This document shows positions 1 through 64,000 of a stretch of 64,000 nt of DNA, one piece after another (position 1 is the stretch's first letter; the number at the start of each line of letters is the position of its first letter). A model generated the notes under the pieces. The model did not search any database. It worked only from the letters and a program-made list of their open reading frames with translations, and was not told where the DNA came from. The position numbers were made by a program, and so were the translations under genes. Source of the DNA: Liolophura sinensis. Its lineage: Eukaryota > Mollusca > Polyplacophora > Chitonida > Chitonidae. The stretch is from NCBI RefSeq assembly GCF_032854445.1, contig NC_088297.1, positions 26,407,915-26,471,914 of the forward strand, read 5' to 3'.

Positions 1-161
1 AGCCACGTATTATCTCCTCATTGCACTAGATTAATGAACCAGACGACATTAATTGCATATTCAGTGTGATGAGATCGCACCTTACTACACGACAAAGTAC
101 AATAAATTGTGAAAAAGCAAACGCGTTGGTCAATCTTCGTAGCGAGTACATGTGTACTTAC

Positions 162-368
162 CCTTTGCAATGACCACGTCGTCGCCGTCTTGTGGTAACC
201 CGTAGCTGTCATTTCCATAGTTACCACCCCAGCCCGCAGGTGTGTCCTTCCAGGTCTGCGCGTCAGACCACATGACGGCATCGTCCGGTCTACGGGTGGC
301 CGGAGGCATGGAGTTAGGGTCGGGAGGAGGCTCACAGTTGTCATAGTAACACCTATATGCGTCCAACT
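162..368 (-). CDS. PKHD1L1: PKHD1L1 exon 43: start of second G8 domain
   Basis: It encodes LDAYRCYYDNCEPPPDPNSM, then DAVMWSDAQTWKDTPAGWGG and GDDVVIAKG, the W....W....P..GD.V.I signature. The donor is AAGG|gtaagt. The next exons lie left of the window. A short exon between 369 and 1379 cannot be excluded, since vertebrates have some extra residues here. Confidence 0.93.
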
Positions 369-3300
369 CTACATGTTTGTAAGTCGTCCCAGAGCTGGAA
401 CTACCGTGTGCCGAAACTGAATAGTGGGAAAGACAGACGTAAACCCATGAACAGATTGCTATTACGCTGACAATTCCAGGAAAGACCGTATATCCGGTTT
501 TAATAAAGAAACCAATGAGACTATTCCGTGTTAGAATCCTGCCAATTGCGTCTTTGCAATTTATGTATTATTTCTTCCATATTCGTGTGGGAACTTGTAG
601 ATGTTGTAGATTGGTTTGAAAATGAGCATTTTTATTATCGACTTGGAACGCCCCTTCATGACCTAGAAGTGCTATACGGATATCAAATTTGACCTTAGAT
701 TGTATATTTCAAAATAAAACAGGTATGACCATTAGGATCATTTGGAGTTAAGCTTCGTTAAAATATACAAAGTAAAATAATTTGCTTCAACATCCAACGG
801 TTCCAAAATTTGATCTTGATTTTGATTTGATGTGATTTGCAGCTTTTGCCAATGTGGCTAGGTATAAGTGATTTGTTATTGCAGCTTTCTCCTTGTTGCT
901 TTCACATAAGAAATAGACGAGGGTTTCATGGTGGTGAAAACATAATCACTTAGCACAATTTAAACCTAGACGATTGCATTCTGGGTGTATCGATGTACCA
1001 CATTCCATGCCTTCAGCTATGGTAACATTGTCTTGGTAGGGATTTCACAAAACGACACTAGACCTTAAAGAATTCCTAGTTAATCAGAAGTTGTAAAATA
1101 ACTAAGTCATGTCACTTTATAAATAACACGATTTATCTCACTTTCCCACCTTTAATGAGCATCGTTAAAACAGTTAGCCGGCGCAGTCTGTTTGTAAACG
1201 CATTTTACGGCAGAATCTAAGCTTCAAGCTCGACATTCATGTACCACACGTAGGTCATGCAGCAAGCATTCAGAGTCGACAAATCGCAAGACCTATTTTC
1301 ATAGAAACCTAACACACCATTTCCCAGAGGTACAACGCGATTTACAGTATAAAAGTGAAGAAATTCTTCAGATATGTACCCAGATATCTAATCAAGTTTT
1401 GGTTGCTGTCAAAGATCCAGTCTCCGTGGGCGTTTGCCGGGGCGGAGAGAGACGTGGTGTCTGACTCGTTGATGAAGTTATCCGGGATGAAGGAGAACCT
1501 GTCGGGGAGGTACTGGAGTCGCTGGGATAGCACTACAAAGTCGGACGGCTGAGAGACAAAGACGATGAACAGTTATTACATATATGTACAAATTTCTCGG
1601 TGTAATTGGCAAGTTTGAATGTATACCTGAGCGACCATAGAGAGAAGGAAAGAGCGTGTATCTGGGGAAACAGTCATAAATCTTGACAAATGCAAACTCA
1701 TTACATTAATGGTGTCTTCATTATTGCCTAAAAAGTAGTTAATAAATCTCATTGTAGATATTAAATATTTGACAGCAGTTGATTATGTGTTTTGAAAATC
1801 TGAGAAAATGGGGAGATGTTTCTATGGAAACCATCTATAAATCCTGTTTTAAGAGATAAGGTGGACACAGATCGTAGTAGACAGTTGATGACACTCACCT
1901 CATGGAAGTCAAACCGCGATGAATAGCTGATATTCTCAGCGATTTCTGCGTCCTCAAACTCCATGATGTACGTCTCTCCCGCCACAAGGGTTACCTGCCA
2001 GCCGTTTGCATGGGTGATCCTCTTCTCAGCGTAGCCCAGCGCATCAGTACCGTATGCGTTTGTCAACCTCACACTCTTGTACTTGAGCGCCACTGGAGTG
2101 ATGTGGTTGAAAGAAAATCGGATGAAGTGGACGTCTGACTCACACACACTAGCCGGCAGAGATTTTCCGAAGGAGGCGAGGTCCTGACACCTTGACGGAG
2201 GGAGCGTGTTTTGTGTGGACACGACGCGACCTCCGGTTTTACCGGACAATGTTCCATCCACGTCTATAATCACACCCTCGCTAATCCATTCAAAGACACC
2301 CATGTTGGGAGAGTTTATCTTCTTTGTGCCGCTGAAGTGGTAGGTAAATCCACCACAGAGGAAAGAGCATGTACCGTCTATCCGCGTAAATCGGACAGCG
2401 GCCGTGTTACTCTGGTCAAAGTTGATGAAGGTGACGTTTGCCACGGTGTAGCCTTGACCGTACGGGAGTATGACGCCTCCTCGAGTCGGACCTTTGTAGG
2501 TCGGTAGATTCGCGGCGTGAGCTGCGATGATGGTGTTCTTCAGCATTGGTCCGTTCTCTGAGAACTCTTCAGCATGCATCACCTTTTTTCCTTCAAACCC
2601 AGCCTTTTCGTTATTCACGAGTATGCCTCCGTCAAATTGAAGTGATCCGCCGTTAACGAACTCGATTCCTTTTTCACAGTTCCAGACTATCGTGTCTTCG
2701 AAGACCGCCTTAGTCGGGGTTTTCGAGGAACATCCACCGCCGACCATGGGGAAAAAGTCGTGGAATATCCATATGCCGAACCAGCCTTGAGAATGGATTG
2801 TGTTGTTTCTGAATACACCGAGGGGAACCTTTTTTGGGCAGATGTTTGGATCAAAGGACGGGCCATCCGGATGGTCGTGCATACGGTACCAAAATCCAAA
2901 GTGCGTTCCGCCCACAGCAGTGTTGCCGATATAGGTGTTGTTTGGGTTTGTTGCCCAGAATGCTGCCGGTGTGATATCGTCGTTAAGCAGACTTGTGCTG
3001 GAGATGACGAACACGGCTAAGTTGAACAGGAATATGTTACCGGTTTCAACACCGTCTTCCAAGAAGAACGCCCCGCCCCTGACGTTGAAGATGACGGTGT
3101 GCTCCACGAGGACGTTATGAGTCCCGTGGATGTTGACGGCGCGATTGAACGTCTTGTGCATCCCGAAACCTCTGACGTACGACCCCGCCATGTCACCGTT
3201 TAAGTGAAAATGAACCGGATAACGGCCTAGCCTGAACGCCTGTCCGACGTTTGTCATCTCTACATACTCCAAACGCCCCACCACCAGGTGTTTGTCCGGC

Positions 3301-6300
3301 TCGGCGCCATGCATTAAAATATGACCACCGAATTCGTCACTACCCATCTCGTCCCCAAAACGGCCCTGGAAACATGTCTGAGTTGAAAACTCGCCTGAAA
3401 CAAAACCGTAAAGATCATTATTTGGTGCGTCTTAGGAGAAAAATGTGCGCAGGTATTTTTATTTTTATCGCTATTTGCTTGGTGTGGGCAGTAAACGAAC
3501 AATCTCACCATCAAAAATCAGCTAAAAGCAGGATACAATAAAATATTAATTAAAACATAATAATCACAACGCCTATGCAAACTTATCGTCTATGATAAAC
3601 AACTAAACGCATGAGTAAATGAATAGAGCTTCATAACCCACCGGTGTCAAAGCCAGCTTCACACTTTTCTATTTCATCGTGCCACTCCTTGTTATCAGAG
3701 CCCCTAACAACCACGTTCCTAGTAAGCAACCCAACCTCCGCCCGAAATTGCACTTGCTGTCCATCAAACGTTTCGGACACGCCCATATGGGTGTAGCCTA
3801 AAACCGACGTTAAAGTCAGTGTCCGTTTGTCACCAGAAATGCTAGCGATTTCGTGTTTTTCGTTTTCCCTCTGCGAGTGTCGATCTCCTGTGGTTGCTAT
3901 GACGATGTAGTCTCCGACTGACCAATCAACTGCGTCTTCGAGGGTGATAGTGTTCTGTCCGGCATTTGCTGTGCTCGCCAAACGAGTCCACGTCGTTGAT
4001 ACAGGGTTTCCTTAAAATCAGAAGCACACGTTAATAATGTATGGTTTAGGAACAAAGGGGTCTCAGTGCTGCTTTCCAGAGTTTCTTGCATTAAACTGGC
4101 ATATATAGCTGTAAATTTAAACTTTTTTCTTGTTTTAAAGCAAAGAAGGTAACAGCAATGCATCAATAAAAATATCAGTAAAAAGGACGTTAAACAATGT
4201 CAAACAAAGGCATATCCAAAGCGAGAGAAACGCTATCAAATTCGGCGCTCTGGAAAATTTTGAGGAGCATGGTCTGAAAGGGTTATCGAGGATGGGCCTG
4301 AGCTCTCCAGTGTTCCAAGTAAAGCAAATGAATTGGGAACAAATACTTAAAATAGTCGATTGGTTATCGTCTGGGAGACTAGAGACAATATGGCTAGCCA
4401 TGAATAACATCAACTGAGACATGAAAATCTATACAGATGGGACTTGTACACATCTTGATTTTTTTCTACAAACAGGAAACAATATGCTCTTTTTAATAAC
4501 AATGGACGAAACCCGTCAGCCTACATTTCCTTTCAGAGTGTTTTGTGTTACGCGTTTCATATTTGTTCAAAGCTGCTCTTTTTATCATCAACGTTTCCTT
4601 TGTGGTGAACAAAGTCTTCTGACCGATGAAAAACACAAGTTGTGCCAAGTTTTTCACCAGAGAATCGCAGATGTAGTGCAAAATATCAACTTTTAGCCAG
4701 TATCTTCTACATGTATCATGCTGGCTGCTTTGCAATCGTATCGTAGACTCGATATCATATACCTTAGGCTTGATATCATGTATCGTCGGCTCGATATCAT
4801 ATATCATGTATATATCGTAGACTCACCGTGAAGGTCTATGACTCCCTCTCGTACAGCGATGCACTTCGTCCCGTAGTATATAGGCAGTTCACGTGACCGG
4901 AGGTGACCATGTAAGGTAATGATGGCCTTGTGCTGGAAAGGTTCATCCTCAGTGCCCACCTAACACCAGTAACAATAATGACATCATCATCATCATCATG
5001 AACAACATTGTCATCAACAAATCGCCTCAATTTGAACCACTGCCCTTTCCTGTAGAATACCGATTTCGGTCAGGAAATTTAGCATGAGAGTGCAATATGA
5101 TTTAGTACGTCGGGTGACCGGGTATTTGTAATCTCTTGTATCGCCCACGCATCATTGTTTCAATAAATGTTATCTGGTAATGATAATAATACTGAAATTT
5201 CACAGTTTCTCTCTGAACCCAGGCCATAAAACGGTATAGAGCAGAGAGAGTTTATAGCCTTTGTGAATTCTGTTTTGGAACAAGATCAAGTCTGCAACAG
5301 TAACAAAATCTCGCTAAAACTGGAACTCGACTCAGTCCCAAAGCTAAATCAACGATCATAGATCAAATTTTCCCGGCTAACTTAATGATCGCCCGAAACA
5401 GGCAGATACAGGCTACCAGTGACAAGACACGCCTCTATCAACATTTCAGCTCTTTTACCGTTGAATTAGGTGATGCTCTTGCTCTTATTTAAACTGTACA
5501 AAACGCCATTCCTACTATACGTTATTCTTTATGAAGGTAAGAAACACTGCCTCAATATCCATCCCCTTGCAATACTTACAAATGTTTTCACCACGACTGT
5601 TTCCTTGTGTCACTCGAACATTCATTTATTATATAATTGGTGTTTTGTGTTATAACAAGGGGTTTACACATTTATAAGGGGAGTAAGGGTTATGGACGGA
5701 GAAAGAGCCCGGGGTAAAGAGCCGCCCTCTACAAAGTACCTGACAAACCTCCAGCGAGAGCTGGATTTGAGCCTGCGACATCACTGGCCAGGGGCCGCTA
5801 AGCTGCAGCGAGAGCCTACGATACACTTATCATAGATTATGTGATTACATGTTAGATGTACTAAAGCTTACGGCCAGCGGATGGTCGTGGGTTTTCCCCA
5901 ACTCTGTCGGGTTTTCTCCCACCATAACGAACATGCATAAGCCAAATACTCTTGAGTATGGCGTAAAACACCAATCAAATAAATAATTACTGAAACTTAC
6001 CTGTAATACTCCCCCGTCCGTAATCAGTATGATCTCTACCTGAAGTTCCACATCCTTCTCATCAAAGATCAGTTTTCCACCTGTAAAAAAAAATATATAT
6101 ATATATGATTATTTGCATGTCCGATGTATGCATGCGTGTGTGCGTGCGGATATAATGTGGTGATATCTTACCTTGTATCAGGATGAGTTTCAATACAGGT
6201 GTGTCTGTGTCCAGCAGAATTGTTTGCCCCTTCTGTATGACCACTACGTCTCCGGCCACGGGCGGAGACTGGCCTCCCCAGGTGAACACAGATGACCACA

Positions 6301-9300
6301 CGTCCACGTAGTGGAAGGCCGCGCTCGTCTGGCAAGGGAAGAACAAAGATGAATCGGGTAAGGAGATATGGGGAATATAGAGAGATCGTGCTCTGCATGG
6401 GTTATTTCAGTGGGAAGATATATGCACGTAAGGTTGAAGGAAATGTTGGATATAAATGTTGGATATTTTCCTGATGATTACGACAGATTAATATTCATAT
6501 TTTACTGGAAGAATTGATCGCTCAACTTATTGAAACATTAACACATTTAAAGCGTAGACACCTAAAACTTATTACAGAACCTACATCTTGATTTCTCGGC
6601 CTGGGCTGATAAACCAAACTTTGGAACATTATGTTATTTCAGTTTTCAACCTTATCCAGAGCAAAAAAATTTACTTTCAGCTATAAATGTCATAAGAAAT
6701 TATTATTACATGAATGCCTCCCATAAAAATATACAATACAGTGATGTTGCCGATCAAGGAATTTGGAGAATAATTAAACTTTGTTGGCTGTTCAATTTAC
6801 TCCATGGAAAATGTTAAGAACTGTATAAAATGGTTAGCTCACTTGGATAGCGTCGCCTTTGTTTTCAACCGTGACTTGTACACTGGTTTCCAAAGTGCCG
6901 TCACTGGCTCCCGTTGTACATATCAACTCAGTCGTCTTTGCCGAGGTAACCTCACAAACCACGCCCCCAATAGTGACTGAATTCTCACTCATCGTATTGC
7001 TGAGGATGATAACCGATACGAACGGTTCATCTACAGGATAACTTTAGCTGATAACGTTTTCGTTTTTTCTATCCACAGATTATATGATGAAACTCCGCCT
7101 GAACCAATTTCTTCTGATCAGTGTTATTTGTTCATTTTATTAGTTTCTAAAGACTACGAGAAGAATGTGAAATACGTTACAACTTTTATATAACAAGCAC
7201 AGTCCACTGTGAAATGACAGGACAGCGACATGTAATCCTTCTTATCATTTGGCAATCTGTTTGTGGACGTTTTTTATTTTTCCGTTTTCATATAAGTCTC
7301 TGACCGGCCCGAATAGCACAGTTGGTAGAGCGTCCGCTTCGGGACCGGTAGATCCAAGATCAATCCTTGATCGAGTCACACCAAAGACTTTAAAAGAGGA
7401 AGTTGTTCTTCCTCGCTTGGCGTTGGACCGGCCCGGATAGCACAGTTGGTAGAGCGTCCGCTTCGGGACCGGTAGATCCAGGATCAATCCTTGGTCGAGT
7501 CACACCTAAGACTTTAAAAGAGGAAGTTGTAACTTCCTCACTTGGCGTTCAGCATGAAGGGGATAGTGCAACGACTGGTTGACCCGTATCAGTATAATGG
7601 CTCGGGCGGGGCGGCTTACTTGCCTTCGGTAAGTCGTCTCAGTGAGGCAGCACTAGATAAAAGAGCGGTGGAAATCCGTCCTGCAACAAGGAGGCACATT
7701 ACACGTGCATGCACCCTAATGATTCCTTCGTCGTCATATGACTGAAAAATTGTTGAGTACGACGTTAAACCCCAAGCACTCACTCACTCATATAAGTCTC
7801 TGTCAACGAATATACCTACGGGAAATAATCAACGGCATCAAAACCGACGAAATAATAAAAGAAAATACGAGAATTTTAATCCGGCCTCCTATCAGTTTAC
7901 CTCAGTTAAGGTATAGGACTGACCTAAATCCTTGTCCGGCAATAGTTACCGACGTCCCCCCGGCGGTTCCCCCGCGTCCTGGTGTCACACCGTCGATGTT
8001 AGGGGTCAAACTGGGGTCAAATGTAAAACCATTCGCCAGAACGTCATCCACGTTGTTTACGGCTACAGTGACGTCACACATCTTCGATGACGTATCACCA
8101 TCTGTTGATGTTGCATAAATGGAATCTTATTAAACTCACAAGCTATACAGCGGATCAATAAATTAATAGATTTCCTGTATGTTCCAGAACCCAATTGTTT
8201 TACAATTTTTCCCAAACTATATGATTTACTTCCGTATATGTTTTGAGAAAATAAGAAATAACAAAAGCGACACATGTGCATTTCAAATACCCATCCTCCG
8301 TTGAAGAACACGAAGAGCATCATACCCAACAACAACAATATGAATGGATACAACACGGACAGCAAAAAATGAATGATACTTTTACAACGTGTTTGATAAC
8401 GATACGGAATAACGATGTTAGTAGCGGAACGTTGTGTATAATAACGAAGAAGTTATCTGTAAGCAATTGCCTTGTTCAGACACAGAGTCGGCAAATGACC
8501 ACACACACAACGAATAAAATCCGGCCTGTCCATAATTTACCATTTCCCCTACAGAGCCGCTCGTCGCATAGTCAAGTATTACACACTATTTGTACAAACA
8601 GCCTTGGACAAACTTACAGAGATAAGCTGGGACCTGACATTTGAGAGCTGAGGAAGTCTGGCTAGCTCCGTCCACCAGTGCGCATGTCTCGTTACAGATG
8701 CTTATAGTGGAGGTCACGGGGTCAAATCCAGCCCCGGATACAGTTACCTCCTGACCTCCGGCAAAACTTCCTGTCACAGGGAAGGAAAGCGTTATTTAGA
8801 TTTTGGGGTCCAAATACACAGACATGTAATAACTACGACCACAATGTAATAACTACGACGACAATGTAATAACCACGACTACAATGTAATAAGACCAACA
8901 GCTAGGTATATCGGTAATACCGAAAGTTACATAGATACAACTAATCGGTAATTGGTGAAGGCTAGTTCAGGCATGGCTGACTGATTAAGGGGGTTCCAAA
9001 GCAGAGCAAATCTTACTGACTATTTATTCATATTTAAGGCGACGAATTTGTTTACTTTTGTTGAACTTTTGGACCTCAGGACGAGATGAAGTTGACAGAT
9101 AAGAACTTTTTGAAACCAATTACCTGTAGCAGGTGAGATCGATGTCACTTCGATGGCGTACTTGAAGTTCTGATCATCATTGGAGTTGCCGAGTCCGACC
9201 ACATGCACAAGGACAGGGTAACTTCCAGCAGAATGAGCTCCAAGTGTGCACTGTAAGGGAGAGGTAAGAAGTGACTGTACACTCCACCTCGTCTATGGTG

Positions 9301-12300
9301 ACGGTAGTGCTACCACTAAATCCCGTCCCCGCAATCGTTATGGTCTGCCCAGCTGGCGCCTCGCTGGGGTGATAGAAGTGATTGTAGGAGTCTGTGCCGT
9401 GGAGTATGAGAAGCTCTGCGTCGGAAAAAACACCAGGTCCCCTGATCTCACCTGAAGATCCACGGAGCTATCGGCGTGAGCGGGGGTTACGCACACAAAT
9501 CTGGTCCGGCGTGACGCTCTCCGTGACACAGACGTCTGTTCCCAGAAGAACTGTGGTTACATTGGCCGTAAAGCCGTTTCCGGTGATGGTGAGTCGCGTT
9601 CCGCCGTGAACGCTACCAGAGGACGGAGAGATGCCACTAAGTTTAGCCTGATTCTCCAGTATCACATCGATCGCCTGAGCCAGTCCCTTACCGTCCACTG
9701 TCACGAGGACAGAGTGCGTTCCAGCGGAACGTCCTGCATATTGCAAACGATCTGCGTGTTGTTCACCGTTTTAATAACACAATTACCTGTCCCTAAAGCG
9801 ACTTTGACTTTGGATGTGTTCGTGCCAAATCAGATCCTGTTAGAGTCAATCCGCGGTGGGGGTGTCCACCTGAGTCGGGCTGGTTGACGTCAGTGTCGGC
9901 GTGGCCTGACTGGTGTACATGAACACACACAAAGTGGCATCGTCTTTGCACTCGGCGTTCAGAAGTTGTCCATTGTCTACGCGAGACTTCACAACAACGT
10001 CAGCAGACCCTGTGGATGCTCCGGTCGTGCACATGATTGTGCTGTACGTCACTGACGTAACGTCGCAAACGTAGCCGTCCACACTAACAGTGGCGTCTGA
10101 TGAGAACCCTCCTCCGCTGATGGTCAGCTCTGTGCCTCCGGCCATGGAGCCTGACACCGGGCTCAGATCTGACACATAAGGTAGCGCAATAAAACTACGA
10201 TCTGTTTCCTTGGCGGGTGTGATAAGCGCGTTGCCTCTGTTGCCCACACGGACCTTTATGGGAAGAATCTTGCCGGCGGGGACCTCCTCACTAAGATCCA
10301 TTTTCACCGTTACCTGCCCAGTGCTGCTTCCCATGACGTCAGTTGATGACCCCCGAGGGTTACAATGTTCTGACAGTCTGTGGTGCCGAAGCCCGACCCT
10401 GTAATCACGATATCATCCTCCCCTGTGCCCTGGACGGGCGAGATCTGGCTCACCTCAGGGTGCTGCATTCCAAAAGGCAAACCGAACAGGGAGGAGTCTA
10501 AGGCCATGGGCTCTGCCACCGAGCAGCCAGAGATAGCGTTGGTCTCTCCTGGACAGGCGGCTCCTGACGGATCAGCCACACCTAGTCATGAAAACAAAGA
10601 GAATGGGAGACCTGTTGAGAATACACTGGTGCGCACCTGTGTTTCATCTTAAAGGATACATGAAAAGATGCAAGAAATGGAAGACAATGGTTTTAAGAAA
10701 AGTGTAAGAAGATATGCAAGAAAGAGGAGGAAAGAAAAGAAGGCATGAAGTGGTTGTATTACTTAAAAGCCTCTCTAAAAATTACTCGGAAATGATGACA
10801 CTGATGAGCATAGTGTGGCCATAAGATCAGCTTAGCGCCCCCAAGCTCGCCCCCAAGCTTGCCCCCTCGGTCTCTCCTCCTAGTTATTTGAACTGCTTTC
10901 AGTGTTGATGTCATTGCAATAGCCCACTGAATTTCCGGAATGACCGCTGTTGCCTTAGGTAAACTGTGGTTTAAAACCATTTTCACACGCAAGTATGAAA
11001 ACTGGAAAGCTTTTTTGTATTACGTTAGAACACATCCAATGCTCATACTGAGAAGCACACTTCAAGCCTTTAAGGTACAGGTATCATTTAAGTCCTGCAA
11101 TCGAATCCAGGAAACGCATCGTCTTTTACATTATCTCACATATTTTCTGATTTGTGAAACTGTTTCCTAGTTTCTTACGGTAGCAAGGAATTAAGTAATT
11201 CTCATGTATTCATTCTTTGATATTTATTCTTTTATTCTTAAAATAGGCTAATTATTTTTTATAAGCCAATTTTCGTAAAAGGAAAAAAATTGCCATTATA
11301 GGAACGAGTTGGATAGAACCACGTTCAAGAACCCATAAATACTAGTGCCTTCACCTTCTGCGATCGAGTCACGTTTGAGTCCGGCAATGACCATCAGCCA
11401 TCCTGCATGCAACTGAGAAAAACTACAAAGGTGATATGGAGATAGCCTTACCGGAAGCTGTGTTATAATGGGCTTCATAATCCCCTCTGGATACCTTCAG
11501 ATAAGCCACGTGGGACGTCCTAGGCACAACTTCTACCTCCCCTCTCAACGTCATCATGGACTCGTCCGTGACGTAACCGCTCCAATACGAGTTCACACCA
11601 ATCTCGGTGAATGTATACTCGTAAACGCCTGCCAACAGAAATGTGACAATATTAATGGTTACAATATACAAAGTTACAATATACACGGTTACAATATACG
11701 TGATTACATTGGTTTTTGCTCTGTGTCCTTTCCACTCCAGTAAAAACTTGCTTTGCCTAATTGGGCCCTCGTCACATCTGTAAATATAAATACTAAATCT
11801 TTTAATTCATTACGATGCACTGCCATCTATTTCATAAAAGTGTTGCATTTATCATATAAAAGTAGCTCTGTTACTTGAGTATGTATCATTTTTAGCTATT
11901 CTGGCAGGGTAGTTGGCAGAGTGGCTGGCAGGGTGGCTGGCAGGGTGACTAGCAGACCCTACATGTGATTGCCACATATCTTTACTTCCGCTGACCAATG
12001 ATTTATTTATTTATTTATTTGATTGATGTTTTACGCCGTACTCAAGAATATTTCACTTATACGACGGCGGCCAGCATTATGATGAGAGGAAACCGGGCAG
12101 AGCCTGGGGGGAAACAAACGACAATCCGCAGGTTGATGTCAGACATTCCCACGTACGGCCGGAGGGGAAGCCAGCATGAACTCACAGCGACCGCACTGCT
12201 GAGAGGCTTCTGGGTCATTACGCTGCGCTAGCGCGCTAACCAACTGATACACGGAGCCTCCTTCGCTGACCAATGAGATCGAAGGCTTAAATCCTGCTAT

Positions 12301-15300
12301 CTCTAAGTGGACCGTGACGTTCAGCTGGGAGTTTGTCAGGTATCTGGTGAACGGCGTTGAGTACCAGTTTCGATACCGCGTTAAAACGCCAATTAAATAT
12401 GACCTACATAAAATGTGTGCATGTAACTCATATGTGCAACATCACGTGTGTAACAGTATATCTGCTGTAGGCCTACCTGAAGGTGTACCCGCGGAACCGC
12501 TGTTAAATCCCGTCCCGTCATACTCCGTGTCAGCCAGGCTGGCCGTCCTCTGTACCCGGTAGGTCAGTCCGAGGGTGGCGTCTGAGCTCCACTCCCAGCG
12601 CACAGTGTCCCCGATCTCTACGGTAATGGCTGGCTGGTCCCAGGCGAAGCCCGTCCCGTACACTGCCACAGGGACAGATAGAGATGTTAAGGCTTATAGA
12701 CAAATCATTAACACATTGCCTTCTTCATTTCTTTGTGTTCACTGGTGTTATATTGATAAAATTGTTTAAGGGCAAGAAGTAAATTAAGAACTGTCGTTCT
12801 TAAATTCCAGGACAAGACACTCTCGAAACGATAATGCACAATTTGAAAAAAAGGGCATATTGTGGGATGTAAAACAATTTGTGCAGAAAAGCGAGCGAAA
12901 GGAAAAAGTACAGCCACCCCCCCCCCCCCACCTCCCAAAAAAAATAGTGAAAACTTTTATACCTGGCGACTGTCCTTTGTTGGTTATTGTATGGAACGTT
13001 GAGATGTCGTCAATAGTACAGATGATCTGCACGTCAGTGCTGCTCTCTACGGTACAGGGGTGTTCACCGACCATGACATCATTCTCGTTAGCAACCGTGC
13101 TGAAGCCACGCCCAGTGATGGTAAGTCTAGTGCCGCCAAACAATGAGCCTCGTTTTGGATACAGATTCGTGACCTCAAGGACGTAAGATATCTCACTGAC
13201 GGTGTGTTCTCTACGACAGAAATTCAGTTGACGTGTTACGTTTCTTTTTAATACAACCTTTAATTCGTTAATGGTCCAAATCCATTTCGTTACTGCATAA
13301 CCCACATATACAATGAGGTTGTATAAAGTACATTTCATTCAATCCAAACAGTAGACGCTTAGTTGACGTTGTCGTGACCTTTGCTCAGCCAACTTCCTAT
13401 CTTAACCGCGTACCGTGAAGGACATCATCTCATTTAATACTTGGACTTGTTAAAGTATAATATTTAGATTATCCATTGGTATTTCACGCTCTCCGTAACA
13501 TTTTACTGGTATGACCACCATTATGCCAGTGAGTGAAGATTCTATAGACGGAAATCTAGAATTGTAACAAACCGTGTATCTGCATATCCCCCAGCATCCG
13601 TCTTCAGGCGGACCGGATATGATCCCGGTGCGTGGCCCGGAAGTTCACCTCTGACTTCGGTATCAGAGTAGTATGTAATCTCGGCCGCTTCCTCACCAAT
13701 CATCAACGCCTCCTCACTCAGCCGAGTGTTTCCGAATCCACTACCGGAAATCGTGATTTCAACACCACCTGAAAACATAAAATAAATGCAGGCTTCCTCA
13801 ATAAGAAACGGTATTACATGTGATCAGATGAACGACATAACATTCGTATGTATGAGACCCCAGCACGTGTGTTATCTTGATGTACGTTCAACCGATTAAA
13901 CAGTATATAAAAGTAGTTATATAATTAAACACCTCAAGAAGAAAGTTTGAATGGAAAACAGAAGAATGTTGAGTTTTAGTGAAGGTAATGTATCTAGGCA
14001 TCAATGCCAAAATTCACAATCCGTCGATAACTAATGATGAACCATCAACGCCGTTGAGGAAAGACGCTACGATTTTGTCATAAAGATATAGAGACTCGGT
14101 GTTTCTTACAATGCCCAAGGCTTTTCCCACTCGTTAAAATTTGCAAAAGAGATTGCCATCCCGGCTACGTGTGGCGTTTCAGCGTGGTACCTTCAGTTCC
14201 AGTGTCGCACCATAATTATAACGGTTCATTAGTCAGGTAGACACCTTTAACGGTGCTTTCCACTATATTCCACCCCACCCCGCCTTCCCAACCATCTAAC
14301 CCTAGCGAAACCTTACAAAACTGCCCGCAAGAATTTTGACCTCTACCTTCATTATAATTTGACTCGTACCTTGTACAGCTGATGTGGTTGGAGAGACAGA
14401 CGTAATGCTAGCTGTGGCTGAGGTACTGTATGTGAAGGATTTGGAGGACAGCGTATTTCCGTCCTGAGTGACAACAACATCCACGGTACTGTCTGCTAGG
14501 GTTGTCTGAGGAAACGGAACGAAACAGGCTTCATAGTTGTCCTTAGAATAGAGAAGTCTGCAGCATGGATAGTACACTGACGACATGTGACAGTTGTCAA
14601 ATATTCACACGTAACCGGTGAAATACGGCATCAGCCAGGGGTTTATTTTAACTGTTCATGTAAATGTTTAAATTGTAGCTACTCACACACTTACTGTCAC
14701 AATGGCTTGAGCAAATTCAGGTAAAACAAAAATACAGTGATGTTAAATATAATTTTATAGTCACTGGCCTCGAATTACTTAAGTGTTGTGTTGTCATCAC
14801 ATTAAGTAAGAAGGCCGATGGGTTGTGTTGTGAGACCTTTAAAAATTTTGACCAAAACAGCAGTGATAAGGAAGACTCAGATTATTTCATAAACCAGTCG
14901 ACGATACTGGACAGTCGGCTTATTAGTTAGCTGATTGGCTGGTTATACGAGTTACTTGATGAAATAATGCCAACGTCTAATCATTTGTTTAATCCTGAAA
15001 ACACAAGACAAATTTCACCCAGATGCCCTCCCCCAACACCTGTGGGAGGCCTTATCACCGTTCGTCTTGCCCGGGCTTATCTACATTCTTAATATCGCAT
15101 ATTTAGGCGATCTGTAAAGAATTTACCGATTTTGGTGTGACACACGTGATCAGTGCCGGTGTGTTAGAAGTCACGTGACAGTCTTCTCCGCCCACGGTGA
15201 CGACAGCGTCAGACGTAAACCCGTGTCCCGTGATCTGCAAATCGGCGCCCCCTATAAGGAAAATTAGTCACGTGGTTAACAAAAGTAACACGCCATCGCT

Positions 15301-18300
15301 GGGATGAAGAGACATTAAGCCATAATCATAATACGCTGATAAATATAAAAATGTTTCGGCGTAAGCAGATTTTGTTTCACCCAGATCTTGTGATTGTAAT
15401 CCATATATCCAGAAATACGTGTACATTGTGACTGACAGAGCACTTCACCTCTGGGTTTAAAGGTTCCTTTTGTAGTAAGGTATATACATGACATTGACAA
15501 ACCTTCGGTGCTTCCTGTAGTAGGTGAAATACTGTCCACATCTGCCACGTAAGTGAACATGACCGAGGCGTTCTCAGGGTGAGCCGCCAGCCCTAGACCG
15601 GAAACTGTCACTTTCACCTCGTAACTTCCTTTCTGTCCGTTCCCGACGTCACACGTGATTGACGTGGCGGTCGCTGATTGAACGGTACAACTGGTTCCGC
15701 CAATCACCACTGTGTTATTCCCTGGTGTTGTAGAAAACTTCGTCCCCGAGATGATCAGGGTAGTGCCGAGGCTTTCTGTCCCTGTTAATTATGATCATGC
15801 GCTGATTGAATGATTGATGGCTAATCGTTTGACGGGATAAAACGAACTGACTGGTTGTGGGCCAGAAAAAGAAATATTTTTCTCAGCAATCCGAAAAGGA
15901 AATACTTCAGACGTCAAGTTATTTGCTTCACACCTTCCGTCATCCTATACATTCTTGAACTATGACATACCTGATGCTGGCGTCAATGACGTTATTGTAG
16001 GCGTCGCGCTTTCCGCCCACTCCAGGTCACATGACCCATCACAGGCTGTCGGGATACCGTTAATGTACGCTGCAACCTGAAAGGTAAAACACAAAGACAG
16101 GTTAGTGCAGGCAGCTAGGAGACGACATCAGTATATAAACTCCACAAGCTAAACCTGAATGCAGATAAATTCCACTCATATTTTACAACGTACTTAAAAA
16201 TGGTTTGATCGTATAACGGTGCTCATATTACATATGAATAGGTTGAAGCTAGGTGAGAAATGAATTCACCTCTGTCCACATCTGCAACATAAAATTCCTC
16301 ACTTATACTACAATATTTTCGTGACAACACCCCAAAGCACAGTAGACTGACACCGAGTCACTGTTTTCCCAGTGTTAAGCGCTAATACGAACAATTGTTC
16401 TGTGCGAGATTCCGTTCATTGTTCAAGTACGGACTTAGCAAGTTCTGTCGCACCATATCTATAGTATATACATGCATGTTGTTCTAGCCACGTCTGTAGC
16501 AGCACGGGATAGCTGTCCGGGATAGAATTTACCTGAGGTGTATCATGAACAGTTCGCAGAAACTCGGCCGGAATCGGATCGTAACACAGCATTCCGTCCT
16601 GAAGTGTTGACACGACAATGCTGACGTCAATGCCTGACAGGGATTCGCTTATGATCTGACCAAACAAACAGAACAAATTTAAGAGAAATGATATCATTGT
16701 TTGTATGAAGGGTTGCATTTTGATTTAAGTGAAATTTTAGTCAGATTGAATAGAACAGTTCCATTCCGAAATTATTAAACACACCTGATAAAATCTTTAG
16801 AGCTTACAGTTGTCAAAACAATTTGCCGATCGACCGACTTCATCTACCAGGAGTCTGGATGTGTAAAGGGGCTTAATTACATCCAGTTTGAAAGGACTAC
16901 AAAAAGTGACAAGAACTGAATGTTTGAAGAAAGCTAGTCTCTCTTAAAGTTTCAAACTCAGAACAAAGTTATGCATTTTTAATTTTCTTGAAAGCATGAA
17001 ATTTAGCTTAAGTTTAGGACTTTCACAAATAAGAAAACATGTTCATGACTTGTCCAAAACCACGCCGGCTTATCTACGGATTGGATATATTGGTTACGGA
17101 GTAAAAGTGTTAATTTTTTTATTAACCGACAATAATAGTTACTAACGAAAAATGAATTAGTGGTAACCTTACTTCTAGCTCTGGTTGGTCTCCGCCTTTT
17201 CCGGTCCAAGTTATTATCCAATCAAAATTAGCACAGTTGTCGCCTCGTGAAGCAATACTTCCGGTTGCTCCGATTGATTGGAGGATGGCTTGGAGATCTT
17301 CAGCTGTGGATTTCACCGGAACTGACCGAACAAAAAAACTGCTATCAAAGTATTACCTCTCCTTTATGCACCTGACAATGCAGGTAAATATGGAAAATGC
17401 ATTTTATTAAACAAGCAGGCATTTCGTGAATACCGACCCCATGATCGATAAGCGATCGTTTGACAATTTGAATATAAGCCAGAACTCATCCACTAAACGC
17501 CTTTCTAAGTCTTTAGATCAGAACTCTGTTGTAATATTGAGGTGAGTGATGTTGGTCTGCAATTGGCAGTTAGCCCTTGGGTATTCAGCGGGGCAGTTAG
17601 CACTTGGTTATTCAGCGGGGCACTCAGCACTTGGCTATTCAGCGGGGCAGTTAACACTTGGATATTCAGCGGGGCACTCAGTACTTGGCTATTCAGCGGG
17701 GCAGTTAACACTTGGATATTCAGCGTGGACGAAGGATTATTTCCATGCAACATATATTTGGCTATATTTCCACTAATACTGCTCCTAAAGACATCATATC
17801 TGATACATTAGTGGCACCTGGTTGAGTCTTTCAAACCGAATGCTGACGTGTGTACACCTACCTGTATCCGTATACCCATTGAAACTAGCCACTGCCATAG
17901 ATACCTCTAATCGCTTTTCCACAGGGTATCAGACCATACTCACCGTTACTGAATCAGCGCTGAACGTCTGAAAAACCTGATGTACGTCTTTTGTGTTTGC
18001 AGCTTTACTGTTTATGGTCACACAACTCTCATAAATGTCGTACCTGATTTAGTTTTACCGCGGAATGTCAAATCAAACTGTCCTGTGACGGGTGGGGAGG
18101 CTTCTTCGTCTACGCTGACGCTGATTGTTCCACCCCCGTAACTGTACTCTGCCGACAAGCTTGATTGGCTGCTTGAACCGGATGTCACCTAAAGGCAAAC
18201 CAGATGTCGTATTCAGGCAAATATAGACTACTTCAAATATGAAGATTAGCATAAATGAAGAGTATTTTCTCCGCCTGTCGAGGTTATAACAAGATGTACA

Positions 18301-21207
18301 TTGACACATGATTTGCATTTTCGTATAAAGGAAGCGCAAACAACTATTGTCTGAAATTTCTCATCAGTCAGTTTTCTGTTTGATCGTTCCAGAGGACTAA
18401 GCAATTATGGTTCGTTTGATAAACGTCAAGTACATTCTGTCTTTTTGTTTTTCCTCAGATATATCGTTATAAAATCACAAATTAAAAGCCATATTTAGTA
18501 ATTTACAATGATATTTTACCGTGCCTTTTACGATTATACTCTTCTTACGATTGTATATTTCATTGTTTTTTACCTGTCCATCTTTCACTTTAAACACATG
18601 GAAATTGTTGCCGCACTCGTTCGGGGTCAATTCTATGGTATACGATGACCCTGATAACGTCACTGTTACGTCATTGATCATGTGATCTGAGGGCAACGCC
18701 TGGCGTCTTTTGGTCCACCCTTCATTCAGACCTACAGCGAAATGAATACAAACGGAGTGATGCTTCTGATGATATCAGTTGTACAAGTCAAAGCTAACGT
18801 TTTCTGTAACGAAAACCATATATTTGAACTAGGTGAAATATTAGTAATATCAGCCCCAAAGCATTGACATTTAAATGTCATAAGTAAAGGTCTAGGCGCC
18901 AAAACTGACATTCGTATACCCGTCATCGACCAATGACGTTCCGCGAGGCCAGTTCCGGCAGTCCACTCTTCATTCCACATAGTTTATCTTCAACCGGCGT
19001 AATATCTGTGGTATCCATTTTTAAGAATCATTGAGCAATACGCAGTAGACACATTAGTTTACAACTATAGCTTGGGACTGAAGTTTGGTCGCTGCCGATA
19101 GGATTTTAGCCTTTAAGGCCGTAAGTTGAAAACTAAACCCCGAGTTTCAGTTAACAAGTATCATGTACCTGCAGAGAAATGCAACCTTCGAAGAATGGCG
19201 ATTAACACCAACCAAAGCGAAATAAATATGTGTATGTCACGTCGCTATCAGAGGGGAAAATGCGTGATACAATTTTCAGAGTGTCTAGTTGAATCATTCA
19301 CAGTAGTTGTCCTGGCCGATGCGTATAACGACGACATACCTGTAAAGTCTGTGGCTGCACCGACTTATGCGCATGGCGACGACATACGTGTTAAGTCTGT
19401 GGTTGTACTGGCTGATGCGGATAACGACGACATACCTGTAAAGCCTGTGGTTGCACCGACTGCTGCTCATGGCGACGTCATACCTCTAAAGTCTGTGATT
19501 GCACCGGCTGATGCGTATAACGACGACATACATGTAAAGCCTGTGGTTTTCTTGACTGATGCGTATAACGATGACATACCTGTAAAGTATGTGGCTATCT
19601 TGACTGATGCGTATAACGACGACATACCTGTAAAGTCTGTGGTTATCTTGACTGATGCGTATGATGACGACACGCCTGTAAAGTCTGTGGTTGTACTGAC
19701 TGAGGGGCATGTCGACGATATACCTGTAAAGTATGTGGCTGTACTGATTGAGGGGCATGTCGTCGACATGCCTGTAAAGTCGGTGGTTGTTCCTACTGAT
19801 GGAAATAACGAGAACAAACCTGTAAAGTCTGTGGTTGTTTCCACCACTCCGATGTAGACACTGTCCACATAGACGTCCTGGTCGGTGTGTCTGGCTATGA
19901 CAGCCTTGTTGAGGAAGAACCTGGAGCCCCCAGTCACAACCTGGCCGATGAGCGCCATCATGTCCACGCAGACGTAACGCCAGCTACGATGATAACGATG
20001 ATAAATGTAACGTCAGCTACAGATACACAGATAGACAGGCGTAACGTCAGCTACAGATACACAGATAGACAGGCGTAACGTCAGCTACAAACCGAAAGAG
20101 AGGCGTAACGCCAGCTATGAACAAAGAGACAGGCGTAACACCAGCTACGAACACAAAGACTTAACGCCAGCTACAAACAGACAGGTAGACGTGACGCCAG
20201 CTACAGAGAGATAGAGACGCACCTCCAGCCACAAACAGTAAAGCCAGGTACAGAGAGATAGACAGACGTATCGTCAGCTACAAACAGAGAGACAGACGTA
20301 ACGCCAGCTAAAAACAGATAGACAGACGTAACGCCAGCTACAGACACAAAGATAGACAGACGTTACGCCAGTTACAAACAGGGAGGCAGACGTATCTCCA
20401 ACTACAAACAGAGAGACAGACGTAACGCCAGCTACAAATCCAGAGACAAATACAGGTATCACCAGCTAGAGGCACATCGATAGATGGACGTAACGCCAGC
20501 TATACACAGATAGAGACATAACGCTAACCACAAATAGAGAGACAGGAGTAACACCAGATACAAACACATAGGCAGACACACGTAACGCCAGCTATCAACA
20601 GAAAGACAGACGTAACGCCAGCTACAAGCAGAGAGACAGGCGTATATCCATAAACCAACAGAGAGACACACGTATCGTCGGCTACAAACAGAGAGGCAGA
20701 CGTAACGCCAGTTACAGACACAAAGGTAGACAGACACAAAGGTAGACAGACACAAAGATAGACAGACGCCAGCTACAAACAGAAAGACAGACTTAACTCC
20801 AGGCATAAACGGGGAGACAGGCGTAGCACCAGCTACATACACAAGGATAGGCAGACGTAACACCAGCTACAAACAGAGAGACAGACGTAACGCCAGCTAC
20901 AAACAGAGAGACAGACGTAACGCCAGCTACAAACATTCTCAGCCTCTTAAAACCTTGTCTGTTTCGCCAGATATCACTAGGTTTAGAGGGACTAGATGCC
21001 AAATTGCCGTACCTGTCTGTGGTCTTGATGTCCTCTACATCAAACCATCTCCCAACACTTCTTTCTTCTGACTCACTATCGGTGTACGTGTAATGTAGGT
21101 ACAGTTTGGACTGGATGCCGCCCAAGTATGCGAAACACACCTGCACACAGAATAAAGTCACAAATAGACATGTTATTTTTCTTATTTATTTAGTTAGGGT
21201 TAGGTAT

Positions 21208-21238
<31 letters not shown>

Positions 21239-24200
21239 CTTGATTAGTGTCTTCCTTGTACTCAAGAATGTTTCACCTAGAAGACAGTGGGAGGAAACCA
21301 GGCAGAGCCCGAGCGAATGTCATTTGACTGACCACATTCGCTGCCTGTGGCTTTTGTACAACTCTATACTGCCCATACACATGATGAACTTGTCATCAGC
21401 TTCTCTCCACTCTCAAAATTTGAATAAAATTAGCCTTTTTAACAAAAATAATTCCAAAATCTTCAGAAAAAAATTAAAATAGTATATGTTTTTGGTAAAA
21501 GAACTTTTTTCACAGGAAAATATTAACCAATATATATTTTATACCTCATATATTTCTACCTGAAAGAGAGAAAAGCAGCGATTTCTTTTTTCAGCCATAC
21601 TCAGCCATACTCAGCCATACTCAGCCTAACATTAGAATCTGGAAATTAGTGTATGCTGAGTTGTAGATAATCAGGGGGCCCTCCGTGGCTCAGTTGGTAA
21701 GCGCGCTAGCGCAGCGTAATGGCTCAGGAGTTTCTTACCAAGAAACTGTGAGTTCAAGTCCAGCTCATGCTGGCTTCCTCTCCGGCCGTGCGTGGGAAGG
21801 TCTGCCAGCAAGCTGCAGATGGTCGTGGGTTTCCCCCGGTGTCTGCCCGGTTTTCTACCACCATAATGCTGACCGCCACACTAATATTCTTGAGAACGAC
21901 GTAAAACACCAATCGAATAAATAAATAGATGGATAATCAGCATCTTAGTTACATCGTCCGCTTTGGTTGGAGATGTATTTTATATAGTTTACGGGTGTTG
22001 TGAGAATCGATATGACGTCACCAATATAAGGGTAGCTGTGAAATCTGCCCTGACCCAAACTTTATCCACGGGTCAAAAGCCACACGAACCATGCCTTAGG
22101 TAAGGAAACGTGTGTGAACACTGACTTAGTGTTGCAGAATGTTCCCTAATCGCGACTACAACTTACAGTTTTGTATTGTCCCAGATAAATCCCCGATTCC
22201 TCGAACGTTTGGTAAAGATAATTCGGATTTTTCCAGAAGGATTTCCCACAAAATGCACGTATGATGGTGCCTTCCTCCGGCTCATCGCTCTTCAGGATAC
22301 GGGAATGCGTAAGAGTCTCGTAACTCTCAAAGTATGCCGATCTCGCGGGATTCTCCACGGCACTGGGACAAACCTCCTTGAACATATCTGATACGGCGGA
22401 TTTCATCTGAAATCACAAATGAACAGCTAAACGTATAACGAAATAAACTGACAATAAATAAGGTCAATTCTTTAAAAAAATTTTAATTCCTAACCAGTGT
22501 TTCAAGCACGTCTGGGTCCAGTTTAACAAAGATGTCGTACATATACGGTAATTGCACCTATACGATAATAGTACGGTAATAACCACGTGCAAACCATAGT
22601 GCGACAAATGTACTATAAAAATGTCGTACTCCACTTTGTGAAACCGGGCCCTGTGTTATGGCGTGCGGATGCGCAGTGGGATTTGTATACATGTTCATAA
22701 AAATACATTGTATTTTTTGAGACCACCATTTATGTATAGCGATTGTCGCAGCCTTCGTGTACTCGGCTAACAGGTCTGTGAGTGACGTAGCATGCCGTCA
22801 TCTACCTGTGACTCGGACGCGTCAGCTGGGATAGGTGCAGAAAAGATGTCATCAATTTCCAGGCTGAAGTATTCTCGGCTGGGCACGCCTTTTGTGGTCT
22901 CCTGGACGGTAATCGCTAGGGTCTCACCCCGAACATTCGGGGCCGTTTTTGTCGTCATCAGCTCAACATCCCCTGCACAAACAGATAGGGAATGTCGTAA
23001 GTGAGGGTTAATTGTGACAAGGTGTGGACAGGGGGGTGCTAGAGATTTGCTTCTCTGACGGCACAGTTCCACTCAACATCTGACAATTTGGCTACTTGGA
23101 AATGGCCAACAATTTTGCAGACCCCTAAAAGATTCCAAACTTTAATTCTAACTTGCACAACTATAATCTGTTAAACCTTAGAAACAACCAAGTAATGTAA
23201 ACTCTCTCAAGATTTCTGCTTTATAAAATGTTATGAAAAATATGAACGAAATTAGAACGTTAACTGTCTGGAAATTTACCTGGACACAAACACTACATGA
23301 AACACAAACAAAACAATTACAAGCGAGGAACTTTATCTACGATGCTGAAGTTGTGGTGACACCGTAAATCACCTATGGCCATAAGGTGTGTCCCTCATCC
23401 ACATGTGTCACATGTCTTACCTAGTCCAGCTACAAACGTGACGGTGTATCGGTTACCCCCGGAGATGGAAGACTGTGTGACAGTCACACTGTCGGTCAGG
23501 CCCCCTGGTATGGCTAGGAGAGCCTCTGTGACTGTGCTGGCGTCAGCGTCACCTAACAGCGGAACTGTCGGGAGAGGATTAAACAGTGTAGGGGTCATGA
23601 CATGTAAGGGTATGACAAAACGAGAGTGTCACGTTACTCCTCTAGACACGGATTGGACATGATAAAACGCGAGTGTCAAGCTACTCCTCTAGACACGGCT
23701 TGTGCATGAGAAAACGAGAGTGTCACGTTACTCCTCTAGACACGGCTTGTGCATGAGAAAACGAGAGTGTCATGTTACTCCTCTAGACACGGCTTGTGTA
23801 TGACAAAACGAGAGTGTCACGTTACTCCTCTAGACACGGATTGGACATGATAAAACGCGAGTGTCAAGCTACTCCTCTAGACACGGCTTGTGCATGAGAA
23901 AACGAGAGTGTCACGTTACTCCTCTAGACACGGCTTGTGCATGAGAAAACGAGAGTGTCATGTTACTCCTCTAGACACGGCTTGTGCATTAGAAAACGAG
24001 AGTGTCATGTTACTCCTCTAGACACGGCTTGTGTATGGCAAAACGAGAGTGTTAAGTTACTCCTCTAGACACGGCTTGTGTATGACAAAACGAGAGTGTC
24101 ATGTTACTCCTCTAGACACGGCTTGTGTATGACAAAACGAGAGTGTTAAGTTACTCCTCTAGACACGGCTTGTGTATGACAAAACGAGAGTGTCATGTTA

Positions 24201-27200
24201 CTCCTCTAGACACGGCTTGTGTATGGCAAAACGAGAGTGTTAAGTTACTCCTCTAGACACGGCTTGTGTATGACAAAACGAGAGTGTCACGTTACTCCTC
24301 TAGACACGGCTTGTGTATGGCAAAACGAGAGTGTTAAGTTACTCCTCTAGACACGGCTTGTGTATGACAAAACGAGAGTGTCACGTTACTCCTCTAGACA
24401 CGGCTTGTGTATGACAAAACGAGAGTGTCATGTTACTCCTCTAGACACGGCTTGTGCATGAGAAAACGAGAGTGTCATGTTACTCCTCTAGACACGGCTT
24501 GTGTATGACAAAACGAGAGTGTCACGTTACTCCTCTAGACACGGCTTGTGTATGACAAAACGAGAGTGTCACGTTACTCCTCTAGACACGGCTTGTGTAT
24601 GACAAAACGAGAGTGTTAAGTTACTCCTCTAGACACGACTTGTGCATTAGAAAACGAGAGTGTCACGTTACTCCTCTAGACACGACTTGTGTATGACAAA
24701 ACGAGAGTGTTAAGTTACTCCTCTAGACACGGCTTGTGTATGACAAAACGAGAGTGTCACGTTACTCCTCTAGACACGGCTTGTGCATGAGAAAACGAGA
24801 GTGTCACGTTACTCCTCTAGACACGGCTTGTGTATGGCAAAACGAGAGTGTCACGTTACTCCTCTAGACACGGCTTGTGTATGACAAAACGAGAGTGTCA
24901 TGTTACTCCTCTAGACACGACTTGTGTATGGCAAAACGAGAGTGTCATGTTACTCCTCTAGACACGGCTTGTGTATGACAAAACGAGAGTGTTAAGTTAC
25001 TCCTCTAGACACGGCTTGTGTATGGCAAAACGAGAGTGTTAAGTTACTCCTCTAGACACGGCTTGTGTATGGCAAAACGAGAGTGTTAAGTTACTCCTCT
25101 AGACACGGCTTGTGCATGAGAAAACGAGAGTGTCACGTTACTCCTCTAGACACGGCTTGTGTATGACAAAACGAGAGTGTCACGTTACTCCTCTAGACAC
25201 GGCTTGTGTATGACAAAACGAGAGTGTCATGTTACTCCTCTAGACACGACTTGTGTATGACAAAACGAGAGTGTTAAGTTACTCCTCTAGACACGACTTG
25301 TGTAAAACTGTTGAACGATTTAAATACGTATCAAACTATTTAAACATGAAAGTCAATGCATCTGATGCTGTGAGAATATTAAGCCACGGCATGAAGCATT
25401 GCTAGTCAAGCCAAAACCAAGAACAGTTGGAGAAACAGGCTGAAAAAGCTAAAATGAATAGCATGACGATGCGTTCCGAGAATAAGGGGGTCATTGCATG
25501 TTTTCATCATCAGTTTAAGAATATAACCAAACATTTATCCAATCATCCTCAGCCGGGATCTAAAATATCAAAACTGTTATCTGGAATCGTCCAACAACCA
25601 AGATGAGCAAACTTACCTGTGTAAACGCCACTAATCCCCAACCTGTAGGTGGCCCCGTCCAGTTCACTCGCTGACCCCAGAACGTCCACCCTTTGGACCT
25701 CGGCTTTTCCAGACACAGCCGTGAAATCAGGCAACGTCAATGTCTGGCAAGCAAGGAAATGGTGAAATATTTGTTGTTTGGAATAAAGAATTCTTTACGC
25801 GTTTGGCATTCCATAACATTTATCTGCCAAGCTTGTCCATGATGTTACAACATTTCATGCTAAACTCATTAAAGTGTTGATTCATTGATTACCTGGTTGA
25901 CTGGTTGGTGTATGAAGACTTACCTGTATCTCCTTCTTTACCGTTGATCTGACGGCAATTCGCTGTTTTTCTGATTTTGCCGCCCCGGTCATTCCGCTGG
26001 TAAACTTGGTATTGAGGACGCATGCACCGACCTGTATAGGAGACTCGAAGGACGCCTCACCCACAAAGTCCAGGTAAAAACTGAGAATAAAACAACAGCA
26101 GTGTTCTTCACCATATCATATCTTGCATTGTTTTCTTTAGGACTTTAGGAAAATTAACTACATTATTAGGCGTATCTGATTGGCTAGTCATCATATTTTC
26201 TTTATCTTAAAGATATATATTCCAAATTGAAGAGAAAGAATGAGATTATTGAAAATGAAAACAATCCTTTTGCTGAAATTTTGGACAGTAAATCTTTTGA
26301 ACATACTGGGAGAGATTTTAGTAGTGACGCAATAAAGCCATAACGAGTTTGACTGTAATATGGGAGTGGAGACATAGAGACACATCTCAGAAGATGAAAG
26401 TATAAATAACCTGGCTCCTTCGTGAAGATTCTGTATAGAGGAGACACGGGAGCTGGACGAGGCGATCTCAGTCTGAAATGTAGAAGAGGAAACAAGACAT
26501 TTTAACGTCACATTGCAAACGCAGGAAACATCAAACTGTAATACAAAAAGAGTTTCACGTCTGTCTCAATTCTGTCATCCTTTGTGAGCATTTATTCTTA
26601 TTATTGGTCAGATTCACTATACAAGACAAATGGCACAGGACCAGTGATGTTACCATGATATCACAGCGACATCACTATGATATCGCAGTGATGTTACCAT
26701 GATATCCCAATAATATCACCTTCATAAATCATAGTGATGTCACCATGTCACCGGTGTTATCACAGTAATTTTCCACGTGATGTCACAGTGACTGATTACA
26801 CAGTGACATGGCCATAACATCAGTGATGTCACCATGATATTACAGTGACGTATCTATGATATCACAGTGACGTAACTGTGATATCACAGCGACATCACCA
26901 AGATATAGCAGTGGTGTCACCATTATATCACAGTGATATCGCCATCTTATCGCAATGAAGAGATCATAATATCTCAGTGATACCACCATGATGTCACAAT
27001 GTTATCACAGCAATGTATCATATGATGTCACAGTAAGTGATGTCATTGTGACGTCACTGTGATATCTCGGTGACATTACTGTGATATCATGGTGAGATCA
27101 CTATGCCACCATAACATCACAGCAATGTCACAATGATATCCCAGTAATGTCACAGTAACTTAATGTTTATAGCTATCACATCCGTTTCACAATACCACTG

Positions 27201-30200
27201 ACACTGCTGAAATACGCTTTAGTGACACGTCATTAATAGCACTCATACCTTCTCTGTTGAGTTTTCGTTTAAATACAACTTAGATGTGGCGCTGGATGGT
27301 GCAATCATGAATTGGTAGGAGTTGTTGCTAGGTGCAACGAAGACACTACGCCATCTGACAGTCATTCCCGCGGGTATCGTGCCTTTGAAATCCTCTGTGT
27401 GGTTGGCATCTGGAGACTGAGCAAGGTCAAGGACTTCTTCAAGGTCACTGACGCCAGGATTGGGCCATACTTCGAAATCCACACCTCGGTTTCCTGCAAT
27501 GAATGAGTATCATATTGTCTTACATGTATCACAATTTATCATTGCGATGTCATTCATTCCGTTTAGCTAAATGTGTAAAAATATTATGTAATATGCATCT
27601 TCTTACTTCATTTCATATGTTTTGCCGCTCTTTTCAAATCTACAGGTAATGAGAGGAGCACAAAATTTATTTTATTCTAACTTATTTGTTTAATGTTTCT
27701 TTTAGGGTTTGTCTGGTCTTACGCTTGGCATCAATGATATCATGACTTACCGGAGTAAGCTGTCTTGAATGAGGGCTCAGGTGGGATGACACATGTGATT
27801 TCAGTGGATGTTGTGGATATGACGTCACAGGCTTCACCTAAAACCACAGCGCATAGACTGAGTACAGTAAAGAAACTTGTGAAATTCAGCTAACAATCAG
27901 TATAGGGTGAGTATAGGGTGAGTATAGGGTGAGTATAGGGTGAGTCAAGTAATTAAATCCAACATGCCTGCTCAGATATGTATACATCTGGGCACAATAG
28001 TTAGATTTGTTTCTGGTGGAGAACCTTTATATTTCCTTTAATGTGATTAAAACGGTCTCTATTCATCATTATGATCAAATTCAAAAACAGTTTCCAGTTT
28101 GTATTCATGAACATTAGAAGCTTGATACGCATAGTTTTTAAATAGCACATGTGTGTCGCTTCTGTGGCACGTTTACAGATATCAGAGTTTTAGCTGCCAC
28201 AATTAGTTACAGTAACCATGGCTGGAGTGATAGTTTCGTCAAATTTACCTCCCACAGTAACCATGGCTGGGGAGTTAGTTTCGTCAAAGTTCTTCCCTGT
28301 TATTGTCAGTGTTGTTCCTCCGGCTTTACTCACAGTGGACGGACTGATAGACGTGATCTCTGAAGACACAATACACAATAGTAAAGGTTTACATCATAGA
28401 GAATTAAACCAGAGCAGTAACGGCAGTGTGATAGTTGGTAAATGGTCATCGGTGAAATGCAGCCTCTTGTTAATCTAGGGTTTCCACCTATACAAACTAT
28501 TCATGTAACAAAGTATTGATAAAACACTGCCTGAGAACTGAGTTAAACGCTGGCTGGACTATCAACACACTTTTGTACGGTACACTTTTGTACGGTACAC
28601 TTTTGAACAAGCCAAGATTTTAACTCCCTTGAGTACATTTTTTTAAGTGGAACCGACAGAGCATTTTGTCATCTGCATTAGGTTCCAATGAAAGATTCGT
28701 CCTAATATCACACGATAACTGGTTTCTCCCTGTCTATAAACATGGACTGGTTCAGATTCTACGACTACATCTGGTCAGGCGCCTGGTAGAGTCAGTTCAG
28801 TTTACAGTTACAGAGTTTTAACATGTCACCATCGGGGTTGTCAATCCAGAGGGGACACCGTGACACCGTGACATTTTTACCCTTACCAGCATAAGACTGG
28901 AACGTATGGATCGTCTCGTCGCCACTGACACGAAGAATGCTGGGATCGGCCCGTGACCTGAAGACAGAGGTAAAAAAGCTTCAGTAAATCTAATATTGTT
29001 GCGCATACAAGAAGAATAATTGAATAAAAACTCGATTTAGGCGATATCTCAGCTATACATTTATATCATTGTTACAATGTTATATGATTCAAATCGCCTT
29101 GAACATATCTTCCCTCCTGGTATCTGCTTTTAAGCATTATTATTGCAACAAAAGCGTTGACAACCGTGAAACAAAGCGGAAGTATAATTAAATATAATAA
29201 ATTTGCATGAAAAGAAGGTTGGTGATGCTCTTTGTTGAAGGATGCTCTTCATGTTTGGAAGCAGTGGCTGGGGGAGGGGGGGGGGTAAAAACAGACTTAG
29301 GGATGCAAAGGCTGTTCAGTTATGAAATTTTAATTTAGAGGAATATATCTATTTCAGTGTATATTTCATTTCATGAACTTTATTCTTACCGTCCATATTT
29401 TCCTTCCACAATGTAACTGATGTTCTGATTGTCTGGAAAACAATACCGACACGTCAGTGTGAAAAATTATACCAAACATAGGTTAAGGAAATGTACCAAA
29501 CATAGGTCAAGGTGAAGGTTTGGGTGCAGTTCCTGTGTAAGAAGGTTGGGAATTACTAAAACCTTTTCTACACAAAAGTGACGAGTTCAAGAGCTTACTT
29601 GAACTATCTCTTGTGGCAGAGATAACAGACTTGTAAAGTGACGAAGTAAGCAATCAGAAACTGAACGACCAAAATTATCACCGCCTCGCGCAAAGAAAAA
29701 AATGATCCTTTATTAAAGTAAACCATTCGTAAGAATGTAAGATCATCTTGCATTTAGAAGATGGAAGTAATGTGATCAGGTAAACGTTAGAGCGTCTAAA
29801 ATGGAAATCTCTGTTCCATTGAATGTATGGCCATCTGTGAATAATGCAATGCGCCCGTACATCTACTTGCGTCGAGGACTTACACACATATTGGCTTTCA
29901 ATCGTGCAGGTAAAGAAGCCATAGTTCGAGCCTTCGTTGTTCAGCTTGACCAAAAACCTGCGAAATAGAAACGATTAAAATAACCACTGATGAACTGATT
30001 TGAAAAGTAAAATAAATAGAAACAAACATTGTCCGACATGAGAAGTCATCAAAATATACGACACTTTCAGTGTGATGATCAAAACGCATTTGTCATACAA
30101 ATGATGTAAGGTTATTTCGTTGTTTACCATGGCGGATGACTACTAACCTCTTGTCATCCTCAGGATCTTCTAACAGTTTACATTCATATCCACCCACGTA

Positions 30201-33200
30201 CACCCTGAAACAGAAGGTAACTCGCGATAAAACAAACGATGAAAACGAAAAGTCCCAAAAAAAGGTAGAATCATAGGAGATGAGATGATCGTGAATAAAA
30301 AAATGAGACCGTCATGATTCATAGAGTTAAACAGTCTTCATTTAAACAGTTTGACCTTCGTGAATCAAAAGTTGCCAGGAAGCACAAATTTTGACTGTTG
30401 TGATTCAAAGAGTTAGATCGTCGGGAATGAGAGACTTAGTTGGTCGAGAAGTGGAGATTGTCGTGAGTCAAATTTTGTCCTGATTTTGAATCAAATGTTG
30501 ACCTGACTTTGAATCCAAAATTTACACCATCGTGAATCTTAAGCTGTGATCATCGTGATTCAGGAAGTAAGACACCATGATTCAGAGTGACCGTCGTGGA
30601 TCAGGGAGTTAGACTATAATGATTTAAAAAGCTTGATCTCAGTGAATCAGACATTGGTGGCGTGAATCAGAGAATTAGATCAGGAAGTAATACATTTAAA
30701 CAACTCCTAAAGTCGTTTTACCTGAGGAATTTTTCTGTTTTTCCGTTTGAGCTCTCAGCCAGGTGACTTCCCCTCCGGTCAGAAAACAAACGACCTTTGA
30801 CAGTGACTGTCGTATCTGAAATTACACAAGACTTTCAGTTTCAAAGATCATGTAGACACAAGGTATATGTCCCTGGCGTTTTCAGAGAAAGACCACATCA
30901 TCGAATAAGGAGGCTCTCGTGAAAATGTCTGGTCATCTAAGAGACAGATATAGCTTCTGTCGCTTTCAATCAACAAGACTTCACAAAAGCGCTTGATTGT
31001 TTTGGTGCCCCTACAAGTCAGACACTTTTTAAAATGTCGGCGAAGGACGCCAGACATCGATTCATCGATTTCCTACATCCACTGTTAGATGTCTACGAAG
31101 GACGGTGGTGTTGATTTCGATTTCCTCAATCCACAAACCAGACAACAAAATCGGCGTTAAGCAGCGGTAAAAGAATGGAACACAAATGATGTCAATAAAT
31201 AAATTATCATTTTATTTATTTTAGGGCATAGACGATGACAGATTTACCTGGCGGCCCTGATTGGGGATCAATATTGGTGATGGTCGGCGTGTAACTCTGG
31301 CGTACCTGGAGGAAAGACAAAATGATGAGGAAATGAAGTTTCGTGAACACTGGATATACAGCTTTAACCCATAATTGGCTAAAATAAATTCACCAACTTC
31401 GATAAAACTCACAGCGCATATCTATGTGGAGTTCAGCAATGGAGGATTTTTGTATTGCGGACAAGAGAGCAATCGTAAATGGTAATTGATCATTTAACCA
31501 CTTTAACCCACTGAAATGTAGTCGTATTGTTAAAACATAATGTGGGATGTTTCGTTGTTCATCAAGTTGCATGACTTTCTCATTAATAATATCTATGTGA
31601 AATTTGGGGACTATCAACAGCGTATACATGTAAGTATTTCGATGCATACCAACTATGCCCCACTTCTGGCTGACCTAGACCTGTTGTCATATGAATACGA
31701 CTATACGCAGAAACTATTGCGGAGTAATCCTCACCTGGTCCGGTCTTTGTTATTCACTAAACGGTATATTGATGATTATCTAGCTTTAAACAATCCATAT
31801 ATAGCAAAGACTGTGAAAGATATATATCCACCTTTTTAAAAAACCGCAGACTCTCCCGATGATACATCTTATCTGGACGTACATTTGTATAAAGACCAAA
31901 AGGGTTTCCACTCTAGCAGACTGTACGACAAGAGAGATAGTTACAATTTTGACGCTGTATATCATCCTTACTTGAAGAGCAATAAATCATGCATATGACG
32001 TGTACATATCTCGCCTTGTAGCATTTATTAGACAATGTGTGCTAATTTCAATCAATATCACAACTTATTTCTGCAAACACTTGTGTGTCAAAGTTATTCC
32101 ATCAAGTGCCTTCGCTCTAAATTTCTCAACTTTTACAATGAGTAAATCTCTGGCGCTCTGCTTCATGACTATGTCTAATTCTCCCCGTCAGCGCGCTAGC
32201 GCAGCGTAACGATCAAGAAGCCTGTCACCAATGCGATCGGTGTGAGTTCAAGTCCAAGTCATGCTGGCTTCCTCTCCAGCCGTACGTTGGAAGGTCTGCC
32301 AGCAACCTGCGGATGGTCGTGGGTGTCCCCCCAGGCTCTGTCCTGTTTCCTCCCACCATAATGCTGGCCGCCGTCATATGAGTGAAATATTCTTGAGTAC
32401 AGCGTAAAACTTGCTTCTCTTTGTATGATATCCGTCCTATTTTTTGACATGATATACTGTCTTAGTTCTTGGTAGTTTGTGTTAAACGGTGCTTTTGGGA
32501 ATTGGCCTTGCTGTTATTGACAGATCGTCCTTATTAGTTGACATGAGTACCTAGATACATTCGTGTAACAGGTCTGTGTGTTCATCTTACCGACAATCGG
32601 CAGTTGGGATGTCGCCAGTAGTTACAGTGGTTTTCATTGGGAACTGACTCTCCATCGACCTTGACCTTGATATAGTAGTCATCTTCAACCATTCGTCTGA
32701 GAAACAAAAACGCAGAGTTAGTTACGGTAGTTGGTTTGTGACTGACCCTATATCTAAGACTGTCTCACCAATATGAGTTTTAGGGGAATGATTCTCGGAG
32801 GATCTCAGAAGAAAATGCTAGCTCAACTTTAGGCACAACATTCAGCATATGATCAAACACCTAATGTAAAGACAGAAATCCTCACAACAAAATCAGTTCG
32901 TTGGACAGTTGAGCTAGCATATTGCTGTAATATTGACAAACTCCAAGTCTGACTGAAGACTTTTTTCCCTAAATAATCACTTAGGGATCCGGCATATCAT
33001 TAAAAACATTAAAGACAGATATTAACACTTAAATTAGAGTCCGGTTGTTCATTTGTACCAAGTTAACAGTTTCTTGAGAACATTTAAGGGTTTACGCTTG
33101 TCAAGTCAACCAGACTGTAAACCAATCTGTATGTGTGTGTCAGTGTTGGAGACTACTTGAAGACATGCACTGTTCTAACAAAATCCAGTATTACGTGCAT

Positions 33201-35314
33201 ACTCACGCTGGGGTGATGCACATTATCTGTAACTCAGTCGTGCCATCTTTGTGGATCTCACAGGGGTAGGACCTCGTCAGGGACACCAAATCGACTTTGT
33301 TGCCCACATGTTCGTTACCATCTCCGTGGTTGAACTCACTGGAGGCGAAATCTGATCCACAAAGATAAAACTTGTTAATTCTAACAGCTAAACAGAAAAA
33401 TAACTTAAACATCTTGGGGATGCCAATTATATTGCATTATTTATGTCAACCCAGTGATAAATAAAGGGCTGGAGAAACAGGGGAGATTGTTGTGGAATTA
33501 AATGCTTTCGTGGGATCAAACCCTTTCGGAACGGAAGTCGTGTTTCTTCTTGTGGTGTTCTTTGGTTGGTTTTGTTTCTATCGTAGTTTTGTGGCGGTTT
33601 TGTTAATGGGTTTCTTTTTTTTGTTGTGGTATTCTTGGTTTTGTTTGCTTTGTGTACTATTAATGTGGTACTGTTGTAGTGTTTCTCTTATGTTCCTTTT
33701 GTGGTGTTTTTGTTTGGTTTTCTGTTGGTGGCATTTTTGAGGTGGGATTCGTAGTGTGCTCTTGTTAGGATCTTGTAGTGTTTTTGGTTTGGTGTTCTTT
33801 CTGTGATATTTCTGTGGCAGTGTTTGTGAAGTAGTATCTTTGTCGTGTGTTTCTCTTGTCTTCTAGTTGTGGTGTTATTGGCACGTTTTCTTTCTGTGAA
33901 ATTTCTGTTGCAGTGTTTGTGAAGTAGTATCTTTGTCGTGTGTTTCTCTTGTCTTCTAGTTGTGATGTTATTGGCACGTTTTATTTCTGTGATATTTCTG
34001 CTGCAGTGTTTGTGATGTAGTATCTTCGTCGTGTGTTTCTTTTGTCTTCTAGTTGTGGTGTTATTGGCACGTTTTCTTTCTGTGATATTTCTGTTGCAGT
34101 GTTTGTGATGTAGTATCTTTGTCGTGTGTTTCTCTTGTCTTCTAGTTGTGGTTTTATTGGCACGTTTTCTTTCTGTGATATTTCTGTTGCAGTGTTTGTG
34201 AAGCAGTATCTTTGTCGTGTGTTTCTCTTGTCTTCTAGTTGTGGTGTTATTGGCACGTTTTCTTTCTGTGAAATTTCTGTTGCAGTGTTTGTGAAGCAGT
34301 ATCTTTGTCGTGTGTTTCTCTTGTCTTCTAGTTGTGGTGTTATTGGCACGTTTTCTTTCTGTGATATTTCTGTTGCAGTGTTTGTGATGTAGTATCTTTG
34401 TCGTGTGTTTCTCTTGTCTTCTAGTTGTGGTGTTATTGGCACGTTTTCTTTCTGTGAAATTTCTGTTGCAGTGTTTGTGAAGCAGTATCTTTGTCGTGTG
34501 TTTCTCTTGTCTTCTAGTTGTGGTGTTATTGGCACGTTTTCTTTATGTGATATTTCTGTTGCAGTGTTTGTGATGTAGTATCTTTGTCGTGTGTTTCTCT
34601 TGTCTTCTAGTTGTGGTGTTATTGGAACGTTTTCTTTCTGTGATATTTCTGTTGCAGTGTTTGTGAAGCAGTATCTTTGTCGTGTGTTTCTCTTGCCTTC
34701 TAGTTGTGTTGTTATTGACACGTTTTCTTCTTGTGATATTTCTGTGGCAGGGTTTGGGATGTGGTGTTTCCAATGTGGTTATTCACTTTTGATGTTAGTT
34801 GATGTTGGATATACATTGCTAACAGCTCAATTCAGCGTTTATGTTTATATGATACAAAATTATATATGATACATATTTATATGATATCAAAAGCCTGGTC
34901 CCTTTGCATTCTTTTACTGTGCTGGTATGCTAAATGCGATGACAACATACCATTTTGAGTAATCCTAGACCATTGACGTATAATAAATTGCAGTTAACAT
35001 AGCTGCATTTTTTGTGCCTAATTCTGCTTAAGCCATGGTGCTAGGGGGCGTGTAAATTGCTACTATTTATGCATTTACATGAACAGTTAGAATAAAACCC
35101 TGACTGAGGTAGATTGACAAGGGGCCGTATTTCACTGGTTGCTTGTGACCATTTGCAGCTATCCCACTGTCGTCGCTGCTCTGCTTTTACTCTCTCTGAT
35201 GAACGACATTTCTCAGTATATATTACTCACCACGGCCATGGATGGTAAGTCTGGTGGCGCCCCCTACCGACCCTTCTCTCGGCTCAATGTGCGTTATCCT
35301 CACATCACTGGCGT
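162..35314 (-). CDS. PKHD1L1: Fibrocystin-L ortholog (43 exons read; both ends incomplete)
   Basis: This is a giant type I membrane glycoprotein. The vertebrate protein coats hair-cell stereocilia and is related to the kidney ciliary protein fibrocystin and to the CEMIP/TMEM2 hyaluronan-binding family. The spliced minus-strand exons give about 2,980 codons. In order they encode TIG 1-3, PA14, a linker, TIG 4-7, a cupredoxin-like segment, TIG 8-14, a G8 domain, a parallel beta-helix (motifs GRYPVHFHLNGD and SLLNDDITPAAFW) and the start of a second G8. That order and length match the first two thirds of vertebrate fibrocystin-L. Exon boundaries were chosen from gt/ag sites, and every junction keeps phase. 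The signal peptide exon is not visible upstream of 35314. The second beta-helix, transmembrane helix and tail lie to the left of the window. Oddities are the frame breaks in exon 33 and the splice-site arrays around exon 20. Confidence 0.95.
369..1379. other. Intron 42, AT-rich
   Basis: I see no exon, repeat or RNA gene. No ttac/ctcac donor complement is followed by a plausible coding stretch. Confidence 0.6.
1380..1548 (-). CDS. PKHD1L1: PKHD1L1 exon 42: between helix 1 and second G8
   Basis: It encodes PSDFVVLSQRLQYLPDRFSF and AHGDWIFDSNQNLIRYL. The vertebrate protein has NGDWHLEANTSTLYYLVSG here. It is 56 codons + 1 nt; the donor is CTGG|gtacat. Confidence 0.93.
1899..3394 (-). CDS. PKHD1L1: PKHD1L1 exon 41: first parallel beta-helix in one large exon
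   Basis: The 1,496-nt exon encodes the right-handed beta-helix shared with CEMIP/TMEM2. Motifs are FSTQTCFQGRFGDEMGSDEF, GRYPVHFHLNGDMAGSYVRG, NRAVNIHGTHNVLVEH, GGAFFLEDGVETGNI, GGTHFGFWYRMHDHPDGPSF and NNTIHSQGWFGIWIFHDFFP. The acceptor at 3395 (gtttcag) rather than 3366 is supported by the conserved TQTCFQG segment. The frame is open throughout. The final residues are RFDFHE. Confidence 0.97.
3642..4010 (-). CDS. PKHD1L1: PKHD1L1 exon 40: G8 end and beta-helix entry
   Basis: It encodes VSTTWTRLASTANAGQNTIT, DWSVGDYIVIATTGDRHSQR and EVGLLTRNVVVRGSD, then CEAGFDTG. The donor ACACCG|gtgggt is chosen over a gt four bases on because it keeps phase with the next exon (GGC GAG). Confidence 0.95.
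4011..4826. other. Intron 39
   Basis: Nothing is recognised except a short run of diverged 20-bp units near 4740-4815 containing tcgatatcat and its variants. Confidence 0.6.
4827..4959 (-). CDS. PKHD1L1: PKHD1L1 exon 39: G8 domain
   Basis: It encodes VGTEDEPFQHKAIITLHGHL and CIAVREGVIDLHG, almost identical in pattern to the vertebrate stretch. The donor is CACG|gtgagt. Confidence 0.96.
5871..5987 (+). mobile_element. SINE family A, 5'-truncated copy
   Basis: It carries the shared core (gcggatggtcgtgggttttc) and tail (cttgagtatggcgtaaaaca, then ccaatcaaataaataa). The tRNA-like head is missing. It lies in the intron between exons 38 and 39. Confidence 0.85.
6001..6080 (-). CDS. PKHD1L1: PKHD1L1 exon 38: G8 domain
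   Basis: It encodes GKLIFDEKDVELQVEIILIT and DGGVLQ, the central glycine-marked strands of G8. The acceptor is ttttacag and the donor is ACAG|gtaagt. Confidence 0.96.
6172..6328 (-). CDS. PKHD1L1: PKHD1L1 exon 37: first G8 domain starts
   Basis: It encodes VDVWSSVFTWGGQSPPVAGD and VVVIQKGQTILLDTDTP. The W....W.......G..V.I..G pattern defines G8, shared with CEMIP and TMEM2. Confidence 0.96.
6843..6999 (-). CDS. PKHD1L1: PKHD1L1 exon 36: TIG 14
   Basis: It encodes NTMSENSVTIGGVVCEVTSA and TTELICTTGASDG. The acceptor atcctcag at 7000-7001 is chosen over tgtag at 7031 because only it keeps phase with exon 35 (AG+C gives Ser). Confidence 0.93.
7303..7787 (+). mobile_element. SINE family B composite with target-site duplication
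   Basis: A 126-bp tRNA-like head (A-box tagcacagttggtagagcg, B-box ggtcgagtc-like) is present twice. A full body follows, ending ttgttgagtacgacgttaaa and ccccaagcactcactcactc. A 15-bp direct repeat, tcatataagtctctg, flanks it at 7288-7302 and 7788-7802, so the head-duplicated element seems to have inserted as one unit. It lies in the intron between exons 35 and 36. Confidence 0.9.
7924..8101 (-). CDS. PKHD1L1: PKHD1L1 exon 35: TIG 13 end and TIG 14 start
   Basis: It encodes CDVTVAVNNVDDVLANGFTF and GGTSVTIAGQGF. The donor is TTTAG|gtcagt. A weaker downstream gt would read through a stop, so this site is chosen. Confidence 0.93.
8618..8770 (-). CDS. PKHD1L1: PKHD1L1 exon 34: TIG 13
   Basis: It encodes SFAGGQEVTVSGAGFDPVTS and ISICNETCALVDGAS, matching vertebrate SFGGGQTMTVTGTGFNPQNS and CGSECAI. 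The donor is CTCT|gtaagt. Confidence 0.95.
8826..8892. repeat. Short 21-bp tandem repeat
   Basis: About three units of aatgtaataactacgaccac and variants lie in the intron between exons 33 and 34. Confidence 0.75.
9124..10581 (-). CDS. PKHD1L1: PKHD1L1 exon 33: giant exon with TIG 8-12, several frame breaks
   Basis: The exon runs from ctag|GTGTGG to ACAG|gtaatt and covers five TIG domains (openings VSQISPVQGTGEDD, YVSDLSPVSGSMAGG, PTLTSTSPTQVD, LSGISPSSGSVHGG, PTITSITP). Coding similarity is continuous, but the frame changes near 10333, 9853, 9828, 9741, 9495, 9367 and 9250. Most look like one missing base, several in short homopolymers. The 9250 and 10333 sites look like losses of about 5 and 25 nt, judged from the fixed Cys-x11-Cys spacing. 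The net change is a multiple of three. Read errors or allele decay are both possible. The frame is not continuous as given. Confidence 0.8.
10582..11451. other. Intron 32, no recognised element
   Basis: Purine-rich near 10680-10745, otherwise ordinary AT-rich intron. I see no repeat or gene. Confidence 0.55.
11452..11628 (-). CDS. PKHD1L1: PKHD1L1 exon 32: cupredoxin-like segment, part 2
   Basis: It encodes VYEYTFTEIGVNSYWSGYVT and MMTLRGEVEVVPRTSH. The vertebrate equivalent is FSYQFTSPGIHYYSSGYVDE. The donor is TCCG|gtaagg. Confidence 0.93.
12001..12261 (-). mobile_element. SINE family A, near full length, with TSD
   Basis: On the minus strand it has a tRNA-like head (gctagcgcgcta region), the core with ctgcggattgtcg and the tail ending in an ATAAATAA run. 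A 13-bp duplication, cgctgaccaatga, flanks it at 11989-12001 and 12264-12276. It lies in the intron between exons 31 and 32. Confidence 0.92.
12477..12662 (-). CDS. PKHD1L1: PKHD1L1 exon 31: cupredoxin-like segment, part 1
   Basis: It encodes GTGFAWDQPAITVEIGDTVR, WEWSSDATLGLTYRVQRT and EYDGTGFNSGS. The pattern (VeiGDtVrWeW ... GFnSG) resembles a plastocyanin-like fold. The vertebrate protein has GYAWSPPVLNVSVGDTVAWH here. Copper ligands are not evident. Confidence 0.93.
12914..12949. repeat. Poly-C tract followed by poly-A
   Basis: About 14 consecutive C, then cacctccc and a run of A, just downstream of exon 30 on the coding strand (poly-G on the transcript). It is a possible G-rich structure close to a donor site. 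Confidence 0.7.
12963..13210 (-). CDS. PKHD1L1: PKHD1L1 exon 30: TIG 7
   Basis: It encodes SYVLEVTNLYPKRGSLFGGT, RLTITGRGFSTVANENDVMV and CTVESSTDVQIIC. It is strongly like the vertebrate YVLEVTSMFPQRGSLFGGT stretch. An alternative acceptor 15 nt inside (caccgtcag) also keeps phase, so the 5' edge is uncertain by five codons. Confidence 0.93.
13573..13768 (-). CDS. PKHD1L1: PKHD1L1 exon 29: TIG 6
   Basis: It encodes GVEITISGSGFGNTRLSEEA and HAPGSYPVRLKTDAGGYADT. This TIG lacks the cysteine pair. The donor is ACACG|gtttgt. Confidence 0.93.
13769..15126. other. Introns around exon 28, no recognised elements
   Basis: Apart from exon 28 (14370-14505) I see no repeat, SINE or RNA gene in these two introns. 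Confidence 0.5.
14370..14505 (-). CDS. PKHD1L1: PKHD1L1 exon 28: TIG 5 end and TIG 6 start
   Basis: It encodes STVDVVVTQDGNTLSSKSFT, then ATASITSVSPTTSAVQ. The donor is CAAG|gtacga. Confidence 0.95.
15127..15251 (-). CDS. PKHD1L1: PKHD1L1 exon 27: TIG 5
   Basis: It encodes GADLQITGHGFTSDAVVTVG and DCHVTSNTPALITCVTPKS, with the usual cysteine pair. The donor is TCG|gtaaat. Confidence 0.95.
15503..15781 (-). CDS. PKHD1L1: PKHD1L1 exon 26: TIG 4 body and start of TIG 5
   Basis: It contains GTTLIISGTKFS, VVIGGTSCTVQSATATSITC (Cys-x11-Cys) and the next opening VDSISPTTGSTEG. It is phased 2 nt + 92 codons + 1 nt. Confidence 0.95.
15971..16076 (-). CDS. PKHD1L1: PKHD1L1 exon 25: start of TIG 4
   Basis: It encodes VAAYINGIPTACDGSCDLEW (vertebrate VEVYVNGIPAKCSGDCGF) and TPTITSLTPAS, the TIG opening. 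The acceptor is acctttcag and the donor is TCAG|gtatgt. Confidence 0.95.
16533..16655 (-). CDS. PKHD1L1: PKHD1L1 exon 24: linker
   Basis: Exactly 41 codons, including SGIDVSIVVSTLQDGMLCYD and PIPAEFLRTVHDTPQ, equivalent to the vertebrate GDLLRTPSQQPQ stretch ahead of TIG 4. Confidence 0.92.
17173..17321 (-). CDS. PKHD1L1: PKHD1L1 exon 23: linker unit
   Basis: It encodes VKSTAEDLQAILQSIGATGS, NCANFDWIITWTGKGGDQP and LE. This matches the vertebrate ADLQFALQSLEGMG...C.GY.W.I.W unit. The donor is GAA|gtaagg. Confidence 0.92.
17564..17730. repeat. 27-bp minisatellite, about 6 copies
   Basis: Units such as gcagttaacacttggatatt followed by cagcggg repeat every 27 bp in the intron between exons 22 and 23. 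No similarity to either neighbouring exon edge was seen. Confidence 0.9.
18044..18188 (-). CDS. PKHD1L1: PKHD1L1 exon 22: linker
   Basis: It encodes VTSGSSSQSSLSAEYSYGGG and PPVTGQFDLTFRGKTKS. The vertebrate protein has PPLSGSFDI at this point. The donor is TCAG|gtacga. Confidence 0.9.
18574..18731 (-). CDS. PKHD1L1: PKHD1L1 exon 21: linker
   Basis: It encodes LNEGWTKRRQALPSDHMIND, a strand-rich segment (VTVTLSGSSYTIELTPNECG) and FHVFKVKDGQ. The acceptor is cgctgtag and the donor is ACAG|gtaaaa. Confidence 0.9.
19321..19848 (-). repeat. 48-bp tandem array copying exon 20's 5' splice site
   Basis: There are eleven units in perfect 48-bp register. The first unit contains the real exon end (ACAG|gtttgt at 19820). 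The others carry the same CAG followed by gtatgt or a variant at 48-bp steps down to 19340. Two units have gc in place of gt. The unit is 16 codons long, and the exon frame stays open through about eight units, to 19467. Confidence 0.93.
19820..19983 (-). CDS. PKHD1L1: PKHD1L1 exon 20: linker, flanked by splice-site arrays
   Basis: It encodes WRYVCVDMMALIGQVVTGGS and VYVDSVYIGVVETTTDFTG; the vertebrate counterpart has W.YTCIDL and YVDVVYIG. It is phased 1 nt + 54 codons + 1 nt with acceptor cgtag|C and donor ACAG|gtttgt. Both splice junctions are the first members of tandem arrays (19321-19848 and about 20001-20935). Confidence 0.9.
20001..20935 (-). repeat. About 30-bp tandem array copying exon 20's 3' splice site
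   Basis: On the minus strand each unit reads, approximately, tctctctgtttgtag|CTGGCGTTACG. The real junction of exon 20 shares 19 nt with the units (19969-19987 equals 20882-20900). About twenty units keep the AG followed by CTGG or a close variant, each with its own pyrimidine tract. The array lies entirely in the intron between exons 19 and 20. Confidence 0.9.
21013..21140 (-). CDS. PKHD1L1: PKHD1L1 exon 19: linker
   Basis: It encodes VCFAYLGGIQSKLYLHYTYT and RSVGRWFDVEDIKTTD. The donor is CAG|gtacgg. The reading frame happens to stay open past the donor into the 30-bp array, but phase with exon 20 fixes the end here. Confidence 0.9.
21192..21315 (-). mobile_element. SINE family A, truncated
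   Basis: A (tatt)n tail, then tgtactcaagaatgtttcac and the ggaggaaaccaggcagagcc core. The head half is absent. Confidence 0.8.
21590..21626. repeat. 11-bp direct repeat
   Basis: catactcagc is repeated in about three to four copies just upstream of a SINE A insertion. Confidence 0.7.
21675..21931 (+). mobile_element. SINE family A, full length, with TSD
   Basis: It begins ggccctccgtggctcagttg, carries a B-box-like gagttcaagtcc, and ends aaaacaccaatcgaataaat. A 9-bp duplication, gataatcag, flanks it at 21666-21674 and 21932-21940. The head resembles a tRNA with A and B boxes, but it is not a tRNA gene. Confidence 0.92.
22167..22406 (-). CDS. PKHD1L1: PKHD1L1 exon 18: linker with aromatic motif
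   Basis: Exactly 80 codons. It includes MFKEVCPSAVENPARSAYFE and TIIRAFCGKSFWKNP, matching the vertebrate stretch with CP, YFRDYE and AYCG.S..NP motifs. Confidence 0.93.
22806..22972 (-). CDS. PKHD1L1: PKHD1L1 exon 17: linker
   Basis: It encodes DVELMTTKTAPNVRGETLAI and FSLEIDDIFSAPIPADASES. The donor is CACAG|gtagat, and it joins exon 18 at a codon boundary. Confidence 0.9.
23421..23564 (-). CDS. PKHD1L1: PKHD1L1 exon 16: linker
   Basis: It encodes DADASTVTEALLAIPGGLTD and GGNRYTVTFVAGLG, resembling the repeated short alpha/beta units of the linker (STxxE...AL). The acceptor is tcccgacag. Confidence 0.9.
23612..25305. repeat. 47-bp minisatellite, about 36 copies
   Basis: The unit is approximately gcttgtgtatgacaaaacga then gagtgtcacgttactcctct and agacacg. 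It fills most of the intron between exons 15 and 16. Variant sites (tgtcacg, tgtcatg, tgttaag; tatgac, tatggc, catgag) alternate. A four-unit block starting gattggacatgataaaacgc recurs at 23651 and 23839, a 188-bp higher-order period. Confidence 0.95.
25617..25743 (-). CDS. PKHD1L1: PKHD1L1 exon 15: linker
   Basis: It encodes TLTLPDFTAVSGKAEVQRVD and YRLGISGVYT. It sits between PA14 and TIG 4 in the linker of fibrocystin-L. The donor is ACAG|gtaagt. Confidence 0.9.
25924..26080 (-). CDS. PKHD1L1: PKHD1L1 exon 14: PA14 end
   Basis: It encodes FYLDFVGEASFESPIQVGAC, the final PA14 strand, then a basic stretch (VRSTVKKEIQ). It is phased 1 nt + 52 codons. Confidence 0.92.
26411..26472 (-). CDS. 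PKHD1L1: PKHD1L1 exon 13: PA14 middle
   Basis: A 62-nt exon encoding TEIASSSSRVSSIQNLHEGA. The acceptor is catttcag and the donor is CCAG|gttatt. Confidence 0.88.
26640..27165. repeat. Degenerate gatatcacagtgatgtcacc array
   Basis: About 0.5 kb of diverged units of roughly 20 bp mixing gatatc, gtgatgtcac and tgtcacc, many self-complementary, in the intron between exons 12 and 13. Confidence 0.85.
27249..27493 (-). CDS. PKHD1L1: PKHD1L1 exon 12: PA14 domain, first part
   Basis: It opens with NRGVDFEVWPNPGVSDL and contains IPAGMTVRWRSVFVAPSNNS and YQFMIAPSSATSKLYLNEN. This is the PA14 beta-barrel pattern (F.A...Y.F.I....S..L.ln). PA14 domains are often glycan-binding; fibrocystin-L has one at this position. 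Confidence 0.93.
27751..27837 (-). CDS. PKHD1L1: PKHD1L1 exon 11: TIG 3 end
   Basis: It encodes GEACDVISTTSTEITCVIPP, the Cys-x11-Cys pattern that closes TIG domains in this protein. The donor is TCCG|gtaagt. Confidence 0.92.
27898..27947. repeat. 11-bp gagtatagggt repeat, 4-5 copies
   Basis: Perfect short tandem repeat in the intron between exons 10 and 11. Confidence 0.9.
28205..28293 (-). repeat. 45-bp partial duplication of exon 10's 3' edge
   Basis: The exon end encoding FDETNSPAMVTVGG, together with the first donor bases, is followed 45 bp later by a near copy (FDETITPAMVTV). The second copy lies in the intron and remains in frame, but lacks the GGAG|gtaaat donor. Confidence 0.85.
28249..28359 (-). 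CDS. PKHD1L1: PKHD1L1 exon 10: TIG 3
   Basis: It encodes ITSISPSTVSKAGGTTLTI and the following strand (PAMVTVGG). The last 35 nt of the exon are copied once more just inside the intron, described separately. Confidence 0.92.
28887..28957 (-). CDS. PKHD1L1: PKHD1L1 exon 9: linker to TIG 3
   Basis: It encodes SRADPSILRVSGDETIHTF and the residues before TIG 3. The acceptor is gtcttcag and the donor is GCTG|gtaagg. Confidence 0.88.
29390..29432 (-). CDS. PKHD1L1: PKHD1L1 exon 8: 43-nt micro-exon
   Basis: It encodes NQNISYIVEGKYG. It is very short and easily missed, but phase (2 nt + 13 codons + 2 nt) and strong sites (ttttccag, CG|gtaaga) fix it between exons 7 and 9. Confidence 0.85.
29884..29957 (-). 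CDS. PKHD1L1: PKHD1L1 exon 7: TIG 2 end
   Basis: It encodes FLVKLNNEGSNYGFFTC and the residues after it. The acceptor is atttcgcag and the donor is TGTGT|gtaagt. Confidence 0.88.
30148..30204 (-). CDS. PKHD1L1: PKHD1L1 exon 6: TIG 2
   Basis: A 57-nt exon encoding VYVGGYECKLLEDPEDDK, the TIG strand with its first conserved cysteine. The donor is AAGAG|gttagt. Confidence 0.88.
30300..30680. repeat. Degenerate gtgattcagagagttaga-type array
   Basis: About a dozen diverged units of 25-35 bp based on cgtgaatca/gtgattca and agttaga, in the intron between exons 5 and 6. Confidence 0.7.
30722..30815 (-). CDS. PKHD1L1: PKHD1L1 exon 5: TIG 2
   Basis: It encodes TTVTVKGRLFSDRRGS and a serine-rich loop. 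Its 2 nt + 30 codons + 2 nt join exon 4 (GAT, D) and exon 6 (AGG, R). Confidence 0.9.
31248..31305 (-). CDS. PKHD1L1: PKHD1L1 exon 4: start of TIG 2
   Basis: A 58-nt exon encoding YTPTITNIDPQSGPP, the typical TIG opening strand. The acceptor is cctccag and the donor is CCAG|gtaaat. Confidence 0.9.
31535..32010 (+). pseudogene. Retroelement reverse transcriptase fragment (decayed)
   Basis: Opposite in strand to the host gene and inside the intron between exons 3 and 4. Visible motifs include APLLADLDLLSYEYDYTQKL, SNPHLVRSLLFTKRYIDDYL (the YIDD box corresponds to the RT catalytic YxDD) and SYLDVHLYKDQKGFHSRLYD. The frame is interrupted by a stop after IYPPF near 31839. It may be Penelope-like, though the clade cannot be set from this fragment. 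Confidence 0.75.
32190..32410 (+). mobile_element. SINE family A, missing 5' end of head and A-rich tail
   Basis: It reads gcgcgctagcgcagcgtaac, gtgagttcaagtccaagtca, tgcggatggtcgtgggtgtc and attcttgagtacagcgtaaa, then stops. It sits about 180 bp downstream of the RT fragment. Confidence 0.88.
32591..32696 (-). CDS. PKHD1L1: PKHD1L1 exon 3: TIG 1 end and Cys loop
   Basis: It encodes YYIKVKVDGE followed by a cysteine-bearing loop (NENHCNYWRHPNC). The vertebrate protein has a comparable Cys insert here. It runs from ctcag|A to TCG|gtaaga, 1 nt + 35 codons. Confidence 0.92.
33207..33351 (-). CDS. PKHD1L1: PKHD1L1 exon 2: rest of TIG 1
   Basis: It continues TIG 1 (DFASSEFNHGDGNE, then SYPCEIHKDGTTELQIMC) with the paired cysteines typical of these domains. 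The donor is CCAGC|gtgagt and the phase joins exon 3 as A-RMVEDDYY. Confidence 0.92.
33795..34755. repeat. 93-bp minisatellite, about 10 copies, open on the minus strand
   Basis: In the intron between the first two exons seen. The unit contains tttgtcgtgtgtttctcttg and ttctagttgtggtgttattg. 93 bp is 31 codons, and the minus strand is open for 246 codons of a charged repeat (NTRQRYYFTNTATEISQKEN and the rest). I see no splice or start context making it a real exon. Confidence 0.92.
35231..35314 (-). CDS. PKHD1L1: PKHD1L1 exon 1 of those seen: start of TIG 1
   Basis: It encodes the beginning of the first IPT/TIG domain (GGATRLTIHGR). The acceptor is tttccag and the donor is G|gtgagt; the length is 2 nt + 27 codons + 1 nt. 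Because it starts with a split codon and has no Met, a preceding signal-peptide exon must exist, but I could not find it. Confidence 0.9.
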
Positions 35315-35628
35315 CTGGAAAACAAGGAATGAATGAATGGATGGAAGAATGGAAACATGAATGAATGAATAAGGATTAAGATAAAGAATGGCAAAGAGGA
35401 TAATGATGATCGCAGATTCGACTGGCGATGTGATTCATTCACATGCTGGAACACAACAGTTTTCAAAGTATCTATTTTAAGGGAAGAGAGAATTAATTTT
35501 AATCATTAACCACCAACGATCAACAAAAGAATTATAAAATATTGTGTAAAATGTTTCCAAATTTCTAAATAAGGGATTGCTTCTATTCAAAATGCTACAT
35601 TCGAAATTAAGACTTTAGGAAAAGAGTG
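35315..35628. other. Region upstream of first recognised exon
   Basis: A simple gaatgaatg run at 35325-35370, otherwise nothing. The missing signal-peptide exon was sought here and to 46 kb without success. Confidence 0.5.
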
Positions 35629-36010
35629 TTTAGTGTTAGACACCAGGAACGTCATGTATGCCTTGTCATTAACTGTTCATGAAACAGGCATGATCAACGT
35701 GATTAGTGTTAGGCACCGGGGACGTCATATATGCCTTGTCATTAACTGTTCATGAAATAGGCATGATCAACGTGATTAGTGTTAGGCACCGGGGACGTCA
35801 TATATGCCTTGTCATTAACTGTTCATGAAATAGGCATGATCAACGTGATTAGTGTTAGGCACCGGGGACGTCATATATGCCTTGTCATTAACTGTTCATG
35901 AAATGTGCATTATTAGCGTGACTAGTGTTAGACACCGGGGTCGTCATAAATGCCTTGTCATTAATTGTTCATGAAATTTGCATGATCAGCGTATCTAGTG
36001 TCAGGCGAGG
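35629..36010. repeat. 72-bp minisatellite, about 5 copies
   Basis: Units begin gattagtgttaggcaccggg at 35701, 35773 and 35845 and continue with gtcatatatgccttgtcatt; the outer copies diverge. Confidence 0.93.
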
Positions 36011-36204
36011 GGGTTGTCATTTATGTCTTGTCATGAGCTGTTCAGCAAAACAACATTTTGCATGGGACACTCAGTTTATGGGAACGAATAGAAAAGATTT
36101 TTAACACATTTGGCCTTGGCGCTTAAAACATTCGCCATAGTACATATAAAAGACACATCAAAATTACAATATACTGATGCGTTACATTCTGTGTGCAAAA
36201 TTAT

Positions 36205-36360
36205 ACATTTCTTATATAGTTCTTACATAGCTCTTATACATTTCTGATGTAGTTCTTATATAGCTCTTATACATTTCTTATATAGTTGTTATATAGTTCT
36301 CATATAGTTCGTATGTAGTTCTTATACAGTTCTTACGTAGTTCTTATATAGTTCCCTTTA
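36205..36360. repeat. Short atagttcttat-type repeat
   Basis: Irregular units of 11-22 bp built from atagttcttat and atagctcttatacatttctt. Confidence 0.85.
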
Positions 36361-36399
36361 AACACTTTAAAGTGTCTGTTATTTTGGTGTTCTAAGTGA

Positions 36400-37250
36400 A
36401 GGTTTCGAATTAATCTTGAAGAATAACAACAAATACATACTTTTGAGTCAAGTTAATCTTATCACAATTATCAGTTAACAAATATATGTACCTTTCAGGC
36501 TCTGACGACACTGAGAGAAAATTGTCTCCTCTCATATTTTAAGCAGTTCTTTTCTTTTCTTATCAAAACGATCATCCCGTTTGACGTTTTTATCATCATT
36601 CTGTGACAAAGTACAGTCAAGTACGTGACTAAGTCACTCCTCTCCGTGAATATCGCGTGTCACACGTACGTAGAAGAATCATTCGTTTACACTTACACAT
36701 TCATGAAGAGGAAATATGTTGACATTGGATTTGATTCAGAAATGGAATAATTTCAGACACAATATTCCCAATAAACTCTCAAAGGAATTTTGTTCAAATT
36801 GGCAATGGACCCACCTTCTGAAAGGTGTTTACAATATTTGGATCTCCGCACGGCTGGGTGCCGCGCTCCGGTGCAGTTCCACAAAGGCTTCTATTTACAC
36901 GTCCCACCGCACAGGGATAACGGGACCCTGTCTGTTTATCACACAGGTAGATAACAAAACACGCCTTTGTAACCCAGGTAAATCGTATTTAGTTGCAAGA
37001 CACACCTTCTCAAAAAGTGCGTTACTAACTGGCAGATGACATTAGACACACCAAAAAACTCTGTTGCACGTGGATAAGCCAGATCTTAAGTTACACAAAC
37101 AACGGGTTCAAAGAGTTGATAAATATTTTCTGACATGAGGAGGGCAGGGATAAGCTCATCTGGTGAAAATGAGCAATGTTAAGTTCATAAGAACCATAAG
37201 TACCTTCTGGACGCGTTCAGCATGTTCATCTCCATAGCCATAGCCACCAA
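36400..37250. other. No recognised feature
   Basis: Open stretches here lack recognisable domains, and no splice-framed coding segment was convincing. Confidence 0.5.
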
Positions 37251-37256
37251 ATCTCT

Positions 37257-37292
37257 CCCCCCACCCCCCATCCACCCCCCCCCCCCCACCTC
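37257..37292. repeat. Poly-C rich tract
   Basis: Runs of 6 to 15 C separated by a, cat or tcca; the complement is G-rich and could form quadruplex-like structure. Confidence 0.8.
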
Positions 37293-37659
37293 CGCCTTCA
37301 ACCTTAACACGTCGTGTGTGGGCCTAGCACTTCTACGACTACTATGGAATGAAGTTATTCCATACACAGCATACTTCTCACTACAGCCATATCTCATGTT
37401 GTTGTTTTCAACTTCTACCAATGCCAATAACTAAGGTGCCTGTTGACCTTTGTAACGTGGAATCTGATTAGGCCGTGAATCATGACAAATTTATGATGGA
37501 AAGTTCAGGGCTTTGAAGAGTTGATATGGCCCGTTTAATCAAGGTAGACGATGTTAAACATCGATAGATGGATTAAATGAAGATGAGTATAGTGGGTCAT
37601 ATACATTTATTTTTCACAGACAATGTATCTGACCTATATTGGCCTTTTTCTGATTTCTT

Positions 37660-37803
37660 CCTCGGCTGTCAGTGGGAAGGTCTGTCAGCAACCTGTGGAT
37701 GGTCGTGGGGTATCATAATGGCCATAATGCCGGCCACCGTCATATATAAGTGAAATATTCTTGAGTAGGCTACTGCGTAAAACACCAATCAAATAAATAA
37801 ATG
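37660..37803 (+). mobile_element. SINE family A, 5'-truncated and diverged
   Basis: It shows cagtgggaaggtctgtcagc, tgtggatggtcgtgggg, a short deletion in the core, then aagtgaaatattcttgagta and aaaacaccaatcaaataaat. Confidence 0.85.
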
Positions 37804-38794
37804 AAGTAAATTTTTTTTGGCTATTAAAATATCATATTAATTGGCTGATATTACACTCTGGTGTATAGTCGATAAACACTGTGATTAACGAAGTACGTAA
37901 GGCTAGATTTCTGAAAGAAGAATTCGGACAGATCCATTTTAACAGTTACCTGAAACTCGAATGGAAAATGATCTTCGTCAAAACTACGTCAGCTGGTGAA
38001 ATGTGATATGAAGCAAAAAACAAATCACCATATCGGCCGGAGAGCGTGAGCTGTTCATTTATGAAAGCCGATCGAAAGATTAAATGATCCCAAGTTACGG
38101 TCGACTGGTGTAAAGCGATATGGTATATCATATTGTACATCCAGTACGACACAGTGAGATATTTTGTATGGCGATACACGCAAATACATGTAATTAAAAT
38201 AATTTATCTTCGGCCTGTAGTCTTTCAGGGATTTTCTTTCAAACACTATTAGAATTAAAACAGGGAGAACAGAAACAGCCACGTTTACTTCCATAGTAAA
38301 AAGGTACGTGAAATTGACCCCCCTTACTTCTTTATATTCGTCTCAGTACAATCGCACTTCAATGTTATGCCTCTTTGACTGGCAAGCACGTCATAAATTT
38401 GCCAGTTGAGTCATAAAGTTCTCTACAATGATCTGAACAGTGTTTGTTTATGACCGTCCCGACGATTTAACGGTGCGAAACGTTTCGCAGATAAACAAAT
38501 TTCTCGCCTCGGGAAACGCCGAATTACAGTTAGGAATTCATAAACACAATATATTTGGACACATCTTTCCGGAGCTGATACCAGATTTGTGTGTGGCTTT
38601 GCAGACCCTATATCAAATTTCTGGGCACGAATATGCTTCATGTGAGAAATTTATGACACCTTGGCTTGTTTAGGTCATGAAAGTGTTAGTAAACATGAAA
38701 ATCTTGCATATCTCTGCTGCTCTTAACAAATTAGTTAACATATTCATTTGCTCATTTCTGTAGTACGCTATCTAACGTACGTTATACGTTAGAT

Positions 38795-38935
38795 AAGAGC
38801 GGTGGAATTCAATCCTTCAACAAGGTGGCACATTACACGTGCATGCGCTCTAAGGCTTCGTCGACACATAACTGAAAAATTGCTAAATACGACCCCAAGC
38901 AACGTTTAAACGTTAAACCCCAAGCACTCACTCCA
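38795..38935 (+). mobile_element. SINE family B, 3' half
   Basis: It carries gataagagcggtggaattca, ggtggcacattacacgtgca and cgttaaaccccaagcactca with an internal rearrangement of the ccccaagca motif. The tRNA-like head is absent. Confidence 0.85.
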
Positions 38936-39323
38936 TTGGCCCTTTTTTCCGATGGAGCGGTAACAGCCAAGACAAGCCATTACTGGGATATGATTTACAC
39001 GCCAAAATGTTTACTTCCACATGCTGATCGATAGATTTATATGCTTTTCATGTGTACCCATTTGCTCCGGTGCTGTATGACCGAGACTGATCATTTTGCT
39101 TTTATTAAACTCCCAGAGGGCTAGCATACCAACAGGACCCGGAGTAAATTCTGATGATTAAACAAGAGAATTAATAAAGCATTATCCAATCGATTTGATA
39201 ACGAGTGAAGTCGCCTTTCAGCTGATATGTATTTTTTGTTTCTTTTTGTGACGTTCTTTTTTCATAATGCAATTTGTTTTGACGCATACTCTATCTAATC
39301 CTTTCTGAGGCCATGTTGTTAAG

Positions 39324-39546
39324 ATTTATTTATTTTATAACAGCGTCCAGCATTATGGTGGGAGGAAACCAGGCAGATCTCGGGGGAAACCCATGACCAT
39401 CTGTAGGTCGCTGGAAGACCTTCCCACGTAAGACCCGGAGAGGAAGCCAGGGTGCGCTGGGTACTCACAGCGACCGAATTTGGAAGAGGCTCCAGAGTAA
39501 TTACGCTGCGCTAGCGCGTTAACCAAATGAGCCACGGAGCCCTCCC
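39324..39546 (-). mobile_element. SINE family A, almost complete
   Basis: On the minus strand it has a head ggctccgtggctcatttggt, then the core and a shortened tail ending before the usual gagtacggcgtaaaac motif. Confidence 0.88.
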
Positions 39547-39639
39547 CCCCTCCACGTTGTTGAGAATATTTCATCTATACGACGGAGGTAAAGTTTATAT
39601 TAAGGGTTAGGGTTAAGAATCATGGTAAGGGTTTGTGGT

Positions 39640-40140
39640 AATTATGGTAAGGTAGATGTTAAAAGATGATGGTACCTATGGTAAGCTTCTTATGCGGTTC
39701 ATGGTAAAAGTTGATAAGTATGCTAAAGTCCATGGTAAAAGTTCATGATAAGTATGCTAAAGTCCATAGTAAAAGTTCATGATAAGTATGCTAAAGTCCA
39801 TGATAAAAGTTCATGATAAGTATGCTAAAGTCCATGATAAAAGTTCATGATAAGTATGCTAAAGTCCATAGTAAAAGTTCATGATAAGTATGCAAAATTC
39901 CATGGTAAAAGTTCATGGTAAGTATGCAAAATTCCATGGTAAAAGTTCATGGTAAGTATGCTAAAGTCCATAGTAAAAGTTCATGATAAGTATGCTAAAG
40001 TCCATAGTAAAAGTTCATGGTAAGTATGCTAAAGTCCATAGTAAAAGTTCATGATAAGTATGCCAAAGTCCACTGTAAAAGTTCATAGTAATGATGTTAA
40101 GGTTTTAGGTAAAATTCATGGTAATTATGCTAAGATTCAT
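39640..40140. repeat. 34-bp minisatellite, about 12 copies
   Basis: The unit is ctaaagtccatagtaaaagt then tcatgataagtatg; for example, copies start at 39723 and 39757. It grades into diverged ggtaag repeats on the left. Confidence 0.93.
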
Positions 40141-41164
40141 AAATGAAAAAAGTGGACAGACCGATATAAGAAAACACCTCAATCCGTCACATACCTATCA
40201 ACAATTTCTTATGATTTTTTTTCGTTGTTCACATGTGTGAGGCCTTGTGTATGTGGCACGTGTTACCGTGACACAAACGCGTGACATGTATGTAGGCTAA
40301 TCTACCACAAATCAGTCAGATGTACCAATTGTTTTCACACCCATGTAGCCACGTACTCAAAGATAAACAAACAAGCCTGTCTTCCTGGCAGGAGGGGAGG
40401 GTGGGGGAGGCGAGTTAGTGTTACATGGCAGGCTTTTAACTTTGAGTTATCCAGTTACCCTAACACAGAAATCTATGCTATCGATTATCGATCTGCGTTT
40501 TGCCAGGCCATAGATTGGGAACGATCAATTTTGCGTCGTCATCCGAACAATGTCGACGAACCCGTTGTAAGACCACCATGGTGTGTGTAAAAGGGTTGTC
40601 TGGGGGAGGGGGAGGGGGATAGGGGTTTGAACGGTGGCTGTATTCAGGTGGGACGGCGAAGCTCGAACTCCTCTATCTGTGGCTACCTGTTAGCTTTGTC
40701 TGGCTAGTCAAATATCCCGTTACATTTGTTAGAGCAGTTTTGGTGTGAAATGAACCCTGACATGAGCTCCATAAGGTTTAAACCTGCCTAGTCAATAATG
40801 TTATAGGCACTTGTCACATATTTGATTCGTTTTACATTCCCTGTTTTAGTTGTTTGGCCAACTTTTCACATGTAATACCATTTGGTATTATCATTCTGTG
40901 TTATTTTAATAACATGTTTGGTGTATTTTTTCATTGGCAAAACAGTGTAAATGGCTAGTAAATCCATAAAACACAAACAAACGTCTAACCTTGTGTTGTG
41001 CACAGTAAATACTATATTCTATGACAGGGCGGTCTCTCCCTTTATCCTGTTCCACGATTGGTTCATTTTGGTCAAGCAATGACATTTAATTCACCCTAGA
41101 CCTTATACAAAACGAGAGAGGCCTCTGCCTGACTTTGTTCCAGAGATTGCTTCGGCGATACACA

Positions 41165-41610
41165 AACTAGCAGCACCGTCGCGAAAAAATAGCAGCACCG
41201 TTACGAAACTATGGCAGCACCGTCACGAAAAAATGGCAGCATCGTCATACAGAATGACAGCATGCTTACAAAATGATAGCACAAATGACAGCATGCTTAC
41301 CAAATGGCAGCACAGTCACACAAATGTCAGCACAGTCACACAAATGACAGCATGCTTACAAAATGGCAGCACAGTCACACAAATGACAGCATGCTTACAA
41401 AATGGCAGCACAGTCACACAAATGACAGTATGCTTACAAAATAGCAGCACCGTCATACAAATGACAGCATGCTTACAAAATAGCAGCACCGTCATACAAA
41501 TGACAACATGCTTACATCGTGACAGTACTGCGCCATACAAGATAATAGCACACTTACAAACTAGCACTATCATCATACAAATAACAGCCAAGCTTACAAA
41601 ATGACAGTAC
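41165..41610. repeat. 39-bp minisatellite with shorter diverged edges
   Basis: The unit is aaatgacagcatgcttacaa then aatggcagcacagtcacac, in register at 41342 and 41381. Edges contain gcagcaccgtcacgaaa variants. Confidence 0.92.
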
Positions 41611-41619
41611 CGTTACTCA

Positions 41620-41790
41620 AATGTTAGGAATTACAAAATGGCCAAACTGTTCTACACAAAATCGTAGCAACACCACGCAAAATGGTGATACCGTTAATCA
41701 AATGTTAGGCAACACAAAATGGCCAAACTGTTCTACACAAAATCGCAGCAACAGCACGAAAATGACATTGCCGTTTCACAAAATGGCAGT
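41620..41790. repeat. Two copies of a longer unit
   Basis: caaatgttagg(c/a)a, then aaaatggccaaactgttcta and cacaaaatcg, occurs twice about 75 bp apart, adjoining the 39-bp array. Confidence 0.85.
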
Positions 41791-42854
41791 GCATTTAGTA
41801 CTATCCAGAAGAGATGAATTGAATACTTTTTGATAATGACAAAGAGATAGTGAACATTTTGGAAGAATCACAAACATGTAACAGGAAGTTTACGAAATTT
41901 TGATTCGGCCGACATGGGTTATACAGACACACAGACACGATCGGCGAAAAACTGACCTCTTCGCTGTATTGTCACTCATCTCCATGTCTCTGGCAGTCTG
42001 TAAAACACCGTATCGGCATTGTCAGACCGATTTAAATAAAACCAAAATATTAAACCGTGTATCGCCTTGGGTTAGTTGTCGGAGTAGGACAGTACTCTAC
42101 TGACAAAATGACGTGAACAACAATTACTGCCTAAAACAACAAAAATGCGCGGTTTTTTCTTAGATACATCAGTTCGAACTCTGAGTTGGTTGAAACGAAA
42201 ACATATAAATATAGAATATAAAATGTATGAGCAATTCGGGTTTAACGCCACAGTGACATTATCTGTAAGTCATATCGTTAGGTTGCGAGTATATGTATCA
42301 AGTTAGGCTCTACATGTACAGACAGATGCTGGCTATTAACAGGCGATATCAGAGCCACTAAGCGCCTGTTTGACCTCACACACCGCATACCATACCTCGA
42401 TGGTACTTATAACAAGTGCTCTTGACAACATTCTATCCTCTGTAAGTCAAGGCATATGTCATATTGCCGTGTTCTTACCTCCGACCAGCACCACACACAC
42501 ACAATATGGTGAGACTTTCTTAATCAAACATTGTGAGTTCAATCGTATTCTCAACGTACATGGAGATGAGGCTTCTATTCTAGATTCTAGCCTTTTACTG
42601 TGTCCATGGTTATATGGAACCTGGTGATCAAGATGAATTGTAATTTACAAAAAGCAAATGTATTTATTCTAAGCCAGAATTCTGAATCGATAACTAACCC
42701 CTACAGGAAAGCCTACTGAACCCGAAACTCGCCTTGACACGAGACATGCTTCCCATTTCCCTGCACGTTTACTTACCTGTATGTATTCAATAACGTATTT
42801 TAATAACAACAATTCTACACACGACCACAACAACAATTAGCCATGTTGGGTGTT

Positions 42855-42925
42855 ACAATGAATGAATGATTATGGCTTAACGCCACGTCGCGGGTGTCAC
42901 AAATATCGCGGCGTCAAATAGTTTT
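42855..42925 (-). mobile_element. SINE family C 3' end (fragment)
   Basis: The + strand reads atgaatgattatggcttaac then gccacgtcgcgg. The complement resembles the gccgatgtggcgttaagccg end seen at 50930, so it is probably the same family. Confidence 0.6.
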
Positions 42926-43179
42926 CCCGATGGTAACCGCTATTCACTGGCTTACGGGACAAAGAAACCCCTATGACATGGATAATGAGAGCAATGTTTA
43001 CCTCGATGGTAAGCGGTGGTACCTTGTGCTCCGGGATCTACAGGCGTGGGCTTAGCACACCTTGTCCAGTCTTGACCTCGGCATTCTGGTGGACAAAGGC
43101 CGCCTTGTTTAGCGAGTGGTCAAGTAGCTCTGTTTGATCTTACCGCTATAAATTGCCGTATATACATATAGCACACCAT

Positions 43180-44412
43180 GTCTTGTCCTGTAAACCACTG
43201 TTATTATGGTGAGCTGGCTCCATGACGTATAATACACCATGTCTTCTCATGTAAACCACCGTTATTATGGTGAGCTGGCTTCATGACATATAATACACCA
43301 TGTCTTCTTCTCTAAACCACCGTTAAAATGGTGAGCTGGCTTTATGACATATAATACACCATGTCTTCTTCTGTAAACCACGGTTATTATGGTGAGCTGA
43401 CTTCATGACATATAATACACCATGTCTTCTGTAAACCGCCGTTATTATGGTGAGCTGACTACATGACATATAATACACCATGTCTTCTGTAAACCGCCGT
43501 TATTATGGTGAGCTGACTACATGACATATAATACACCATGTCTTCTGTAAACCGCCGTTATTATGGTGAGCTGGCTCCATGACATATAATACACGTCTTC
43601 TGTAAACCGCCGTTATTATGATGAGATGACTTCATGACATATGAAACACCATGTCTTCTTCTCTAAACCACGGTTATTATGGTGAGCTGACCTCATGACA
43701 TATAATACACGTCTTCTGTAAACCGCCGTTATTATGGTGAGATGACTTCATGACATATAAAACACCATGTCTTCTTCTGTAAACCACCGTTATTATGGTG
43801 AGCTGACTTCATGACATATAATACACCATGTCTTCTTCTGTAAACCACGGTTATTATGGTGAGCTGGCTTCATGACATATAATACACCATGTCTTCTGTA
43901 AACCACGGTTATTATGGTGAGCTGACTTCATGACATATAATACACCATGTCTTCTTCTGTAAACCACGGTTATTATGGTGAGCTGGCTTCATGACATATA
44001 ATACACCATGTCTTCTGTAAACCACGGTTATTATGGTGAGCTGGCTTCATGACATATAATACACCATGTCTTCTGTAAACCGCCGTTATTATGGTGAGCT
44101 GACTTCATGACATATAATACACCATGTCTTCTTCTGTAAACCACCGTTATTATGGTGAGCTGACTTCATGACATATAATACACCATATCTTCTCCTGTAA
44201 ACCACCGTTATTATGGTGAGCTGGCTTCATGACATATAATACACCATGTCTTCTCTTGTAAACCACGGTTATTATGGTGAGCTGGCTTCATGACATATAA
44301 TACACCATGTCTTCTGTAAACCACGGTTATTATGGTGAGCTGACCTCATGACATATAATACACCATGTCTTCTGTAAACCACCGTTATTATGGTGAGCTG
44401 ACTTCATGACAA
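43180..44412. repeat. 58/61-bp satellite, about 20 copies
   Basis: The unit is accatgtcttctgtaaaccg then ccgttattatggtgagctga and cttcatgacatataatac; copies with an extra ctt are 61 bp. The array is homogeneous. Confidence 0.95.
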
Positions 44413-45551
44413 TAATTTTAATCATGTCATGAAGGTGCTTACGTCTTTAAGGCTTTATCAAATTTGTGCTGTGCCTTGGGATGGTTATACGTGGGATTTC
44501 ATATACATGCATTTAAGACAAAAACCTACATCTTGAAATTAAAAACTGTGGCTATTTGAACGCCTGTTGGTGTAAAATAAATCAATTATCAGGCGTCTTG
44601 TATATTTCCTTTACAAAACAAAACACTTCGTAATTCAATTTTCTAAAACCTTCTTAATTTGTTAATTTATTGGAAAGGGCCAATGTCTAGTTTAACTTAC
44701 CCTAATGCGACGTAACTTTCGAATAACAGATATGAAGAAAAGAAGGTTAAACAAGGTTTTGTGAAAGTTGATCTTGGCCTGCAAATGGATGAAATATATG
44801 AGAAGTTGTGTTTGTTGTTTTGCCCAACTTCAGCGACATGCGTTTGGAATGACACATGTGATGAATAATGACGGTCAACCATCCTGCCATCATGAGCTAC
44901 TGTATTTTTTTGGACATGTCCATATTTTAAAAAAAGTGCTGTACCATTCTGATAGCAAATGTAGAATGCAGTAATGAGTCTGATTTTCCCACCAATCCTG
45001 TCGCAGAACAATCAAAACTTGCCATTTGTACACATGTTGAGTACTCGTTTGTGCCACATATATTCTGTTTACATTTGATGTAGGACATCTTCGTATTTAG
45101 CTCAATTTGGTCTTGACATTTAAAACATGGGTTTGATTTCTTTGTATAATGGTTTCCATACATGCAATATTTTTAACAAAGTGTCACAGCCAAGCAGATA
45201 TACATGTAGCTCAGTTCTTGGGAGTGCCGCATCCATAAATAATCCATAGGTCATCAATGGGTCATGACGCCCATTCCTTCGCGAATCTGATCTGGGTTTT
45301 GCTTATCAGAGTATTGTGTAGAGAAAAGACCTCTCTCGCGCAGTTTACGTGCGGTATATATCTCTATATGCATCGGTATTTATATCTGTTATTTCAAGAT
45401 GATATATTTTTATCAATTATTATGATACTTTATTGAAAGTTCATGGTATCAGAAAGGGTAGCCTCCCATCAAAATTGCCAATTGGTTTGTACCTGTAGCT
45501 GTCACAAAGCTCAAGGCGGAAAAAAACTCATTAATGTCCACTGTCGTTTAG

Positions 45552-45751
45552 NNNNNNNNNNNNNNNNNNNNNNNNNNNNNNNNNNNNNNNNNNNNNNNNN
45601 NNNNNNNNNNNNNNNNNNNNNNNNNNNNNNNNNNNNNNNNNNNNNNNNNNNNNNNNNNNNNNNNNNNNNNNNNNNNNNNNNNNNNNNNNNNNNNNNNNNN
45701 NNNNNNNNNNNNNNNNNNNNNNNNNNNNNNNNNNNNNNNNNNNNNNNNNNN
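45552..45751. other. Assembly gap, 200 N
   Basis: Exactly 200 unknown bases, so probably a placeholder of unknown true size. Any reading frame drawn across it is meaningless. Confidence 0.99.
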
Positions 45752-46553
45752 ATGTAAGCGTGAAAGGACACTATATATTTCGCATTGTTGCTAAACGCTT
45801 CTATCCTGTCAAACAATGATGGCGTGTACAACGAGTTTGTGGCTTTCCGTTTATTTTGAAATCTTTTTTTATGTATTTTACATTTGTATTAACAAATTCA
45901 TAGACATATACATTTTCAAATTATATCTCACAGATATACGTGAAAAAATGTACAGTTGCAGAAAGCATTGAAATGTAACCTCAGAACACCTAAGATATTA
46001 ATCTTATAAACATGAATCTTGTTTCATAATGACCGATATTTATATAAGTCTGTTAGTTGAGCTGTATTATACCTTCATCGTTTAGGTGTAAGCACCCAAT
46101 AACACGCCATAAGCCACGACTGGCAAACCTTAGGCCTCTAAGTAGAGTATTTTTAGTACATTACTGAACTACCACACACATACAGTTGTTCTGTTTTTGA
46201 TAATATACTTATCACGTTGCATGTACACGAGATCTATACATTAACTGACTTTGTACCATTTACATGTAAATGTACTTAACGGACCGTAACTCTTCTCCAC
46301 GGCCAAATGGTGCTGACATACACAACAGAGAAGTGTGCAGCTATGTGCAGTTGTCGCAGCTGCTGCTGTTGTAAACACCATCGTTTTCTGTCAAACTCCA
46401 AAAATTAAAGATAATCAAAACAAAACTAACAAGTGAAAGGTATTTTTGAGTAAACTGTCGTAAATTGTATTGCATGCCGTTTAACATTAAAACGTGTACC
46501 AGTAAATACAGACATGGAACCTTTAAGGTTATACAAATTTTAAATATACACAG
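45752..46553. other. No recognised feature
   Basis: AT-rich sequence between the gap and the 14-bp repeat block; I see no gene or repeat. Confidence 0.5.
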
Positions 46554-49205
46554 ATATTGTTACACTGCACGGTGCTTTAGGTTAAGGTTTACGTCTAAGC
46601 GTTGTTGTCTATGGCCTTCTGTGGGCTTGTGTTTGTGAGCTTGTGTCTGTGGTCTTGTGTTTGTGGGCCTGTGTCAAAGGGCTTGTGTCTGTGGGCCTGT
46701 GTCTGTGGTCTTGCGCTTGTGGTCTTGCGCTTGTGGCCTTGTGTTTGTGGGCTTGTTTCTGTGGGCTTGTGTCTGTGGACCTGTGTTTGTGGGCTTGTGT
46801 CTGTGGGCTTGTGTCTGTGGGATTGTTTCTGTGGGCTTGTGACTGTGGGCTTGTGTTTGTTGACCTGTTGTTTGTGGGCTTGTGTCAGTGGGCTTGTGTC
46901 TGTGGACCTGTGTTTGTGGGCTTGTGTCTGTGGACCTGTGTTTGTGGGCTTGTGACTGTGACCTTGTGGTTGTGGCCTTGTGTTTGTGGGCTTGTGTCTG
47001 AGGGCTTGTGTCTGTGGCCTTGTGTTTGTGGGCTTGTATCTGTGGGCTTGTGACCGTGGACCTGTGTTTGTGGCCTTGGGCCTGTGGGCTTGTGTTTGTG
47101 GGATTGGGCCTGTGGCCTTGCGCCTGTGGGTTTGTGTTTGTGGGCTTGTGTTTGTGGGCTTGTGTCTGTGGGCTTGTGTCTGTGAACCTGTGTTTGTGGC
47201 CTTGCGCCTGTGGGATTGTGTTTGTGGGCTTGTATCTGTGGCCTTTCTCTTGTGGGCTTGTGTTTTTGGACCTGTGTCTCTGGGCTTGTCTCTGTGGACC
47301 TGTGTTTGTGGGCTTGTGCCTGTGAGCATGTGTTTGTGCGCTTGTGTCTGTGGCCTTGCGCCTGGAGGCTTGTGTTTGTGGGCTTGTATCTGTGGCCTTG
47401 TGTTTGTGGACCTGTGTCTCTGGGCTTGTGTCTGTGGACCTGTGTTTGTGGGCTTGTGTCTCTGGGCTTGCGTTTGTGGGCTTGTGACTGTGGGCTTGTG
47501 TGTGTGGGCTTGTGTCTGTGGCCTTCTGTCTGAGGGCTTGTGTTTGTGGGCTTGTGACTGTGGGCTTGTGTCTGTGGACCTGTGTTTGTGGCCTTGTGTC
47601 TCTGGGCTTGTGTCTGTGGCCTCGTTCATGTGAGCTTGTCTGTTGGCTTGTGTCTGTTGGCTTGTGTCCGTCGGCGTGTGTCTGAGGCCTTGTGTCTGTA
47701 GGCTTGTCTCTGTGACCTTGTTTCTGGGGGCTTGTGTCTGTGGGCTTGCGTCTGTGGACCTGTGTCTGTGGACCTGTATCTGTGGGCTTGTGTCTGTGCA
47801 CTTATGTCTGTGGCCTCTGGACTCGTGCACGTAGGGTTTTGCCTGTGAGGCTGTGTCTGTGGGCTTGTGTCTGTGGACCATATTGTTACACTGCACGGTG
47901 CTTTAGGTTAAGGTTTACGTCTAAGCGTTGTTGTCTATGGCCTTCTGTGGGCTTGTGTTTGTGAGCTTGTGTCTGTGGTCTTGTGTTTGTGGGCCTGTGT
48001 CAAAGGGCTTGTGTCTGTGGGCCTGTGTCTGTGGTCTTGCGCTTGTGGTCTTGCGCTTGTGGCCTTGTGTTTGTGGGCTTGTTTCTGTGGGCTTGTGTCT
48101 GTGGACCTGTGTTTGTGGGCTTGTGTCTGTGGGCTTGTGTCTGTGGGATTGTTTCTGTGGGCTTGTGACTGTGGGCTTGTGTTTGTTGACCTGTTGTTTG
48201 TGGGCTTGTGTCAGTGGGCTTGTGTCTGTGGACCTGTGTTTGTGGGCTTGTGTCTGTGGACCTGTGTTTGTGGGCTTGTGACTGTGACCTTGTGGTTGTG
48301 GCCTTGTGTTTGTGGGCTTGTGTCTGAGGGCTTGTGTCTGTGGCCTTGTGTTTGTGGGCTTGTATCTGTGGGCTTGTGACCGTGGACCTGTGTTTGTGGC
48401 CTTGGGCCTGTGGGCTTGTGTTTGTGGGATTGGGCCTGTGGCCTTGCGCCTGTGGGTTTGTGTTTGTGGGCTTGTGTTTGTGGGCTTGTGTCTGTGGGCT
48501 TGTGTCTGTGAACCTGTGTTTGTGGCCTTGCGCCTGTGGGATTGTGTTTGTGGGCTTGTATCTGTGGCCTTTCTCTTGTGGGCTTGTGTTTTTGGACCTG
48601 TGTCTCTGGGCTTGTCTCTGTGGACCTGTGTTTGTGGGCTTGTGCCTGTGAGCATGTGTTTGTGCGCTTGTGTCTGTGGCCTTGCGCCTGGAGGCTTGTG
48701 TTTGTGGGCTTGTATCTGTGGCCTTGTGTTTGTGGACCTGTGTCTCTGGGCTTGTGTCTGTGGACCTGTGTTTGTGGGCTTGTGTCTCTGGGCTTGCGTT
48801 TGTGGGCTTGTGACTGTGGGCTTGTGTGTGTGGGCTTGTGTCTGTGGCCTTCTGTCTGAGGGCTTGTGTTTGTGGGCTTGTGACTGTGGGCTTGTGTCTG
48901 TGGACCTGTGTTTGTGGCCTTGTGTCTCTGGGCTTGTGTCTGTGGCCTCGTTCATGTGAGCTTGTCTGTTGGCTTGTGTCTGTTGGCTTGTGTCCGTCGG
49001 CGTGTGTCTGAGGCCTTGTGTCTGTAGGCTTGTCTCTGTGACCTTGTTTCTGGGGGCTTGTGTCTGTGGGCTTGCGTCTGTGGACCTGTGTCTGTGGACC
49101 TGTATCTGTGGGCTTGTGTCTGTGCACTTATGTCTGTGGCCTCTGGACTCGTGCACGTAGGGTTTTGCCTGTGAGGCTGTGTCTGTGGGCTTGTGTCTGT
49201 GGACC
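46554..49205. repeat. 1,326-bp tandem duplication, two apparently identical copies
   Basis: Copy 1 (46554-47879) and copy 2 (47880-49205) both start tattgttacactgcacggtg and continue with the same 14-bp-repeat block. Translations of the two copies are identical in the frames compared, and all landmarks repeat at an offset of 1,326. Confidence 0.93.
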
Positions 49206-49345
49206 AGTGTCTGTGGGCCTTGTGCCTGTGGACCAGTGTCTGTGGGCTTGTGTCTGTGGACCAGTGACTGTGGGTCTTGTGCCTCTCGACCTATGTCCGT
49301 CGGGTTTTTTTTTTGCCTGTGGGGTTTTGTCTTTGGGGTTGTGTC
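46612..49345. repeat. 14-bp gtgggcttgtgtct minisatellite
   Basis: About 190 diverged units of gtgggcttgtgtct. Because the unit has no stop on either strand and is 14 bp, long open frames appear in several frames: His/Thr/Pro/Gln-rich on the minus strand (PTDTSPQTQAHRHK period) and Cys/Trp/Leu-rich on the plus strand. These are not credible genes. Confidence 0.93.
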
Positions 49346-49350
49346 TGTGA

Positions 49351-50915
49351 GCTCGTGTGTATGTAAGAAGTTTGCTTTGGGAATTAACATTCCAAGATAT
49401 GAATGTTTTACATGTGCATTCAACCAGCTTTAACTGTATTAGGGCCACGGAACAAGGATATATACATAACTGATTTGTGGTTTACCAAGGCCACCATCGC
49501 ACGATAGATCAGTGTTTGGTTGCTGCGCCACTGATATGCTTTGATTTCCACGATATCGTGTTTAAACCCGATCCTTCCCCTTTTCTCCTAAGTAGAGATT
49601 TTCGTTTAAATGTTAACTGTGTTTTGGATCATAAACTGAAATATATCCCATTGAGTACATGGAGATTATTGCGTTACATTTTCTATTATTTTGCACACGT
49701 TTACAAATAACCATGTAAACGTGTTACTATAGCAAAAATGTGAAAGGTATGCGTTGCAAATATCACAAATTTAATATAGTAAACACTTTCACATGATTAT
49801 TAGCTTTTTACACTTAATAACACAAAGCCGTATTTACTGGACGACCTGTGCTTACTTCAAATATCCACAACATTGCTATATAAACACCTCAGGTGTTTAC
49901 TATAATAAACGTAGTCTGCATGAATAAAAACAAGGACGTGTTTATAAACTGTAACCGAAATTTGTATTTTTAGTATGTATATGTCCAAATATTTCTTAAT
50001 TCCACGAGTGTCTGTATGTTACCTTCAGTTTGGGATTTGCCGCTGTATACCTGCATATACAGGTATATATTAGCACAAAACAGGACTTTCGTATGAATAT
50101 CGTATGAATTAAAACATACAAAGATTCCTTGCATAGGAATAACTGACCAGTCATCAGATGACCAGTGGCCGTTTAGCAATTGCACATGGAGGAGTGAGTT
50201 CGAAGCCAACCTTGGTCATTTTTGCAGATTCACAGCTCTAACTGTCCGTGATTCCTAAGTGATAATAAGTAGTTAACGGCGCTCGTGCGGCCTGTTTGAT
50301 GTAACGTGCCTAGAAAACCCATGTCCTCCACCTAATATATCTGTACATCACACACGGGAAAGTTGTTCGGTTACTTCCCATTGGTAGGTAGTTTATCAGG
50401 GGGCGATATCTTATATCAATAAAATTACCCCCCATCGCATAATTGACAATTGTTAGTATGGAGTTTAACAAATAATCAAACAAACAAATATATCAGTGTT
50501 GAACAGATTAGTTGAAAAGGAAACTCAGCTATCTGGCACAGCTGTTAGGAGCTATGGTACTTCGGAATTCACCTTGTGCTTTGGGAAAACTAAATTTGGT
50601 AAACAATTTAACTAAATGTTCATAAACCATTGCACTGACAAAAATAATTTACAGTTCAAATTGTCTTAACTTCAGTTGTGAAAAACCTACGGAATGCCGT
50701 CGGTTCCCCGCCACCCGTGCCGTTCCTTTTGGCGAACAATGTGATATGTTTACCAAATACCGAGAACAAAATCACCTTGTACAGTTCTTTGTACAGCAAA
50801 TGTCACCAACAGCAACATCAACCCAAAGTCAATTATCTTTCGTCATACCACGAGGAGTTGACGGACACACAAAAATGACCGCATTATAACAGGCTATACA
50901 CAGGCTAGCACTCTA
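49351..50915. other. No recognised feature
   Basis: Ordinary AT-rich sequence. Open stretches carry no recognisable domain. Confidence 0.5.
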
Positions 50916-50919
50916 TCAC

Positions 50920-50985
50920 TTTATCGCCACAAGTATCGCCGAAATATTGCCGATGTGGCGTTAAGCCGTAACCATTCATCCAGTC
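50920..50985 (+). mobile_element. SINE family C 3' end
   Basis: It reads tcgccacaagtatcgccgaa, atattgccgatgtggcgtta and agccgtaaccattcatcc, a tail shared with the inverted fragment at about 42860. Confidence 0.65.
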
Positions 50986-51629
50986 TATCACTCTAACTTT
51001 CTGAAGCTTTACATTGAGCATAATTTCTGTTGTCAGCATATAATGAACAGTTGCAATCGAATATTTTTAGCCTTGACAACCTATGTACTGGCATGTTTTG
51101 GATGCTGTTTTCAATCACTCGCTAAGAATATTCCTTGCGTCTTTCCACATCATTGAAAGCTGTTGAGAGCTTCTCATGGCATGATTTCCTCCTTATTTCG
51201 TTCTTTATGTACTTTCTTAATTTTTTCGGTGGTTTCTGTAAAAACATCGGTCTGGGAATTTACCTTGCGATTATTGACTCGGAACATTCATTTTGGTAGA
51301 CAACGGTATAACAATGTCTGTGCTGACCCATAGACTTACACCGTGTTCACTATCAAATAGAAGTTGTTTACGCTTGATGACAGCGTTAAGTTTCTGTACA
51401 AAAAACGCCAAATGCATGTATATAAAATAAATGATGTTGTTATCCATAGAATCGACATTACTTCGAGTATTTACGGATTCAACGATGACAAAAGTTGTTT
51501 TTTTCCTTTTGTTTGATTATTTTGGCCGCGTTCACACAAAGCGCCTTGTCCAATCCACTTGTCTTCAACAAAATCCGAACCTTTGAATTTTCAATTGAAC
51601 TTTATCCATACCGTATAATTATGTTTTTT

Positions 51630-51756
51630 TATTCGATTTTATTCGGTTTTACGCCGTCCTCTAGAATATTTCACTTATACGACGAAAATTCAGCTATATG
51701 GTGGGAGGAAACCGGACATGGCCCAGGTGAAAGCCACGACCATCCGAGGGCTGCGG
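51630..51756 (-). mobile_element. SINE family A, truncated
   Basis: Tail and core only (acgccgtcctctagaatatt, tggtgggaggaaaccggaca, acgaccatccgagggctgcg). The 57 bp to its left are shared with the copy at 56293. Confidence 0.85.
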
Positions 51757-51925
51757 CATATAATTACGAAATCTAAGTTTTGACATATCCATACTTATGT
51801 TTATCTTTTTTCAGTTCTGACGGACGCGTAAGTTCACACCAGGCTGAACAAGAACTACATAATAGTGGTGAGCATATCGTTGACGCCCAGTGAAAAAAAC
51901 ACAACACAGTCCATCTCTAATTGTT

Positions 51926-51986
51926 CTCGTCATATGACTGAAAAATTGTTGAGTACGACGTTAAACCCCAAGCACTCACTCACTCT
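51926..51986 (+). mobile_element. SINE family B tail
   Basis: Only the last 60 bp: tcgtcatatgactgaaaaat then tgttgagtacgacgttaaac and the cactcactc end. Confidence 0.85.
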
Positions 51987-52978
51987 AATTGTTCCATGTA
52001 TGGAACAACCCAAACACAAACATGAAGTCTTCATTTCTCGATATCAACCACATTGTCTTACAATTTGACGTATGTACAAACTTGCCAAAGTCATATTTCA
52101 TATTTATTTCGATGCTTTATAAACTGTCAGCTGGAGAACCGGTTATACAGGTGTGGGGATAGGCACTGGCAATCTCACAGCGCTCTCCCATCCACGCCTG
52201 CTCGTGCAAGCATGCATGACGTCAGGAAATAGACAAGGGACACCTTCAGTGGGGCCTAATGAGCTATCAAAGGCGCCCGGATGTGATCTGATAAGGCCTC
52301 AGTTAGAGATCGCGAGGGCGGTTTGGGTCATTGGATTTGATGGCGTTTTATGTACATAATGTTCAGCATTTCGGTTATTCACTGGAGTTTTTACGTATAG
52401 AACTCTTGACACATTCTAAGTTGTATGTATTTGAAGCGAACGACGAATGAGAATATATCCCTTATATACACATTGTATAAGTGAACCCTCCAAATGTCAC
52501 GCATGGTTCCCGCCCATGAATCAGACATAATTAACAGATATACACAGATGTCTACAAAACGAGCATAAAGATACATATCTAACAGACAAATACATATCAA
52601 CATAAGTGACACAAAAGTACTGGTATAATAACCATACAGAAAAAAACATAATGGGCACAAATTTGTCCGCACAATACAGCAACTTAAAATGTCCATAAAC
52701 AACCCTTCATATATACACTCTACAGACAGACACGTCTTCTGGGCACTCGTGGCTTGTGGGTGTTTTCGTCGTCTCTGTTCACCGCTGGACTACACGAGAT
52801 GGACTGAAAACCAGTGGGGTGGAAGTGCCCCCGGAATGGCTGGGAGAAGGGGCGGTCAGGGTAGTGAGTAAGCCACATTTCCCTATACGTTGCAAATCCA
52901 GTGATGTTATATTGCGGTCGACAAAGCCAGAGCCTGGGCACGTTTTAACGAATGGTTATCAAAAAGTTCATATTTTTA

Positions 52979-53185
52979 TTCATTTATTTATTTATTTGAT
53001 TGGTGTTTTACGCCATACTCAAGAATATTTCACTTATACGACGGCGGCCAGTATTATGGTGGGTGGAAACCAGGCAGAGCCCGGGGGAAACCCACGACCA
53101 TCCGCAGGTTGCTGGCAGACCATCCCACGTGCACCCAGAGAGGTAGCCAGCATGAGCTGGACTTGAACTCACAGCGACCCCAATG
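52979..53185 (-). mobile_element. SINE family A, head-truncated
   Basis: A complete tail with (ttat)n, core ggcggccagtattatggtgg, accatccgcaggttgctggc and part of the head (gaactcacagcgacc). Confidence 0.9.
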
Positions 53186-53459
53186 GTGCATTTAATTGTT
53201 ACATGAGATAAGTTATTTGACGAAATGGTGAGGTGAAAAAAAGCAGATGGAATCAAGTGCAATCCACAACACGTCATACACCAGAAATAAACAACAGCAT
53301 TCGTGAAACTTGCTAAAATAAATAGCCAGAAATATTGATTTATTTTAAATGGCATAAATATAAAACAGTCAACATCTCACCAAGGCTTCCAGTAGGCTTT
53401 AGTGGTTTTGCACAGTATGAACTTTGAACTCGAATCATTCAGCAATGAAATTGACCGCC

Positions 53460-53730
53460 TTAAGATTTTTAGCTCAACAGCCAGGCTACTACAGAAGCTG
53501 TCTCATCACAGCCTCCACCAGGTGATATTACTTTCAGTTTCTATTTGCACATGATGACACGTCTTTTCACAAACGACTGGTGATGTTAGTTTCAGTTTCT
53601 TTCTTTCCACGCGAAGGTATTGTTTGCTTTGACAGAATCCATCATGATGATATTAGTTTCAATTTCTGTTTCCACCTGTTGGCATGGCTTGTCTCAGCCT
53701 CCACCTGAAGCCAGCTTCACTTTATACACT
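53460..53730. repeat. Degenerate 75-80 bp repeat, about 3 copies
   Basis: The motif gtgatattactttcagtttc or gatgttagtttcagtttctt with tttccac recurs three times just downstream of the BLOC1S5 stop, probably within its 3' untranslated region. Confidence 0.65.
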
Positions 53731-53785
53731 GTATTCTCAAAACTTTACTTTGTTTCTCGTAAAGACATTTCATTAAACACCTTGT

Positions 53786-53956
53786 TTATCGTAATGGAAG
53801 TTTTAGTTTTTCTTCCAGTTCCTGATAATGTTTTTTCATCGCCTCCGTTTGTTGATTGAAATCCCGATCTACATCCGCCGATTTTTCAAACTGAATCTTC
53901 ATGAACTCTGCCCACTCTTCAGCACGGGATTCGCGCTGTGTCCTCAGAAAATCCGC
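53786..53956 (-). CDS. BLOC1S5: BLOC-1 subunit 5 (muted), last coding exon
   Basis: BLOC-1 is a cytosolic complex for making lysosome-related organelles such as pigment granules. The exon runs from cacag|GCG to a TAA stop, 57 codons. It encodes ADFLRTQRESRAEEWAEFMK, IQFEKSADVDRDFNQQTEAM and KKHYQELEEKLKLPLR, a coiled coil. Vertebrate BLOC1S5 ends in the same pattern (QWDNFMKEQPNKRAEVDEEH, then a KEQYAEMEKDL helix and a short tail), which supports both identity and stop. A minus-strand AATAAA lies at 53339-53344, a possible but distant polyadenylation signal. Confidence 0.88.
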   Translation of the reverse strand, partial: ADFLRTQRESRAEEWAEFMKIQFEKSADVDRDFNQQTEAMKKHYQELEEKLKLPLR

Positions 53957-54464
53957 CTGTGAGCAGAAAACAAAGGAGAGCTTGAATGACAAACCTGCCA
54001 GCATGCGAGCAGATTTAACCATAAAGCGTACAGAATAACACTATGGCTATCACACGGGATGAAGAGACTGCTAGAAATATATCCTAAGGAATGATGCAAA
54101 ACGAACAGCCATTTGCTTGTTCTTATGATTAAACTGACATGATTGTTTGAAAAAAGAAATAGTAATTATCTGTAAATACAGTATGTATACCTCTGAGTGA
54201 CTGAATGTTACACGGAGCTGACTGATAGACTGACTGAGTTTACCACACAAGAAAAGTTTTGCTATTGGTAGACGAAATTATCACTGCTCTGTGCTTCCCT
54301 GATCGTCTTGCACAGCCTTAAACACCCGTTAAATAAATAAATCCTCTGCACAGCGGGTATTTCTATGAGCAGCTAGACTAAAACCTTGAGGTACAGTAAA
54401 ATGGACAAAGAGACCGTATTTCACCAGTGACGCGTGACCATTTACCAACTATTACACTGTCCGG

Positions 54465-54615
54465 GTTTTGAACAGTCTACGGACCACACCATCATTTGGG
54501 CAGTACATTGTCGTGGTTGTACGCTCTATACTGGGAACCTTTTAACATATTTGTACATGTACTGCACATATTGAACAGTCTACGGACCACACTATCATTT
54601 GGGCAGAACATCACG
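54465..54615. repeat. Direct repeat of about 40 bp, 104 bp apart
   Basis: gaacagtctacggaccacac then (c/t)atcatttgggcag occurs at about 54469 and 54573, in the BLOC1S5 intron. Confidence 0.85.
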
Positions 54616-55464
54616 TACCCTGCAAAGCTGTGTTAGGATTGATACAACATTGTACAGAAGTCGTCACAATGTTGCCTTCTGTTGAAGCATTGCCGATGAA
54701 GTTTTTTTACCCACAATGCTTCGGAGGTTTGCAGTCGCAGTACATTCAATACGGTCGAGTAGTACTCCGCCTTTAGTCCATACAGAAGCTTACATTCACG
54801 AAGGCTTACCCTGGCATAATTTACGCACCTAACCAACCGCAACTTCTACAAGAAAATTCTAAAGTTTTGCCAAACAGTCTGGGAGACATTCAACTTGAGG
54901 TTTACTAAACAAGGGTTTATCTGTAAGCTGATACGTACGTCACTAATCAATGAACTCGGCTCATCTGAGGTATTTCTGATCAGCTTCGTACCACTACATT
55001 AATATCCCTGTAAACTCCATTCTCCATACTGATGACGTACGCGTGAACGGCTTTGTGAGAAGGCGAACTGCTCACTGATTACAGTGTTCACGTCATCCAT
55101 TTATCACACACGTACACTTGTAACAGAATATACGCTGTAAATTTGGGCTTGTCAGAATTCAGCACTACGGATCATTAGGACCAGCATGTCTCAATAATTT
55201 TAATTATAATTTACAACAATATAAAAGAAAACTAGTGGCATAAAATGCTCAATGGTTAAAATTTACGAAAGGTAAATAAAAACATAAAAAGCATTTCGCG
55301 ATTCCTTTAAAATGACTCAAGACATGGTGTGAAATAAAGTAAAATAAGTTTCATTTTATTACACTGTAAAAATGCAGGGTGAGGCATTTCACATTTGACA
55401 GAGTACGCCACAGTATACTAGTTTAAAGCATTACACATTACAGTCAATCTGTACGTCTGACGCC

Positions 55465-55830
55465 ACATCCAAGGTGTGCAGAATGGGCATCTGTAAGGTC
55501 TGATGCCACATCCAAGGTGTGCAGAATGGGCATCTGTAAGGTCTGACGCCACATCCAAGGTGTGCAGAATGAACATCTGTAAGGTCTGACGCCACATCCA
55601 AGGTGTGCAGAATGGGCATCTGTAAGGTCTGATGCCACATCCAAGGTGTGCAGAATGGGCATCTGTAAGGTCTGATGCCACATCCAAGGTGTGCAGAATG
55701 GGCATCTGTAAGGTCTGATGCCACATCCAAGGTGTGCAGAATGGGCATCTGTAAGGTCTGACGCAACCTCCAAGGTGTGCAGAATGGGCATCTGTAAGGT
55801 CTGATGCCACATCCAAGGTGTGCAGAATAG
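55465..55830. repeat. 43-bp minisatellite, 8-9 copies
   Basis: The unit is ggtctgatgccacatccaag then gtgtgcagaatgggcatctg and taa. 43 is not a multiple of three, so all three minus frames stay open by cycling; no gene is implied. It lies in the intron between the two BLOC1S5 exons. Confidence 0.95.
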
Positions 55831-56292
55831 TTTTCGTAAATGAAGTTGACATTTTCATACATTTGTCTTAATAAGATAATATAACTGAGGTGGTCAACAT
55901 TTTTAATTAACAAGGCTTTAAAGAAAGCTCTATAAACTAATTCGTATTTGGAATCAAGTAAAAACTAGCTTTATGGAACTTATGAGACACCATGACATAT
56001 TTCGGGTGTTATTTTGGTTGAAGTTACTCTAGAATACAAAGCAAAATAGACTGAACCTTTTGCAACAATTGATAACCTCTACTATCTACAGACTACGACT
56101 ATCCATCATGAGGTTATCAACGAGGCGGTGCTAGTTATTCAGTGATTAATAAGTCATAGGATGGCCATGAAAACTATAATCTGTAATGATCAAGGGATCA
56201 TGCAACAGCTATTACATATATGTAATAAATGATCCAACAAATCCGACCCTTTGAATTTTCAACTGAACTTTATCCATACCATATAATTATAT

Positions 56293-56433
56293 TAATTTAT
56301 TTGATTGGGGTTATATGCCGTACTCAAGAATATTTCACTTATACAATGGCGGCCAGCATTATGGTGGGAGGAAACCAGGCAGAGCCCAGAGAAAACCCAC
56401 GACCATCCGCAGCTTGCTGACAGACTTTCCCAC
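56293..56433 (-). mobile_element. SINE family A, truncated
   Basis: Tail and core (atatgccgtactcaagaata, ggccagcattatggtgggag, accatccgcagcttgctgac), ending about 40 bp from the BLOC1S5 exon donor at 56471. Confidence 0.88.
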
Positions 56434-56471
56434 CTACTGCCACAGACATTTCTTTCAGCCCATGTACTCAC

Positions 56472-56527
56472 CTCAATTGTTCCTTCCTTTTCTGCTATCT
56501 TGTCACACATTTCTGTAGCTTTCTTGA
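56472..56527 (-). CDS. BLOC1S5: BLOC1S5 penultimate exon seen
   Basis: 56 nt from acatttcag|TC to TTGAG|gtgagt, encoding KKATEMCDKIAEKEGTIE. It joins the last exon at a codon boundary and matches the helix before the WxxFMK motif in vertebrate BLOC1S5. It starts in phase 1, so earlier exons are required. They were not found and probably lie beyond 64000. Confidence 0.82.
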
Positions 56528-56639
56528 CTGAAATGTAACAATTTTGAGAGCACATTTAAAAAACTTCTTAGTAAATACATGTATTTTTTACAATACTGTG
56601 CTGATAATGCCTGGCAGACCGATGATGCCATATCAAACA

Positions 56640-59600
56640 TTACCCATTATCGCATGACACTGATGCCATAACTCCATATCAATAATGCCTTGTCACACAT
56701 TACCTTTACTCCATGACACCATAACTCCATAACTCCATACCGAAGATGTCATGTCGTACATTACCACTATTCCATTACACTGATGCCATAACTCCATACC
56801 AACGATGCCATGTCACACATTACCATTATTCCATGACACTGATGCCATAACTCCATAACTCCATACCCATGATGCCATGTCACACATTACCATTATTCCA
56901 TGACAATGATACCATAACTCCATACCAATGATACCACGTCGCACATTACCATTATTCCATGACACTGATGCCATAACTCCATAACTCCATACCCATGATG
57001 CCATGTCACACATTACCATTATTCCATGACAATGATACCATAACTCCATACCAATGATACCACGTCGCACATTACCATTATTCCATGACACTGATGCCAT
57101 AACTCCATATCAATGATGCCATCTCACACACTACCATTATTCCATGACAATGATACCATAACTCCATAAATCCATACCGAAGATGCCATGTCTCACACTA
57201 CCATTATTCCATAACAGTGATACCATAACTCCATATCCATGATGCCATGTTGCACACTACCATTATTCCATGACACTGATGCCATAACTCCCTATCCATG
57301 ATGCCATGTCTCACACTACCCATTTAATGATACTGATGCCGTAATCCCACACAACTGATGCCATGTCATACATTATCATTATTTCATAACACTAATGCCT
57401 TAACCCCATATCCATGATGCCATGTCCCACATTACCATTATTCCATGACACTGATACCATAACTCCATACCGAAGATGCCATGTCGCACATTACCATTAT
57501 TCCATGACACTGATGTAATAACTCCATAACTCCATACTGAAGACGCCATGTCGCACATTACCATTATTCCATGACACTGATGCCATAACTCCAAAACTCC
57601 ATACCATGACACACATTACCATTATTCCTTGACACTGATGCCATAACTACATAACTCCATACCAATGATGCCATGTCACACATTACCATTATTCCATGAC
57701 ACTGATGCCATAACACAATACCAATGACGCCATGTCGCACATTACCATTATTCCATGACACTGATACCATTTCTCCATACCCATGATGTCATGTCGCACA
57801 TTACCATTATTCCATGACACTAATGCCACAACTCCATACCAACAATGCCATGTCGCACACTACCATTATTCCATGACATTGATGCCATAACTCCATACCG
57901 ATGATGCCATGTCGCACATTACCATTATTCCATGACACTGATACCATAACTCCATAACACAATACCAATGATGCAATGTCACACATTATCATTATTCCAT
58001 GACACTGATGCCAGAACTCCACACCAATGATGCCATGTCGCACATTACCATTATTCCATGACACTGATACCATAACTCCATAACACAATACCAATGATGC
58101 AATGTCACTCATTATCATTATTCCATGACAATGATACCATAACTCCAAACCTCCATATCCATGATACTGATGCCATAACTCCAAAACTCCATACTAATGA
58201 TGCCATGTCACACATTACCATTATTCCATGACACTGATGCCACAACTCCATGACTCCATACCAATGATACCATGTCTCACACTACCATTATTCCATGACA
58301 CTGATGCCAGAACTCCATACCAATGATGCCATGTCTCACACTACCATTATTCCATGACACTGATGCCACAACTCCATAACTCCATACCAATGATGCCATG
58401 TCGCACACTACCATTATTCCATGACACTGATACCATAACTCCATAACTCCATACCAATGATGCCATGTCGCACACTACCATTATTCCATGACACTGATAC
58501 CATAACTCCATAACTCCATACCAATGATGCCATGTTGCACACTACCATTATTCCATGACACTGATGCCATAACTCCATACTAATGATGCCATGTCACCCA
58601 TTACCATTATTCCATGACAATGATGCCACAACTCCATAACTCCATACCAATGATGCCATGTCTCACACTACCATTATTCCATGACACTGATGCCATAACT
58701 CCATAACTCCATACCGATCATGCTATGTCACACAATACCATTATTCCATGACACTGATACCATAACTCCATAACTCCATAACTCCATACTTATGATGCCA
58801 TGTCTGACACTACCATTATTCCAGGACACTGATGCCACAACTCCATAACTCCATACTAATGATGCCATGTCACACATTACCATTATTCAATGACACTGAT
58901 ACCATAACTCCATAACTCCATACTAATGATACCATGTCGCACACTACCATTATTCAATGACACTGATACCATAACTCCATATTTATGATGCCATGTCTCA
59001 CACATTACCATTATTCCATGACACTGATGCCACAACTCTATAACTCCATACTAAAGATGCCATGTCTCACATTACCATTATTCCATGACACTGATGCCAT
59101 AACTCCATACTAATAATACCATGTCACACATTACCATTATTCCATGACGCTGATGCCAGAACTCCATAACTCCATACTAATAATACCATGTCACACATTA
59201 CCATTATTCCATGACACTGATACCATAACTCCATAACTCCATACTAATGATGCCATGTCATACATTACCATTATTCAATGTCACTGATACCATAACTCCA
59301 TACTAATGATGCCATGTCTCACACTACCATTATTCCATGACACTGATGCCATAACTCCATACCGATGATGCCATGTCGAACACTACCTTTATTCCATGAC
59401 ACTGCTGCCGTAACTCCATAACTCCATACTAATGATGCCATGTCACACATTACCATTATTCCATGACACTGATGCCATAACTCCATAACTCCATACTAAT
59501 GATGCCATGTCACACATTACCATTATTCCATGACACTGATGCCATAACTCCATACCGATGATGCCATGTCGAACACTACCTTTATTCCATGACACTGCTG

Positions 59601-59875
59601 CCGTAACTCCATAACTCCATACTAATGATGCCATGTTACATATTACCATTATTCCATGACACTGATGCCATAACTCCATACCGATGATGCCATGTCGAAC
59701 ACTGCCTTTATTCCATGACACTGCTGCCATAACTCCATAACTCCATACTAATGATGCCATGTTACATATTACCATTATTCCATGACACTGATGCCATAAC
59801 TCCATACCGATGATGCCATGTCGAACACTGCCTTTATTCCATGACACTGCTGCCGTAACTCCATAACTACATGTA
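56640..59875. repeat. 59/68-bp satellite, about 50 copies
   Basis: The unit is ccattattccatgacactga then tgccataactccataccaat and gatgccatgtcacacatta; longer units contain an extra ccataact. Near the right end (59350-59860) a two-unit higher-order form with cgaacactacctttattcca recurs about every 120 bp. It lies just upstream of the BLOC1S5 exon at 56472. Confidence 0.95.
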
Positions 59876-60524
59876 TGAAGCTACCCACACACTACCATTA
59901 CTATCTACTGTCTGTCCAGATCTTGTGTTTCCACTACTGAATGGTACATGTAATAGACTCACAAGTTCACAAACAAGAAACAGCCTTAATGCCTTCTTCA
60001 TCGCATTCCTGAGGCACATCAAAGTTACCTCCCTTGAAATAATAAGGCTGTTTGAGCCAACCCAGCTGAAGTTAGTGACCAGGTACTTATTCCTGGTCCC
60101 TTTTTCTATGATAGGCGAGGCTCCAGAGGATACACTCAAGTCAACTATTCGCTTGTTTTACAGTATAAGGCGCATCTCCACTTGTTAGTCGATTTTTCTG
60201 GCCATCTTTTCACAGAAGAGAAGTTAAATATAGTGGACATACATTACTGTTCACCAGTTATACCAGTCAATTAGTTTCAGTAATGATTGCGAAGTACATT
60301 CCAAAGTCTAGCTTAAACCAGATATCTAATATGCAGACTGTAAATAGTTCTGGTGACAAAATCACAATTTTTGAAGCTGTCAAAAGACATTTTGCACTGA
60401 TGTTGTTTTCAATATCTCAGCAATACCATGGTCATCTTGTCCATATTTTTTCTCCCATGGCAATGCTGGTCACCGTCCTATGGGTGAAATATTCTGAAGT
60501 AAATCAATATGTCCTGTCCATATA

Positions 60525-60865
60525 GACCCTGACAAGACCCTCACAAACTGAGACCCTGACGAGACCCTCACATACTGATACCCTGAGAAGACCCTCACAT
60601 ACTGAGACCCTGACGAGACCCTCACATACTGAGACCCTGAGGAGACCTTCATATACTGAGACCCTGACAAGACCCTCACATACTGAGACCCTGACAAGAC
60701 CCTCACATACTGAGACCCTGACGAGACCCTCACATACTGAAACCCTGACAAGACCATCACATACTGAGACCCTGACGAGACCCTCACATACTAAGACCCT
60801 GACAAGACCCTCACATACTGAGACCCTGACAAGACTCTCAAGACCCTGACAAGACCCTCACTGAG
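60525..60865. repeat. 27-bp minisatellite, about 12 copies
   Basis: The unit is gagaccctgacgagaccctc then acatact, with occasional half units. Confidence 0.93.
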
Positions 60866-61712
60866 AATGTCCAAAAAAGTCCAAAATACACAGTGTAAAT
60901 GGCTATGGGAACAAAATGGCTATTAAATCTGTTCAAAGGTCCTCTGTTGTCCACAACAGTCTAACTTAATGTCAATAAAATGTAGTCTTTCTGACTATAT
61001 AGACCCCAAAATGATGCAGTAAAACATACATGTCTAATATACAAGTACACAATGGAAATGGCTCTGGTGACAAAACCTCCACTTGTGCTGCACTACAAAA
61101 ACACTGTGTACCAGAAGGATTCAATAATAAACGTTCCATGTTCTGGGGGTCCTTCATGTTCTCTATGATCCTTAATTACGGCCACCAATCTTGAATGACA
61201 CTTAATGCCCTATATAGTTTATATGAAACTTCTATATGAATGTTCTATCCATTTTATACTGAGTAAACATGGGGCCTTCATGTTTTCTGTGACTCTTAAT
61301 TAGGGCCACCCATCGCCCTGCACATATCTGTAAAAGACTGGCCATGGGATCGTATTAGTTTCTTTAGTGCTGCTCTAAATGGCAATTAAATCTGGTGTGC
61401 ACACAAGACAAAACTGAGGTCAAAAAAAGACGTCCTGTCTTTATAGACCCCAAATGATCCACATTTACAACAAACATTTCAAGTCTAATATGTACAATTT
61501 AAATTGCTGTGGTAAAAAACACAGCATTTGTGCTGCTCCAGAGAGATATCTTGTACCAAACATGTTCAATATATGAACGATCCCTCCAGCTTTTATCAGA
61601 TAAATATAGGTTCTTTCCATCTTTGTGATCTTATAAATTACTGTCAAGAAATGGCTCTGGAATCATTAGTTTTATTTATACTGCTCTAGAGTGCTACCAG
61701 ATCTCTTCAATT

Positions 61713-61751
61713 TGAGTACGACGTTAAACCCCAAGCACTCACTCACTCACT
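61713..61751 (+). mobile_element. SINE family B tail, last 40 bp
   Basis: ttgagtacgacgttaaaccc then caagcactcactcactcac, embedded in the inverted repeat cluster. Confidence 0.85.
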
Positions 61752-62397
61752 TCAAAGGTCCTGTCTGGGGCACGCCAGATCAAGTTTACGTCAATGAAAT
61801 GTGGTCTCCTGCCTGTATACACCCCAAAATGATACAGATACAAAGTAAAACGTCTATTATGCCATATGTAAATGGCTGTGGCTACAAAACTGCTATTTGT
61901 GCCTCCATAGGAATACATTGTGCATCACAAAAGAAACTAATGCAATCCCATAGCCATTTCTTCACAGGGGTGGAAAGTTTGATCAAATTGAGTGGCCCTA
62001 ATGAATCGTCGTAGAGAGCACAAAGATCCCATATTTACCCAATTTAAAATTTAGATGGAAGGTTCACATATTGAATCTTCTAAATGCAGAATGTTTTTCT
62101 AGAGTGGCACAAATGGCAGTTTTGTCACCAGAACCATTTAAATTGTACATATTAGCTTTCAATCTTCTGTTGTAAATGTGGGTCATTTTTTGTCTATACA
62201 GACGGGAAAACCGATTTTATTGAGCTTAAGCTGGATTGGTGCTTATGATAGTGAACCTTTGAACAGATTTAGTTGCCATTTAGAATGGCATAACATAAAA
62301 CTAATGTGATTGCACAGCCAGTTCTTCACAGATACAGAAAAGGCGATCATGACGGTGGCCGTAATTAAGGGTCATGCAAAACAGGAAGACCTCATAT

Positions 62398-62925
62398 TCA
62401 TCCCCCAAAAATTGGATAGAGCGTACCTCCCAAAAATTGGATAGAGCATACCCCCCAAAAATTGGATAGAGCATACCCCCCAAAAATTGGATAGAGCGTA
62501 CCCCCCAAAAATTGGATAGAGCATACCCCCAAATATTGGATAGAGCATACCCCCCCAAAATTGGATAGAGCGTACCCCCCCAAAATTGGATAGAGCGTAC
62601 CCCCCCATAATTGGATAGAGCGTACCCCCCAAAAATTGGATAGAGCGTACCTCCCAAAAATTGGATAGAGCGCACCTTCCAAAAATTGGATAGAGCGTAC
62701 CCCCCAAAAATTGGATAGAGCGTACCCCCCAAAAATTGGATAGAGCATACCCCCAAAAAACTGGATAGAGCATACCCCCCAAAAATTGGACAGAGCATAC
62801 CCCCCGAAAATTGGATAGACCATACCCCCCAAAAATTGGATAGAGTGTACCCCCCAAAAATTGGATAGAGCATACCTCCCAAAAATTGGATAGAGCATAC
62901 CTCCCAAAAATTGGACAGAGCGTCA
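62398..62925. repeat. 25-bp minisatellite, about 21 copies, nested
   Basis: The unit is aaaattggatagagcgtacc then cccca. It sits inside one copy of the larger repeat, where other copies have a single attggatgg(a) segment, so it appears to be an expansion of that segment. Confidence 0.93.
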
Positions 62926-64000
62926 ATATATTGAATCTTCTAAGTGCACAATGTCTTTCTACAGGGGCACAACTGGCCGTTTTGTCACCAGAACCATTCA
63001 AACTGTACATATTAGATGTTAATGGTTTACTGTATATCTGCTTTTAATTTGGGATCTATTTAGACAGGAAGAAGCCCATTTTTTGACCTAAATTTGAAAT
63101 CACATACATGACTTTTGAAATTTAATACCACATTAGTGTGGCACAAAGAAACTAATGTGAGTGTAAATCCATTTCTCCACATGTAATGATGGGACGATCA
63201 AGATGGGTGGGTGCAATGAAGAAAACCAAGGCCCAATATTTACTCTATTAAAACGGCAGAAATTGTGGTTTTGTCACCCGATCCATTTAAATTGTACATA
63301 TTAGACGATAATGTTTCACTGTATCTCTGGATCATTTTGCTTTGGTTGAACTTGGCTTCGTGTGCACGACAAAGAACCAATGGACACATTTTGCAGCAAT
63401 TTAGAGGGACACAAAAAGAAACTAATGTGATTCCAGACATTTCTTCACAGAAGTGGCTCGGCCAATTAAGATGGCCCAATTTATAGGTCATACAGAATAT
63501 GAAGACCCCATGTTTAGGGCGAGTAAGATGGCTGGCTGTATTTAAGAGTCATACAGGAAATGAAGACTCCATATTTACCTATTGAAAATTGGATGGAACA
63601 TTCATTACTGAATTTTCCTGGTACACAATGTCTTTCTGGAGCAGCACAAATGGTAGTTTTGTCACCAGAGCCATTTACATTATAGGCCTACATATTAGAT
63701 GTTAAAGTTTTTCTGTATATCAGGGTCATTTTTGGGTCTCTACAAATAGGAGAACTCCATCATTATGACCTTATTTTGAATTTGTGTGCGCAACAGATGA
63801 CGTTTGAACAGATTTTATAGCCATTTAGAGCGTCACAAAATAAAATTAATGTGATTCCATAGCAATGTCTTTACAGGTATGGACAGGGTGATCAAGATGG
63901 GTGGCGCTCATTAAGAGCCATAGAGAACATGAACACCCCATATTTACTCCATAAAATTGGATGGGACATTCATATTCTTAATCTCTCACGACAACTGTCT

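What the first reader, a model, noticed from the sequence alone, without database searches (positions are those of the whole stretch)
19984..20935. The 3' splice site of the same exon is amplified in the upstream intron
About 0.95 kb of 30-bp units fills the intron between exons 19 and 20. On the transcript strand each unit is a pyrimidine tract, then gtag|CTGGCGTTACGTCTG. The real exon 20 start shares 19 nt (19969-19987) with the most regular units (20882-20900). About twenty units retain an AG in acceptor context, so the spliceosome meets a long run of decoy acceptors before the real one.
Basis: partly seen in the sequence, partly recalled or inferred. Interest (0 to 1): 0.85.

Follow-up and report, generated by a model that had tools for sequence, protein, structure and literature searches.

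The report
Tandem-copied splice sites flanking an exon
In what looks like a mollusc gene, short repeat arrays have copied both ends of one exon many times into the neighbouring introns; this is a known kind of repeat, best described in lancelets, and it is probably tolerated rather than useful.

Summary
About 90% of intron 19 (19984-21012, minus strand) is an array of 31 units of about 30 bp, each copying the 3' splice site and the first 15 nt of exon 20. Of the 31 units, 22 keep AG, and 19 of those 22 score above the real acceptor in a generic, recalled matrix. The other end of exon 20 is amplified too: a 48-bp array carries its last 19 nt with the donor.

This fits 'mirages', boundary-spanning minisatellites reported in amphioxus, and resembles two human VNTRs. 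The genome looks molluscan. Junction copies occur at 4 of 137 sampled myosin and dynein exon edges, against 0 of 137 reversed-flank controls, and at 2 of 78 edges of this gene, both on exon 20.

Most likely this is minisatellite growth across junctions, tolerated because the exon-proximal sites still work. All 22 decoy acceptors predict a premature stop; seven of ten decoy donors keep the frame open. No RNA was available, so decoy use is untested.

The parts
21013..21140 (-). Exon 19 (128 nt), ends in GACAG before GTACGG
   Evidence: Splice signals and frame joining to exons 20 and 21
20936..21012 (-). Non-repeated 5' part of intron 19, with the donor
   Evidence: Between exon 19 and the array found by TRF
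20007..20935 (-). About 30-bp array; with the degenerate last unit down to 19984 it makes 31 decoy units, each a pyrimidine-rich stretch, (usually) AG, then a copy of the first 15 nt of exon 20
   Evidence: TRF, unit alignment, 22 of 31 with AG
19984..20084 (-). Three exon-proximal units beginning CTGAC; possible branch site in the last one (20012-20016), 26 nt before the true AG, with no AG between
   Evidence: Sequence; branch-site role is inferred and its consensus recalled
19820..19983 (-). Exon 20 (164 nt); its first 15 nt and last 19 nt are the parts copied in the two arrays
19306..19838 (-). 48-bp array: last 19 nt of exon 20, the donor, and ten further donor copies in intron 20 (eight GT, two GC)
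   Evidence: TRF, unit alignment, site list; no other match in the genome
18574..18731 (-). Exon 21 (158 nt)
   Evidence: Gene-model script and frame

Best explanation
Exon 20 of a fibrocystin-L-like gene is flanked by two boundary-spanning minisatellites of the kind called mirages. Each probably began as a short tandem duplication across a splice junction and grew into the intron by slippage or unequal exchange, so every copy carries splice signals plus a few exon bases. Splicing most likely still uses the exon-proximal sites (acceptor before 19983, donor after 19820). A branch site in the non-repeated part of intron 19 would now lie more than 0.95 kb from the exon, so the one in use is expected near the exon, perhaps in the last unit (CTGAC). 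Decoy acceptors, if used, bring a stop codon, so leakage would be non-productive. The arrays are probably near-neutral passengers with at most a small cost. Shown: anatomy, copies, reading frames, other cases in this genome. Inferred: growth mechanism, branch site, site choice, neutrality.
For: Copies span both junctions of exon 20. The 48-bp array has no other match in the genome and the 30-bp array only four weak partial ones, so both look locally made. Junction copies at 4 of 137 sampled exon edges, 0 of 137 with reversed flanks, 0 of 137 with exon-interior words at the same threshold. In the myosin case L025 the copied exon end encodes residues that align with solved myosins, and in the dynein case L060 using the exon-proximal donor gives a protein that aligns without a gap to DNAH5; there the exon is the likely source. 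All 22 AG-bearing decoys give a stop. Amphioxus mirages are reported not to disturb regular splicing.
Against: No RNA. 19 of 22 AG-bearing decoys and 7 of 10 decoy donors score above the real sites in the generic matrix, and nothing measured here explains why they would lose. For exon 20 itself no homologue was found, so the direction exon to intron rests on analogy. Human ABCA7 shows that such an array can change splicing. Two amplified junctions on one exon are unexpected if cases are independent (1 in 77 given two among 78 edges).
Confidence: 0.7

Rival explanations
1. Functional decoys: the acceptor array diverts or slows splicing and so tunes the amount of productive transcript, the rest being degraded.
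For: 22 of 31 units keep AG, and 0 of 22 give an open frame; 19 of 22 outscore the real acceptor. In human ABCA7, VNTR length correlates with skipping of the next exon.
Against: 9 of 31 units have lost AG. Mirages in amphioxus are reported not to interfere with regular splicing. No test of function was possible.
Confidence: 0.12
2. In-frame extension: the donor array gives alternative exon 20 ends, adding multiples of 16 residues to the protein.
For: The frame stays open for the first seven of ten decoy donors, adding 16 to 112 residues; my gene-model script itself ran the exon on to 19628.
Against: Differences from the consensus in ten units fall 27, 25 and 17 on codon positions 1, 2 and 3, no third-position excess. 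Two of the seven sites are GC and the last three give a stop.
Confidence: 0.08
3. Reverse direction: the arrays were in the introns first, and exon 20 took its edges from their last units.
For: No homologue shows that the copied residues of exon 20 are old.
Against: In L025 and L060 the copied exon ends encode conserved residues, so the exon came first there. It would have to happen at both ends of exon 20.
Confidence: 0.07
4. Assembly artefact: the arrays are errors of the assembly.
For: Tandem arrays are hard to assemble in general (established knowledge); a mitochondrial contig in this assembly looks concatenated.
Against: Most units differ from each other by substitutions and indels, unlike simple assembly duplication, and similar structures recur at independent loci.
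Confidence: 0.03

Closest known systems
Amphioxus 'mirages' (Adh3; globins BflGb6 and BflGb9; troponin C; PGBD5), passages of PMC3087553 and PMC3902484
   Same: Minisatellite-like tandem repeats spanning exon-intron boundaries, on the acceptor or the donor side, many copies keeping AG or GT; Adh3 units given as 10-72 bp.
   Different: Another animal group and gene; here both ends of the same exon, with 31 and 10 further copies. Length variation and splicing were examined there and could not be here.
Human CBS 31-bp VNTR, c.1444_1467+7(16_21), passages of PMC2630376
   Same: By its name the unit runs from 24 exonic into 7 intronic bases and is repeated 16-21 times, so each copy holds a donor region.
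   Different: Donor side only, one locus, known to vary between people. Its splicing effects are recalled (Lievers 2001), not seen here.
Human ABCA7 intron 18 VNTR, passages of PMC5954066
   Same: 25-bp units beginning with the exon 18 donor GT; a decoy donor one unit down is used at about 2%.
   Different: The VNTR starts at the GT and carries no exon bases; it varies from about 12 to 427 units and longer alleles go with exon 19 skipping.
Intron gain by tandem genomic duplication (PMC4974935, seen only as a search listing; discussed in PMC3087553)
   Same: Tandem duplication involving splice signals.
   Different: Here existing introns seem to be lengthened; no new intron is shown.

Membership tests
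Mirage (boundary-spanning minisatellite) | Tandem repeat whose unit includes both exon and intron bases of a real junction | tested here: met
   Both arrays; the junctions are predicted from signals and frame, not from RNA
Mirage (boundary-spanning minisatellite) | Many units keep AG or GT splice signals | tested here: met
   22 of 31 AG; 8 of 10 decoy donors GT, 2 GC
Mirage (boundary-spanning minisatellite) | Array is local to the gene rather than a dispersed repeat | tested here: met
   48-bp array matches only itself; 30-bp array has four other partial matches at 67-75%; the search skips simple repeats and very common words
Mirage (boundary-spanning minisatellite) | Length instability between alleles or cells | not testable with these tools
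   One assembly only
Mirage (boundary-spanning minisatellite) | Regular splicing in spite of the repeats | not testable with these tools
   No RNA
Mirage (boundary-spanning minisatellite) | Found in cephalochordates (the reported range in the passages seen) | tested here: not met
   Eight PF14830 haemocyanin domains in tandem and no GFP-family match (whose control rang nowhere) point to a mollusc; the taxon is not part of the definition as I use it
Fibrocystin-L (PKHD1L1)-like gene | IPT/TIG domains, G8 domain and beta-helix region | tested here: met
   TIG, G8 and CEMIP beta-helix matches in predicted exons; that this make-up defines PKHD1L1 is recalled, and orthology was not tested
Fibrocystin-L (PKHD1L1)-like gene | Exons 19-21 themselves match a known family | tested here: not met
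   No Pfam match and only chance-level PDB hits

The most novel reading that the evidence does not exclude
The paired arrays act together as a splicing buffer or switch for exon 20: acceptor decoys give non-productive extensions and the first donor decoys give in-frame ones, so array length sets dose and isoforms of a large protein and varies between individuals.
Probability: 0.06. Interest if true: 0.8.

Novelty: new member of a known kind. Interest (0 to 1): 0.42.

Why it matters
If right, boundary-spanning minisatellites are not a lancelet oddity: in this probably molluscan genome a few per cent of sampled exon edges carry them, and one exon carries them at both ends. That is natural test material for how the spliceosome picks one site among near-identical neighbours, and for how introns grow.

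Tried and rejected
Amphioxus as the source: considered because of the mirages, and rejected on the haemocyanin, COX1 and GFP searches; the GFP search is weak, since its control rang nowhere. A dispersed satellite: rejected for the 48-bp array, unlikely for the 30-bp array. Coding constraint on the 48-bp array: no sign. The CTGAC of the three exon-proximal units as a selected branch site: only suggestive, because two of those units are identical 34-mers and so probably a recent copy. A homologue for exon 20: none found in Pfam, PDB or elsewhere in the genome.

Dropped or corrected rows: began exon 19 one base off, and its frame results are replaced; its codon-position count does not use exon 19. 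In the edge survey 21 of 158 edges had no acceptable site and were dropped, and two edges with a single copy (L045, L084) were not counted; an earlier pass on 55 loci gave 3 of 96. The surveyed loci are the best-scoring matches, not random ones. Only the intron word 20-40 nt beyond the junction was also repeated at 3 of 137 edges, as expected where arrays exist. The 78 window edges come from my script's model and some may be wrong; the exon 19 acceptor, one base off, was redone and has no copies. L031 and L017 have arrays near an exon but without a clear junction copy. Array edges lie inside the exon at 4 of 215 junctions, and are about 2.5 times denser within 90 nt of a junction than beyond 150 nt; this was not corrected for intron length or neighbouring exons, so I give it little weight.

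Full report
Observation. On the minus strand, intron 19 (21012-19984, 1029 nt) holds a 30-bp period array at 20007-20935. Aligned to the unit CTGGCGTTACGTCTGTCTCTCTGTTTGTAG it gives 31 decoy units before the exon copy. The 15 nt after each AG equal or resemble the first 15 nt of exon 20. 22 of 31 decoy units keep AG; with a generic, recalled matrix 19 of those 22 score above the real acceptor.

The other side. Exon 20 ends ...CCACAGACTTTACAG|GTTTGT. A 48-bp array at 19306-19838 takes in its last 19 nt, the donor and ten further donor copies. Eight of the ten have GT, two GC, and 7 of 10 score above the real donor. So both junctions of one exon are amplified outward.

Gene. Predicted exons of this gene match the IPT/TIG, G8 and CEMIP beta-helix families, the make-up I recall for fibrocystin-L (PKHD1L1). 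Exons 19-21 join in one open frame but match no Pfam family and give only chance-level PDB hits. A search of the genome with this stretch at E up to 10 returned only this gene's own exons.

Organism. The genome has 609 Mb in 632 contigs. Eight haemocyanin beta-sandwich domains (PF14830) lie in tandem on contig C8; that this arrangement is molluscan is recalled. COX1 is open under the invertebrate mitochondrial code. No GFP-family match was found, but that search's control rang nowhere. I take it to be a mollusc and not a lancelet.

Local origin. The 48-bp array matches only itself in the genome. The 935-bp acceptor array matches itself and four partial stretches at 67-75% identity.

How common. 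I took 79 loci around the best matches to myosin head, dynein AAA_6 and dynein DHC_N2: 30 of 81, 25 of 90 and 24 of 86 matches. For 137 of 158 exon edges an acceptable splice site was found. At 4 of 137 (3 of 66 donors, 1 of 71 acceptors) the 20-mer across the junction had two or more copies with at most 4 mismatches in 1.5 kb of flank; reversed flanks gave 0 of 137, and exon-interior words 0 of 137 at that threshold (1 of 137 with a single copy). The four are L025 and L033 (myosin donors), L060 (dynein donor) and L075 (dynein acceptor). In this gene 2 of 78 edges pass, both on exon 20, with 0 of 78 for reversed flanks. Given two among 78 edges, the chance that they share an exon is 1 in 77, a rough figure from one gene.

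Direction. In L025 the copied exon end encodes residues that align with solved myosins. In L060, joining at the exon-proximal donor gives a protein that aligns without a gap to DNAH5; I made the join, so this shows that the proximal donor yields the conserved protein, not that others are never used. In both, the exon is the likely source. In L075 the PDB alignment begins at residue 8, so its first residues are unverified. L033 rests on its family match and was not compared with solved proteins. For exon 20 the direction is by analogy.

Consequences. Joining exon 19 to each of the 22 AG-bearing decoys gives no open frame (0 of 22; 7 are in frame by length). The first seven of ten decoy donors stay open and add 16 to 112 residues; the last three give a stop. 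Differences from the consensus in ten 48-bp units fall 27, 25 and 17 on codon positions 1, 2 and 3. Exon 20 is 164 nt, so skipping it would shift the frame.

How it probably works. The non-repeated part of intron 19 ends more than 0.95 kb before the exon, so the branch site in use should lie near the exon. The last unit reads CTGAC, then 26 nt without AG, then the true AG; CTGAC fits the branch consensus as I recall it. Two further units upstream have the same layout. I infer that each unit could act as a small acceptor module and that the last one is used. Why better-scoring copies upstream would lose is not explained by anything measured here.

What is known. Amphioxus mirages are this kind of structure, on either side of an exon, and their authors report that they do not seem to interfere with regular splicing (PMC3087553, passages; PMC3902484, passages). 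The Adh3 paper is not held. Two human VNTRs involve a donor: CBS (PMC2630376, passages) and ABCA7, where one-unit retention is about 2% and next-exon skipping rises with length (PMC5954066, passages). A search for mollusc cases listed two papers: the PGBD5 lancelet paper and a Conus intron paper whose passages concern simple repeats. Searches for boundary repeats in general listed no mollusc mirage that I recognised from titles and abstract starts. Papers outside this library were not searched.

Verdict. A real, well-formed example of a known kind in what looks like a new animal group, with a first rough rate for this genome and the unusual feature that one exon has it at both ends. Function is untested; passengers are the likelier reading.

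Noticed in passing
23610-25304; 33795-34756; 43164-44416; 46618-49281; 56618-59872: Other long tandem arrays in the window (47-bp x 36, 93-bp x 10, 61-bp x 21, 14-bp x 189, and a complex 59/126-bp array of 3.2 kb). The 47-bp array stops 46 nt before the exon at 23564.
   Followed up: partly
L031, 707-1491 and 1678-2254: A myosin exon with a 21-bp x 38 array on one side and a 41-bp x 14 array on the other, both stopping just short of the exon, with no clear junction copy.
   Followed up: partly
L025, L033, L060, L075: Further junction-spanning arrays in myosin and dynein genes of the same genome.
   Followed up: partly
G000 contig C99: Seven COX1 matches, mostly about 15.5 kb apart, suggest a concatenated mitochondrial genome in one contig, an assembly feature.
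   Followed up: no
7302-7549: Two copies of a 124-bp unit that looks like a tRNA-derived SINE (label recalled); a similar stretch is in the intron of L033.
   Followed up: no
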